From positions 8,181,735-8,245,734 of the forward strand of contig NW_006921532.1 of assembly GCF_000340215.1 (NCBI RefSeq): a DNA stretch of 64,000 bases, written 5' to 3'. Under the pieces are notes generated by a model. It was not told where the DNA came from and ran no database searches. It saw only the letters and a program-made list of their open reading frames with translations. The DNA comes from Pseudocercospora fijiensis CIRAD86. Lineage: Eukaryota; Ascomycota; Dothideomycetes; Mycosphaerellales; Mycosphaerellaceae. Shown piece by piece: positions 1 through 64,000 of this stretch; within the stretch, counting starts at the first letter, position 1, and every line of letters begins with the position of its first letter. The position numbers were made by a program, and so were the translations under genes.

Positions 1-608
1 CAGGTAGTGACTTCGTATTGTATAAGGAGGTAGAGGCTACTATAGAAGAGGCCTTTAACCTATAGAAGATAGTAAAAGATATAGAGGCAGCTACAGGTCT
101 AGGTACCTAGTTAAATTTTTAGTAGGTAGAGTATAAGGATATTTAGAGGGAGTATTAGGTAGAGTTGCGAAGGCAGGTATATAATATACTCTAGAAAACA
201 GGGATAGTGCCTATAACTATAACTATTAGGCTCTTTAACCTTCCTTATTTTTCCCTATTTTCTTTTTACAAAAATCTAAACTAATACAAATCAACCGGAA
301 TGTCTATCTTCTTTTAGTTCTTTGAAAAACCTAGTAGCGTAGCTAGTAGCGTAGCCGGCAGCGTAGCCGGCAGCGTAGCCGGCCTTTTTACTCCTTAGTA
401 CTAACGGGATTTTAAGAGACTTCTATTCCGTACGGCTAATAAAGTATACTATACTATATATATATGCTTAGAGAGTATTTAGAGCGCGGTATACAGCGCT
501 GTATAATAGCGGCTTATTTCGTATATAGAAAAGCTTATAGAGAATACTACGAATATCCTTTCTACTAGAATATCTATCCTACCTAGCACCGTCTCGAATA
601 TAGATATT

Positions 609-1257
609 CTAGCCTTTTAGAATCTAATCGAGTGCTTTAAAATCCTTATCTATAATCGTTATACGCTTCGCGTAGATAGCTATAAGGTTGACCGCTAAAA
701 TAGTATTAGTATAGTCCGAAAAGAGGTAGAAGAGAAACATATATTCGAAGATACGAACTAGGTAGGCTTCTATAGCCTCTTAAAGGGCGCCTATCGCGGA
801 GGCTTAGAAGCGAAGGTCCGTTCTATAATCCTAGGCAATTTCGCGAACAAGTCGTTAGAAAGGAGTTTTACGGATTAGGAGCTAAGAACTCTTCTAATAC
901 TACCGAATCTTACGGAGGGCTACGGCTAAAGAAGGATTAGTAAAAAGACAGTAAGAATGCCGGCTACGCTGCCGGCTACAAATAGGACTTACTTCCTAGG
1001 CGCTATCGACGCTTCGTACGATTGCTACTAGTAGTAGAAGCGCTAGTTATCGTCTTACGTAGAGCCTTACCCGCCGTTGTCTTACGCGGAGCCTTACTCG
1101 CGACGCCCTTTCTAGTACCGGAGCTAGCGGTAGTAGTAGTAGCTCTCTTACGTTAATATACTATACTCGTTCTACTATTTCCGGTCTTATTGCGACCCGT
1201 AGAAGCACTAGGTCCCTTCTTACGAGGCGTCGTAACTTAGTTAAGTAGACTCGCTAT
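609..1257 (-). pseudogene. Histone H3-like gene 1, copy X
   Basis: Copy X of the gene described in full at 5495-6167. It has the same three-exon layout, with a basic divergent tail followed by the H3 fold. Intron 1 is 24 bp shorter than in copy Y because it has two fewer 12-bp GCCGGCTACGCT-type units. The second intron still shows a GT (ATGTTTCTC context), which copy Y has lost by G-to-A change. The start codon reads ATA, expected from RIP of ATG. Most in-frame stops fall on glutamines conserved in all H3 proteins, so the frame is broken by RIP rather than spurious. Confidence 0.8.
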
Positions 1258-2549
1258 TATAAAAGTCGTCGAATTAAGGAAAAAAGTACGTTACGAAGGT
1301 ATACGAAGGCGCGCGCGGAGCGAGGATATTGCGGAGGTAGTAGATATAGAGCGTAGAGGTATAGGTATCGATACGAAGGTTGAATATAGCGGTAGTATCG
1401 CGGTATCGCTAGGCAATAGAGTAAGCTTCGCGCAAGCCTATTCTATAGTAACGTTAGAGTAAGGAAAGAAGGTAGGTACGGCTAAAAAAGGTAGGTACGG
1501 CTAAAAAAGGCAGGTACGGGAGACTTTAAAATATAGCCGGCATATATAGCCGGCATAGTAATAGGCGAAAGCCTCCTTTTAATAAATAGCCGGCGTAATA
1601 ATAGTATCTTACTATAGTATAGATATTCTTTAGTAATGCCTTTACTAGTTATAGTAATCTTATAAGTAACCTAGGCCTATTGCTAGTAAATATAAGAAAT
1701 ATCAGGTAGGCTATACTAAATAAGCTAGTCATTTAGTAGGAAAAGGCCTACTACCGTCTCTATATACCGGCTACGAGTGCCGGCTATCGCTCTAAATTCA
1801 ACTCCGCCCTATCTCGGAGGCTAAGGTACCGAGCGGAAACCCTATAGCTTATATTTACTCGGTTGTCGCGGAGCGCTTATAGGTAAGGTATTAGAAAAGA
1901 GTATAAAAAGTACGAGAAGAGTATCCTAGGATATAGGTCGTAAGTAAATAAGAGTAGTACACCTAGTTATTTATATAGTACGTTACTCTATACGACTAAG
2001 AGCCTATATTATCTTATGCTTCGCTTATAAGACCTCGACTCTACTAGTATACTATCGATCTCTTCCTCGGTCGCTAATACGCTGTCTTAATTCTTTTTCG
2101 AGTTACCGGACTTAGTACGCATCTATAGCTATACAATAGCGCTACGTATTATAGAGAATTTCTCGTTAAAGTTTCTCTCTCGTAGGCTTGCTATCTACCT
2201 CGTAGTACAGAGGATTAAAGTGCTAATACTAAAGAATCTCCTTATAGTTAGGATGCTAGGGCTCCTTAGGACCTTTATATTTTAGGTCTAAATAGAGACG
2301 TATTATAAACGTTCTATCGCCCTTTCGCTTACTACCCGCTAGGTCGCGATATGCGAAGAAACTAATCTAAATATAGCTCGTCTCTATAATAGCCGGGTAA
2401 ATATAGAGCGCTAGGTTTCTACTTCGTACCTTAGATTTAGGGACGGCGCGGAGATAAAATTAGAAATGTAGCCGGCACCTATAGCCGGTAAAAGGATGCG
2501 AAAATAGGCCTCCTCTTAGGTTAATCTAACGACTAAATACAATTTCCAA

Positions 2550-3191
2550 CTAATCCGCTATAAACCGACGCCGAATTTTAGCTAGAAGCTATATATCTTT
2601 ATTTTAAAGAGTAACCCGCTTCGTATAGATAGTAAGGAGGTTTAAAAGCTTAAGCTCGGTTACGAGAAATGCCTCCGTAGCTTTCTAAAGAGCACTAATC
2701 GCTTTAGCCGTAAATCGTATACTAGACCGAAAATCTAATATAATTTCTCGGACGAGTCGCTAAAAGGGAGTCTTAGGGATTAAAAGCTCGGTCCCTCTTT
2801 TGTTTTAGAAAAGCCGGATCTAGTAAAGGGCAATAGTACCTAGTTTAAAGCGCCGCTTCTTTATCGTTAAGTCCTACCTTATTCCCTTTCTTTTAATAGA
2901 AAGATAACTTTTCTTCGCGATAGTCTTCGTCCGCCTACTCTTTTTAGCCTTCTCCTATCTACCTATAGCCTTCTTATTTTTCGGTACTGTTTTCCGAGGA
3001 ACCCCCTTCCTTCGTATATACTACGGAGAGCCTTACTCTTCCGATATCTCGTTCTCGCTACGGTCTCCCTATACTTAGCTTGCTTTACCCTTGCCCTTTA
3101 GCCTCTAAAGATATTTATCTACGCGTTTAGGCGACGAGAGTATATCGGTAGGACCTAGAAAATTAATAAGTATATAATCGTAAGGAGACAT
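2550..3191 (-). pseudogene. Histone H3-like gene 2, copy X
   Basis: Intronless minus-strand frame of 213 codons plus stop. Unlike copy Y, it keeps its ATG (3189-3191). The tail of about 110 residues is basic and low in complexity. It is followed by the H3 fold: LGTIALRQIRLFQ, then LLIPKTPFQRLVREI, then ALQEATEAFLV, then KRVTLQNKDIQLL and a final RRRFIAD (Q shown where TAG stands). The stops sit at the conserved Gln of FQRLV and of ALQEA, as CAG-to-TAG RIP predicts. It is distinct from gene 1 in tail, intron content and fold sequence. See 7460-8101. Confidence 0.82.
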
Positions 3192-3502
3192 TAATGCTTC
3201 TTACCTTCTAGAATAAATAGTCTTCTATTAAACCGCCTTATTAGGTTATCGTTAGATTCGAATAAAGGATAGTAGCTTAAGGAAGGGGAGGCAGCCGGCT
3301 TAGGAAGGCCCGAAGAGCCGAATCCTTAAGGCATATTTGTCTTTAAGAATATAGGGAAAGGGAAGAAGGAGAGGAAGAGCGAATAGAGAATTAGAAATAG
3401 TCCGTAGGTAAGCGGGGTCGGTTGCTATAGCAACTAGTCTGTTTAGGTCCTAGGAATTCGAAACACATTTCGGATATATACCGGCTATATACGCCGGCTA
3501 TA

Positions 3503-4200
3503 TTACCTTATACGTAAACGCTTCGTCTCCTTAAAGCTGCTCTAAGCCTATATACGTTTCCGCTTCTCGACCCGGTATCGCCTTCTACCTCCGCCCTCCT
3601 CCTCTTCGTTATCGCTAATTAGGGTTTCGCTTAGACTAAATTTCGCATTCTCTTCGCGCTCCTAGATTTCTTCGATCTTAAGGTTTTCTAATTCCTCGAT
3701 TAACTCCTTTAGTATAATCTTTAGTAACCTACCTTAGCGATTCTAGTAGAGGAGATAGTATCGGAATACTATAATAGATTCGAAGGTAGTAGGCGAGTAT
3801 ATTCGATTAAAGCGGCCCTAGTAACGAGCGATACTAAAAGATCTCTTATAGCCTATACTTGCGCTCGGGATAGCGAGGACGTCCCGAGCGACCGACGCTA
3901 TCGTTAGAAACTTAGGCTCTAACCGCTGCTATATAGCGAGAATATCGTCTCCGAATTCGTCTAGAAGACCGGTAAGATCTAGAGATTATTAGCCCTCTTT
4001 CCGAGCCTACGGGTTTATATTTACTCGCGCGCCGATAGAGATCGAACTCTTCTTTATTTACTTTAGTAGTTGCTTCCTCTTCTACCTCTACTTCCTACCT
4101 ACGAAATAGGTATAATATCGGAGCCTTCTAAACCTTCTTTTTCTTTATAGGAGCTGCATTTAGACTAGTTTCTTTCCGACGCTCGTAGAACATCTTTTCT
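3503..4200 (-). pseudogene. hAT transposase 3' part, copy X
   Basis: Holds the C-terminal hATC dimerisation domain, including RDVLAIPSVG followed by RSFSIARY, and an Arg/Lys-rich tail that ends at a TAA at 3503-3505. The N-terminal two thirds are missing because the copy stops at 4200, inside the coding region, where the terminal repeat of copy Y starts. It is interrupted by TAG stops. Confidence 0.8.
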
Positions 4201-4222
4201 TAGACCCCGTAGTAGTTCGGGT
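4201..4222 (+). repeat. hAT left terminal inverted repeat
   Basis: TAGACCCCGYAGTAGTTCGG matches the reverse complement of 13743-13762, with one C/T difference of the RIP type. The following 100 bp are rich in GGTTTAGTTTG and GGTTGGTTTG words that echo the right subterminal region. Confidence 0.8.
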
Positions 4223-5494
4223 TGGTTTGGTTTAGTTTGCTAAGCCGAAACTCTAGTTTAGTTTGGGTTGGTTTGCTAAGCAACTATATAAGTAGCTAGT
4301 TCGAACTATATAATTTATCGGTTTTTAAGAAGTATACGAATGTATACGTAGCTTTAAGCAAGCCCTTTGTAAGACTTAGCAGTGTAGCCGGCAGCGTAGC
4401 CGGCATTTTTAGTCCTTAGTACTTATAGAATTTTCGAATCCTACTTAGGCTACGTAGTTGTATAAAGGTACTTATATAACCTTAAATCTATAGACAATTA
4501 GCTAAGGGCACTAACCAATTAAAAGCATATATATATATATAAGGCATTATAGTTCAGTTCGGAAACTGCACTCCTTAGGTATGAATTTCATCCTTTCGTT
4601 TACGGTTTAATTCCCTAACTGCTTAGTAGAATGTCTTTATCTAGATCTAGGTAGAACTTATCGATTTCCCTAGAAGTCCTCCTCCTTAAGAAGTTTATAC
4701 ACTTTCCTACCGAACTATTCGACAATATTAAGTACTAGGATAGCTCCTCCCTCGGTATCGGTATAGTATATAAAAGAGCTATAAGGCAGCTCTATAGAAC
4801 GTTCTACTAGTTACTCGCTATACTAAGGCCGAATGCTAGTTCGTTCCTTAGAACTCTTAGTTATTTAGGAGATATAAAGGGTAGGGCAGGTAGTAACTTC
4901 GTATTATATAAGGAGGTAGAGGCTGCTATAGAAGAGGCCTTCAACCTATAGAAGATAGTAAAAGATATAGAGGTAGCTACAGGTCTAGGTACCTAGTTGA
5001 ATTTTTAGTAGGTAGAGTATAAGGATATTTAGAGGGAGTATTAGGTAGAGTTGCGAAGGCAGGTATATAATATACTCTAGAAAATAGGGATAGTGCCTAT
5101 AACTATAACTATTAGGCTCTTCAACCTTCCTTATTTTTCCCTGTTTTCTTTTTATAAAAATCTAAACTAATACAAATCAACCGGAATATCTATCTTCTTT
5201 TAGTTCTTTAAAAAACCTAGCAGCGTAGCTAGTAGCGTAGCCGGCAGCGTAGCCGGTAGCGTAGCCGGCCTTTTTACTCCTTAGTACTAACGGGATTTTA
5301 GGAGACTTCTATTCCGTACGGCTAATAAAGCATACTATACTATATATATATACTTAGAGAGTATTTAGAGCGCGGTATACAGCGCCGTATAATAGCGGCT
5401 CATTTCGTATATAGAAAAGCTTGCAGATAACACTACGAACATCCTTTCTACTAGAATATCTATCCTACCTAGTACCGTCTCGAATATAGATATT

Positions 5495-6167
5495 CTAGCC
5501 TTTTAGAATCTAATCGAGTGCTTTGAAATCCTTGTCTATAATCGTTATACGCTTCGCGTAGATAGCTATAAGGTTAACCGCTAAAATAGTATTAGTATAG
5601 TCCGAAAAGAGGTAGAAGAGAAATATATATTCGAAGATACGAACCAGGTAGGCTTCTATAGCCTCTTAAAGGGCGCCTATCGCGGAGGCTTAGAAGCGAA
5701 GGTCCGTTCTATAATCCTAAGTAATTTCGCGAACAAGTCGTTAGAAAGGAGTTTTACGGATTAGGAGCTAAGAACTCTTCTAATACTGCCGAATTTTACG
5801 GAGGGCTACGGCTAAAGAAGGATTAGTAAAAAGATAGTAAGAATGCCGGCTACGCTGCCGGCTACGCTACCGGCTACGCTGCCGGCTATAAATAGGACTT
5901 ACTTCCTAGGCGCTATCGACGCTTCGTACGATTGCTACTAGTAGTAGAAGCGCTAGTTGTCGTCTTACGTAGAGCCTTACCCGCCGTTATCTTACGCGGA
6001 GCCTTACTCGCGACGCCCTTTCTAGTACCGGAGCTAGCGGTAGTAGCAGCAGCCCTCTTACGTTAATGTACTATACTCGTTCTACTATTTCCGGTCTTAT
6101 TGCGACCTATAGAAGCACTAGGTCCCTTCTTGCGAGGCGTCGTAACTTAGTTAAGTAGACTCGCTAT
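5495..6167 (-). pseudogene. Histone H3-like gene 1, copy Y (RIP-inactivated)
   Basis: Three exons on the minus strand. Exon 1 (start 6167, ATA for ATG) encodes a basic tail of about 90 residues containing KAPRK and GKALRK. Intron 1 is 5812-5902 (GTAAGT donor, TACTAAT branch, TTTAG acceptor). Splicing it joins the halves of RLGTVALRKIRQY, matching the canonical RPGTVALREIRRY. Exon 2 continues with LLIRKTPFQRLVREI, YRTDLRFQASAIGALQEA and EAYLVRIFE. A second small intron (CTAATACTATTTTAG acceptor side) precedes NLIAIYAKRITIIDKD, the H3 alpha-2/alpha-3 region. Nearly all in-frame stops are TAG/TAA at glutamines conserved in H3. Loop 1 has the length of H3, not the longer CENP-A form, and the tail lacks ARTK and ARKS. 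It is an H3 variant, probably once expressed and now dead. Confidence 0.87.
5812..5902 (-). repeat. Intron 1 of H3-like gene 1 with 12-bp GCCGGC minisatellite
   Basis: The intron is largely built from repeats of the type GTAGCCGGCAGC. Copy Y has two more units than copy X, so the array changes length without touching the exons. The donor, branch site and acceptor are all intact. Confidence 0.75.
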
Positions 6168-6699
6168 TATAAAAGTCGTCGAATTAAGGAAAAAAGTGCG
6201 TTACGAAGGTGTACGAAGGCGCGCGCGGAGCGAGGGTATTACGGAGGTAGTAGATATAGAGCGTAGAGGTATAGGTATCGATGCGAAGGTTGAATATAGC
6301 GGTAGTATCGCGGTATCGCTAGGCAATAGAGTAAGCTTCGCGCAAGCCTATATTATAGTAACGTTAGAGCAAGGAAAGAAGGTAGGTACGGCTAAAAAAG
6401 GTAGGCACGGCTAAAAAAGGCAGGTACGGGAGACTTTGAAATATAGCCGGTATATATAGCCGGCATAGTAATAGGCGAAAGCCTCCTTTTAATAAATAGC
6501 CGGCGTAATAATAGTATCTTACTATAGTATAGATATTCTTTAGTAATGCCTTTACTAGCTATAGTAATCTTATAAGTAACCTAGGCCTATTACTAGTAAA
6601 TATAAGAAATATTAGGTAGGCTATACTAAACAAGCTAGTTATTTAGTAGGAAAAGGCCTACTACCGTCTCTATATACCGGCTACGAGTGCCGGCTATCG
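6168..6699. other. Spacer upstream of H3-like gene 1
   Basis: No gene recognised. It contains ATAGCCGGCATA-type palindromic motifs near 6440-6510. A 72-codon plus-strand open frame (6196-6414) runs through it but has no recognisable features and is closed in copy X, so it is probably chance. The spacer would hold the promoter and leader of H3-like gene 1, which starts at 6167 on the minus strand. Confidence 0.4.
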
Positions 6700-7380
6700 C
6701 TCTAAATTCAACTCCGCCCTATCTCGGAGGCTAAGGTACCGAGCGGAAACCCTATAGCTTATATTTACTCGGTTGTCGCGGAGCGCTTATAGGTAAGGTA
6801 TTAGAAAAGAGTATAAAAAGTACGAGAAGAGTATCCTAGGATATAGGTCGTAAGTAAATAAGAGTAGTACGCCTAGTTATTTATATAGTACGTTACTCTA
6901 TACGACTAAGAGCCTATATTATCTTATGCTTCGCTTATAAGACCTCGACTCTACTAGTATACTATCGATCTCTTCCTCGGTCGCTAATACGCTATCTTAA
7001 TTCTTCTTCGAGTTGCCGGACTTAGTACGCATCTATAGCTATATAATAGCGCTACGTATTATAGAGAATTTCTCGTTAAAGTTTCTCTCTCGTAGGCTTG
7101 CTATCTGCCTCGTAGTATAGAGGATTAAAGTACTAATACTAAAGAATCTCCTTATAGTTAGGATACTAGGGCTCCTTAGGACCTTTGTATTTTAGGTCTA
7201 AATAGAGACGTATTATAAACGTTCTATCGCCCTTTCGCTTACTACCTACTAGGTCGCGATATGCGAAGAAACTAATCTAAATATAGCTCGTCTCTATAAT
7301 AGCCGGGTGAATATAGAGCGCTAGGTTTCTACTTCGTACCTTAGATTTAGGGACGGCGCGGAGATAAAATTAGAAATGTA
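6700..7380 (-). pseudogene. Unidentified RIP-degraded coding remnant (cargo ORF)
   Basis: One minus-strand frame reads for over 200 codons with mainly TAG/TAA stops that fit CAG/CAA/TGG conversion. It shows a plausible protein composition, with an acidic segment (ATEEEIDSILVE) in the middle. I recognise no domain. The same remnant lies at about 1790-2470 in copy X. It sits between the two histone-like genes and is transcribed in the same direction as both. It could be a third cargo gene or a 5' exon set belonging to a neighbour. Confidence 0.4.
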
Positions 7381-7459
7381 GCTAGTACCTATAGCCGGTA
7401 AAAGGATGCGAAAATGGGCCTCCTCCTAGGTTAATCTAACAACTAAATACAATTTCTAA

Positions 7460-8101
7460 CTAATCCGCTATAAACCGACGCCGAATTTTAGCTAGAAGCT
7501 GTATATCTTTATTTTGAAGAGTAACCCGCTTCGTATAGATAGTAAGGAGGTTTAAAAGCTTAAGCTCGGTTACGAGAAATGCCTCCGTAGCTTCCTAAAG
7601 AGCACTAATCGCCTTAGCCGTAAATCGTATACTAGACCGAAAATCTAATATAATTTCTCGGACGAGTCGCTAGAAGGGAGTCTTAGGGATTAAAAGCTCG
7701 GTCCCTCTTTTATTTTAGAAAAGCCGGATCTAGCGAAGGGCAATAGTACCTAGTTTAAAGCGCCGCTTCTTTATCGTCGAGTCCTACCTTATTCCCTTTC
7801 TTTTAATAGAAAGATAACTTTTCTTCGCGATAGTCTTCGTCCGCCTACTCTTTTTAGCCTTCTTCTATCTACCTATAGCCTTCTTATTTTTCGGTACTAT
7901 TTTCCGAGGAACCCCCTTCCTTCGTATATACTACGGAGAGCCTTACTCTTCCGATATCTCGTTCTCGCTACGGTCTCCCTATACTTAGCTTACTTTACCT
8001 TTGCCCTTTAGCCTCTAAAGATATTTATCTACGCGTTTAGGCGACGAGAGTATATCGGTAGGACCTAGAAAATTAATAAGTATATAATCGTAAGGAGATA
8101 T
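7460..8101 (-). pseudogene. Histone H3-like gene 2, copy Y (RIP-inactivated)
   Basis: Intronless frame of 213 codons. The start reads ATA here and ATG in copy X. Residues 1 to about 110 form a divergent tail opening with SPYDYILINFLGP and becoming Lys/Arg-rich (AIGR.KKAKKSRRTKTIAKK). From about residue 115 the H3 fold is plain: LGTIALR.IRLFQ, LLIPKTPF.RLVREI, RFTAKAISAL.EA, EAFLV, then YTKRVTLQNKDIQLLAKIRRRF before the stop. Dots mark TAG where H3 has Gln or a similar residue. The stretch before TELLIPK is about two residues longer than in H3. IPK instead of IRK recalls some CENP-A proteins, but loop 1 has H3 length. It lies just downstream of the transposase, in the same orientation. Confidence 0.87.
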
Positions 8102-8412
8102 TAATGCTTCTTGCCTTTTAGAACAAATAGTCTTCTATTAAACCGCCTTATTAGGTTATCGTTAGATTCGAATAAAGGATAGTAGCTTAAGGAAGGGGAG
8201 GTAGCCGGCTTAGGAAGGCCCGAAGAGCCGAATCCTTAAGGTATATTTATCTTTAAGAATATAGGGAAAGGGAAGAAGGAAAGGAAGAGCGAATAGAGAA
8301 TTAGAAATAGTCCGTAGGTAAGCGGGGTCGGTTGCTATAGCAACTAGTCTGTTTAGGTCCTAGGAATTCGAAACACATTTCGGATATATACTAGCTATAT
8401 ACGCCGGCTATA

Positions 8413-11400
8413 TTACCTTATACGTAAACGCTTCGTCTCCTTAAAGCTGCTCTAAGCCTATATACGTTTCCGCTTCTCGACCCGGTATCGCCTTCTACCT
8501 CTACCCTCCTCCTCTTCGTTATCGCTAATTAGGGTTTCGCTTAGACTAAATTTCGTATTCTCTTCGCGCTCCTAGGTTTCTTTAATCTTAAGGTTTTCTA
8601 ATTCCTCGATCAACTCCTTTAGTATAATCTTTAGTAACCTACCTTAGCGATTCTAGTAGAGGAGATAGTATCGGAATACTATAATAGATTCGAAGGTAGT
8701 AGGCGAGTATATTCGATTAAAGCGGCCCTAGTAACGAGCGATACTAAAAGACCTCTTATAGCCTATACCTACGCTCGGGATAGCGAGGACGTCCCGAGCG
8801 ACCGACGCTATCGTTAGAAACTTAGGCTCTAACCGCTGCTATATAGCGAGAATATCGTCTCCGAATTCGTCTAGAAGACCGGTAAGATCTAGAGATTATT
8901 AGCCCTCTTTCCGAGCCTACGGGTTTATACTTACTCGCGCGCCGATAGAGATCGAACTCTTCTTTATTTACTTTAGTAGTTGCTTCCTCTTCTGCCTCTA
9001 CTTCCTACCTACGAAACAGGTATAATATCGGAGCCTTCTAAACCTTCTTTTTCTTTATAGGAGCTACATTTAGACTAGTTTCTTTCCGACGCTCGTAGAA
9101 CATCTTTTCTAGAATAGTCTAGTAATGCTTCGGCTATACCTCGTCCGCCTTCTATTCCGGCCTCTGCTAGTATATATCCTTTTCTACCGGGTTAAGCAAG
9201 TATGTAACGCTATAGATATCCCCGAACGAGTCAAAGGTAGCACTATAATATTTATGTAACTTAGTATAGGAGGTGTCTATAGCTTTCGTTATAGCTACTT
9301 TCTAGGGAACGCTCTTCTTAGCTAGCTTAGCTACGGTTTCCTCGAGCTCGTTAAAGAGCTAGTTATAGTACGTAAAGATAAGGTAGATCGTCGGTCCTCG
9401 GGTTCTTCTAATCGTAGTAGTAACCTTCGCGTAATACTTACTAATATCGACGAGATACTCTGCTTAGCGCTATTCGGCGGTAGTAAGGCCGAGCTACTTA
9501 ATACCCTCGGAACTCTAATAGATCTCGAGAGCAGTACGTAAAGTACATCCCCTCGTAACTATATAGAAAGTCGAATCGAACCGGGTCTTAACGTCTTAGG
9601 TAAAACAGAGTAGGCGCTAAGGAGGCCGCTTTTGCTATCGCTTATTCTATACGATATTCTAGGTATCGGTTTTAGGGCGCTCGATTAGGTTCTTTTAAAT
9701 AGCCTCGAATCGGTTATATCTCTATAAGCTCGAGTTCGTATATATTGCTAGACGACGAAGCTAGAGAAAAAGAGTTAGAACTATACTAGGTTGCCGGCTA
9801 TAGGTGCCGGCTACGGACAAAAGTTATACCTTATACAAAACGAGAGCGAGGCTCTCTACCTTATCCCGTCTTATTGCTATAATAAGTTTCTCGACTTTCG
9901 ACTTTGCTATATCCTCGTTTAGGATCTTCTATTAGTCGTCGTTTAATAGTGCAATTTTAAGCGTCTTAAAGAGGGCTCGGATCGCGATTTGAACTATATA
10001 AGCGAGGTAGGGAAACTTCTATAGGGATGCAACTAGCAACGACGTCGGCTCCGATTTAATAGGGCTAGGGCTATTAATAGGCTCCTCTTTATCGTTATTA
10101 TCGTGCGTATTGTCGTGCGTATCCGGAATCGTAGCGAGCTTAATATTCGGAAGATTAAGCTAGATTATAGACCTTATAATCTCCTCTACGTACTCGACCC
10201 TATCGATACAATTAGTGATTTTAAAGACATATACGAGTGAATTGTATATATAACGCCTTATACAATGTTCGATTATTACTAGCGTTGTCCGTAGTAATCG
10301 AGATTAGTTTCGTTGTTACGCTAACCCTATCTATTGCCGTATAGATAAGCTTCGCTATATCCTTACTAGTATAGGAACCTAGAATTTCAGGGAATCCGAT
10401 TATAAGTTCCTAGAGTTTCTAATCCGAATTAATAAAGTATAGTATAATCGAGAGGAAGGAGGCTCTTATAGTCCGGCTTAACTAGCTATCGATAGCAATA
10501 GCTACTCGGCGAGTATTACGGAGGATCTCCCGAATGTCGTCTAACGCAGCCTCTTTATTCTTTTCGAATATAATACGCTAGGTTGTCGCGCCGAGAAATA
10601 GGGGAGGGTAGTTTGTAAGATATAGGTATATCTTCTATATAGACTCTCTTTCGTAGAAGTCTTCCGGAAGACCGTTTATAGCTAGCATTTCGTTTACTAG
10701 TTGCTTAAAGTCTTCGGAGGAGAAATCGGTAGCCTTTAATCCTAGAGCTTCCTTAAGCGTAGCCTATAATAATTAGCTAGATCTCTACGGTTAATTTAGG
10801 TAGCCGGAATCTATAGCCGGTAGCTATAGCCGGTAGCTATAGCCGGCATTTTAGAAGACATACCTCTTTCTAGAACGCTGTATCTATATTAACTCTCCTC
10901 TCTCCTTAAGATTCCCGATATTGTTTAGAATAGAGATAGTTCGTAGGCGATAAGTTCCTATCCCCTAGTTTCGGGTATTTCAAGATTAAACCGTAGAAGT
11001 TGTAGACAATTACTAGTTAACCTTTAAGTCGAGAAGTCGTATAACGGTACAATGTCCCCTCTATAAAGAACTTCTAGAATATGTCCGTTCGCTCCTTACT
11101 CCCCTATCGCATCGAGTACTTCCGGAGTTTACACTCCTTCGAACGTAAGTATAAAGGGAACTATATCTTATAGACCTATTAATTGAACTGCTCTATATAC
11201 TCGGGTTTCTAAAGATACGCCTAGCTAGCCTTTTCGAAGATTTCCGGGTTAATACTCGATGTTCTTATATCTCCGAACAACCTTCTACTTAGACTCCGTA
11301 AAGGTAAGGACTAGGTAGTAGTACCTTATAATAAATTCCTACTACTAGGATTCGGAGAGGATGAATCTAGCCCTAATCGTAGTCTAAGACTCGATAGGCT

Positions 11401-11610
11401 CGAAGGTAAGTATACGACCTCCTCTCGACGTTGTCGCAATCTCGCTCGTATACTAGACTGTTTCGACTATCGTCTCGTTATTACCCTTCCTAGTATAGCG
11501 CCTAGTGTATATACAATGTCGGTCGGCATGTTTTAAGGTTTCGTACGGTAAGGTAAGGACTTAGGAGTAGTAGATGTGTACTAGTAGCTATAGAGAAACA
11601 CCCTTTCTTT
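8413..11610 (-). pseudogene. hAT-superfamily transposase (RIP-inactivated)
   Basis: Reading leftward on the minus strand, an N-terminal region of unclear type (about 11610-10870) leads into the catalytic RNase-H-like core. The core includes AIAIDS followed by a stop that is Trp in the family, then RTIRASFL, GFPEILGSYT and the diagnostic TTDNASNN (about 10272-10299). Between 8560 and 9000 lies the hATC dimerisation domain (RDVLAIPSVG, RSFSIAR). The frame ends in a Glu-rich and then Arg/Lys-rich tail at 8413. An intron-like gap with GTATGT donor and TTAACCGTAG acceptor occupies about 10785-10863 and contains GCCGG units. Stops are TAG at Trp and Gln positions, so there is no intact product. Confidence 0.85.
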
Positions 11611-11639
11611 TATAGCATCGTATCGTTAGGAATAGCTAG

Positions 11640-11765
11640 GTAGTAAATAGCTAGCTACCTTTTTTTTTGTTTCCTAGCTACCTAACTACTAGATTTTTTT
11701 TCCTAGCTACCCTAGCTAGCCTAACTACTAGAATTTCTTTCCTAGCTACCCTAACTACCTGAATT
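11640..11765. repeat. Degenerate CCTAGCTACC tandem repeat
   Basis: Repeated CCTAGCTACC / CCTAACTACTAGA words separated by T-runs. They mark the spacer between the transposase and the upstream accessory gene of the hAT element. No coding signal seen. Confidence 0.6.
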
Positions 11766-11799
11766 TTGCCTTCTATACGGCGGCTCTCTCCTACTAACG

Positions 11800-13200
11800 G
11801 AACCGAGCTACTATACCTAACGAATCTAAGCTCGTTTTTAGTCTCAATCTATCCTCTTTCGGTATAAGACACTCGATAAGCAAATGCTTAGGCCGAGTCT
11901 AACTACGAAACCTAAGACTAACTAACAGCTCTATTAACTAATCCTAATCCTCGAACTCCTTCCGCTTCTTAGTAAAGACCTTAAAGAGCGCTCGAGCTTC
12001 TTCGGGTGCCTACGGAGTAGTCGAGATAAAGCCGTATCGCTAAAATAGGTAATCCTTCGGAGGCTTATATAGAGATTTAGAGAATTCTAACGCTAACCTA
12101 TCCTACTAGCAGCTTAGATTCCGGATACAAGCCCTCTCTGCCTTAGTAAAGATTTTATATAGTAGTAGCACTCTGCCTTCGAGAAACGCTTTCTATTTAA
12201 CTGTTAGTATCTGCCGGCTACGAACGCCGGCTATATATACCGAGTATAGAATAATTACCTATACCCCTTCCTCCTATAGTAACACTTCTGCCGTCCCTAG
12301 ATACCTAGCCCCGATCGTATTAATCGCAAGCTACTTTGCCTTTATAGACGTAAAGGCTTCGCTCTAATACTAATAAAGAAACTTCTACTCTATATCGAGG
12401 ATATAAAGACGACTAGTCTCGATTCCAATCCTTGCTAGCTTTTCGTAGTAGCTTTAACTATAATTTTCTAGATTAATAGGACTTATACCTTAGCCCTTTA
12501 CTAGTATCTCGTCTCTTTAACTGTACTCGATCTACTCCTAGCGCTTATCGTCTATAGCGTTAGGCCCTAAGACTACACCTATTACTAGATCGACGTATAG
12601 TATCTCCTCGCTTTTTTCAGTTCCTTTATTCGTAGTATTAAGCTCTATCGCGGTATCCTAAACTCTAGCATTATTATTCTCGGCTATCTAAACATCTCCG
12701 TTACTATCGGTCGTATCGATAGAGATAGCGGCTACAGGTCTAAATGCTATTAGTTAACGTGTTAAAGAAAAATATACCGGCTATAGCTACCGGCTACGGC
12801 TACCGGCTATAGCTGCTAGCTACGGCCGCTAGCTAGATTGACTTACGCTACTAGAACTTTACGCTCGAAAACTAGCCGCAATTCTTTCCTCCTCTTAGCC
12901 TTCTCTTAGATTGTCTTCTTATTCTAACCTTCACTTTTTTCTATAGGCGCTAGCTATCGATAGAATGCCTTATTCCGCGCCTTTCTTCTCTTATCCTTAG
13001 CTCTTTTATCCTTATTTATCTTGTCCTTTCTCTCGCGGTCTCGTACGGAATTCTTCTTCGTAGAGTACTCCTCTTTAGTCTTACGCTTTTTAGTTAGACG
13101 CTTAGGTAAAACAAACTCGCGGTCTTTAGTTCTATCTTCTATTTAGCGCGCGGCGCGCTTCTCTCTTACTATTGTAAGGGAAAGGGGCGGGGGCGCAGCG
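11800..13200 (-). pseudogene. Unidentified multi-exon accessory gene of the hAT element
   Basis: The minus strand reads as protein-like sequence in blocks divided by two well-formed introns: 12747-12846 (GTAAGT donor, TAACTAATAG acceptor side) and 12201-12240 (GTATAT donor, TACTAAC branch, CAG acceptor). The first block is extremely basic (LPKRLTKKRKTKEEY, then KDKINKDKRAKDKRRKARN). Later blocks contain SYYEKLARIGIETSRLYILD and EEARALFKVFTKKRKEFED. Stops are of RIP type. No family recognised. It could be a separate accessory protein or a 5' extension of the transposase gene. Confidence 0.45.
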
Positions 13201-13299
13201 TATAGTAGTTGTTATCGGTATAGGTATAGAGGAAGAAGTTAAAAGTATAAGAATATCGCGAAGCCCTAATTGTTGCCGCCTACGTAACGTTATATAAGT

Positions 13300-13640
13300 A
13301 AGCTTTCGCAACTACGGCAACTACGCCCCGGTAATAGTAACTACGCCCTAGCAACGGCAACTACGCCCTAGTAACGGCAACTACGCCCTAGCAACGGTAA
13401 TAAAGCGTAGTAAATACAACCTAGTAACTATTATAGCCGGTAATCGTAGCCGGCAGTCGAATAAGAGTGTCCTTATAGCAAAACCACGCCCTAGCAACGG
13501 CAACTACGCCCTAGCAACGGCAACTACGCCTTAGCAACGGCAAAAGAGCGTAGTAAATGTAACAGAGTTACTATTATAGCCGGCAATCGTAGCCGGCAGT
13601 CGAATAAGAGTATCCTTATAGTAAAACTAATACAGTCTCT
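13300..13640. repeat. hAT right subterminal tandem repeats
   Basis: A 20-bp unit close to GCCCTAGCAACGGCAACTAC repeats several times. It lies within two larger units of about 140 bp, each ending in a pair of TAGCCGGC-type palindromes and a GTCGAATAAGAGT segment. Subterminal repeats of this kind often bind hAT transposases (family knowledge). Confidence 0.75.
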
Positions 13641-13740
13641 AGTTCAAACTAGGAATCTATATAGTTCGAAAAAACTAAACCAAAACTAGGGAGCTAGTTC
13701 GCCGCTAAGAAACCAAACTATATACGTTTAGTAGTTCGGA

Positions 13741-13762
13741 AACCGAACTACTGCGGGGTCTA
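13741..13762 (-). repeat. hAT right terminal inverted repeat
   Basis: Reverse complement reads TAGACCCCGCAGTAGTTCGG. The flank ACTATTAT at 13763 is Gypsy gag sequence that is uninterrupted in Gypsy copy C (about 51055-51070), so the end is exact. Confidence 0.85.
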
Positions 13763-14470
13763 ACTATTATACTAGACACCCTTAGAAACCCTATACTAAG
13801 GCAACAATATACTTAGGACCTATACCTTCGAGCTAAACAAAAGACTAATTAATCGGCTCGTTTATTCGAGGCCTATTTAAAGACCCTCGAGGATAACCTT
13901 CCGGCTAAGACTAATTATATATAGATCTCGGAAATACGCCTAAAACTTAGATAGGAACTTATCCTCGAATTAGACCGTCGCCGTATATTCGAACAAGCTA
14001 ACCTAATACGTATTTAATTTATAGTCGAAGTAGAAATAGCCGAACGAGCTATCTAGCTCTAATAACGACTAGAATCGAGGATCCGGCTAGCTAGTACTAA
14101 CCGCGGCAATCGTAGTAGCCGCGGAGGAAACTAAGGTTCCTACTATAACAACAATACTAATAATGGGAATAGTAACAATAACCGTAGAAGAGGCCGTAGC
14201 CGCCGGCTATATAGAGGAGGCCGCGATAGGGGCTATAGAAGGGGCTCGTATCCCTATAATGCTAACCGCTCTGCTAACAATAATAACAGCTACGGTAGTC
14301 TACTAACCGGATTGAAGTGCTTCAATTGTAATAGTACTAGCTACCTACTAGGCTAATGCGATAAACCTAAGGACTAGGCCCGAATTAACCGTACTTCCGC
14401 TAAACACCGAAAGCACCTCTTAGCGGCTAACGCTACCCCTATAGGCCAACCTTCGAAAAAAGAATAAGCG
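13763..14470 (+). pseudogene. Gypsy A gag, 3' part
   Basis: Capsid-like sequence followed by an Arg/Gly/Asn-rich stretch (14090-14290) and a zinc knuckle at about 14315-14360. The knuckle reads CFNCNSTSY.LG..C, with the CCHC histidine changed to Tyr by RIP. The 5' part was separated from it by the hAT insertion. In-frame TAG/TAA stops. Confidence 0.75.
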
Positions 14471-14474
14471 CCGC

Positions 14475-17400
14475 ACTAACTGTTAGCCTTATACGGCATA
14501 AGACTATCGACATCGTGCTAGCTATTATACGTACCTGTCTTATATCTAGGCGCGATACTAACTATAAGGCAAAGGTTATACTAGACCCCGGAAATTCAGT
14601 TAGCGCCCTTATTAACTATCGCTTAGCTAAGCAATTAGACCTCCGACAATTGCCTAGGACTGATATGCTAGTCCTTGCTTAGTTTAATAACGCTCGGCAC
14701 TTAACCTATAGGGCCTACTATGTTCCCCTAGTTCTAAAAGACGACCTCGGAAATAAACGCCTACTAAACTTTACTACCTACGCGGTAGACATAGACAGCC
14801 TCCTATCCGACATTGTTATTAGCAACCCTATTCTAAAGTACTATACTATAGTTATAGACTTAGGCAGTTAATAATAGCGATTTGGAATTGCTAGGAAAGA
14901 GGACATTAAACATATTAATGTTAGCGAGTGCCCTAACGATATTAGGGTCCTGTTTATTAGCAACCTAACACCTGCCTTAGCTAATCCGACTACCGACCTG
15001 CTCGGTAGTAATAACGATAAACCTATGCCCCCGGATAGCATAGACCCTAATTAGCTTGCTCGCATACTAGAGCCTATCCGAGAGACCTATATTAATGTGT
15101 TTAAACACTACCTAGCATCGACATTGCCTATATTTAAAGAGACGGATTATAAGATTAATATTATAGAGGGCAAGGAGGTCCCTTTTAGACCCCTCTACAA
15201 CCTTAGTAAACGAGAGCTTGCTATATTACGTAAGTACCTAGAGGAAAACCTAGCTAATAGCCGGATACGGTATAGTAACAGCCCTGCTAGTGCCCCTATC
15301 CTATTCGTACTAAAGAAGGATAGTAGCCTACGCCTCTATATCGATTATCGTAGGCTTAATGCTATTACTATTAAAGATCGCTATCTACTTCCTTTTATTA
15401 ATAAGACCCTCGATCGCCTTTCTAGTACCTACTACTACACTATATTAGACATTAAGGACGCCTATTACCGCATTCGTATTCGTAAGGGCGATAAATAGAA
15501 GACAGCCTTTCGCACTCGCTATAGCTATTTCGAGTACTTAGTTATGCTATTTAGGCTAGCTAATACCCCTACTACATTCTAGTCCTACATTAATCGGGCC
15601 CTATTAGGCCTATTAGATTACCTCTATATAGTTTACCTAGATAACATCCTAGTTTATATATACTTACCTAATATTGCAGAACACTAGGCTATAGTACGAA
15701 AGGTCCTCGACCGCCTACGGGCCTATAGCCTATATTATAAGCCTTCTAAATGCACCTTTGCTACTAAAGAGGTGTTATTCCTTAGCTTCCTCGTATTAAC
15801 CGAGGGTGTTAAGGCTAATCCTAATCGGATTAAAACAATTACTAAATAGCCTGTTCCTACGTCTATTAAAGAGCTTTAATTATTCCTCGGTTTCGCTAAC
15901 TTCTACCGCCGGTTTATTAAGAGCTATTCGAGGCACGTAATGCTATTAACTAAGCTTACTAAAACCAAGGCTAATCTATCTAGAGAGTTTAGATAGACTA
16001 ATAAGACACAAGCCGCTTTTAACGGTCTAAAGAAACGATTTACTAAAGTCCCCTTATTGCACTATTTCGTACTAAGCAAACAGATCCGAATTGAGACTAA
16101 CGCTTTACAGTTCGCTATATTAGCTATTATGTTACAGTAGGCTAATAACACCTACTAGCACCCGATTGCCTTCTTCTTAAGGAAGACAATTAATACTAAA
16201 CGTCGCTACGAGACCTACGAGTAAGAGCTCCTAGCTATTATCGAGGCCTTTAAGCATTAGAGGTACTACCTCGATAGGGCTTAATATACAATATAGGTCT
16301 ATATAGACTATAACAACCTCCGTAGTATTACTAAGGTTACTAGGGTTATAGGTCGATAGGCTAGATAGGCCGTCTACCTCGCTAGGTTTGATTTTAATAT
16401 ATTATACCGGCTAGGCGTAAGTAACCCTACCGATAGCCTATCGAGGCGACCTAATTACGATAGCGAGACCTAACACATTAATTCTTTGTTTCCAACCCTA
16501 TAGTATAAGATTGCTATAGCCCGTGTTGTTAATAAGCAAGCGTAGGATAAGCGGACTTCCGGACCCCGCGGCGGTAACAAATACTATAGCAGAGTTATCG
16601 TTCTTCTAGTATACGTTAGAAAGGACGTAGATCGCTTAAGCTATAATAACTCGATTAAAGACATTGCTATCTATAGTAATAGCCTATATAGCGATAGCAC
16701 TATAGAAGAGGTTGCAGTAGTTCCGGCTACTAGTGCTATTAGATATATATAATGCGTACCTCGTTTAATAGCGAGAGTGCTATTAAATAACCTTGCAAAT
16801 AGGGATAGTTAATCGTTTATAGATAAGCTATTACGTACTTAGTAGAGGGACGCCTTTGCTGTCGAGCGTATTAATAGGCTTGTAAGTAGACAGGCGACTC
16901 GATCTAGTAAGAGTAATAGTTAGTCGATCGACGACAAAGGTTACTTAAAGTTTAAGGGCAGATACTATGTCCCCGCTAAACAATCGATTAGACAAGAGCT
17001 TTTAAAGAGGCACTATAATAGTGAACTCGCTAGTTACTATAGCATAGAGAGGTCGCACGAGTTACTATCGCGCATATACTACTAGCTAAATAGTAAGCGG
17101 CATATAAAGGAGTATATACAGACCTATATAGTATGCTAGCGAGTCAAAGCACTAAAGCACTTACTATTTAGCGAGTTGTCTTTACTCCCTGTTCTAAAGA
17201 AGCCTTTTATAAAGCTTATAATAGACTTTATTATAGGTCTTCCCCCTACTAAGCGAAGAGGAAGCAAAGACGTCTTTAACGCTATACTAGTTATTATAGA
17301 CCGATTTACTAAGAGTGCTCGTTATATTCCTGCTCGAAAGGATTAGACTGCTATTAATATAGCTAAAGCCCTATAGAACAACATCTTCTGCAGCTATTAG

Positions 17401-18354
17401 GGGACCCCTAAGGGGATAGTCTCCGATAGGGGCTCGATATTCACATCGCACTATTAGAGCGAATTATACCTATAGCTAAGACTAAAGCATCGGCTATTAA
17501 TAGCCTTCTATCTATAGACGGACGGTTAAATAGAGAGGCAGAATGCTACGCTATAGCAGTACCTGCGTAGCTATATTAATAAGGACCCTAATAGATAGGT
17601 TAACCTCTTACAACTAGCTAAATTCGTATATAATAATAGTGTCTACTTATTAACTAAGGTTTCACTATATATAGCTATAATAGGTTAGAACGCTGCTATA
17701 CTATAAGACCCCCTATCGCTCGAGGCCGAGCGTAAGGAAAGGGAAGCGCGTTAAGTACCCGAAACACTAGCGGCTATTAAGAGGGTTTAGAAGATGCGAG
17801 AAATCTATGCTAAGATAGCCGAGAAGTTAACAAAGGCTTAAGAGTACTAAAAGACCTACTACGACAAGCACTATACGCTAATAACCTTCAAACAAGGCGA
17901 TATAGTTATACTAAGCACTAAGAACCTCCGCATCCGCAAACACCTATTACCTAATAGTAAAACACGCCCTAAATTAGCACTACGGTTTATTAGCCCCTTC
18001 CGAATCCGAGAACCGAAGGGCAATAGCTAGGCCTACTAGTTATAGCTTCTACCTTATTATACTATCTATAATACCTTCTATATCTCCCTTCTTAAACTAT
18101 ACTACTAGCGCGAAGGCGATAAAGCGCCTACTAAGTTAGAAGAAGTCTTAGCTAATAGTAAAGAACTGTAGTCTATAGAGCGTATACTAAAGCATCGGAC
18201 TAGGCAAGGCAAGAAGGAGTACCTACTAAGATAGCAAGGCTACCTACCTAAATAGGACTCGTAGGAAGCTAAAGGTTCCTTCGAGGATATAACTAAGTTA
18301 TTAGATAAGTATTAGACTAGTATAAAGAACAAGAAGAAGGCTAAGGCCCTATAA
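14475..18354 (+). pseudogene. Gypsy A pol polyprotein with chromodomain
   Basis: In order: protease (LDPGNSVSALI, about 14580-14620); reverse transcriptase, with an uninterrupted stretch at 15097-15498 (DYRRLN, YTILDIKDAYY) and the active-site motif altered from YLDD to YLDN near 15645; RNase H (about 16090-16330); integrase (zinc-binding region from about 16980, then IDRFTK and VSDRGSIFTSHY around 17290-17455); and a C-terminal chromodomain (YLLR.QGYLPK.DS.EAKGSF, dots being stops at Trp/Gln codons) ending at about 18354. The chromodomain makes it a chromovirus that targets silent chromatin (family knowledge). Not functional. Confidence 0.88.
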
Positions 18355-19514
18355 TGTCGCTTAGGAAAAATGCTACCCCCGGGGTGCTATTAGCTAACTA
18401 ATTAGAGGCAAGACGATTGTTAGCAAGGGACAATAAGACTATACTACTATAGTAGACACGCACTAAGTGTTAACGCTACCTCTTTACTAGCGCCCCTATA
18501 AGACCCTTCTTTAACGCCCCCTTTTATTCCTTTATTCTGTCGAGGCCTCGAGGCCTAGGCAATCGGCGAGGACGGCGCGGCCGGCGCGGCTATATTAGTA
18601 ATAGTATTGCGGGGTGTGTTACTATTCGAAAAAGGAAGACGACGCGACTATATTAGTAACGGTATTGCTAATATTATTATTAGTTAAAGAAGGAAACTAG
18701 AAGCAAGGTAAAGTTAGCGCTAAGACGGCTAGCGCCGCTATTATTAATATTACCTAGTCGCTACTATTATTAACCTTACCTGCGTTAAAACTTTAAGGCA
18801 CCTTAATCAAAACTTTAATTAAAACTTTAAGCCGCCTAAAAGATTAAGCGACTAATAGACTAACTAAGGGCAAAACTATAGAGCTAAGCTAGCCGGGGTC
18901 GATCTTGCGGACAATAGGTTACTCCTCGATCTTTCCGACCCTTTAAGCGAAGCGAACCTCTACTACTATACTTATAATAGCCTTTACCTATAGAAACTAG
19001 AAGAACTGAGTTTTTTGAAAAGATATAATTAGTTAACACTTAAAGGCTGCCAAACCTAACTAATTAGAGCTAGTAAAACTACGATAGTAAATAATAGCCC
19101 TCGTAATAACAAGAACAATCCCTCGTAATAATAAGAACAACCCTCGGAAGCGGACATTTCTAGGTCTTTTAAGAGTAGACGTAGAGAACTCGGTACGACA
19201 TTACTTAGAACGGGGGCAGTGCTATAATACCCCGTATACCTACCTATTATAGCAGGGAAGGTGCGCTCGTATTGTAATTAGTCGATAGTCCTCAATTCTT
19301 ATAGCTTTATATCCCTTTACTTTATTATATATAAGGATAGCGCAGTTAGAGTTAGACATTGTATTAGAAGGTAAGGTTTGATATAGTTATATAATCGGTA
19401 GTTGCGTGTTTAATTTAGCGCGGATTAAGCAGCTTATTAGACCTGCTAAGTTAGCAGCGATAGAGATTAGAACAAGACCGGCTACGAGGGCGCGGCCTTT
19501 AGAAGGGAAGCGTA

Positions 19515-19711
19515 TATTAGGGCTAAAGAGGCTACACGTAATTGGCATATAACTAGGCCGAGTAAAGCTAGGGTCTTAATGCCTTAGGTAGGGCTTAGCG
19601 CTTAGCGTTAGGCTAACTCTCCTGCCTTCCTTCCTTTCCTCCTAGATCCTTATTAAATACTATACTAATTTACTACTACCCTATCTACCTACTAATATAA
19701 CCCTTCTTATA
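19515..19711 (+). repeat. Gypsy A 3' LTR (197 bp)
   Basis: Starts TATTAGGGCTAAAGAGG and ends CCCTTCTTATA, matching the LTRs of copies B and C. The ends are TG...CA converted by RIP to TA...TA. Confidence 0.85.
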
Positions 19712-21220
19712 GCGTACCTCGTTCGATAGCGAGGATGCTATTAAATAACCTTACAAATAGGGATAGTTAATCGTTTATAGATAAGCTATTACGTGCTTAG
19801 TAGAGGGACGCCTTTGCTATCGAGCGTATTAATAAGCTTATAAGTAGGCGGGCGACTCGATCTAGCAAGAGTAATAGTTAATTAATCGACGATAAGGGTT
19901 ACTTAAAGTTTAAGGGCAGATATTATATCCCCGCTAAACAATCGATTAGACAAGAGCTTTTAAAGAGGCACTATAATAGTAAGCTCGCTAGTTACTATAG
20001 CATAGAGAGGTCGTACGAGTTACTATCGCGTATATACTACTAGCTAAATAGTAAGCGGTATATAAAGGAGTATATATAGACCTATATAATATACTAGCGA
20101 GTTAAAGCACTAAAGCACTTACTATTTAGCGAGTTGTCTTTACTCCCTATTCTAAAGAAGCCTTTTATAGAGCTTATAATAGACTTTATTATAGGTCTTC
20201 CCCCTACTAAGCGAAGAGGAAGCAAAGACGTCTTTAACGCTATACTAGTTATCGTAGACCGATTTACTAAGGGTGCTCGCTATATTCCTACTCGGAAGGA
20301 TTAGACGGCTATTAATATAGCTAAAGCACTCTAGAACAATATCTTCTATAGCTATTAGGGGACCCCTAAGGGGATAGTCTCCGATAGGGGCTCGACATTT
20401 ATATCGCACTATTAGAGCGAATTATGCCTATAGCTAAGACTAAAGTATCGGCTGTTAATAGCCTTCTATCTATAGACTAACGGTCAAATAGAGAGGCAGA
20501 ATGCTACGCTATAGTAGTACCTATATAGCTATATTAATAAGGACCCTAATAGATAGGTTAACCTCTTATAACTAGCTGAATTCGTATACAATAATAGTGT
20601 CTACTTATTAACTAAGGTTTTACTATATATAGCTATAATAGGTTAGAACGCTACTATACTATAGGACCCCCTATCGCTCGAGGCCGAGCGTAAGGAAAGG
20701 GAAGCGCGTTAAGTACCCGAAACACTAGCGGCTATTAAGAGGGTTTAGGAGATGCGAGAAATCTATACTAAGATAGCCGAGAAGTTAATAAAGGCTTAAG
20801 AGTACTAAAAGACCTACTACGACAAGCACTATACGCTAATAACCTTCAAACAAGGCGATATAGTTATACTAAGTACTAAGAACCTCCGTATCCGCAAACA
20901 CCTATTACCTAATAGTAAAACAAGGCCTAAGCTCGCACTAAGATACATTAGCCTATTTCGCATCCGAGACGAGCGCACCACACTAACATNNNNNNNNNNN
21001 NNNNNNNNNNNNNNNNNNNNNNNNNNNNNNNNNNNNNNNNNNNNNNNNNNNNNNNNNNNNNNNNNNNNNNNNNNNNNNNNNNNNNNNNNNNNNNNNNNNN
21101 NNNNNNNNNNNNNNNNNNNNNNNNNNNNNNNNNNNNNNNNNNNNNNNNNNNNNNNNNNNNNNNNNNNNNNNNNNNNNNNNNNNNNNNNNNNAGAATACGA
21201 AGAAGGCTAAGAGCTTATAA
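19712..21220 (+). pseudogene. Gypsy B integrase/chromodomain remnant
   Basis: Same reading frame order as 16754-18354 of copy A, with the same RIP-type stops. Most of the chromodomain is lost in the N gap; only its end (KKAKSL then TAA) is visible after the gap. Confidence 0.75.
20990..21191. other. Assembly gap (202 Ns)
   Basis: Compared with Gypsy A, roughly 300 bp are missing, more than the 202 Ns. The last 20 bases before the gap (GAGCGCACCACACTAACAT) do not match copy A and lack RIP signature, so the contig edge is suspect. Confidence 0.95.
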
Positions 21221-22460
21221 TGCCTATAATATTACTACTAAGCCTAGGAACAATGCTACCCCTAGGGTACTATTAGCTAACTAATTAGAGGCAAGCAATT
21301 GTTAGTAATAAAGGATAATAAGACTATACTAGGCGCGCTACGACGCGTTAATTAATTAATCGTATACTCTTTTAAGGGCTCTACCTCTTTACTAATACGC
21401 CCTATAAGGCCCTTCTCCTAGTATTTAGGTCCCCCTCTTATTCCTTTATTCTATTAAGGCCTAAGGCCTAGGCGGTCGATAGAGGCGGCGCGCGCGCGCG
21501 TAGGCGAATAGTATTAGTAATAATAATAGTAACGACGGCGTTACGCTTATACTAAAGGGCGATACGGCCGGCGCGGCTATATTAGTAACGGTATTGCGGA
21601 GTGTATTATTAGTTAAAGAAGGAAATTAGAAGAAGGTAAAGCTAGCGCTAAGACGACTAGCGCCGCTATTATTAATATTACTTACTATTATTACTACGCC
21701 TACGGATACAACCTTACCTATACTACGAGCCTAAGGCACCTTTAATTAAAACTTTAATTAAAACTTTAAGGCTAAGTCAAAATATTAAGGCTTAAAAGAT
21801 TAAGTAGTTTAATAGACTAACTAACTAAGGGCAAAACTATAGAGCTAAGCTAGCCGGGGTCGATCTTGCGGATAATAGGTTACTCCTCGATCTTTCCGAC
21901 TTTTTAAGCGAGGCGAACCTCTACTACTACACTTATAATAGCCTTTACCTATAGAAACTAGACGAGCTGTGTTTTTTTAAAAAGATAAGATAAGATTAAT
22001 ACTTAAAGGCTACTAAACCTAGCTAATTAGGGCTAGCGAAACTACGAATAATAAGAACAATAACCCTCGGAAGCGGACAAACCCTCGGAAGCGGACATTG
22101 CTAGGTCTTTTAAGAGTAGACGCAAAGAACTTAGTACGACATTACTTAAAACGGAGGCAGGGCTATAATACCTCGTACGTCTACCTATTATAGTAGGGAA
22201 GACGCGCTCGTATTATAATTAGTCGAAGGCCCTTAATTCTTATAGATATATACTACTTTATAGATTGTTATATATAAGGATAGCATAGTTAGAGTTAGAC
22301 ATTGTATTAGAGGTAAGGTTTAATATAGTTACATAATTAGGTAGTTAAGTGTTCAATTTAGCGCGGACTAAGCAGCTTATTAAACTTGCTAAGTTAGCGG
22401 TAATAGAGGTCGTAGAACATAGACAGGCTACGAGGGCGCGGCCTTTAGAAGGGAAGCGTA

Positions 22461-22656
22461 TATTAGGGCCGAAGAGGCTATACGTAATTAGTATATAACT
22501 AGGCTAAGTAAAGCTAGGGTCTTAGTGCCTTAGGTAGGGCTTAGCGCTTAGTAATAGGCTAACTTGCCTGCCTTCCTCCCTCTCCTTCTAGCTCCTTATC
22601 GAATACTACTCGTACCTACTACTACCCTATCTACCTACTAATATACCCTTCTTATA
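22461..22656 (+). repeat. Gypsy B 3' LTR (196 bp)
   Basis: TATTAGGGCCGAAGAGG ... CCCTTCTTATA, homologous to 19515-19711. ATTAA immediately follows as the probable 5-bp target duplication. Confidence 0.83.
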
Positions 22657-23265
22657 ATTAATAGCGAAGGTCTAGGTAATAGAGATAGCCGTAATTAACT
22701 TGCTAGAGTAGTTAGTAGCGGTATAGATAATAATAGAGAGGCGTATTTACTAGATCTAGTCGCTATATCGATAACTCTAGGTAGTAGGTAGGGGAAGGGG
22801 AGATAGCGACCTACGAAGGTATTACGGAAGGCTATAATAATCTCGATTCGCTAACAAATTAGTAGGATAGGAAGACGAGCGATCTACTACCTACCTTCGA
22901 GTCCTCTAGCCGCCTTATTACTATCCCTCCGAGTCCCTTACGAAGCCCGATTTCTATTCGAATTTTCTATCTAATAACGTTACCTTCTATACTATTATAT
23001 ACTATCTATATTATTCGTACAACCTTAACTATTATTAAGAGCTTATAATATATTACAATAGACATACTACTAGTAGTATAGAGCCTCCGAAGGTATTATT
23101 TAGTATACTATAGAGCGATCGATAGAAGGTTTAATATTATAGGGGAAGGTAGTTACTATCGCTAAGGCTACTATACCGCTTCTGTATCTACCTCCTTTAG
23201 CAATAGACTTATTGCATTACGACCTACGGCATTACAATCGATTGGCTATATATAATATAGTAGAT
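22657..23265. other. Older RIPped DNA of unknown origin
   Basis: TpA-rich, CpA-poor sequence like the elements to its left, but it does not match them. It is the target into which Gypsy B inserted. No domain readable. Around 23265 the composition changes abruptly to normal CpA/TpG-containing DNA, marking the edge of the gene island. Confidence 0.5.
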
Positions 23266-25065
23266 ACAGTGGATACAGGTAGTGAACCATCAGTTAGAAG
23301 TTGTTGTCGGAGGTGGACAGCGACACCTCCTGCTAAAGGTCTCTATTAGCTTACATGTAACCAGACTTGTCTCTCTGCAGGAGGATGCGCGGCAGGTACA
23401 TCCACCTTTGCTTCGTGGCATTGAGTTCGTCTGCCTCTGCTAGTGAAGTAGCGATGTACTGTACCTACCTACCTCCACCTCTGCAGAGCTTCCCATTGAA
23501 GAGCTCCAATTCGCGGACATTTTTGGTTACCCTCGGTCAATGACGCCGACATCAGGCTAGCGACTACCTATCCACCTCGGATGGTGGTGCTTCCGTTTCA
23601 GGCTTGCCGTTCGGAGCTAAAGCGTGCAGTGGAGAAGGGAAAGTAGTGTGGAAAGAGTCATCAACAAGTGATTTGAGTGCCAAGATGCGACTCTTGGAGA
23701 AGGGAGCGACGTAGGATTCTCGACTGAGATGGAAGCGAACTGAATGAAGCACGGCCGGCACTGCTGTGCACCATGTAGCGACTACACTGGATCTGGAAAA
23801 TATCTGCATCGCTAGCAAACCACGGCTCAATTGTACGTGAACTCGATAGCGGCAAAGACAACCGCGGTCTCGATATCAACTCCTGCACCAACCAACCCGC
23901 TATCGAATCATTTCGGATCGTGATTCCAATGCCGGGTGAGATGGGGAACTACATACATACAGTGGAAAGAATTGTCTAGCTGAGCTCATAAAAGACAATG
24001 CTACATCCGATTCGGAACTGCGGCCCTTTCTCCTGCTGATGTTATCAGATCGCTCGAGATTATTAAGGGTGGTGGCTGTAGTCGTTACACCGTGCATAGC
24101 AGCACCGTCTTTCATCAGAGTGGCAGACATCTCAGTACTCTCCAGGTAATATAATTGTTGACCCTTCTATACTTTCCTTTCTCTCCCGAGATATCTCCTC
24201 TAGAAGCATCAATCAACGGAAGTCGCCACGCCTCGAACGAACCAACAGACTACATGTATCCTGTGACACTTGCCGCCATCTGCGACGTAAACGCCTCGAG
24301 CACTCTATGCCTGCGAACGTCTTTTCGCCGTCGACACGGCGGTCACTGGCTTTCCACTCGATTGTCCTCAAATAACGACTGCGGTCTTGCCATATCATTT
24401 TCGACACAACGACTACCGTCTTGCGTCACATTTTTTTTCGAAAACTTCCCCAAGTAACCACACCCGTCTTGCTTCAATTCTTCGATGCAACGATGTGAGT
24501 CTTGCTTCACACTCTTCGAAGTAACGACGAAAGTCTTGCTTCAGCTTTTGCGGGTAACGAATTGCTTCACCCCATTGTCATCAGGCTACATTGCCTAATT
24601 GCAGAGTGGTGCGTCGCTTGAACGTCGGTTCGACCTCACTCGAACAAGAAGTACAGGTCATGATTCCGAGTTCTCGAATTTATATAACTGGTGTAGTAAC
24701 TACAAGAGTGGAGTCGAAGTTGATATCAACACGAGCCAGCACTGCCCATCACTTGAGGCTGGCCCGCATCTGTAGTGATCGTTGTCCGAAATCGCGATGC
24801 TTGACGCCATGATCGCTTTCTAAATGCTAATGCTGTACATGTTTGATCACACATCCGCCGCAAAAAGAAGCCGATTTTGTTCTCCAGAACTCCGTCTATT
24901 ATGCACAGAAGCTGGCAGTGAAGCGATATAGAGCTCGCTGGTTGAGGAGAGGCATCCCACGCATGAAGCGTAGTCCAGGAATTTAACGAAATCTCCATCG
25001 TAGTAGTAACCGAAACTGTATCGCTGGTTGGAAAGAAGAAGACACTGACTCAGCCGAATCAGAGC
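23266..25065. other. Intergenic edge of the gene island, no gene seen
   Basis: Normal base composition. Open frames on both strands are short and overlap one another, with no recognisable product. The degenerate repeat at 24350-24585 is the only structure noted. Confidence 0.5.
24350..24585. repeat. Degenerate ~45-50-bp tandem repeat
   Basis: About five units share the core TTCGAAGTAACGACGAAAGT or close variants, followed by CTTGCTTCA. Examples are AACGACTGCGGTCTTGC, CAACGACTACCGTCTTGC and CAACGATGTGAGTCTTGC. Not RIPped. Confidence 0.6.
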
Positions 25066-26814
25066 TCAGACATAATCTCTGGCGCTCTTCTGCATCTCGA
25101 TAAACCTCCATCCTCTGGTCTCTGGGTTGTTCACCTCTTCCGGTATTCTCGTCACACCAATGGCATATGTGACTTGTTGGACCTTGTCCTCCATACCGGC
25201 AGCCAGCTCTCCACTTTTGGCGTTCCTGTATACGTGAATCTCTTGTGTTCGGCACATGAGGACGAATACCGGAATCTCACCAGGATCCAGCATTCGCGCG
25301 GAAAGGATATCAACACCTCTGATGTCAAGAATTTTGCCGTCAGACTTAAGGCCAGCCGTGGTGTACTGCTGCATGAGCGCGTGGTAGACCTGGAATTGAG
25401 CTGCCGATAGCCAAAGTTTGAGGGTCTCGACATCACCCTTAACATACGCCTCGAGGACTTCCGGTAGAATATATGTTCGCATCTCATTCAAGAAAGGTTC
25501 CAGTTGGAAGTTGGGGTCCATTTCTCGGAATTTCTTGATGACCATGGCAGTCTCGTTTTCCGCAAAGAAGCCTGCAATGCGATCCGATACGCTTCTCGCG
25601 GTGCTGATCAATGGATTTTCCGACTCGCGATATACAGCTCCCATACCGAAGACGCGTTGCATGACCTTGCTGTTGTCCTTGAAATCCTTCCAAGCCTCTT
25701 TCCATGCAGCATCCTTGTGCACTGTAACGTTGGTGCCCGCATTGGGGTCTTCCTCGAACACTTCAGACACTTTGTTTGGGTTGAATCCTCGCTTTGCATC
25801 CATCTCTTCACGTTTCCGCTTCCGCTCCTCCTTCTCGGTCCAACCACCATATCTTGAAGAAGCTCCATCGTCGATGGTGTCTTTCACGTCCTTGTATGCC
25901 TTGGTCTCTCTCACTGGCCGTGTTGCCTTTTCTACTCCACTTCCTACAGCAGAGGCACCTTTTCGAATCACCTTTGCGACTGGAGTGTCCCAGGTCCAGG
26001 CGGCACTCTTACCAATTGCACCGGCCGTTCCCATAATCACTTTGCCGGTAGTCGTACTCGCGGCCTCAGCAGCCTTTGTATATGCGCTTCGTGCCTTTTG
26101 CACATTTGGATTCTGGGTAAAATCGTGAATGGTACCACCGAGTTGCTTGGTACTCTCATTCCATTCCTTGCTGGCTTTAAACTCCGTCTGAAGAGTCTCG
26201 GTGAAGACTTGCCATGGTGTCTTGGTGCCGTGTGGTGGCGGAGGAGCCTTTTCCTTCTTCTCACCCTTCTGCTCTCCCTCGGCGCCAGCGCCCTCCTCGC
26301 CTTCAGTCTTCCCCTTTGCCTCTTCTCCTTCGGCGGCTTCCTTCTGCCGCTGAGCCCACTCCTTATCAGCCTGGGCCTTGAACTGGGCAAAGGCCTCGTC
26401 AGCAGCTGATCGCTCGGCGTCTGGCTTCTTTGCCTCTGGCTCCGGTTCGGCCTGGGATTGCGCTTTGGCTGCAGCGGGCTGTTCTTCTGCTTCTGCCTGC
26501 TGTCCACCCGCGGCTTTCTCCTTTGCGCGCTGCTCACGCATCTCTCGGAAGCTCACATGTCGTACAGAAGTAGCAGGCGATGACGATATAGTGGATGGCA
26601 AAAAATGTGATCGCAGCGCCAAGGGTAGTAATATGGCGGAAGTGCCATCTCGTCGCCGGCGTGCTGATGCTTCGCTATATTTTCTGAGCTGGCTTCCTAT
26701 CCGTCGGTATGCAGCCGTGCGGCCATATTGTGATGGAGAAGGCGTTGCGGGAAGATTTCGTGAAAGAGCGCCTCCTGCTCGCGACGAGAGGGAGCGGATG
26801 GCGGTTGTGCTCAT
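25066..26814 (-). CDS. TIM44: Mitochondrial import inner membrane translocase subunit TIM44
   Basis: A 582-residue single-exon frame with an ATG at 26814. Tim44 tethers mtHsp70 to the TIM23 channel on the matrix side of the inner membrane and drives presequence protein import. The N-terminus is rich in Arg/Ser/Ala without acids, as expected of a mitochondrial targeting sequence. A charged Glu/Lys/Ala region (about 100-190) follows. The C-terminal Tim44 domain (about 380-575) shows DPNFQLEPFLNEMRTYILPE, LDPGEIPVFVLM and TRGWRFIEMQKSARDYV at the end. It is somewhat longer than the yeast protein, mainly in the charged region. It is divergent from mitochondrial ribosomal gene uS11m across 288 bp. 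Confidence 0.95.
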   Translation of the reverse strand: MSTTAIRSLSSRAGGALSRNLPATPSPSQYGRTAAYRRIGSQLRKYSEASARRRRDGTSAILLPLALRSHFLPSTISSSPATSVRHVSFREMREQRAKEKAAGGQQAEAEEQPAAAKAQSQAEPEPEAKKPDAERSAADEAFAQFKAQADKEWAQRQKEAAEGEEAKGKTEGEEGAGAEGEQKGEKKEKAPPPPHGTKTPWQVFTETLQTEFKASKEWNESTKQLGGTIHDFTQNPNVQKARSAYTKAAEAASTTTGKVIMGTAGAIGKSAAWTWDTPVAKVIRKGASAVGSGVEKATRPVRETKAYKDVKDTIDDGASSRYGGWTEKEERKRKREEMDAKRGFNPNKVSEVFEEDPNAGTNVTVHKDAAWKEAWKDFKDNSKVMQRVFGMGAVYRESENPLISTARSVSDRIAGFFAENETAMVIKKFREMDPNFQLEPFLNEMRTYILPEVLEAYVKGDVETLKLWLSAAQFQVYHALMQQYTTAGLKSDGKILDIRGVDILSARMLDPGEIPVFVLMCRTQEIHVYRNAKSGELAAGMEDKVQQVTYAIGVTRIPEEVNNPETRGWRFIEMQKSARDYV

Positions 26815-27102
26815 GCTCTATGCCGCTATGTATAACTACAATGAGAAGCAGGGAAAGGACGATGGGAGGCGACGCGAAGGCAGAAATGGCGGCGCATGTG
26901 CTTCCATCGAAGTCGCTCGCTCGGGAAAACAAGTCAAGCTGAAGCTTTCAGATTGGTCCCAGCTTCCACCGACATCGACTGCACGCTGCACTCCCGAATC
27001 TCTCCGCACCTCCGTCTCCGCATCGCATCGTATCCGCGCATCGCATCGCAGACACGCTGCCTGGACACATCGAGCCATTGTACCAGCACAACATCACGAC
27101 CT
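26815..27102. promoter_or_regulatory. Shared promoter of TIM44 and uS11m
   Basis: The 288 bp between the two ATGs serve two nuclear genes for mitochondrial proteins. The uS11m side has repeated CGCATCGCATCG words (about 27020-27050). No specific site was identified with confidence. Confidence 0.55.
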
Positions 27103-27840
27103 ATGGCCACCATCAAAGCGCCGCGAGCCTTTCTGAGCAGCTCTTTCATGTGCCATTCATGCCGCCAGCGACTCCTGCCGGCGACATCAACACGCGCCTT
27201 CTCTTCGACGCAAACACGACCCGCAGAAGAACCACTGGGCCGGCTAGGAGGCTTCCAAGCCAACAGCAGAGGCAGACCGAATCGCAACAATGACTCCTCC
27301 AGCATGCCAAGTCTATCAGAATTGCTCGATAAAGACGTCGACTCATTTGCCAATGCACATTTTGCGCATGAAATGACCAGTCCGGGCGAGAGGGAAAAGC
27401 CATACAGACTCCATGTCTATGCCACTAAGCACAACACACATCTCACTTTTGTACAGCCATCGAGACCAGCCTCACAAACGGCATCATCGAGTGTGTCAGG
27501 AACGTCGGCGAGCGCAAAGGATCAGAGCAAAATGGTGGATGTGCTTCTTTCTTTGAGTGCTGGCAACATTGGTTTCAGAAAGGCTGGGCGAGGAAGTTAT
27601 GATGCAGCGTATCAGCTGGGCGCATTCGCTCTGAAGCAGATGCAAGAGAAAGGTATGCTGAGAGATCTGCATTCTTTGCAGGTGGTCATGCGAGGATATG
27701 GAGCTGGACGGGAAGCGATGACCAAGATCATTCTGGGAAGCGAAGGGAGATTCATCAGGAATAAGATCACAAGTGTGGTGGATGCGACGAGATTGAAGCA
27801 AGGTGGTCCCAGGAGCAAGAAACCAAGAAGATTAGGTTAG
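27103..27840 (+). CDS. Mitochondrial small ribosomal subunit protein uS11m
   Basis: 245 residues from the ATG at 27103. The open frame extends upstream, but this Met opens a typical targeting sequence (ATIKAPRAFLSSSFMCHSC, then RAFSSTQTRP with a likely cleavage zone). The C-terminal half is the S11 domain: VDVLLSLSAGNIGFRKAGRG, then LQVVMRGYGAGREAM, then IRNKITSVVDAT, and the basic end GPRSKKPRRLG. It corresponds to yeast Mrps18. The protein sits on the platform of the mitoribosomal small subunit near the 3' end of the small rRNA. Between the two parts lies a Ser-rich segment (about 115-130) typical of fungal versions. Confidence 0.93.
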   Translation: MATIKAPRAFLSSSFMCHSCRQRLLPATSTRAFSSTQTRPAEEPLGRLGGFQANSRGRPNRNNDSSSMPSLSELLDKDVDSFANAHFAHEMTSPGEREKPYRLHVYATKHNTHLTFVQPSRPASQTASSSVSGTSASAKDQSKMVDVLLSLSAGNIGFRKAGRGSYDAAYQLGAFALKQMQEKGMLRDLHSLQVVMRGYGAGREAMTKIILGSEGRFIRNKITSVVDATRLKQGGPRSKKPRRLG

Positions 27841-28864
27841 AGGAGAGTAGCTCCTCGATTTCTCTGCATTCAGCGTCATCATGAGCATCTTCGAAATACC
27901 AAATTTTGGCGATTCTCTGAAGGGAGTTCAGAGAGGACTGCATCGTTCTCAAAATGTCACAAGCCACCAAGCATTCTGGTCGAAAGGCATGATGCTCTGC
28001 CGCATGCTGGGATGGAAGGAAATCTAAATGTCATTGAGTGAGCGCCGACACATGCTCACATCAGCCAGCTCCGAAGCTCAAATGGACGAAGTAGCCATTG
28101 AATTGGGGAGAAGAGGCACGCATAGCGTCTGCCACGAGAGACGCTTGGCTGGTGTAGGAGAAAATGAGCGGCGATGCGAGATCCATCCTCATCGAGAAGC
28201 TTCCGCACGAGCGAGATATCCAAGATCGACCGACTTCGCGGTGGGACGCATAGTATGCATGTCTAGATGGAGTGCTCAGTACATTCGAAAGAGCAAAAGT
28301 ACATGGTCTTGCTACGATTTGAACGTAGGTCTTCTGGATACATACTGTCGAAAGACAGAGAGGTAAACAACTGGTGGTAAGTGCTGGACCGAAGTCGCAG
28401 CTCGCGTGCGACCGCGACATGCTATCGAGCTTCCACCATCGCTCGGTAGCGTTATGCCTCCCGAACGCATTCAGTGTGGCTGGATTAAACAGTTGCTGAT
28501 ATTGACCAGATGTGCTAACCACTGCACCACAAGACCAGTTGATCAAGCTGTGGGGTGAGAGCATACTTAGAGGTCATGCTCCATGTAGCAAACAAGCGGC
28601 CACATGCAGCCTCCCGCTCTCACGCAGGACCTCTGCTCGGCAGCCTCAGCCTGTCTGGCAACGAGGATACGGGAACTTCCTGCAGGTTGCGGCCGAAAGC
28701 AGGGGCGACAGTAGCATCTATTGCACGGTAAAAGCTGACAATTGAGCTCACTCCTCAACATCGTCGAGCTCAATGGCAACGACGTTGCAATCAGCACATG
28801 CAAGCAAGACGAGAAAGTTCGAAGTTTATCTGTATCAACGCAAGTGAGCTCACATCTTTTTGGA
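27841..28864. other. Intergenic region between uS11m and the esterase gene
   Basis: No convincing protein gene; overlapping short frames only. A tRNA-Gln-like fragment lies at 28440-28536. Confidence 0.45.
28440..28536 (-). pseudogene. tRNA-Gln-like fragment
   Basis: On the minus strand GGTCTTGTGGTGCAGTGG then TTAGCACATCTGG matches the 5' half of a fungal tRNA-Gln (acceptor strand, D arm GTGC/GCAC, A box). The rest is degenerate. A weak T-arm-like ATGCGTTCGGGAGGCAT follows after a long insert, but no 3' acceptor strand CAAGACC is present. It could be a decayed tRNA or the head of a SINE. Confidence 0.4.
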
Positions 28865-29968
28865 CTACATGTGACCATGATGACCATACTCTTTCTTCCA
28901 CGAACTCATCAGACTCCACCGACCAAACCAATCCCCAATAACAGTAGAAGCGTTCCACGTCGTAGGACCATTCCGGTACTCATCCAAAATCCCACCAAAA
29001 TAGGTCGTAGAAGGCCAACCATGGCCCAGACCTTTGACCTTGTAATGTACAACAACATCTTCCAAATCGTTGCAAGTCCAGGCATACCTCGTCACATTCC
29101 CACCATTCAGAATCTGGGTCTGATTGCTTTCAATCCCTGTCAACCCACCAACACCCTTCGCATCATCCTCACAACCATTCAGCTCTGCAATTTTGGCCAG
29201 ATACACCGGGACGGGAAGAGTATTCGCCTGCGGTGAATTATCTCCACCATACGCAACAACCTTGTCAACATCCCCATGAATCTCCATATACGGAATTATC
29301 AAGCCATCGCGATCTTTCCCACAACCCGCACCATATAAAGGTTCAGTCAATTTGTCATCGGAATAGTATGCAGGAGCAACACCAGCCAGAGCCGCAAACC
29401 TCCCTCCGACAGTTCCATTGCAGAACAGTAATCCAGTCATTGAACCACCATTACTGAGACCCGTGGCATAAATTCGGTTCGTGTCGACGCAGAGTTTGGA
29501 TTCCAGATCGTCGAGAACATCAGAGACGAATTGTACGTCGTTGATGTAAGAGGAATTCGGAGTTGTAGGGTCTCCGAGGAACTGGTTGCCGATGCCTTCG
29601 GGATAGACAGCAATTGCGTTAGGATTGATAGATGGAAGGGAGAATTGAGTATAATTCTCGATACTACTGGTTGGTTGGAATTGGCCGTTGAAAGTCAGGA
29701 GGAGTGGATGTGCGACATCATTTGAGGCAGCGTAATTGGCTGGGAGATGGATTCTGTATTGTCGCTTTTGCAGGGTGGCATTGGGCGAGGAGAGAGGAGA
29801 GTCCAAGGTGATGTTGATCGAAGCTGCGCCTGGGATGAGGTCTGAAGGAAGTGTGGAACCGCATCCTGAGCTCGGTGATGCTGGTGCATGGATTGAAGCT
29901 AGAATGTTCACGGCACTTGCGTATGCTGCTTGAGGGTAGGAGAAGAGCGAGCTCGCCTGCAAAGACAT
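28865..29968 (-). CDS. Feruloyl esterase-like / PHB depolymerase-like secreted hydrolase
   Basis: 367 residues, alpha/beta-hydrolase of the feruloyl esterase type C/D and LpqC family. These cleave ferulate esters in plant cell-wall polysaccharides. The nucleophile elbow is GLSNGGS (Ser172). The acid is probably in HGDVD (Asp233 or 235), and the catalytic His is in GLGHGWP (His316). Cys pairs and many N-glycosylation sites (NAT, NYT, NSS, NGT, NVT, NAS) suggest secretion. The N-terminal 25 residues are only weakly hydrophobic, so the signal peptide is unclear and an upstream exon is possible. Two minus-strand ORF starts compete near 29970; this one keeps the domain frame. The 490 bp upstream to 30458 hold no other gene. 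Confidence 0.82.
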   Translation of the reverse strand: MSLQASSLFSYPQAAYASAVNILASIHAPASPSSGCGSTLPSDLIPGAASINITLDSPLSSPNATLQKRQYRIHLPANYAASNDVAHPLLLTFNGQFQPTSSIENYTQFSLPSINPNAIAVYPEGIGNQFLGDPTTPNSSYINDVQFVSDVLDDLESKLCVDTNRIYATGLSNGGSMTGLLFCNGTVGGRFAALAGVAPAYYSDDKLTEPLYGAGCGKDRDGLIIPYMEIHGDVDKVVAYGGDNSPQANTLPVPVYLAKIAELNGCEDDAKGVGGLTGIESNQTQILNGGNVTRYAWTCNDLEDVVVHYKVKGLGHGWPSTTYFGGILDEYRNGPTTWNASTVIGDWFGRWSLMSSWKKEYGHHGHM

Positions 29969-30458
29969 GGTGTCGCCTCACGCCAAAGTAGTAAGAGGTC
30001 CTGGTTACGCACGGCTGGTTTGGTGTCGCAATTGACTGAGGTGAGCGGGACCTATGAGGTCGACGAGATCAGGACCAGGGTGCCGCGTTGCGGAATCCGG
30101 TCACTTAAAAGCTGCGTTGTAGTCAAAGCCTCAGAGGCTCAGAACTGTATTTGGTGAGACATAACCTCTTTCGGTCCGGCAACTATTCGTTCGTTTCGAT
30201 CCGGGGCATGGTTTTCGCTGCCGAATTCACGCCGGACCAGGTAGAGGGCTCGCGTAATAGTAAGAGGCCTGTCAAGCAAAACAGCATAGCACACCAGTGA
30301 CACCACGCTGGCTGCAGCTGTAACGTTAGCATGACTGTGCAGTCAAGACAATTATAAAACAAAAAGCTATGCCGATGTTCAGCAACACGAGATGTACGCA
30401 AGCGCAGTCGCTCACAGAACGCTCTCCATTGATCCCCAGTCTGTGGCTGGATTCCTGG

Positions 30459-31613
30459 CTACTGTATTTTCTTGCCTTTCAGCTCTGGCGGTTGTCCCAC
30501 TACCACACCTCGATATAGCGCATCTGCAACTCCTCTCTTGACTCCCTCGTGCAATCCAACAAGAGGCCTATACCCGAGTCGCTGTTTCGCCTTGTCGATG
30601 TTGTAGTACCTGGTCATGCAAGTGTATCTGACCTGCTGTCGCGTCAAGTTGGGTTTGCCGAGTCGGAAGATGAAGTATATCCACTCCATAAGAGTGGCAA
30701 GGAAAAGTCCAAGATCTTTAGAGAGACACCAGACCTGGTCTGGAGTAGTTCTGTCTCCAGCAGCAGCCCACAACACACGTGCAAAGTCGAAGAAGTAGAC
30801 CGGCGCGTCATTGGTGATGAAGAAAGCCTCGCCGTCAACCTTCTCGTGGTCCAGAGGTGCTGCTAGGCCTTGTGCGGCGCGTTCGTGGGTGGCCAGAAGA
30901 GCAGCAGCCGCAAGATGGTGCGCATGAGCAACGTTGGTGATCTCGGTAAAGTCGAACAGATTCTCATTGGGGCCGATCTGTACTTTCGTCTGGCCTCGAT
31001 AGTATGCGGACAGACCCGGAGGAATGAGCTGCACATCTCCAGTTCCAAACATAGCCGAAGGGCGTAATGCTGTCGTCAAGAAGGTGGGGAAAGCAGCCGT
31101 GCGATTCTGCGAGAGCACGAAAAGTTCGGCCTGAGCCTTCGTTGTGGTGTAGTACTCTGGCTGTTCCTTGCCCATGATCAAAGGATATCTCTCGTCAGCA
31201 TTGACGAGATCGCTTTGGGTGTCATGAATAACACTGGCGGAAGAGGTGTAGACAAATGCCTTCACACCAGTCTCCTGCGCTGCTTTGACCAATGCCTTGG
31301 TACCCTCCACATTGACCTTGTATGTCAACTCCTGGTTCTTGCTTGCCGTCATGACTGGGCTGGCAGTGTGGATGACTGTGCTGAACTTTCTGGAGCGGAA
31401 AAACTTGAGCATGGCGTCAGGATCGGTGAGATCGCCAGCCTGGTAGTCGACGCCATTGACGGGATCCGCAGGCTGTTTGAGGTCGAGGACGGTGATCTTC
31501 TCGCACGCTTTCCGGGACGCAAGCAGCGACACAATGTGGTTGCCCAGGAATCCAGAGCCGCCCGTCACCAGAACATGTCCCAGACTCCTGATCTTCTGCT
31601 CGTGTGTAGCCAT
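30459..31613 (-). CDS. ERG26: Sterol-4-alpha-carboxylate 3-dehydrogenase (decarboxylating)
   Basis: 384 residues from the ATG at 31613. The frame is open 12 codons further, but only from a TTG. It is a short-chain dehydrogenase of the 3-beta-HSD family. In ergosterol synthesis it oxidises and decarboxylates the C4-carboxysterol made by ERG25, acting with ERG27 and ERG28 at the ER. The NAD-binding motif GGSGFLG is at 18-24, the catalytic pair YTTTK at 155-159, and the substrate-side motif RPSAMFG follows. A hydrophobic stretch (LGLFLATLMEWIYFIF, about 315-332) fits ER membrane attachment. It is divergent from the ubiquitin ligase gene, with 293 bp between the ATGs. Confidence 0.93.
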   Translation of the reverse strand: MATHEQKIRSLGHVLVTGGSGFLGNHIVSLLASRKACEKITVLDLKQPADPVNGVDYQAGDLTDPDAMLKFFRSRKFSTVIHTASPVMTASKNQELTYKVNVEGTKALVKAAQETGVKAFVYTSSASVIHDTQSDLVNADERYPLIMGKEQPEYYTTTKAQAELFVLSQNRTAAFPTFLTTALRPSAMFGTGDVQLIPPGLSAYYRGQTKVQIGPNENLFDFTEITNVAHAHHLAAAALLATHERAAQGLAAPLDHEKVDGEAFFITNDAPVYFFDFARVLWAAAGDRTTPDQVWCLSKDLGLFLATLMEWIYFIFRLGKPNLTRQQVRYTCMTRYYNIDKAKQRLGYRPLVGLHEGVKRGVADALYRGVVVGQPPELKGKKIQ

Positions 31614-31906
31614 GTTTGCAGCACGAGTATTCTGCTTGCTCTTTAACAATCTTGCCTCCCTCCCTCTCCGTGAACGTTTTCCGACTGAACAGACTCTCCT
31701 CTAGGCAATATTTGTCTGCTGACTGAAGCCCAAACCCACGGCGTTGGCGAAGAAACCCGTGGTGTATGCAAACGAACCGAAGCTTCAAGTCTGCACTCTC
31801 CACAAAATCGATCCGCGTTCCCTCGTATCTCGTATCAGGCAGGATTCAAGCGCATTTCTTGCCTGTTCCATTTCACTTTCCGTCATCACCCTTCACAACC
31901 GCCATC
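31614..31906. promoter_or_regulatory. Shared promoter of ERG26 and the HECT-like ligase gene
   Basis: 293 bp between divergent ATGs. It contains pyrimidine-rich stretches (CCTCCCTCCCTCTCC near 31655) often seen near fungal transcription starts. No sterol-response element could be assigned with confidence. Confidence 0.45.
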
Positions 31907-33368
31907 ATGACCATACATCTTTATGCCGAGCATTTGGTCAACATCCGCGCGCTTTCCCTCCAGGCGGCTTTGTCCACAGTTTCCAACCAGCAGACGAGAG
32001 CGACGTTGTCTGCCGATGGCGACACACTGAGCCTTGAGCACGAAGGCGAAAGTGCAAGCATCAGACTCCCATTCCAAGTGCCCGGCGCACATAGTGATGC
32101 GACACTGACTATCCCGGCGGCACCGACGAAGGACCTGAGCTTTCGTGTGTCACTGCAGGAAAATCCAGAATCCAATGGACTGCTCACAAACACCGCTATC
32201 GACAGCGAAAACGTGGTGCCATGGGCGGCCGATGCTCTGACAGCTGACACAGAGATACGATGTGTGCACTGCTCTTCTGTTCTTGTGCAGCGCCATTCGG
32301 TCGCAATATGGAAGAATCTGCCCTCAGAAAATTGGGCGGAGATGATGGACTTCTGGCACTGTCACAGGCCACATGTTCCTCACAGCCATGATCACGAAGC
32401 ACCAGCCAAAGGTTATGGCGCTGACAGCACATTGAGAATACAATCGGGGCTGGGCTTAGTCGATCCTATCGATTTCGTATTGGCACCTGAAAATTGCTCA
32501 TCGCTAAAGGTAGGTGTCTTCATGTCCCTCGTTATCCTTTTCCCTTCTACACATCCGGACCCAAAAGAACTGGCCCTTTCAGGCCGCAAGGTCGCAAGCT
32601 ATGGAAGCGCTGGGATATGGCCGTCCGAGATCAAGCAGACGAAGCTGCGAAACGGCATCAGCCCACCGTGGTTGATCTGTTGACGCTCTTCTGTCGCCGT
32701 CCTGCTTTTCACCGTCACGTCTAGGAGCTCATGGGCCTGATGGGATTATCGCATGATACATACACGCGTGGGTATATAGTGCTCAGTATTAAACGCCTTG
32801 TACTGATTCCAATCCTTCCCAGATCTCCTCCATTGCCTCATCTGATCATGATGAAATCCTTCGATGTTCAACATGCAATACTATCGTCGGCCATGTGCAC
32901 ACGAGCGGAGGCTATAAGGTCCGAAAACAGCACCTCTCGCTGTCCTCCTCGCCATCGCACAGATCAGCCTCCTACCCACCCGAGAAATGGCTCGCTTGTC
33001 TACTCTTGGCAAGCATCGACACACAAGGCGTTCGCAAGTTTACTGTTCGAAGCTCAACCTCTGACCATATCGCCCTGAAGCTCTGGATTTTCACACCAGA
33101 TATCAATGTGTCGTCGTCAACAACCACAGCAAGCGCGCCGATTCGTGCTGTTAAGATCTTCTGGCAAGACTGGACGCTCGCCTCAGACGATATAGGTGCC
33201 TTAAACCGACAGGCATTGATGGAAGGTGAACTCGAGCTACCACCACAGGAAATGGATCAGCTCCGTGACAAGCTCATGCAAAGTAAATCCATGCTACCCG
33301 AGCCAGCACGGAAATTCCAAGATTGGAATGTGGCTCTCCTGCCCCGCTTCAGACTCGATGAGCTGTGA
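31907..33368 (+). CDS. E2-binding, HECT-like E3 ubiquitin ligase (HECT_2 family, UBE3D/Ipa1-like)
   Basis: Two exons, 31907-32509 and 32823-33368, give 382 residues. Intron 32510-32822 (GTAGGT donor, CCCAG acceptor, phase 0) is long for this genome at 313 nt. Splicing joins ENCSSLK to ISSIASSDHDEIL and brings the zinc-binding pair RCSTC into frame. Exon 1 has RCVHC and the family signature LPSENWAEMMDFWHCH (about 144-159). Exon 2 has YPPEKWLACLL, PIRAVKIFWQD, and the terminal FQDWNVALLPRF. Proteins of this family bind a ubiquitin-conjugating enzyme and act as E3 ligases. The yeast member also affects mRNA polyadenylation (family knowledge). The ATG is preceded by a CATC context typical of fungal starts. 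Confidence 0.85.
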
Positions 33369-33438
33369 TACTGGCCATTAATCAGATCAGATCTTCAAAG
33401 TTTCAGACTAGAAAGCGACAGCATTTGAACAAAAAAGT

Positions 33439-35412
33439 CTACAGCATTATTGGGCCTCCTGCGCCCTGAAAGATGTTCCCAACGATTCCCGCCAGCGCAG
33501 CTAGCTCCGCTGCGACGCTCGTCTTGCTTTGAGAAGCTCCTTCCCGGCCTGCGCCACGTTCGACCTCCTCATCGCCTTCGCCACGTAGGCGTCGCTGATC
33601 CTGATTTGGCATGAGCGGAATATCGTCAGCAGAGCCTCTCCCGGACATTGACTCCAGATAGGCTTTGTGTAGCATTTCCTGTTCAGACGCAACTTGTTCG
33701 CGGAAGGACATGCTGGCTACCCGTTGCTTTGCCTTGTCAGTGCAAGACGGGACTCTGTCGAAGTATTTCTGGATATTTGCTGTCTCGAAATCGCCAGCTT
33801 TCACAGCTCGATTAACAGCGTTGACCGCATCCGCGAGGTTTTTTTCTCGATTGTCTGCCGCCATCTTTCTTATGTTCGCCTTCGGGGGCGTGACTGCCAG
33901 ATTCGCACGGCGCACATTCCTCATGGCGGAATCGATCTCGATGGCAATCGGGCTTTTGGTTCTTTCCCTTTCCCGAGGCTCAACAACGGGCACATTTCGC
34001 AGTGAAGGATCAATCATTCGTTCAAGACCTTCCATACCCTCCAAGATTGCTGCTTCCTCGTCATCGTCATGCCTGGCAGCATCTCCAGGCGCCAAGTCAG
34101 AGGACAGACTGTAGTGAGGGCTCGCAATTCCTGCCAATGGGCTAGACAGCTTGAAGTTGGGAAGCAAAATGGCACTTCGATAGGGAAAATTCGCGAGCCG
34201 ATCTTCATAATTCACCGCCGAGCCATCGCCGATGTCTTCCAAGCTCGCATCAGCAGGAAGGGCACCGCTGGCAAACGGATACCCAGCAGAAGCCGATTCA
34301 AGAGCCATCGCGCTGTCCTGCCTGAATAACTTTTGAAATCCTCTCTGAGTCTTCTTCCCAAAGTCTTCGATATTCCCCCATGTCTTACTGAGACTTCTGC
34401 TGGCTTTTCTCCCAGTATTGGCGACAGCGCTTACAGAGGCTCGTGTGATCCTCTCGACGCGTGCTTGCTCTCGCCACTCGTCCGATCTTCCTCCATCGTC
34501 AACGCCGGGGTTGCTTTCAGAAGCATCACTGCGCACTTCTCGACAAGTCACAGTCTGGCGTCGGTCAGGACTGGCACTCGGAGGCGGGTCTTGCCATCGA
34601 ATGGTCGATCGTCGACGAAAATGACTTTGCAGACTTTTCCTCTTCTGCCGTTGTCGCTCAAAGTACCCTGGATTTGAATCCGAACCACTCTGGTCAACCG
34701 AACCGAGAGCAGCATCGGACTGCGGCTTTTGCTGTTTGCTGCGAAGGCTCAACTGGAAAAATTTCCCAAAAAGGGCGGAAGGTGTGGTGGCCTCGACTGA
34801 TCCTGATTTCTCGTCTGGACTGAGCTCGGTAACTGTTCCCGCCTGAATGTCGACGTCTGGTGCGTTTGGGGCGCTCTGGAATGTACAAAGGACCTCGTCG
34901 GCCGCTCTTCGTGGGGACATTTCCATGCGTTGGTACGTGTCCTGTGGTGAGCCCATTCGGATAGCATTCTTTTCGACGATAGATGGAGGGAGAGCATGTC
35001 GATCGCGATGCGCGCGGATAGGATAGTCGAACATCGATTCTTGAAGATCGATAGCCGGAGCTACTGAGTAAATTGATGAGGCGTCGTCTCTCCGGGACTC
35101 TTCCAGCAAAGCTCTGGTCGAAGCATTTGGAGAAGCAGCATTGCTCTCAGCATCAAAGAGACCTCCTGCTATGTTCATGCTTCCACCAACGGTGCACCGT
35201 CGCATCGCGGTCTCCGCACTCAATCTGTCGCTCGCTCCCATCGCTGGATCATCGCTTCTTGTATTGTCGAAGAAAATTCGTCCATGCCGCTTCGATGTCA
35301 GATCGGCTTGATGTCGCGGTCCAGATTGACCTCTCGTAACGAGCGGAGGGAGAGCTCCATCCTCGAACTCGGACTGATGAGCCATCAGAGCTTGGCTAGA
35401 TGAATTGGACAT
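33439..35412 (-). CDS. Hypothetical Ser/Arg-rich protein
   Basis: 657 residues from the ATG at 35412 (context ACAATG). The frame is open for 80 more codons, but only from a TTG. I recognise no domain. It is polar and largely disordered, with many Ser/Asp/Arg tracts, an Arg-rich patch (RRRSTIRW), TPPKANIRKMAADNREKN near residue 530, and a Gly/Ala/Ile-rich C-terminus ending FQGAGGPIML. The 70-bp gap to the convergent ligase gene means the two 3' ends probably overlap. A 6-kDa plus-strand frame at 33665-34114 lies antisense and looks like chance. Function unknown. Confidence 0.65.
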   Translation of the reverse strand: MSNSSSQALMAHQSEFEDGALPPLVTRGQSGPRHQADLTSKRHGRIFFDNTRSDDPAMGASDRLSAETAMRRCTVGGSMNIAGGLFDAESNAASPNASTRALLEESRRDDASSIYSVAPAIDLQESMFDYPIRAHRDRHALPPSIVEKNAIRMGSPQDTYQRMEMSPRRAADEVLCTFQSAPNAPDVDIQAGTVTELSPDEKSGSVEATTPSALFGKFFQLSLRSKQQKPQSDAALGSVDQSGSDSNPGYFERQRQKRKSLQSHFRRRSTIRWQDPPPSASPDRRQTVTCREVRSDASESNPGVDDGGRSDEWREQARVERITRASVSAVANTGRKASRSLSKTWGNIEDFGKKTQRGFQKLFRQDSAMALESASAGYPFASGALPADASLEDIGDGSAVNYEDRLANFPYRSAILLPNFKLSSPLAGIASPHYSLSSDLAPGDAARHDDDEEAAILEGMEGLERMIDPSLRNVPVVEPRERERTKSPIAIEIDSAMRNVRRANLAVTPPKANIRKMAADNREKNLADAVNAVNRAVKAGDFETANIQKYFDRVPSCTDKAKQRVASMSFREQVASEQEMLHKAYLESMSGRGSADDIPLMPNQDQRRLRGEGDEEVERGAGREGASQSKTSVAAELAALAGIVGNIFQGAGGPIML

Positions 35413-35810
35413 TGTCGTGCTGGCAAGGTCTTTGCGTCTGCACCTCTGCAATTTAGCAGTGCGTCTATCTGTGTATATCCGAGTGCTCTGCATCAATCGA
35501 CATGGACGCGGGGATACGCCCATCGGGCGATCTTGGTGCAACTTGTCATTACTGCTGGTATTTTTCTCCGGTTCTGTGGAGAGTGCTGCTGACCATTCGA
35601 GCTTTTCCGCTTGGTCAACCACATACGGCTCCAGCACTGACTTGGGTAACAAATGAGAGGGACGGCAATACTAGAAGACTTACTCCACGGGATCGATTGC
35701 ATTCGTAAGACTATGGCATCTTCGGCACACCCCTATCTCTCTTGTGAACGTTCCACGTTCGATGCATGCATGATCGAAAGTATACCATATGCTTTGCTTA
35801 TATGCTTTGC

Positions 35811-36458
35811 TTACCACTGCTTCAGTGCAACCACAGCTTCCCACCCAGTGATGCGATCGTCGGTGACGGTCGTACCAACACATTCTGTCAAATAAGCTTC
35901 GTAGCTAGCTTGTGTGCCGTCTGCCAACGCAGTCTCCACCGATGCCTCACACTGCGTTTTCAGAAACCAGGCAGCGCTCGCAAAGCTCCATTTATCACTA
36001 GCATTGATGAGGGCAAGCACCTCAGCAGGACCTTGAGCTGCCGCAGCCGTCACTTTTGCAGTCGTGATGCTGTCGTCCTTGGCGTTGGCAGCGATCCACT
36101 CTGCGTACTTTTGATTGAATGCTGGTGACTGCATGTTGCGAGTCCCCTGCCCTGGCGTGCCTGGGGCTGGGAAGTGGTTGCGGTTGTACTTGAAATCACC
36201 GGTTTCGAAGAGGATAATGGAGACGAGCGCGGCTTGGGCGCCGAAGCTCGGGATTTTGAACTCGCGGAAGCTGAGGGCAATGTTGGGTGCTGCAACTTCA
36301 GCTGTCGCGCATTCTTCTGGATAGGTTGCGGCTTCGCAAGAGGTGGTGTTGGGCGCGATCTTGATCAGGTCGGCGGCAGATATGCAGGAGCGCTTCTGCG
36401 GTAGGGCGGTAATGGTTGAGGTCAGGCCAAGGAGGCCAAGGATGGTTGATGCGAGCAT
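35811..36458 (-). CDS. Small secreted protein of unknown function
   Basis: 215 residues from the ATG at 36458. The open frame runs 46 codons further upstream, but this Met starts a clear signal peptide (MLASTILGLLGLTSTITA, cleavage near ALPQKR). The mature part has four Cys (CISAADL, TSCEAATYPEEC, TQCEAS, TECVGTT regions), a conserved-looking core (FETGDFKYNRNHFPAPGTPG) and an Ala-rich second half. I cannot name the family. Such proteins are common in plant-associated Dothideomycetes, where some are effectors, but nothing in the sequence shows that role. Confidence 0.72.
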   Translation of the reverse strand: MLASTILGLLGLTSTITALPQKRSCISAADLIKIAPNTTSCEAATYPEECATAEVAAPNIALSFREFKIPSFGAQAALVSIILFETGDFKYNRNHFPAPGTPGQGTRNMQSPAFNQKYAEWIAANAKDDSITTAKVTAAAAQGPAEVLALINASDKWSFASAAWFLKTQCEASVETALADGTQASYEAYLTECVGTTVTDDRITGWEAVVALKQW

Positions 36459-38131
36459 GTTGTTGCTGTCGTTCGGCTTGTGTTGCTCGGATGTTGCCAA
36501 ACGTTGGTCGGTGTCGTCAGTCAAAGGTCCAGCCTTGACGAGAAGCAGAAGACGGCACTTCTTGTGGTGAGCTTTGGAAACAGTGAAGGGTGACAATGTG
36601 ACAATGGAAACGCCTCGAGGCTCCGTGAAGTCAGTGAAGTGAGGAGATGTCTTGCATGATGTCCGAGTTGCGCCGCAATCTAATGAATGATGTGAAGGAA
36701 TGTCAGGCTTACATACAGGAGTGGAAGTAGCAGTACAGGTCGCGAGTGGCTGCGTGAGGAGGAGGTTATTTATGTATGCAGATCAGCCTCTTCAGCTCTC
36801 GGTATGGAGACGGAGACGCGAGCGGTTCGGCCATGTCGAGCACCGGGGATGTGGATGTGTGGTGCCGTCAAGCAAACACAGGCGGATGGGCGTCAAATAG
36901 ACGGGGACGTGCAATGTGAGAGTGCGAGTGCGAGTGCGCAGCTGCCGTTTCAAGCTTGTGAAGTCGCGACGAAGCAGAGGAGGAGCGTTAGCGTGCTGGG
37001 CTGGGGCTGTCTCGACAGCGACAAGGATGCCGGCGCCAATGGAGAATCGGCTCTCGCTTCGCTTCGCTTCGCTTGACCTGCGACAAGCCGATGATGCCGA
37101 TCTCAGCATACGGAACGTGAGGTCTGTTCCTGCATGAAACAAGCGTGGAAGTCGCTGGACGTTCGGTGACCAAGTCCGGCGGCCGGGTGCTGCGGCACGT
37201 GTAGATGTTCCGTGTCCGCTCTACACCATTCGCGAATCGCAACCGCGCAGTGCTCGCACGGAGTGACGGAGTTCCGCTCGAACTGCCAGCGTGTCTCGAA
37301 ATCGTCTTCACGCGGCCGTGTGAGTGGCATGCTGTCAGTCGACTCATCAGCCTGCAAGGCTTGCGGCACGGCACAGCACAGCACGTGTTTGTTCCTCCCG
37401 ACCCGCCAGCCAATCGTCGGATTAAGCTCTCTCTCGTACTCGTCCCGCTAGACCGGTGAAAGCGGCATCCCGGGCAGAGCCTGAGGCGCGACTGGTTTGA
37501 TCGCATCGCGACTCCGAAGGCAGAGACAGGAAGAGAGAGTGAGCCTTAGGCAGAGGTGGTGAGATCAGACAAATGCAGAGCCTTTCATCAGCGTCAGAGA
37601 AGCAGACACGCGCCCAGAAATTGCGACGTCGTTATAGAACTATTATAAACACGCCGGCCGGACCACGCACGCTAGTCGCAGGCTGTAGTTCTAGCAGGCA
37701 GCAGCGAGCTTACTGCGCCTCGCCTCGCCTCGCCTCGACATCACCTCCAACGATCGATTTCTTCTCACCAAACCCTCCCTCCCTCCCTCAGGCTGCAACA
37801 TTGAGTGACTTTGCACGACTCCCAGCGGCCGCCATCATCGCCTCTCCACCTCCAACTTCTGCCGCCCGTTACTCATCAACACGCCTCTGCACACCCAGAA
37901 GCTCTCCGCGCGGCGCGTGTCACATCGACGAGGCCGCACCTCTGACTGTCAGCACTTTTGCTGCTAGCCTCGCAACTCTGCTGTAGCCGCTCCATTCCTT
38001 GGACGCTTACTGCGATTGCATCACAAGTTGTGAGTCACCTCCATATCCCCGTGCTTGCACACTCTAACTCTCTCCTAGGCCTGCCATCCATCCCACTACG
38101 CTACCGACTCACCAGTACTCCGGCCGCCAAC
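36459..38131. other. Long intergenic/5' leader region of the C2H2 factor gene
   Basis: 1.7 kb without a convincing protein gene. It has short repeats GAGTGCGAGTGCG (36917-36940), GCTTCGCTTCGCTTCG (37060), GCCTCGCCTCGCCTCG (37718) and CCCTCCCTCCCTC (37785). A leader intron is likely at 38030-38078 (GTGAGT donor, CTCTAACTC branch, CTCCTAG acceptor). Confidence 0.5.
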
Positions 38132-40799
38132 ATGTCCGCCGCCACGACTACCAATCCGCGTCGCCGCCCGGCTAGGGCCACTGATCCCGCGAATCTAATC
38201 GATGCTCTACAGAACATGTCGATCCGTAAAGGAGATACCTTCCATCCCAACACCAACACCAGCAAGAGCAGCTTCTGGGACCCACTAGAGTCTAGGTCCA
38301 AAGCGACGTCCATGCCGCTCCGCTCTACCACATCTCCAAAGTCTTTGGAAGATCTGCTTCTGGGCGCCGGCGAGCGTCAGGTTGCGTCCCTCCTCAATCG
38401 AGTCGACCAAGCCGTCGCTGCTAAATCCAAGACGGCTTTGGGCAATGTGCTGAGCGAGCCAGAGGTCTTGCCGTTGCCGACCTTCATGGTGAATGGAGCA
38501 TCGTTGCCCGAGCGTGCCCAGAAGACTCGCATTCGACATCACAGCCATTCTTCTGACAGCGGCATTGGATCTTCAATCGCTGACTCTGAGGAGTCCGGCT
38601 CGACAGCCAAGCAATCCACCCGAACCGGTGAGCAAGCTTCCAGATCTATCCATGAATGCGCTAATGCAATTCGAGCAGTCCGCAGTGCCCCTGCTGGCAC
38701 CACTCAGTCATTCAACGCCATCTCTGACGCCGCAGAGGAGCGTGGATTGAGCAAGTACGCTGCCGACCAAATCCACAAGCACATTATCAAGCCCATCCTC
38801 CAGGAGGAGTCACTCCAAGACTTCCATGATTTGATCAAAGACGTTCCTGCTCGGATTGGCAGCAAGGAGATCAAGACTCTCCGTGATCTCGAAAAGACCC
38901 TCATCTTCCTCGCACCGGTAAGTTCTCGCATCCGTCTTGATTCGGATTGCGCTTTTACTCATGGCTGTTCTGGCGTTCAGGATTATTCTGCGACTCCTTC
39001 GAAATATCTTCAGTTTTGCGAACGTACCATCCGCGTCCTCCACACCACTGTCACCACTCTTCACGAGTCCGACCAGCGCTCTGTGCCAAAAGACCGACCG
39101 TATACGCAAGGTTACTTTTTCGACTTGGTGGAGCAGGTGTGTTTTGGCTCTCAAATGCTGGAGGCCGCCCTGGTTATTGACCCTATCTCGCAGATCCGCC
39201 GCTACGCAACTATTCTGGCAGCAACTCGTGAAGCCGAGGCCAAGGGCAAGAAGCCCGAGAACGACGCAATGGATACTGCAGAGTACGTATCTTTCCCTTC
39301 CTATTGTTGCCAAGTGCCATTGTCGCGTTGGTGCCTAGCGAAATTCACTCAATGTGACAATAGCTCACAAGTGAACTTTGCTATTGCTCTGTCTCGGACC
39401 GTATAAGACCTCTCGTCTTTCACGCTTCTCGAGAACATTGCCAACCACAAAGCCATCGTCAACAGCCACCTGCCTTCAACCCTCAAACGTCAAAATGCAG
39501 CAGGTTGCTAACCCAGTTGCGAACAGGGATCCGCAGGTGAAACTGCATGCTGGAATGACTCACGGAAAGCCGGCTGAGCTTATTTACAACAATGCGAACG
39601 GCAAAGCTATATCACTCGCTGACGGCCGCACTGTCTCTGAGGAGGAACTCGTATCCTCGTCCATGAAGCGACCAGCAGAATATGTCGACGATGACGATGC
39701 CCTTCGCTCCATGGCGAGGCGCAAGAAGAACGCCAAGCCAGAGATTCATACTTGCGAACTCTGCTCGAAGGAGTTCAAGCGCCCGTGCGATCTCACGAAG
39801 CACGTCAAGACACATGAGCGTCCATGGAAGTGCCCTGAGATGGACTGCAAGTACCACGAGTATGGCTGGCCAACAGAGAAGGAGCGCGACCGCCACGTCA
39901 ACGACAAGCACTCCTCTGCGCCATCACTCTACCACTGTCTCTTCAAGCCATGCCCTTACACTTCGAAGCGCGAGTCCAACTGCAAGCAACATATGGAGAA
40001 GGCACATGGCTGGAACTATGTGCGCTCCAAGAGCAATGGCAAGGGTCGTGCTTCTACCGTCACCCGTCTTCCCCAAGGCTCCGTTCCACCATCACCATCT
40101 TCGGCGATGCTGACCCCGCTGACACCCATCGCGCCGTCGCCATCGACGCACTCTTGGTCTGAGTCCTCGAGACGCGGTTCAATGGCGCCACCACCTACGG
40201 CTGGCCCAAGCAACTACAACACTCCATCGTGGGGCACACCAGCTCCCGACTTTGTCCAGCACTTCAACATGGACAATGTCCAATTCGATTTCAACGACAT
40301 CCAGTCTTGGCCGACCTCAGCTTTCCCCATCACGCCTGCGATGAGCGAGGAGCGTCGCCCATCCACGAGCTTGTCGTCCAACTCTATGCAGTTCGATGGC
40401 AGCTCCTTTGACGATGCTTCCCCACATATGTTTACCTTCAACGACAACGACTTTACCTTCCCGGAGAACTTCCAGCAGTTCACACCGAACTCCAGTGTGG
40501 CAGGTCCAAGCTCTGGTGCACCACAAGCCTCACCCGGTGCCCATATGGATCAGACATTCACGGATGCCGCAATGATGGATGCCGGTTATGGTCCCACTGA
40601 GGATTTCACGCTCTTTGGCGGCAATTCGGGTCACGACACCCAGAGTGCTGACATGTTTCCCACCCTCGATCAGAGCAGCTGGGGACAGATGAGCTCTAAC
40701 AACTATGGTTCTCACTTCGACAATGTCCCCGCTCTGCCGGCCGGCAACACCAACAGTGCTTTGGCAGAGCTCTTCCCTGAGCTTGTCGACAAGAACTAG
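38132..40799 (+). CDS. C2H2 zinc-finger transcription factor (three introns)
   Basis: Exons 38132-38917, 38981-39136, 39194-39282 and 39527-40799, about 767 residues. Introns are 63, 57 and 244 nt, with GTAAGT, GTGTGT and GTACGT donors. The first two keep frame if retained, but splicing restores the helical segment YFFDLVEQ-IRRYATILAATR. The N-terminal half is a conserved fungal region (SSDSGIGSSIADS, QDFHDLIKDVPARIGSKEIK). The C2H2 array spans about 420-505: CELCSKEF..H..TH, CPEMDCKYHEYGWPTEKERDRH, CLFKPCPYTSKRESNCKQH. The C-terminus is rich in Ser/Pro/Gln/Phe, typical of an activation region, ending ALAELFPELVDKN. It is a nuclear DNA-binding regulator; the target pathway is not evident. Confidence 0.85.
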
Positions 40800-41126
40800 C
40801 AAAGCCGCCAGTTATTGCAACCCGAAGCGCGGCGGGAGGACGTCAAGCTTTCACGAAACAGCATTACGACTTTATGGATTTTATGACAGTACGGTTTGAG
40901 TCTTTTCTATCGGCGATGGAACTGAATACTCCCGGAAATACGTGTACGAGAATGGCATGCACTGTGCTGCCTCTTTTTTACCTTGGTGATATGAGATGGA
41001 GGAGATACTACCAAGGCGTTGATTTATGGATGGACACTGCTCCTTCTCAGATTGTACCATAGATAGGCTGGACAGCTCGAAACAAGAATGGAGTCGACGC
41101 CAAGCAGGATTGCCTCAATAGCAAAT
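40800..41126. other. 3' flank of the C2H2 gene up to the MULE
   Basis: Probable 3' UTR and spacer. No gene seen. It ends in TAGCAAAT (41119-41126), the left copy of the MULE target duplication. Confidence 0.6.
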
Positions 41127-41172
41127 GGGCCCATTTAAAGTCCCATATCAGCGTCCGAGCGCCTGACCCACC
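41127..41172 (+). repeat. MULE left terminal inverted repeat
   Basis: 46 bp matching the reverse complement of 58315-58360, with two differences. The inner half reads CAGCGTCCGAGCGCCTGACC. Confidence 0.93.
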
Positions 41173-41808
41173 AAGAATAGGCTCAGCCTGCCGCAGCGGA
41201 CTCGGTGAGATGTAGAAGTCCGCTCCGTAGTATGCGTGACTATAGAAAACGTGATCTCGCCGTCGCCGCGCGTCGCTGTTGCTAGGTCGACGGTATACAG
41301 GTTAGGGTAGTAGTAGTAGTAGTAGTAGTAGTGCGATTTCCGCTAGTATACTAAATATCGCGAACGAGAGGTCGTACGGTCGTAATTTAATAGATTTCGC
41401 ACTATTTTAATAGATTTTGACGACCCTAGCATCTCTACTAATAGATACAGATTATATTACTAAAAATAAAGCTAAAGTTTGTTAGCAAAATAGCGGTATA
41501 GCGAAATTCGAGGTATTGTTAGCGATTATAGCTAATTGTCGCTATTTTAATAATATTAATATATATTAGAGAGCGGCGGTGTATAAGGTATACTACTATA
41601 GACCTATATCGCGCTCGTAGGCGCGTATTACTACCTATTTAACGCCGGTATTGTCGGTAGAGGTATAGAATAGCTACTAGTTACCTCCGCTACGGTAGAA
41701 TTTAAAGGAAAACACGTAGAAAACGCGTCGATACCGCCTAGAACTGCTAGCGGCGCTTCTTTACTAAAATTTTAGTAAAAAGGCGCCGCTAGTATTCGCT
41801 CGGGTACG
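41173..41808. other. MULE 3' non-coding end
   Basis: No gene. It holds a TAG/TAGTAG triplet microsatellite at 41308-41331 and the palindrome at 41746-41793. Confidence 0.6.
41746..41793. repeat. Long palindrome (24-bp arms, no loop)
   Basis: GCTAGCGGCGC...TTACTAAAA faces TTTTAGTAAAAAGGCGCCGC, with only a few mismatches between arms. It could form a cruciform or a hairpin at the 3' end of the transposase transcript. Confidence 0.7.
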
Positions 41809-41813
41809 TGTTC

Positions 41814-41921
41814 ACTTGAAGTGTGTGTGATGGTTGATTGAGTGTCTATGGAAGAAGCGAGAAGTCGCTAAATAGGGTGCCGCGTGTGCACGGACCTAGG
41901 CACATGCCTCAGGATTCAACT
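41814..41921 (-). repeat. Copia-type element 3' LTR (108 bp)
   Basis: Minus strand starts AGTTGAATCCTGAGGCATG and ends CACTTCAAGT. Nearly identical to 43013-43120. Confidence 0.9.
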
Positions 41922-41999
41922 CACCCCCTCGTGCACATACAAGGCACGTTGGTGAATACAAAGTCGCTCAAATCAAACAAAGAGGTATCAGTCAATAGC

Positions 42000-42330
42000 C
42001 CAGGCTTCCTGCCCTTACAATGGCCATTCAGTTCAGTCAGCAACCCAGGCTTCTTGCCCTTAGATGGTTGTTCGGTTTCAGCAACCCAGGCTTCTTGCCC
42101 TTAGATGGTTGTTCAGTTAGTCAGTAGCCCAGGCATCTTGCCCTTAGATGGCCATTTAGTCAGTCCGCCGCACCCCCTGCATCCAGCAGGTTTGAGTGTT
42201 GATTGCGGTTTAGTCAGTAGCCACGACACCCCCTGCTTCTTGCAGGTAGGTGCTTAAAGCAGCCGTTCAGTCAGTAGCCACGACACCCCCTGCTTCTTGC
42301 AGGTGGGTGCTTAAAGCAGCCGTTCAGTTA
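42000..42330. repeat. Minisatellites inside the Copia-type element
   Basis: Two repeat types. CCCAGGCTTCTTGCCCTTAG occurs with short spacers (about 42000-42150). A unit of about 55 bp containing CACCCCCTGCTTCTTGCAGG then GTGCTTAAAGCAGCC follows (about 42170-42325). Confidence 0.75.
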
Positions 42331-42332
42331 TG

Positions 42333-42490
42333 GTTCAGTCGTGTCAGGTTCAGTCGTATCAGGTTCAGTCGGTTCAGGTTCAGTCGGTTCAGGTTCAGTC
42401 GGTTCAGGTTCAGTCGGTTCAGGTTCAGTCGGTTCAGGTTCAGTCGGTTCAGGTTCAGTCGGTTCAGGTTCAGTCGGTTCAGGTTCAATC
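42333..42490. repeat. 15-bp tandem array GGTTCAGGTTCAGTC
   Basis: About nine to ten near-perfect copies. On the minus strand (element sense) one frame reads repeated EPEPT just after the gag remnant's stop, so it may derive from a coding repeat. Confidence 0.88.
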
Positions 42491-42880
42491 AGTTGATAGC
42501 TCAGGGGCCGGGTTATTGTAGGCAGAAGGTATAATGGCTATATTGGCCACTTGCTTGTTCAGCTTGTCTTGGTCCTTCTCCTGCAGTTTCTTGAACCATT
42601 CAGGTGCCAGTTCAGGGTTCTTCTTAAAGCAGGTCGGACTATGCTTCCTGTTGCAGTAGTCGCAGTACTGCTTCTTAGTCTTCTTCTTAGTCTTAGCTTT
42701 AGCCAAATTGGCAGGGACCATCGGGTCCAAAGTAAGCTGTCGGCGGCAATCGTCGCGTAGATTAGTGCAGGCCTTGTCGAATGTTATGTCCTTCAAATTG
42801 ACAGTCTAGTAGTTGGCAAGTGTGAGTTTGCGAATGCCGCCAGTCGCGACAGTCGCAGTAGTCGAGTCGGAAACGGCCAT
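42485..42880 (-). pseudogene. Truncated Copia gag with zinc knuckle
   Basis: ATG at 42880 opens AVSDSTTATVATGG then KLTLANY, a usual Copia gag start. After an in-frame TAG, the sequence jumps to the distal part with basic KAKTKKKTKK, a CCHC-type knuckle (CDYCNRKHSPTCF) and NPELAPEWFK. The central capsid region is missing, so an internal deletion created this short element. The distal part is open for 103 codons. Confidence 0.75.
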
Positions 42881-43000
42881 CTTGGCTGTTTAGTTGCAGC
42901 GCTTAGCTGTTCAGTTGTCGGTCTTAGTCAGGTCTTGTTCGCACCCCCTGCTTTGCGCAGGAGGGTGTTCAGTCTTGATCAGGTCTGCGGTAGCAGTCGA

Positions 43001-43012
43001 GGGCTCATAACC
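43001..43012 (-). other. Primer-binding site for a half initiator tRNA-Met
   Basis: GGTTATGAGCCC on the minus strand is the exact complement of GGGCTCATAACC, the anticodon-stem segment of eukaryotic tRNA-iMet. It abuts the 5' LTR with no gap. Priming by a cleaved tRNA-iMet is known for Copia-type elements. Confidence 0.88.
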
Positions 43013-43120
43013 ACTTGAAGTGTGTGTGATGGTTGATTGAGTGTCTATAGAAGAAGCGAGAAGTCGCTAAATAGGGTGCCGCGTGTGCACGGACCTAGGC
43101 ACATGCCTCAGGATTCAACT
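43013..43120 (-). repeat. Copia-type element 5' LTR (108 bp)
   Basis: Same sequence as 41814-41921. TGTTC target duplication follows at 43121-43125. Confidence 0.9.
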
Positions 43121-43125
43121 TGTTC

Positions 43126-45060
43126 TTGCTTTGCTTATTTTTCTACCTATTTCTTCGACTTCTTCGGCTTCTTACCGCTATTATTATTGTCTACGCTCTT
43201 ACCTTTACGCTTCTTAGTTATCGCGTTAGTCGGCGGCGCCTTCGAAGGTAGATAATAAGTCGATAATAGGTCGGCTAGTAATAGCGCTTATAATAGTTGC
43301 GGTAGCTGTATTAGTATTAGAATCGCGTCCGGATACGTATTCTTAAAGTAAGTAAGAACAAGGTTAGTAAAGCCCTTCCTAATATTATCGCCGCTATCGT
43401 AGAAGACTATTAGTATCTTAGAGATAATAACTTCGCGCTCCTTATCGTTCTCGTCTATACCTTATTAGTTATATAAGCGCTTAAGTTAGAAGATTAACTC
43501 GTACGCGTTAGTAAGTACTTCGCGTATATTTAGTCGATAGGTAGGCGCGTACGCCGCCGCCGCCTCGGTATCCTCGGTTTATACTACTATAGACTTAGAA
43601 GCGTCTTCTTCGTAGACCTCGAGAGCGCGTCCTACGAACATATTTACCTATTATTACTAGTATTAATCTTTAATAATAACGCGTCTAAGTATAATATAAT
43701 AGTACTAGAGGTTAGCGCAAAGAACGCAATATTAGCGAAAGAATTTATAGTCGTAGGTAAGCGTACCTAGTAGTACCTACTACCTTACTCGATAACGGCT
43801 TCGGGTCGTAGTATACGGATTTGTCGAGAACGCGATTAATCTTAGTACTAATCTTGCGTTAAATAGGCTACGGCAGGCGTAGAAGCTATATTCGGAGCTC
43901 CTCGTCGTCGCCGCGCGCGAGTAGATATATATTTAATACCTATCGCTTGCCTACGATTTCCGAGCGAAGCTCTCGCAACTCGCCTTCCTATATCGTATAA
44001 ATAGCGACGCCCTTTAGTAAGAAGTCCGCCGCTATTAGTAACTTATTGCCGTCTATTTTAATATATACGTAGAAGCTCTCGTTTATATTCGTATCCTTAT
44101 ATTGTCCAATAATAGTAGGTATATTATAGACGCGATAATAGTTAGCCTAAAGGCGAATATCGCTGCCGAAGTCTTGTACTAAATATATATAGTTAGAGTC
44201 GTAGTCGCTGTTTCGAGGGAGGCTATCGATAGCGGCTTAGAGTAATTCTTTCGCGCCTTCGAGCGAGTAGTAATAGACAACGGCGGCGCGAAGGTGTTTA
44301 CGTATCTCTTAGCAGATCTTCGTACTAAAGCGTCTATCGATAGTGCGCTAAACGTGAATATAGTATAGTAGGTATATTGTCGTTAGAAACGCTATTCGGA
44401 CTGCGCGTCGCTCGGCGGCCGAGTCGTCTATAAGGAGGAATTTAGGTATCTAAATACCGCCTGTCTACCTACTTATAGTGCGTAAAAACTCCGCTATAAT
44501 ATCGCCGTCGTTAGTAGGTAAAAGCATATATGCCGCTATACGAGAAATGCTATATTTATCCTTTACTATAATAGTATAAAGGAACTAACCTAGGTAATTA
44601 GTCTTATACGTCGCGTTTATAAACGCGATCGTGTAATAGGCTTTAAGTAGTTCTATACTAGTTTTGCTCGTATATACGACGCCGTAGGTAGTCTCTTTAT
44701 TAATTTAGCGTACGGCTTCTATGTTTTCGGAAAATAGCCCTTTTATAATAATGTATTAGCAGTTGTTATAATAAAAAACTAGAATTAAAACAAACAAGAA
44801 TCTAGCGAAATCTAAGATTTAGGGTTCGGGCTTGCTAAGGCGCGCTAGAAGCCGGACCGAGATATTGCCGTAGCTTCTAAAATTCTTAATTAGCTCGAAG
44901 CTAAGGCTCTACGGCGCTTCCGTTTTAAGCGAAGAACTTTAAAGTATAGAGATTCTTTACTATTCTAGCTTTTTTAGTCTTCTATTTAGTCTAATATCTT
45001 CCTTAGTCGAGGGGATAAGTTAGGCTAGATTCTAAGTCGATCTATTAGTTAATCGGAGTC
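43126..45060 (-). pseudogene. MULE transposase, C-terminal part
   Basis: A minus-strand frame shows the MULE catalytic core around 44700-44400: YGVVYTSKT, then AFINATYKTNYLG, then SISRIAAYMLLPTND, then FLLIDDSAAERRA. NATYKTN is the DxTYKTN-like first acidic motif, with Asp changed to Asn. The remainder towards 43130 is more degraded. The gene was split by Gypsy C at GAGTC (45056-45060) and resumes at 52190. Stops are of RIP type. Confidence 0.8.
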
Positions 45061-45257
45061 TATAAGAAGGGTATGTTAGCAGGTAGATAGGGTGGTAGTA
45101 GGTACAGGTAGTATTCGATAGAGATCTAAGAGGAGAGGGAGGAAGGTAGGCTAGTTAGCCTAACGCTAAGCGCTAAGCCCTGCCTAAGGCATCGAGACCC
45201 TAGCTTCACTCGAGCCTAGTTATATGCTAATTACGTATAACCTCTTTAGTCCTAATA
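45061..45257 (-). repeat. Gypsy C 3' LTR (197 bp)
   Basis: Minus strand begins TATTAGGACTAAAGAGG and ends CCCTTCTTATA. Confidence 0.9.
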
Positions 45258-46469
45258 TACGCTTCCCTTTTAAAGGCCGCGCCCTCGTAGCCGGTCTATA
45301 TTCTATTCTCAACCTCTGTTGCTACTAACTTAGTAGGTTTAGCAAGCTTCTTAGTCCGCGCTAAATTGAATACGCAATTACCGATTATATAACTATATTA
45401 AACCTTACCTCTAATACAACACAATGTCTAACTCTAACTGCGCTATCCTTATATATAATAAAGTAATATATAACTATAAGAATTAGAGACTATCGACTAA
45501 TTACAATACGAGCGCGTCTTCCCTACTATAATAGGTAGACGTACGAGGTATTGTAGCCCTACCTCCGTTCTAAGTAATGTCGTACCGAGTTCTTTGCGTC
45601 TACTCTTAAAAGACCTAGCAATATCCGCTTCCGAGGGTTTGTCCGTTCCGAGAGTTATTCTTATTGTTACGAGGGCCATTATTTACTTCCGTAGTTTTAC
45701 TAGCCCTAATTAGTTAGGTTTGGTAGCCTTCAAGTATTAACTAATTATATCTTTTCAAAAAACTTAGTTCTTCTAGTTTCTATAGGTAAAGGCTATTATA
45801 AGTGCAGTAGTAGAGGTTCGCCTCGCTTAAAGGGTTAGATAGATCGAGGAGTAACCTATTATCCGCAAGATCGACCCCGGCTAGCTTAGCTCTATAGTTT
45901 TGCCCTTAGTTAGTCTATTAGTCGCTTAATCTTTTAGGCGGCTTAAAGTTTTAATCAAAGTTTTAATTAAAGGTGCCTTAGGCTCGTAGTATAGGTAAGG
46001 TTATATCCGTAGGTACAGTAATAATAGCAAGTAATATTAATAATAGCGGCGCTAGTCGTCTTAGCGCTAACTTTACCTTACTTTCGATTTCCTTCGTCGA
46101 CTAATAACATACTCCGCAATACCGTTACTAATATAGCCGCGCCGGCTGTGTCGCCCTTTAGCGTAAGCGTAACGCCGTCGTTACTATTATTATTACCGAT
46201 ACTATTCGCCTACGCGCGCGCGCCGCCTCTATCGACCGCCTAGGCCTTAGGTCTTAATAGAATAAAGGAATAAGAGGGGGACTTAAATACTAGGAGAAGG
46301 GCCTTATAGGGCGCATTAGTAAAGAGGTAGAGCCCTTAAAAGAGCATGCGATTAATTAATTAACGCGTCGTAGCGCGCCTAGTATAGTCTTATTATCCTT
46401 TGTTGCTAACAATTGCTTGTTTCTAATTAGTTAGCTAATAGCACCCCGGGGGTAGTATTATTCCTAGGC

Positions 46470-49400
46470 GACATTATAGGCCCTTAGCCTTCTTCTTGTT
46501 CTTTATACTAGTCTAATACTTATCTAACAACTTAGTTATGTCCTTAAAGGAACCTTTAGCTTCCTATAAGTCCTATTTAGGTGAATAGCCTTGCTATCTC
46601 AATAGGTACTCCTTCTTGCCTTACCTAGTCCGGTGCTTTAGAATACGTTCTATAGACTATAGCTCTTTACTATCCGCTAGTATATCTTCGTGTTTAGTAG
46701 GGGCTTTATCCCCCTCGCGTAGGTAATATAGCTTAAGGAGGGATATATAGAAGGTGTTATAGATAGTGTAATAAGGAGGAAGCTATAACTAATAGGCCTA
46801 TACGGAGGAGCCCTTAACTTCTCGAATGCGGAATAGACTAATGTATCTTAGTGCGAGCTTAGGCCTTGTTTTGCCGTTAGGTAATAGGTGCTTGCGGATG
46901 CGGAGGTTCTTAGTGCTTAGTATAACTATATCGCCTTGTTTAAAGGTCCTTAGCGTATAGTGTTTGTCGTAGTAGGTCTTTTAGTACTCTTAAGCCTTTG
47001 TTAACTTCTCGGCTATCTTAGTATAGATTTCTCGCATCTTCTAAACCCTCTTAATAGCCGCTAGTGTTTCGGGTACTTAACGCGCTTCCCTTTCCTTACG
47101 CTCGGCCTCGAGCGATAGGGGGTCTTATAGTATAGCAGCGTTCTGGCCTATTATAGCTATATAGGGTAAGACCTTAGTTAATGAATGCACACTATTATTG
47201 TATACGAATTCGGCTAGTTGTAGAAGGTTAACCTATCTATTAGGGTCTTTATTAATATAGCTACGCAGGTACTGCTATAGCGTAGCATTTTGCCTCTCTA
47301 TTTAACCGTTAGTCTATAGATAGAAGGCTGTTAATAGCCGATGCTTTAGTCTTAGCTGTAGGTATAATTCGCTCTAATAGTGCGATGTGAATATCGAGCC
47401 CCTATCGGAGACTATCCCCTTAGGGGTCCCCTAATAGCTGTAGAAGATATTGTTCTATAGGGCTTTAGCTATATTAATAGTAGTCCAATCCTTTCGAGCA
47501 AGAATGTAACGAGCACCCTTAGTAAATCGGTCTATAATAACTAGTATAGCGTTAAAGACGTCTTTGCTTCCCCTTCGCTTAGTAGGGGGAAGACCTATAA
47601 TAAAGTCTATTATAAGCTCTATAAAAGGCTTCTTTGGAACAGGGAGTAAAGACAACTCGCTAAATGGTAAGTGCTTTAGTGCTTTGACTCGCTAGTATAC
47701 TGCATAGGTCTGTATATACTCCTTTATATACCGCTTACTATTTAGCTAGTAGTATGTGCGCGATAGTAACTCGTGCGACCTCTCTATACTATAGTAACTA
47801 GCGAGTTTACTATTATAGTGCCTCTTTAAAAGCTCTTGTCTAATCGATTGTTTAGCGGGGATATAGTATCTGCCTTTAAACTTTAAGTAACCTTTGTCGT
47901 CGATCGACTAACTATTACTCTTACTAGATCGAGTCGCCCGTCTACTTACAAGCCTATTAATACGCTCGACAGCAAAGGCGTCCCTCTGCTAAGCACGTAA
48001 TAGCTCATCTATAAACGATTAACTATCCCTATTTGTAAGGTTATTTAATAGCACCCTCGCTATTAAACGAGGTACGTATTATATACATCTAATAGCACTA
48101 GTAGCCGGAACTACTATAACCTCTTCTATAGTGCTATCGCTATTACTATAGATAGCAATATCTTCAATCGAGTTATTATAGCTCGAGCGATCTACGTCCT
48201 TTCTAACGCATACTAGAAGAACGACGACTCCGCTATAGTATTTGTTGCCGCCGCGGAGTCCGGAAGTCCGCTTATCCTACGCTTGCTCGTTAACAATACG
48301 GGCTATAGCAATCTTATACTATAGGGTTAGAAATAAAGAATTAATGTATTAGGTCTCGCTATCGTAATTAGGTCGCCTCGATAGGCTATCGGCAGGGTTA
48401 CTTATACCTAGCCGGTGTAATACATTAAAATTAAACCCGGCGAGGTAGACGGCCTATCTAGCCTGTCGACCTATAACCCTAGTAACCTTAGTAATGCTAC
48501 GGAGGTTGTTATAGTCTATATAGACCTGTATTGTATATTAAGCCCTATCGAGGTAGTGCCTCTAATGCTTAAAGGCCTCGACAATAGCTAGGAGCTCTTG
48601 CTCGTAGGTCTCGTAGCGACGTTTAGCATTAATTATCTTCCTTAAGAAGAAGGCAATCGGGTACTAATAGGTGTTATTAGCCTATTGTAATATAATAGCT
48701 AATATAGCGAACTGTAAAGCGTTAGTCTCAATTCGGATCTGCTTACTTAGTACGAAATAGTACAATAAGGGGACTTTAGTAAATCGTTTCTTTAGGCCGT
48801 TAAAAGCGGCTTGTGTCTTGTTAGTCTATCTAAACTCCCTAGATAGATTGGCCTTAGTTTTAGTAAGCTTAGTTAATAGCATTACGTACCTCGAATAGCC
48901 CTTAATAAACCGGCGGTAGAAGTTAGCGAAACCGAGGAATAATTAAAGCTCTTTAATAGACGTAGGAACAGGCTATTTAGTAATTGTTTTGATCCGATTA
49001 GGATTAGCCTTAACACCCTCGGTTGATACGAGGAAGCTAAGGAAGGACACCTCTTTAGCAGCAAAGGTGCATTTAGAAGGCTTGCAATATAGGCTATAGG
49101 CTCGTAGGCGGTCGAGGACCTTACGTACTACAGCCTAGTGTTCTGCAATATTAGGTAAATATATATAAACTAGGATGTCATCTAGGTAAACTATACAGAG
49201 ATAGTCTAATAGGCCTAAAAGGGCTCGATTAATGTAGGACTAGAATGTTGTAGGGGCATTAGCTAGGCTAAATAGCATAACTAAGTATTCGAAATAGCTA
49301 TAGCAAGTACGGAAGGCTGTTTTCCATTCGTTACCCTTACGAATACAGATACGATAGTACGCATCCTTAATGTCTAGTATAGTGTAGTAGTAAGCCCTAG

Positions 49401-50350
49401 AAAGGCGATCGAGGGTCTTATTAATAAGAGGGAGTAGATAGCGGTCTTTAATAGTAACAGTATTAAGCCCGCGATAGTCGATATATAGGCGTAGGCTACT
49501 ATCCTTCTTTAGCATAAACAGAATAGGTACACTAGCAGGGCTGTTACTATACCTAATTCGACTATTAGCTAGGTTTTCCTCTAGGTACTTACGTAATATA
49601 GCAAGCTCTCGCTTACTAAGGTTGTAGAGGGGACTAAAGGGAACCTCCTTGCCCTCTATAATATTAATCTTATAATCCGTCTCTTTGAATATAGGCAATA
49701 TCGATGCTAGGTAGTGTTTAAATACATTAATGTAGGTCTCTCGGATAGGCTCTAGTATGCGAGCAAGCTAATTAGGATTATTAGGGGGCACAGGTTTATC
49801 GTTATTACTACCGAGCAGGTCGGTAGTCGGATTAGCTAAGGCAGGTATTAGGTTGCTAATAAACAGGACCCTAATATCGTTAGGGCACTCGCTAATATTA
49901 ATGTGTTTAATGTCCTCTTTCCTAGCGATTCTAAATCGCTATTGTTAACTGCCTAAGTCTATAACTATAGCATAGTACTTAAGAATAGGGTTGCTAATAA
50001 CAATGTCGGATAGGAGGCTATCTATATCTACCGCGTAGGTAGTGAAGTTTAGTAGGCGTTCATTTCCGAGGTCGTCTTTTAGAACTATAGGAATATAGTA
50101 GGCTCTATAGGTCAAGTGCCGAGCGTTATTAAACTAAGCAAGGGTTGGTAGGTTAGTCCTCGGCAGTTGTCGAAGGTCTAATTGCTTAGCTAGGCGATAG
50201 CTAATAAGGGCGCTAACTAAATTTCCGGGGTCTAGTATAACCTTTGCCTTATAGTTAGTATCGGGCCTAGATATAAGACAGGTACGTATAATAGCTAGTA
50301 CAATGTCGATAGTCTTACGCCGTACAAGGCTAACAGTTAGTGCGGCGCTT
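46470..50350 (-). pseudogene. Gypsy C pol polyprotein with chromodomain
   Basis: Minus strand, right to left: protease (about 50220-50260); RT with the longest clear stretch at 49240-49698 (KETDYKINIIEGKEVPF, DYRGLN, LDIKDAYYRI); RNase H; integrase (47455-47655 clear, with KPFIELIIDFIIGLPPTKRR and IDRFTKGARYI); and a chromodomain near 46500-46680. Aligned with copy A it is the same protein with different residual open stretches, as expected from independent RIP. Broken by TAG/TAA stops. Confidence 0.88.
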
Positions 50351-50359
50351 ACTCTTTTT

Positions 50360-51760
50360 TCGACTAATTAAAAGAGCCGACTAGGGTAGCATTAGCGGCT
50401 AAAAGGTGTTTCCTATACTTAGCGGAAGTACGGTTAATTCGGGCCTAGTCCTTAGGTTTGTCGCATTAGCCTAGTAGATAGCTAGTGCTATTACAATTAA
50501 AGCACTTCAATCCGGTCGGGAGATTGTTGCTATAGCTATTATTACTGCTATTGTTAGTCGAGCGGTTAGCATTATAGGGATACGAGCCCCTTCTACGGCT
50601 CCTATCGCAGCCTCCTCTATATAGCTAGCGGCTACGGCCTCTTCTACGGTTATTATTACTGTTCCTATTATTAGCATTGTTGTTATAGTAGGAACCTTAG
50701 TTTCCTCCGCGGCTACCGCGGTTGCTACGGTTAGTACTAGCTAGCCGGATCCTCGATTCTAGTCGTTATTAGAGCTAGACAGCTCGTTCGGCTGTTTCTA
50801 CTTCGACTATAAATTAAATGCGTATTAGGTTAGCTTATTCGAATATACGGCGACGGTCCAATTCGAGGATAAGTTCCTATCTAAGTTTTAGGCGTATTTC
50901 CGAGATCTATATAGAATTAGTCTTAGGCGGAAGGTTATCCTCGAGGGTCTTTAAATAGGCTTTAAATAAGCGAGCCGATTAATTAGTCTTCTATTTAGCT
51001 CGAAGATACAGGTCCTAAGCATGTTGTTGCCTTAGTATAGGGTTTCTAAGGGTATCTAGTATAATAGTTTTATAGGTCTGCTACTAAATAGTAGTCTAGT
51101 CGTCGAGGGAGTCGAAATAGTTATCCTATATGCGCTTTAGATCGCTATTAATATACTATATAGCGTGTACGACTAAGGAATAGTCGTCTAGTAGCGCTCT
51201 TAGTGCATTGCGCTAGTTGAGTTTATAGTTACGAATGTAGTCGTTGTACTGCTTTCGACTAGAGCTATTAAACACGATATAGTCCTTAAGTTTAGCATCC
51301 TTCTTTTAGATAGGTAGTAAAGAAGGTCCCGCTATTAGTTTAGTTATCGGGGCTTCCTAAAGGCGACGGAGCTCGAGGAGATTATCCTTTAGCTATTATT
51401 CTTAACGTAGGGCAGTAAGCCTGTTTTAAGTAGCTTCTTAAAGTCTCCCTAATAGTTAAGGGCTAAAGGCTAGTTAGCTATATCGTCGATTGATAATATT
51501 ATTAAGAATGTCGTTAATAGGCAACTCTAGGTCGTTACCTAGAACTATAGGTTCTTCTTTAGTAGGCTCTCTAGCAGGCTCTTTAGTAGGAGGCACTTTA
51601 GTAGGTGCTCTAGTAGGCACTTTAGTAGGCACTTTAGTAGGCACTATGCTACTAGTATTGTCGTTGCTAGCGCTACTAGCGGCGCCGCGATTGTTGTTTC
51701 GTAATAAGCTAGCTATTATAATAAGGGGTAGTACTAATAATATATTGTTAGCCCCTAAGG
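50360..51760 (-). pseudogene. Gypsy C gag, with VPTK repeats
   Basis: The N-terminal part (about 51570-51645) has repeats of VPTK/EPTK type, then capsid-like sequence, an Arg/Gly/Asn-rich segment (about 50560-50720) and the zinc knuckle (about 50463-50510). It is uninterrupted at 51055-51070, where copy A carries the hAT insertion, and so reveals the pre-insertion sequence. A 93-codon plus-strand frame at 51490-51771 is antisense to the repeats. Confidence 0.75.
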
Positions 51761-51992
51761 TGCGGATATAGCGGAATTAGCGAGTATCGGTCTAATATGC
51801 TTAACTTAGTGTAATAGGCCGTATAGAAGGCCTTGCTTAATAGTTGGTACGGTTGTTCTTAGTAGAATAGTACGTATAGGTCCCGTCCTTTAGGCGCAAT
51901 ATAGTTAAATCGATAGTTTTCGTAGCTATACCGCTAAAAGCTTAAAATAAGGACTATCTAGCTGCTGCCCTTAAAGGGTGGATCGAATACTA

Positions 51993-52189
51993 TATAAGAA
52001 GGGTATATTAGCAGGTAGATAGGGTAGTAGTAGGTATAGGTAGTATTCGATAGAGATCTAAGAGGAGAGGGAGGAAGGCAGGCTAGTTAGCCTAACGCTA
52101 AGCGCTAAGCCCTACCTAAGGCATCGAGACCCTAGCTTTACTCGAGCCTAGTTATATACTAATTACGTATAACCTCTTTAGTCCTAACA
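51993..52189 (-). repeat. Gypsy C 5' LTR (197 bp)
   Basis: Minus strand begins TGTTAGGACTAAAGAGG, keeping the TG that the other copies have lost, and ends CCCTTCTTATA at 51993. Confidence 0.9.
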
Positions 52190-52828
52190 GAGTCCGGATG
52201 CGCGGCCGCGACGGCCCGCATAGCTCTTCTTCTAACTCTACGTCTAACTTAATAATAACAATAAGATTAACTAACCTTATTAATACTACTCGTATATATC
52301 TTCTTTCTATGTTTGCTATACTAGCGACGCGCCGCCGAGCCTTCTATCCTTATATGCCTTCCGGAAGGCGCGACTAGAATTTAATACGTCGTATTTTATT
52401 ATAAAATTGCCGCCGGCGGCCTTAAATAGCGCATTCGCCGCTAGGTCGTACTAAGCCTTTAACGTCTTCTATACCGCACTCGGCTTATATCTATAGTATA
52501 CCTCGTGCCCTACGGTAGTTAATAATGCGCTATACTAGTAGAAGAGGTCGAAGTTATCTAGCTAGTAGTAGTCCGAGTAATCCTTGCGACTTATACGCTA
52601 AACTCGATACGCGATAATCTCTTACTCGCTAGTAGTCTTATCTTCGCTATATATAGTATAGACCTTTATAGAAACAGGACAACCCTACGCGCGCTTAATC
52701 TTCTTATTAAACGGCCGCAAACTACGCCCTTTAGTCTTATCCGACTTCTAGTATAGTTGCTTACGAAAGCGGTATATATAACGCGTTATTTCTAATCTAC
52801 TCTTCTCGACGTAGTCTATATTCTTTAC
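52190..52828 (-). pseudogene. MULE transposase, N-terminal part
   Basis: Continuation of the gene at 43126-45060 before Gypsy C split it. The minus strand reads SLRPFNKKIKRA, then GCPVSIKVYTI, resembling the FAR1/GCM-type N-terminal DNA-binding domain that precedes MULE cores (W, C and H ligand positions partly lost). It is cut at 52841 by the LINE. Confidence 0.6.
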
Positions 52829-52877
52829 CTATATATTATTAAATAGATTACTATAAGAGCAGAATAGGAAGAGGAAA

Positions 52878-54170
52878 ATGGCAGCGAACAATCAGAGACG
52901 AAGGGAAGACAGTTAAGAAGGAAGGGAGGACAAATAGAAAGCACTATATACTAGGGCAGAGGAGGTACTAAAGGCGGAAGATAGAAGAACCCCTAAGAGG
53001 GCATATAGGATAATAATCTTAGAACTCCTTAGAGGACTGAAAGCAATCTATAACTAGGCAAGCTACGTAATTATAAAGGTAGCTAATACAGTCGTAGCAA
53101 AGATTACGAAGAAACAATAGGAGATAAGCCTAAACTACCGTACCTAGGCAGCAGTAGCTAGTTAGGAGGCGCTAAAACCCCCGAGGACAGTAGTTAGAGT
53201 CTATATTACGGACCTATAGGAGCAAAAGGAAATCTAAGGACTTATAGGGAAAGAGATTGTAGAAAGAATTACAGTTAAAGAGGTAATTAGGGCTAGGAAC
53301 GAAGGTAAAGGGGTAATTAAGCTGTTTATAGTATAAGAGTAGGATAAAAAGAAGCTAGAAATATAAAAAGAATAGACAACTAAGATAGGGAAAACAGCAA
53401 AGGTCTCCTAATAGCAATTTATAATTATAGCCTATAGTATAATAAGAAGCTTTAAGGAAGAACAGGATATTAAGAGCCTATAGAGACAAAACCAAGCTAT
53501 ATACCTAGGCCTAAAGATCACAAAAGTAGTATAGATCAAAAGGAAAATCGAAGAGACTAAGAAACAGTCTTCCCTAATTATCTAGGTAGGGAGTATAGAG
53601 CAAGCTAATATAGTACTAGACTAGGGGTTGTTCTAGGACTTTAAAAGATTAGAAACAGAGATATATAGAAGCAACTATAGGATAATGCAGTGCTTCAAAT
53701 GTCAACACTATAGACACTTAGTAGCTAAGTATATAAAGACAACTAATACCTACTCCTATTATATAGGGGATTACTAGGTCAAAGAATACAAAGTATACAA
53801 GGGAGAAGCAAGATATACATACTGCACTAAAAGACACCCCTCTTAGGCGAAGGAATACCTAGTAAGAATATAGGTAGCTAGGAAGGCAAAGGAAGCTAGA
53901 ATCAACACACTAAAAAGATATATAATAAGCTAGGGCAGCTAGGTATAGAAGCAACCTAGCTAAGTGCTATAAAAGAGGTCTAGACAGGATAATAGGTTCA
54001 TATTTAGGGCCTTACTAGCATAAGAGAGTCACTAGCAACTAGGGAGACTAAGATACCTTAATATTATAGGAAAGGAAGTAGGGTAGATAAAGCTTAGTCA
54101 AATGTTAGTCTAAAGTAAGGGAAGACTAAAGGAAAACTTATAGGGAAATAATATAGATAAAACCTAATAA
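52878..54170 (+). pseudogene. LINE ORF1 (Gag-like, zinc knuckles)
   Basis: Opens with ATGGCAGCGAACAATCAG (MAANNQ). Ends with CCHC knuckles near 53687-53870: CFKCQHYRHLVAKY, with the last Cys changed to Tyr, and later YCTKRHPS. Such ORF1 proteins bind the element RNA. Many TAG stops at Gln/Trp codons. Confidence 0.75.
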
Positions 54171-57100
54171 ACATTGCAATATTACTGAACATTATATAGT
54201 ACAATGTTAATAAGAGTAAAGACAAGGTATAGAGGAGCTTCCTTCAAGCACTAAACCTAAAAGAACATTATATTATTGCAATCTAAGAGCCCTAGCTCAA
54301 CCTATATATAAAGAGACTAGCAACAGTTAAAGACTTAAGATACTACCTAATTATCTATAACTAGGGAGCCCTAAGGATATATATCTATATTAGCAAGGAG
54401 ATAGATATAGAAACCTAGCAGGCTATACTATAGGAGGATAGGGACCTAATATTAGTTTAAGTAGAGACATCCTAAGGTACACTCTAAGTCTACTATATAT
54501 ACAACCTACTACTAGACTTAAGAAGCAGTACCTAACTAAAAACCTTAGAAAGACTACCTAGAGTTATCTAGGGGAATACCTACTAAATCCTACTTAGGGA
54601 TTTCAACCTCTACTACCCCCTCTAGGGCTTAGACTTTACCCTAGCTTACTACTTCCTAGCAGGAAGACTAATTAACATATTAGAGAGGGAAGGAATAGAA
54701 ATTGTTACCCTAAAGAGACTAATTACTTAGGAGGTAAGAGGAAGCAGTAGCATACTAGACCTATACTTTGTATTATATTAGATTAGGAACAGGATTACAA
54801 GATACAGGGTCAACTAGGAACTAGAAGAATTATTAGACCACTTCCCGGTATAGATTAAGCTAAATATCTAAGCTAATTAGGAAAGGGAACTAGAGGAGAA
54901 GCTTAACTAGAAAGGTACCTAATAGGGTAGGATTAGGGAGGAACTAGAAAGGGACCTAAAACTAGAGGAACTCTTAACAAAGTACCTACTAAGGCTAGAG
55001 GACATTAATAAGGCAGTAGAAGAACTAATAGGAATCCTAAAACAGGTAGCTAGAAAGCATACCCTAGCAAAGAAATATTTACTATACTAGCAACTATACT
55101 AGACTAGTAAGTATATAAGGAAGGTTAAAGCAGTAAGGAAGGCTAGGAGGTAGTAGATACAAACCTATATCTAGGAAGTATAGGACAACTATAATAAAGC
55201 CTGCTAGGAAAAGAAGATCTAGATTAAGAAAGATAAGATACAAGAATAGAGATCTATAATAGGAATAATTACAAAGAAACTAGAGGAGATATAGAGGATA
55301 GCTAAATAGGTAAGGAGACCTAAATAGGATAAGGATATGCTACTACAATTCCCGGATATTAGGGACTAATAAGGACAAATGTAGACTATAATAGAAGGGA
55401 AAGTAAGAGCCCTAGGCTAACACTTCTTTTATAGAAAAGTATAAGCAGACCTATTAGATATAAAGGAGAAAGAATAAGAGACTCTACTACTAGGTATACT
55501 AAGAGACACCTAGGTTAAACCCGAAACTATTAAAAGGATCCTAAAGAAAATTCTAGGCAATAAGGCACTAGGAGAAGACAAGATCTACAATAAACTTCTA
55601 AAAGCATATAGGAAGGGGCTAGCCCTAGTACTAGCCAATATTTTTTTACAAAGCCTAGCACTAGGACACTACCTAAGACTATTTAGGAAGTCCCTAATAG
55701 TAGTGCTAAGGAAGCCCTAGAAGGAAGACTATATACAGCTTAAGGCCTATAGACTAATAGCCCTACTTAATACAATAGGCAAGGTGCTAGAAAAAATTGT
55801 CGCTAAAAGGCTAACAACCTTTACCGAGGAAAGGAACATCCTTCCTAAAGGCTAGATAGGAGGAAGAAAGAAGAGGTCAATACTAATAGCTATAGAACTA
55901 ATTATAGAACAGATTAAGTATATCTAGCACTATAGTTAAAACTAGGTAGTAACCCTCCTCTCCCTTAATATCTTAGGAGCCTTTAACAATATCTCCTATA
56001 AAAGGCTCCTATATATACTTAAATAGAAAGCTATACTAAACTAGATAGTCCAATTTATCTAGTCCTTCCTATAGGAAAGATTAATATAGCTTATTCTAGG
56101 CAAATTTAAATTAGATCTAATACTAACTAAAAAGGGAATCCCTTAAGGATTAATACTCTCCCTAATCCTCTTCCTTATCTTTATAGTAGACCTACTCCTA
56201 CTCCTAGAATCAAAAAACACATTAGCATTAGGGTTTATAGATAACACAAACATCCTAGCCTAGTCTAAGACAATAGAAACCAACTGTAAGATCCTAGAAG
56301 AGAAGCACTAGGAGTATAAAAAATAGGTAAGGAGATATAGAGCAAAATTCGCCCTAGAAAAGTACTAGCTTATCTACTTTAGTAAGGCTAAATCAACCTA
56401 CAATATAAAGCAATCGATTACTATCTAAGGCTTTAAAACCCAACTATTAGCAGAGCTTAGGGTACTAGGGATCTAGCTAGATCCAAAACTAAATTAGGGA
56501 CTATAAGTAAAGAAGGCAAAGTAGAGGGCAGATGCTAATATACAATCTATTAATAGGCTTATAGCCTCTATATAGGGGGCTATATTCGAGAAAGCCAAAG
56601 TTATATATAAAGCAATTGTTAAGCTAGCAATACTATATAGAGTATAGATATAGACAGCCTAGGAGAAAACACTAAAGAGGATTAAGCAACTAGTTAGTAG
56701 GTCCTAAACCTAAAGCCTAAAGAAAATCCTAGGAGCATATAAAACTATACTAACAAGGGTAGTAGAAATAGAATTAGGGATCCTACTAGTTAAACAATAC
56801 TTTAAGGGACTAAGACACTAATATATAGTAAAGACAATAGAATACCTAGCCTAACAGACTATCCAAAAGGCACTAGACAAGATAAAAGCCTAGTACATTA
56901 GGACTAGGAGGCGAGACAGACTATAAATAACTCCCTAGAAGGTTAAAGACCTAGAGCAATATAGAGTCTTAATAAGAGAAATGCTAGAGAAAGAGCTTTA
57001 GGGACTAAATATAAGGCTAAAGGAAGATAAGCTAAAGGGAGAGAAACAAAGCCTAGTAGAATTAATTGCTAGATACCTATAGGAGTAGGAATAGAACAAA

Positions 57101-57640
57101 ACACAAGTTAGACTAGAAACCCTAAAAGCACTAATCAAATTTAGTTAATACAACTACTAGCTCTATAAGGACCTAAATAGGGCCGAGGCAAGCCTAGCTA
57201 TCTAAATTAGATCTAAACACATTAGACTTAGATCTTACCTATTTAGAAGAAACGTCCTAGGAATTGAAAGTAGGGCTTACTAATATAGCTACTAATCTTA
57301 GAACCCTAAGTATATACTGCTAGTCTGCCCTTAATAGTTAGAAGGTAGAAGTAATTAGAGACTAAAAGCAATAGAAAGGGAATACGATAAGCTAATCTAG
57401 AGCAAAGAAGACCTAAAGAGGATAGTAAAGTAGATTATTAAACAGGGATTTATATAACAATTCGTACTAGTAAGGGAAACTAAGGAGTAGATAAGAAGGA
57501 GGGAAGAAGAGGGGGAAAGAAGGATAAGGCAGCAGATAAGGTAGTTAGAGGGTAACAACTATAATACTAGTATACCCTAGAGGAAGGAAAACAAGGAAAC
57601 GAGGAAGATTAACACTTATAAATAGGATAGGAGGGAGGTT
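54171..57640 (+). pseudogene. LINE ORF2 (AP-like endonuclease and reverse transcriptase)
   Basis: The endonuclease domain spans about 54180-54890 (AIQEP near 54285, RDFNLYYPL near 54600, SILDLYFV near 54750). The RT spans about 55540-56500: KALGEDKI, AYRLIALLNTIGK, GGRKKRS, LNILGAFNNI, KKGIP.GLILSLILFL, and GFIDNTNILA in place of the F/Y-ADD box (second Asp changed to Asn). A C-terminal Cys/His region follows near 57240-57320. This is the domain order of Tad1-type fungal LINEs. Stops throughout. Confidence 0.85.
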
Positions 57641-57755
57641 TTTACTAACTAAGTTAGTTTCCTACCTAAAACAATACATAGAAACAGACCTATATAGGCC
57701 GAAAGGCACTATAATAGGCAAATGAAATATCTATCTATCTATCTATATATTATTA

Positions 57756-58314
57756 ATATATAGTAATAGCGTATACTATTGTTTTGCTAGTACTTTAAAC
57801 GAGTTGTCGAAGCCGTAAAGAATAGCTCGTTCGCGCTATTAGCGTAGGTTATCGATATATAGTAAGGACGCGTAGTATAACTCGAGCTTTACTAGAACTC
57901 GAGACTTGCGAGGGCGGCGGTAGTTTAAGGAATCTAACGCGTTTTTATTACTAGAATCGACTAAATCGTCCCCTTCTTTCTTTTCTATTAATAAGTTAGC
58001 GATTCTAACTACGCTATCGTCGCAATCTATACTAAGCGCGAAGTTACCCTAAGCCTACGACGCGAGTATATCGCTATCCCTAGTACCTCCGAGGTAATTA
58101 GCAATTAATATAGTATTAGAAGAGATTAAAGGCATAATTAAGTAATAACGCGCTATTAGAAGAGATAGAAACGATAGCGGAATACTTGCTAGAAGGGCGA
58201 TAGCGAGGCAGAAAACAATAGCCTAAACAAAGCGGTACGCGTAGACGCGCCGGAGCGGAAGCGTATACAATCTTCGCCGACCGCCGCTCTTCACGGTCTA
58301 CGGCCCTAGTCTAC
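57756..58314. other. MULE 5' end, non-coding or first codons
   Basis: RIPped sequence between the LINE and the right terminal repeat. It is the continuation of the MULE left of 52841. No domain recognised. Confidence 0.5.
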
Positions 58315-58360
58315 GGTGGGTCAGGCGCTCGGACGCTGATATAGGACTTTAAATGGGGCC
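58315..58360 (-). repeat. MULE right terminal inverted repeat
   Basis: Partner of 41127-41172. TAGCAAAT target duplication follows at 58361-58368. Confidence 0.93.
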
Positions 58361-58368
58361 TAGCAAAT

Positions 58369-59236
58369 AGTTTCACCAATGGATTGTGGACTGCATTATC
58401 ATACCATTTCCTAGGCTCTGAGAGCGTTGACTGGCGTAACATTTACATGACTTTTCCATGCTTCCGAGCATGTCGCAAACTTGTACTGATCAACGGCGAC
58501 ATTGACGTAGGAGTAGTTGTAGTTGTGGAATGGATTGTCCCAGTAGCTGCGGTCGAATCCAATGCCTAGAAAAATCATCCCATCAGTATTCACGCCATCA
58601 TTCCAAAGCTCTTGTCATCTCGTACCGTGGGGAAGGAGCTGAACCACGTTCGGAGCTCCACCGTCTGGCTCGCAAATAGGTAGTCGCCAAGTTGTACGAT
58701 CCACCGACGTTGGCATACTATAGACAGCACCTTAGCTCTCACTAGACACGTTGATCTCCATATGTGCGAAAGATGACAAAAAAGACTGGAATCATGTCTG
58801 CGCCTAATGTGTGGACTCTGGAGGACATGCGCCATTGCCATCTTCATCAATAGACCTTGTTAGCCTCTTACGGTCAACGGCGCACAGAGTGATGTGCTGA
58901 ACTCTGCTGCATATAATTGTGCTTCTCAGAAGCGTATCACAGCTGGCCCTCGGAGATGCAGAGCGCTCAGAAGTGTGCTGCCAGAGACATAGGAAGCAGC
59001 ACGGGTAGATGGAATGCAGGTTGTGTGGCAGGAGATGAGACGACTGCGGGGCAGGTTGGCAGGCAAGCTTCAAGCCGCAATTATTTCGCGAGCGACCTTG
59101 TTCGACTTGGCCCGACCACGTCCAACCAATGTCACCACCACTTCTCTCTATTCTCGAGTGCGTGAAAGGCCAAGCCAACACCCTCCCATACTCATTCTCT
59201 CAGTAGTAGCGGCGGCTCGCGCTGTGCGCTGGAGGA
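58369..59236. other. Intergenic DNA between the MULE and the SUZ gene
   Basis: No complete gene seen. A 60-codon minus-strand frame (58411-58593, with FLGIGFDRSYWDNPFHNYNY) has protein-like composition and could be a broken exon, but no family was recognised and it does not extend on either side. Confidence 0.4.
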
Positions 59237-60090
59237 ATGAGCGGCAAAGGCCGAGTGCCTGTGCCGGATGCGTGGGAAGATGACTGGGAGACTCTGGCAG
59301 ATGTGCGTCTCGACCTTCGTGCCTCTAATCCCTCCTCTTGATACAATACTACTGTGTTCCGCTTTACATCTAATGGCTGACATGTGATTGTGAAAAGAAG
59401 CCAGCCGAGCCCGCGAAACCCGAGCCTGCTCCCAAGCTGACCAAGGCCGAGCGACGAGCACAGCATGTCGAGCAGCAGAAGCAGCTCTGGGACTCAGCAG
59501 ACAATCCCGACAGGTTCCACTGGCTCGAAACCCAGGGTGTTGTACCACTCAAGCAGGAATTCAAGCAGCCCGTCACGCTGCTGGCGCGAAAGCCGCCCAC
59601 CATCGCAAAGAAAAATACTGCCGAGGGAATCGCAAAGCTCAATCTGCAAGATGAAGAAGACAGCGAGGAAGAGCGACGGAAGGTGCGCGAGAGCGACTTT
59701 GAAGAGCGCCAGCGTAAGGCAAAGATAGAGCGCGCCGAGAAGGAGCGTCGATACGCAGAGGCGAGGGAAAGAATCATGGGCTCGAACAGTCAGTCACCAG
59801 CGTCCAATTCCAGAGAAAGCTCGCAAGCTCGAGATAATCGACGCGGAAGAGGAGGCAAGACCCCCAGTCGCAGGAGCCAGCCGCATTCTCCTGCTGAGCA
59901 TTCACCCGCTCGACAGCCTGGTGCGGACAACAAGCTCTTCGACCCAGACGACATGAGCAGGAGATTGGCGCCCAAGAGGGAGCTGAATAGCACCGTCAAA
60001 GAGGATCAACCACTTCGACAGCCTCGTGGCCCAGATCAAAGCGGACGGGGCGGATTTGGATTTGGAAATCGTGGCGGTCTTCCCTCATGA
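59237..60090 (+). CDS. SUZ-domain RNA-binding protein
   Basis: Exon 1 59237-59302 (MSGKGRVPVPDAWEDDWETL...) and exon 2 59398-60090 give 252 residues. Intron 59303-59397 has a GTGCGT donor, a CTAATGGCTGAC branch region and an AAAAG acceptor, phase 0. The opening DAWEDDWE, the LLARKPP segment, the charged helix ending RYAEARERIMG (SUZ domain, about 75-150) and the C-terminal RQPRGPDQSGRGGFGF (SUZ-C type) match fungal and animal SUZ proteins such as SZRD1. SUZ domains bind RNA, so a cytoplasmic role in mRNA metabolism is likely. The middle is Ser/Arg/Gly-rich and disordered. Confidence 0.85.
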
Positions 60091-61060
60091 GCACATGCAC
60101 CTGCATTTGACTCGCACTGCGGCTTTCACCCGCTGCGGACTGTGCTCTGGATCTGCTCTGCTGCACGTTTGAGCAGCTTTGCACAGGGTTCAAACTCCAT
60201 TACAAAGTCCACAGGGACTGTTCTAGCTGCGCGGCTTGATCTACTACTGGAAAAGGTGAATGTGCTCATCGAGACAATGGAAAACATCAAAATCGGGGAG
60301 CCAAGCATACGGTACTGCGCTCTTCTGATCACCGCAGATGGCCGAAGCATTATCTGAGACAGCAAATGTCGCAATCACGAAACAGCCGCAAGAACGTTCG
60401 AGCGAATGATTGCAGAGTAGTCGCGCATCTGCTAATGACACGCCACGCAAGACTGAGAGCATCCAGCGCAATCGATGTAATATTTCGATCCTGAACAAGT
60501 CTCTTCATGACCCAGGAGATTCGCCAAGACTTCGCGCTGCAGATCATGCGATCCTTGGACCATCGATATGTGACGCACGGCATGCTGTTGGAAGATGCAT
60601 GCAGTGCCTATTGCGAGATTCGACTATGCAAGAACTACAGCTTACCGCTCAAGCCGAAATTCGGAAGACCAGGTGTCCATTGAGAACCGAGTGTGTGCCG
60701 ATGAACCGCTCAGGTACTCGTCGGCTTTCCAACAAATCACCAAACAAGGCTTGAGCAGCTTCGTGTGGGAGGCAGCTATTGGATTCTCACCAACTCCGCA
60801 ATCCCTCTGGCTGTGAAACATCCGCACCACTGAGAATACAGATAGTTGCGCAGAAACGCAAGAGTATCCAAGCTCTCCTGTTCACTGCATCGGAATTCAC
60901 TTTCAAAGTGGCAACCCAATGCCCTTCAGTGTTTGTCTTCACATTCACTAAAAGTTCCCATCCGAATGTGTCACAAAAATTTGTTGTGACCGATTATTCC
61001 TTTCATACAGCATTACAGCATCTAGGAGATCTCTCGCAGCCTCGCGACCTCACCGAAGCC
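60091..61060. other. Intergenic region, no gene seen
   Basis: 3' flank of the SUZ gene and 5' flank of the phosphodiesterase-like gene. Only short overlapping frames without recognisable content. Confidence 0.5.
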
Positions 61061-62164
61061 ATGATATGTCTATTGAACATTCTAGCAATTGCTACGGCCG
61101 TCACGTCAGCTTCAACGATGCGCCATGTCCAACGACAACAGATCTGCATCGGCAACGCCGCGTTCTGTGATCGCCGATATAGCAACGTCTCCTTGATTGG
61201 CACTCAGTACGAGCAGTGATACTCTGTTTGCTTTCGAGACATTTACTAAATTTCATCTCTTACAGCAATTCGGCGTTCGTCGGCAATTTCCTCGATCCAA
61301 GGATGAATCAAGAGAAGACAGTCACTGAGCAATTGGACGCTGGAATCCGGTTCATACAAGCTCAAACCCATATGGGCAATCCCCGTGTCTTGCAGTTGAA
61401 TAAGGATGGTGGCAATGACAACAAGACGCAGAAGCGAGACGACGCCGACGAGCTCTCGATGTGCCACACCAACTGCGAATTGCTCTACGCAGGAAGTTTG
61501 GAGGACTACCTATCGACAGTCAAGAAATGACTGGACTCCCATCCAAACGATGTCGTCACAATGCTCTTAACAAGTAAGTCCACGCCTCAGCAGCTCTCGA
61601 AGCGCAGAAGAACCTGCTAAACCACCAATTCACCTCCAGATCAAGACCTCCGCCCCATGTCCGAATTCGACTCCATATTGAAATCCACCGGCCTCCACTC
61701 CCTCGCCTACATCCCACCAACATCTCCCTCCCAAATCCCCATGAACCAATGGCCAACCTACGGAAACCTAATCTCCGATAACAAACGCCTCATCATCTCC
61801 ATGGACAGCATGACCGACGATTCCAAAGTCCCCTATATCCTCTCGGAATTTATACATTTCTTCGAAACCCCTTACGGCAACAAAGATCCCAAATTCGCAC
61901 AGTGTGATCTCGATCGTCCGAAAGGCCAATCTACTAAGGGCAGAATATATATTATAAATCATACGATAAATACGGATTTTTTTTAGAGCCACGATCCCAC
62001 ATCCCGAGCAGAATCTCCAGACGAATGCTGCTACGGGAGAGGGGAGTATTGGGGCGCAGGCGGATTTGTGTATGCAGGAATGGGATCGTCCGCCGAATGT
62101 GGTTTTGGTTGATATGTTTGATCGGGGCGATGTTTTCACGGCGCAGAAGAATCTTAATGAGTGA
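61061..62164 (+). pseudogene. PLC-like phosphodiesterase (TIM-barrel) with a stop and a frameshift
   Basis: Exons 61061-61206, 61266-61573 and 61640-62164, with introns of 59 and 66 nt. Splicing intron 1 completes GTHNSAFVG with the first catalytic-region His. Intron 2 joins MLLT to NQDLRPMSEF. Signal peptide MICLLNILAIATAVTSAS. The family is secreted, often GPI-anchored, with a PI-PLC-X-like fold: DAGIRFIQAQTH, MCHTNCELLYAGSLEDYL, and late NVVLVDMFDRGDVFTAQ. Two lesions exist: TGA at 61528-61530 where the family has Trp before LDSHPND, and a run of eight Ts (61977-61984) that shifts frame by +1 before TIPHPEQNLQTNAAT. Without them it would be about 325 residues. Either a recent pseudogene or sequence errors; the TGA is not in RIP context. 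Confidence 0.8.
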
Positions 62165-62436
62165 TGGATGAGCAGTGAGTGCTTGGTCCAGATCAAATTC
62201 GTAGAAGCATTTCAAATGAGCGGATGTAGGAATGCAATCATTTTCAATGAAGATCGTGACCGCTGCAGAACAATGCTACATGTACTTTTGTATAAGCCGT
62301 GACTCATTACCCAACATAATCCAACAGTCCTCCTTTCCGTGTGCCGATTGGCCGTAGGGTATCACATTGTCCTATGATCAACACAGATAAAACAGACGAC
62401 GGCACAAACGCCTCCCACCAATTATATGTTCTCTGC

Positions 62437-63787
62437 CTACCAATGCCGATTCTCGTGGTCTGTTACAAGAAGATCTCGAACACTCATGCCACTGGATCGG
62501 CTGTATGCACCCTCCTCACGGGGCGCATTGGCAGCTTTCCAGCTTCGTCGATCGTGATTGAGCATCAAAAGCGCCGCAGTGGCTTCCTGATCCATTTGAT
62601 GCTCATTTTCATCACTTCGTCCTTTTATTGCCAGCCTCTGTGCTTGCGAATGCCCATGCTTTTCGCTCAGCTCAGTTGCTCCCTCAGCGATCTGCCGCAA
62701 GTGACCTGCGCTGTCGAGAGGCTTGAGAGCAGGGGAACCAAGACCAAACACATTATTGAATGAGGGCGCCGTTGAGACGTGATGAAGCTGAGGACCAAAT
62801 GCTGGCGAAGCCTGATTCGAATGGAAGTAGGGGCTGTAGGACGAGGCTGCTGAGGAGATGGAGTAGTGTCGGCCTCCAGTGCCGACGGAGAAGATGGATG
62901 GTGAGGTGGTGGTTGTCGTGGTGATTTGTGAGAGCGAAGGCAGCGATATCAATGATCCAGATTTCTCCAAAGTCGATGTAGCCGGTGTAGATGTGCCTTC
63001 TTCAGTCTCGCCCACGTCGTCCGCCATTTCTTCATCATCATCCTCATCAGCAGCTTGCTCTTCTACCTCTCTTCGGCGTGTCGGAGGCTGCGGCTGCGGT
63101 GATGGCTTCTTCGCCTGCAGATCTGCCACGCATTGCTCCAAATATCGCAAATATTCTATGCTCGCCTGCGAATACATTAGAGCTGCATGACTGTCAATGT
63201 CTCGAAAGCCATACCTGCAGAATGGCAAGCTTGTGCATTTCCTGGCCTCTGCATGCAGGAACCATATCCTTCAGCACGGCGAATTCCTCGTTCATCTTCG
63301 ACCTTCGTCTACGCTCGATCAAGCTATGTGCCGTCTTGCGTGCAATTTTACGCCCTGCCGCCGTCTGGCCAGAACCGGTCTGCTTCCTCTTGCTACCCGT
63401 TTGTGCGCCGCTTTTCCGATTCGCGGGCGGAGATGCTACAGAGACCGCAGATCTCTCGTGCACATCGCTCTCCCTTGGCTTCATCTGTATAATCTTGCGG
63501 GATCTAGTGGGCGGTGGAGGCAAGGCGAAATCATCTTTGGTAATCAGCGGAACTTGGTGGGATAAAGGTCTCTTTCGAGGAGTGTCTGCGGGCAGGCCAG
63601 GGGACACAGGGCGATATGAAGAGTCGGAGGCATTGGCAGAAGGCGTGGCCGAACTCGTGCCCGCTCGATCCGCCTGTTCTTGGTATGCGGTGGGCGGCAG
63701 GTTGAAGGTTGACACGGCCGCTGTGCCCTCTTTACCACGGAGGTCGCTCGACGAGCCCGGAGTGGGCGGTGGATTGGGTCGAGGCAT
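62437..63787 (-). CDS. bHLH transcription factor
   Basis: Exons 63787-63215 and 63165-62437, intron 63166-63214 (49 nt, GTATGG donor, CTCTAATG branch, TCGCAG acceptor, phase 0), giving 433 residues from the ATG at 63787. The basic region and helix 1 are KTAHSLIERRRRSKMNEEF (about 151-169). The loop is VPACRGQEMHK. Helix 2, LAILQ-ASIEYLRYLEQCV, is created exactly by splicing. HxxER at the key positions (H154, E158, R159-162) indicates E-box binding. An acidic run (EEQAADEDDDEEMADD) follows, then a Ser/Thr-rich tail. It resembles fungal Pho4/GlcD-type factors; the specific target is unknown. The frame is open upstream to 63952, so an upstream exon or start outside the window is possible. Confidence 0.82.
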
Positions 63788-64000
63788 GATTGACAAGGCT
63801 GGCCATGCGGACGGGACAGCGTCTGGCGCAGGCCTTCGGGCGTGGAATATGGCTTGGGCGTAGGAAGTCACGATGGGCGGTTCAGAGGTGGGGGCAGCGA
63901 ATGCTAATAAACGACGATAGCAGCAGGCTGCCGAGGATGCGGCTGCAGGCACAGCTTGAGAAGCTGGCGGACTTGGAGCATGGCGAGGGCGAGGGCGAGG
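63788..64000. other. Upstream region of the bHLH gene, window edge
   Basis: The frame of exon 1 stays open to 63952 but begins at a GTG, so further coding sequence or a 5' UTR may lie here. The last bases are a GAGGGCGAGGGC repeat. Confidence 0.4.

What the first reader, a model, noticed from the sequence alone, without database searches (positions are those of the whole stretch)
4201..13762. A giant hAT transposon that carried two different histone H3-fold genes
Both copies in the window contain, inside the element and in the same orientation as the transposase, two non-identical H3-like genes (5495-6167 and 7460-8101; 609-1257 and 2550-3191 in the truncated copy). The H3 fold can be read across the GTVALR, PFQRLVREI, ALQEA and AKR.TI..KD motifs, and the premature stops coincide with invariant glutamines. 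I know of no described DNA transposon encoding its own nucleosomal histone variants. A plausible role is to alter chromatin at the element or at target sites, or to compete with host H3 (inference).
Basis: partly seen in the sequence, partly recalled or inferred. Interest (0 to 1): 0.96.

Follow-up and report, generated by a model that had tools for sequence, protein, structure and literature searches.

The report
Fungal transposon carrying two histone genes
This is an already published jumping gene of a fungus that carries two decayed histone H3 genes; what is added here is evidence that one of them had introns and that both were kept in working order before the fungus mutated them.

Summary
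Window 4201-13762 is a 9.56-kb hAT transposon with two different histone H3 genes on the transposase strand (PF00125, E 7.5e-39, two stretches). Size, ends and H3 content fit the published H3-carrying hAT of Pseudocercospora fijiensis (PMC6710886, 2019; 784 H3-like copies, 471 elements); an intact relative in kind is in Pyrenophora tritici-repentis (PMC3538342, 2013).

What I add bears against the published reading of an accidentally captured H3 transcript. (1) The second H3 gene has two introns; the published '16-residue insertion' fits a 48-base intron. (2) Both H3 genes occur in three diverged subfamilies. (3) Shared exon indels are multiples of three (8 of 8), shared intron-1 indels are not (0 of 3). 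(4) Transversions, which RIP does not make, favour third codon positions in H3 cores (23 of 42) as in the transposase (37 of 74), not in spacer (39 of 134). So the H3 genes were probably working genes of the element before RIP. Counts are small and several subsets show no signal. Any chromatin role is inference.

The parts
4201..13762 (-). hAT transposon, subfamily A, 9562 bases, all recognised genes on the minus strand
   Evidence: inverted ends; H3 and hAT domains; full-length relatives 95-97% identical
4201..4220 (.). terminal inverted repeat, 3' end in gene orientation
13743..13762 (.). terminal inverted repeat, 5' end in gene orientation
11751..12702 (-). extra open frame with stops, no Pfam match; transversions between subfamilies A and C 12/10/18 by codon position
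10163..10760 (-). transposase piece (weak DUF659 match only in copy L019, 12.8 bits against a cut-off of 34.7)
9061..9862 (-). transposase piece, another frame; hAT-like by eye only, no Pfam match
8550..9009 (-). transposase C-terminal piece, hAT dimerisation region PF05699
   Evidence: window 16.6 bits, copy L021 22.2 bits, cut-off 21.4
7466..8101 (-). H3a: intronless over the core, long N-terminal extension, then an H3-type tail and core
5903..6167 (-). H3b exon 1 (N-terminal tail; start codon not determined)
5812..5902 (-). H3b intron 1, GTAAGT ... TACTAATC ... TTTAG, 91 bases
   Evidence: donor hexamer in 18 of 18 aligned copies
5629..5811 (-). H3b exon 2 (H3 core)
5581..5628 (-). H3b intron 2, 48 bases; donor altered by RIP in this copy
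   Evidence: GTATGT intact in L019 and L021, 2 of 17 readable copies
5503..5580 (-). H3b exon 3 (end of the H3 core)
1..4200 (-). truncated second copy of the same element, cut exactly where the full copy begins

Best explanation
Identity: this is the published H3-carrying hAT element of Pseudocercospora fijiensis, here in a copy killed by RIP. How it worked: the transposase moved the element by its inverted ends with 8-bp target duplications; the element also carried two H3 genes of its own, H3a (intronless core, long N-terminal extension) and H3b (three exons). Shown here: both genes are present in three diverged subfamilies, their shared exon indels keep the frame, and RIP-blind substitutions between subfamilies A and C follow codon structure. 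Inferred: both were expressed and selected as proteins while the element was active, with H3b spliced. Guess, about 0.3: the proteins paired with host H4 and made variant nucleosomes on new element copies, so that silencing was delayed. RIP later destroyed every element copy that was scored.
For: H3 matches. Fit to the paper: 9562 bases against 9.5-9.9 kb, 8-bp duplications, two H3 per full element, 16-residue difference, intact H3 on scaffold/contig 6, 784 H3-like copies against 772 and 779 first-look candidates in a 73.9-Mb genome. Introns: GTAAGT in 18 of 18; second donor GTATGT intact in 2 of 17, the two G columns G in 5 and A in 12 of 17, the other four columns invariant; TTTTAG acceptor in 16 of 16 readable. 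Indels shared by two or more copies: exons 8 of 8 multiples of three, intron 1 0 of 3. Transversions A-C at codon positions 1/2/3: H3 cores 12/7/23, Fisher p 0.0025; transposase 23/14/37, p 0.0018; spacer 52/43/39; 3' non-coding 25/27/27. Rates: transposase 0.039-0.042, H3a core 0.047, H3b exon 2 0.088, exon 3 0.154, 3' non-coding 0.164, spacer 0.314.
Against: The codon signal was tested after the tables were seen and on small counts. It is absent in A-B cores (8/6/8, summed), in H3b exon 2 (5/5/6), in the tails (A-C 15/19/9), and in the H3a core once old single copies are added (9/11/11). Introns differ less between A and C than exons (1 of 137 sites), which constraint on proteins does not explain. 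H3b exon 3 evolves nearly as fast as non-coding sequence. No transcript or intact element copy was seen. The species is inferred.
Confidence: 0.65

Rival explanations
1. Published reading: a host H3 transcript or retrocopy was captured by chance and amplified as a passenger; the copies never did anything and were killed by RIP.
For: PMC6710886 Results; H3a has no intron over the core; all element copies scored here carry stops (148 of 150 histone matches; the two without are the host H3 and the CENP-A-like locus L023).
Against: H3b has two introns, one within one codon of the host's intron 2 and in the same phase; frame-keeping shared indels and codon-structured transversions between subfamilies; the two H3 genes are as far from each other (44 of 78) as from the host H3 (48 of 88 and 52 of 79), so they are not fresh copies.
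Confidence: 0.25
2. The 48 bases in H3b are coding, an insertion of 16 residues, as published.
For: No stop in frame in the window copy; length a multiple of three; no purine/pyrimidine difference between A and C in 48 sites.
Against: Donor GTATGT, CTAAT branch motif and TTTTAG acceptor at exactly its borders, donor G columns changed only by the RIP-type G to A.
Confidence: 0.15
3. H3a and H3b are two separate captures, H3a from an old H3 variant lineage and H3b from a canonical H3 gene.
For: IQ-TREE: H3a with the free-standing protein P0001 at 87, H3b with host-like H3 at 85/88/71; only H3b has introns.
Against: Two FastTree runs join H3b to H3a plus P0001 (0.79, 0.80); short, RIP-altered sequences.
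Confidence: 0.4

Closest known systems
H3-carrying hAT of Pseudocercospora fijiensis and five Mycosphaerellaceae (Dhillon et al. 2019, PMC6710886)
   Same: Length, 8-bp duplications, two H3-like stretches per full element with the 16-residue difference, RIP, genome size, position of the intact H3 gene, copy number.
   Different: Published as intron-free retrocopies without a dimerisation domain; here two introns in H3b, PF05699 over cut-off in one copy, three subfamilies and protein-level constraint. The paper's text as seen does not treat these.
H3L transduplication of Pyrenophora tritici-repentis (PMC3538342)
   Same: hAT transposase, a further open frame and a divergent H3 with insertions in the tail, between inverted repeats.
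   Different: 5.6 kb, one H3, nearly identical copies, ESTs present; the 2019 paper reports no similarity between the hAT consensus sequences. I could not compare its proteins.
Canonical H3 and CENP-A of the host (contigs 6 and 5)
   Same: Histone fold and many core residues; H3-type first loop length (read by eye from the alignment).
   Different: 48 of 88 (H3a) and 52 of 79 (H3b) core residues identical to host H3; long extension in H3a.

Membership tests
hAT superfamily | short terminal inverted repeats | tested here: met
hAT superfamily | 8-bp target-site duplication | tested here: met
   exact in 3 of 4 complete copies (L019, L009, L016), 6 of 8 bases in L013; absent at the window copy, whose two flanks come from different elements
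hAT superfamily | C-terminal dimerisation domain PF05699 | tested here: inconclusive
   over cut-off in 1 of 4 copies, 14.6-17.5 bits against 21.4 in the other 3
histone H3 | core histone fold PF00125 with H3 as nearest solved relatives | tested here: met
histone H3 | incorporation into nucleosomes | not testable with these tools
   no expression or binding data
P. fijiensis H3-hAT (PMC6710886) | 9.5-9.9 kb, two H3-like stretches, the second with 16 extra residues, CpA to TpA RIP | tested here: met
P. fijiensis H3-hAT (PMC6710886) | species | not testable with these tools
P. tritici-repentis H3L element (PMC3538342) | shared ancestry of transposase, further frame and H3L | not tested
   its sequences were not held

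The most novel reading that the evidence does not exclude
Some hAT transposons of Dothideomycetes carry H3 variants as genes of their own trade, selected like the transposase and spliced, used to shape the chromatin of new copies; the H3L element of P. tritici-repentis would be a living member of the same kind rather than an independent accident.
Probability: 0.3. Interest if true: 0.82.

Novelty: already known. Interest (0 to 1): 0.42.

Why it matters
The element is in print, so it is no discovery. If the added evidence holds, the published account (chance capture of a transcript, dead on arrival) needs changing: a DNA transposon would have kept two histone variants under selection, which makes the old question whether transposons carry chromatin genes for their own use testable in species that still have intact copies.

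Tried and rejected
Three protein searches. H3a: 104 proteins from 209 candidates, best P0001, an intact H3-like protein on a 1189-base metagenome contig of unknown origin. H3b core: 2 proteins from 5 candidates. The profile search with H3a rows plus P0001 was swamped: 7979 of 8000 candidates passed, 120 listed, led by long plant and animal histone gene models; it says nothing about close kin.

PDB search of the transposase region gave only three monellin matches with E 0.07 or worse, taken as chance. Whole-frame Pfam scans missed the hAT domains. SelB-wing_3 at E 0.004-0.045 in a transposase piece was below cut-off and set aside. The extra frame 11751-12702, the lysine-rich stretch 12855-13160 and the stretch 6360-7462 gave no convincing family.

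Rows dropped before counts: in the H3b alignment 5 of the 18 ten-kb element loci (L018, L020, L022, L025, L028) were left out because of indels, and L030 has no H3b in its fetched stretch; in the trees row H3a_L019 was out of frame and was dropped. For whole-element transversions I used 11 of the held copies.

Not in print: searches of an open-licence library showed no paper that reports introns in, or selection on, the element-borne H3 of this species beyond PMC6710886; subscription papers are not held. Seen of PMC6710886: abstract, all of Results, first part of Discussion, passages. Seen of PMC3538342: passages and the first part of section 20.

Full report
What is there. Window 4201-13762 is one transposon of 9562 bases with inverted ends. 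In a minus-strand frame, stops read as X, the core histone profile matches twice (E 7.5e-39). The first gene, H3a, spans about 8101-7466; the second, H3b, about 6167-5503. Both are nearest to H3 among solved structures. The transposase lies upstream of them on the same strand in at least three frames; its dimerisation domain reaches Pfam's cut-off in copy L021 and stays below in the window, L019 and L015. The element is saturated with RIP, and no open frame of 80 residues from a start codon overlaps window 1-15000.

It is known. The genome has 73.9 Mb in 30 contigs. A histone profile search gave 772 first-look candidates, 150 of them scored; two of the 150 have no stop: one on contig 6, the canonical H3 (read in L001), and one on contig 5, a CENP-A-like exon (L023). 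Dhillon et al. 2019 (PMC6710886, Results read) describe in P. fijiensis 784 H3-like copies in 471 hAT elements, full length 9.5-9.9 kb, 20-bp ends, 8-bp duplications, two H3-like stretches that differ by 16 residues, all killed by RIP, the original on scaffold 6. Manning et al. 2013 (PMC3538342, passages and part of a section) describe an intact H3-carrying hAT with ESTs in P. tritici-repentis.

Are the H3 genes part of the element? I took the 40 best-scoring of 376 candidate transposase places. 32 have an H3a match at the proper spacing in the lists (one of these with about 280 bases extra); for the other 8 I fetched the expected place, and 6 hold H3a, 2 do not (L036, L038). So 38 of 40. This sample favours close kin of the window copy. 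Of 20 ten-kb loci fetched, 18 are elements and 2 are host genes; the 18 were picked by their H3 match, and 18 of 18 also hold transposase and H3b sequence.

Three subfamilies. Against the window element the loci fall into A (about 95-97% identical), B (L015, L016, about 85-90%) and C (L009-L013, about 75-86%). All three have both H3 genes in the same order. Complete copies L019, L009 and L016 have exact 8-bp duplications, L013 does not.

Introns in H3b. Tail and core of H3b lie in different frames. Between them stands GTAAGT ... TACTAATC ... TTTAG: the donor hexamer is intact in 18 of 18 aligned copies and the acceptor TAG in 18 of 18. The host H3 has its second intron 3 bases upstream of the equivalent place, in the same phase (read from L001). 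The published '16-residue insertion' is a 48-base stretch that starts with GTATGT in L019 and L021, ends with TTTTAG in 16 of 16 readable copies and has a CTAAT motif before it; across 17 readable copies the two donor G columns are G in 5 and A in 12, as RIP would do, and the other four are invariant. The window copy has lost this donor. H3a shows no such break over its core. The published conclusion of a captured intron-free transcript therefore does not hold for H3b, though it may for H3a.

Constraint on the proteins. RIP makes transitions only, so I counted purine/pyrimidine differences fixed between subfamilies. Between A and C the H3 cores have 12, 7 and 23 at codon positions 1, 2 and 3 (of 191, 193, 192; Fisher p 0.0025). 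The transposase pieces have 23, 14 and 37 (p 0.0018), the spacer between the H3 genes 52, 43 and 39, the 3' non-coding part 25, 27 and 27. Overall rates are 0.039-0.042 in the transposase, 0.047 in the H3a core, 0.088 and 0.154 in H3b exons 2 and 3, 0.164 in 3' non-coding sequence and 0.314 in the spacer. Indels shared by two or more copies are multiples of three in the exons, 8 of 8, and not in intron 1, 0 of 3; of six H3a indels seen in one copy only, one is a multiple of three.

Against this reading. I chose the combined test after seeing the tables. The signal is missing between A and B (8, 6, 8), in H3b exon 2 alone (5, 5, 6), in the tails (15, 19, 9) and in the H3a core when old single copies are added (9, 11, 11). 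B-C cores are 8, 7, 17. Introns are strangely conserved (1 of 137 sites between A and C). No transcript was available.

Origin of the two genes. Core identities: H3a to host H3 48 of 88, H3b to host H3 52 of 79, H3a to H3b 44 of 78, H3a to P0001 51 of 89. H3a joins the intact metagenomic protein P0001 in all three trees (0.89, 0.78, bootstrap 87); H3b joins H3a plus P0001 in two and the canonical H3 side in one. Whether there was one capture or two is open.

Mechanism. Shown: an element with transposase and two H3 genes, amplified, then mutated by RIP. Supported: the H3 genes kept their frames while subfamilies diverged. Inferred: expression, splicing, pairing with host H4. Guess: variant nucleosomes on new copies that delay silencing. 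The passenger reading remains possible.

Noticed in passing
window 4191-4201 and 13762-13772; 51028-51090: The window copy has no target duplication: its left flank is an older hAT copy, its right flank lies inside a retroelement whose inverted copy in the window runs on past that point. A recombinant of two insertions, or an assembly join, would explain it.
   Followed up: partly
G000 contigs C13, C17, C20, C23: Older subfamilies sit on small contigs: of the 18 best matches to the subfamily C H3a (83% identity or more) 15 lie on four contigs that make up 3.9% of the genome. These may be dispensable chromosomes.
   Followed up: no
window 5850-5892, 5222-5262, 9791-9820, 10800-10850, 12777-12835 and elsewhere: A 12-base unit like TAGCCGGCAGCG recurs, one array inside H3b intron 1, with copy number differing between elements.
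   Followed up: no
window 11751-12702: A further frame in the element evolves like a coding region (transversions 12/10/18 by codon position) but matches no Pfam family; P. tritici-repentis also has an unknown frame in its H3L element.
   Followed up: partly
P0001: An intact H3-like protein from a 1189-base metagenome contig shares the end motif LxAKxRRRF with H3a instead of the canonical H3 end.
   Followed up: partly
window 13762-22656 and 45060-51069: A large inverted pair of retroelement copies (89.7% over 6050 bases) with further partial copies.
   Followed up: no
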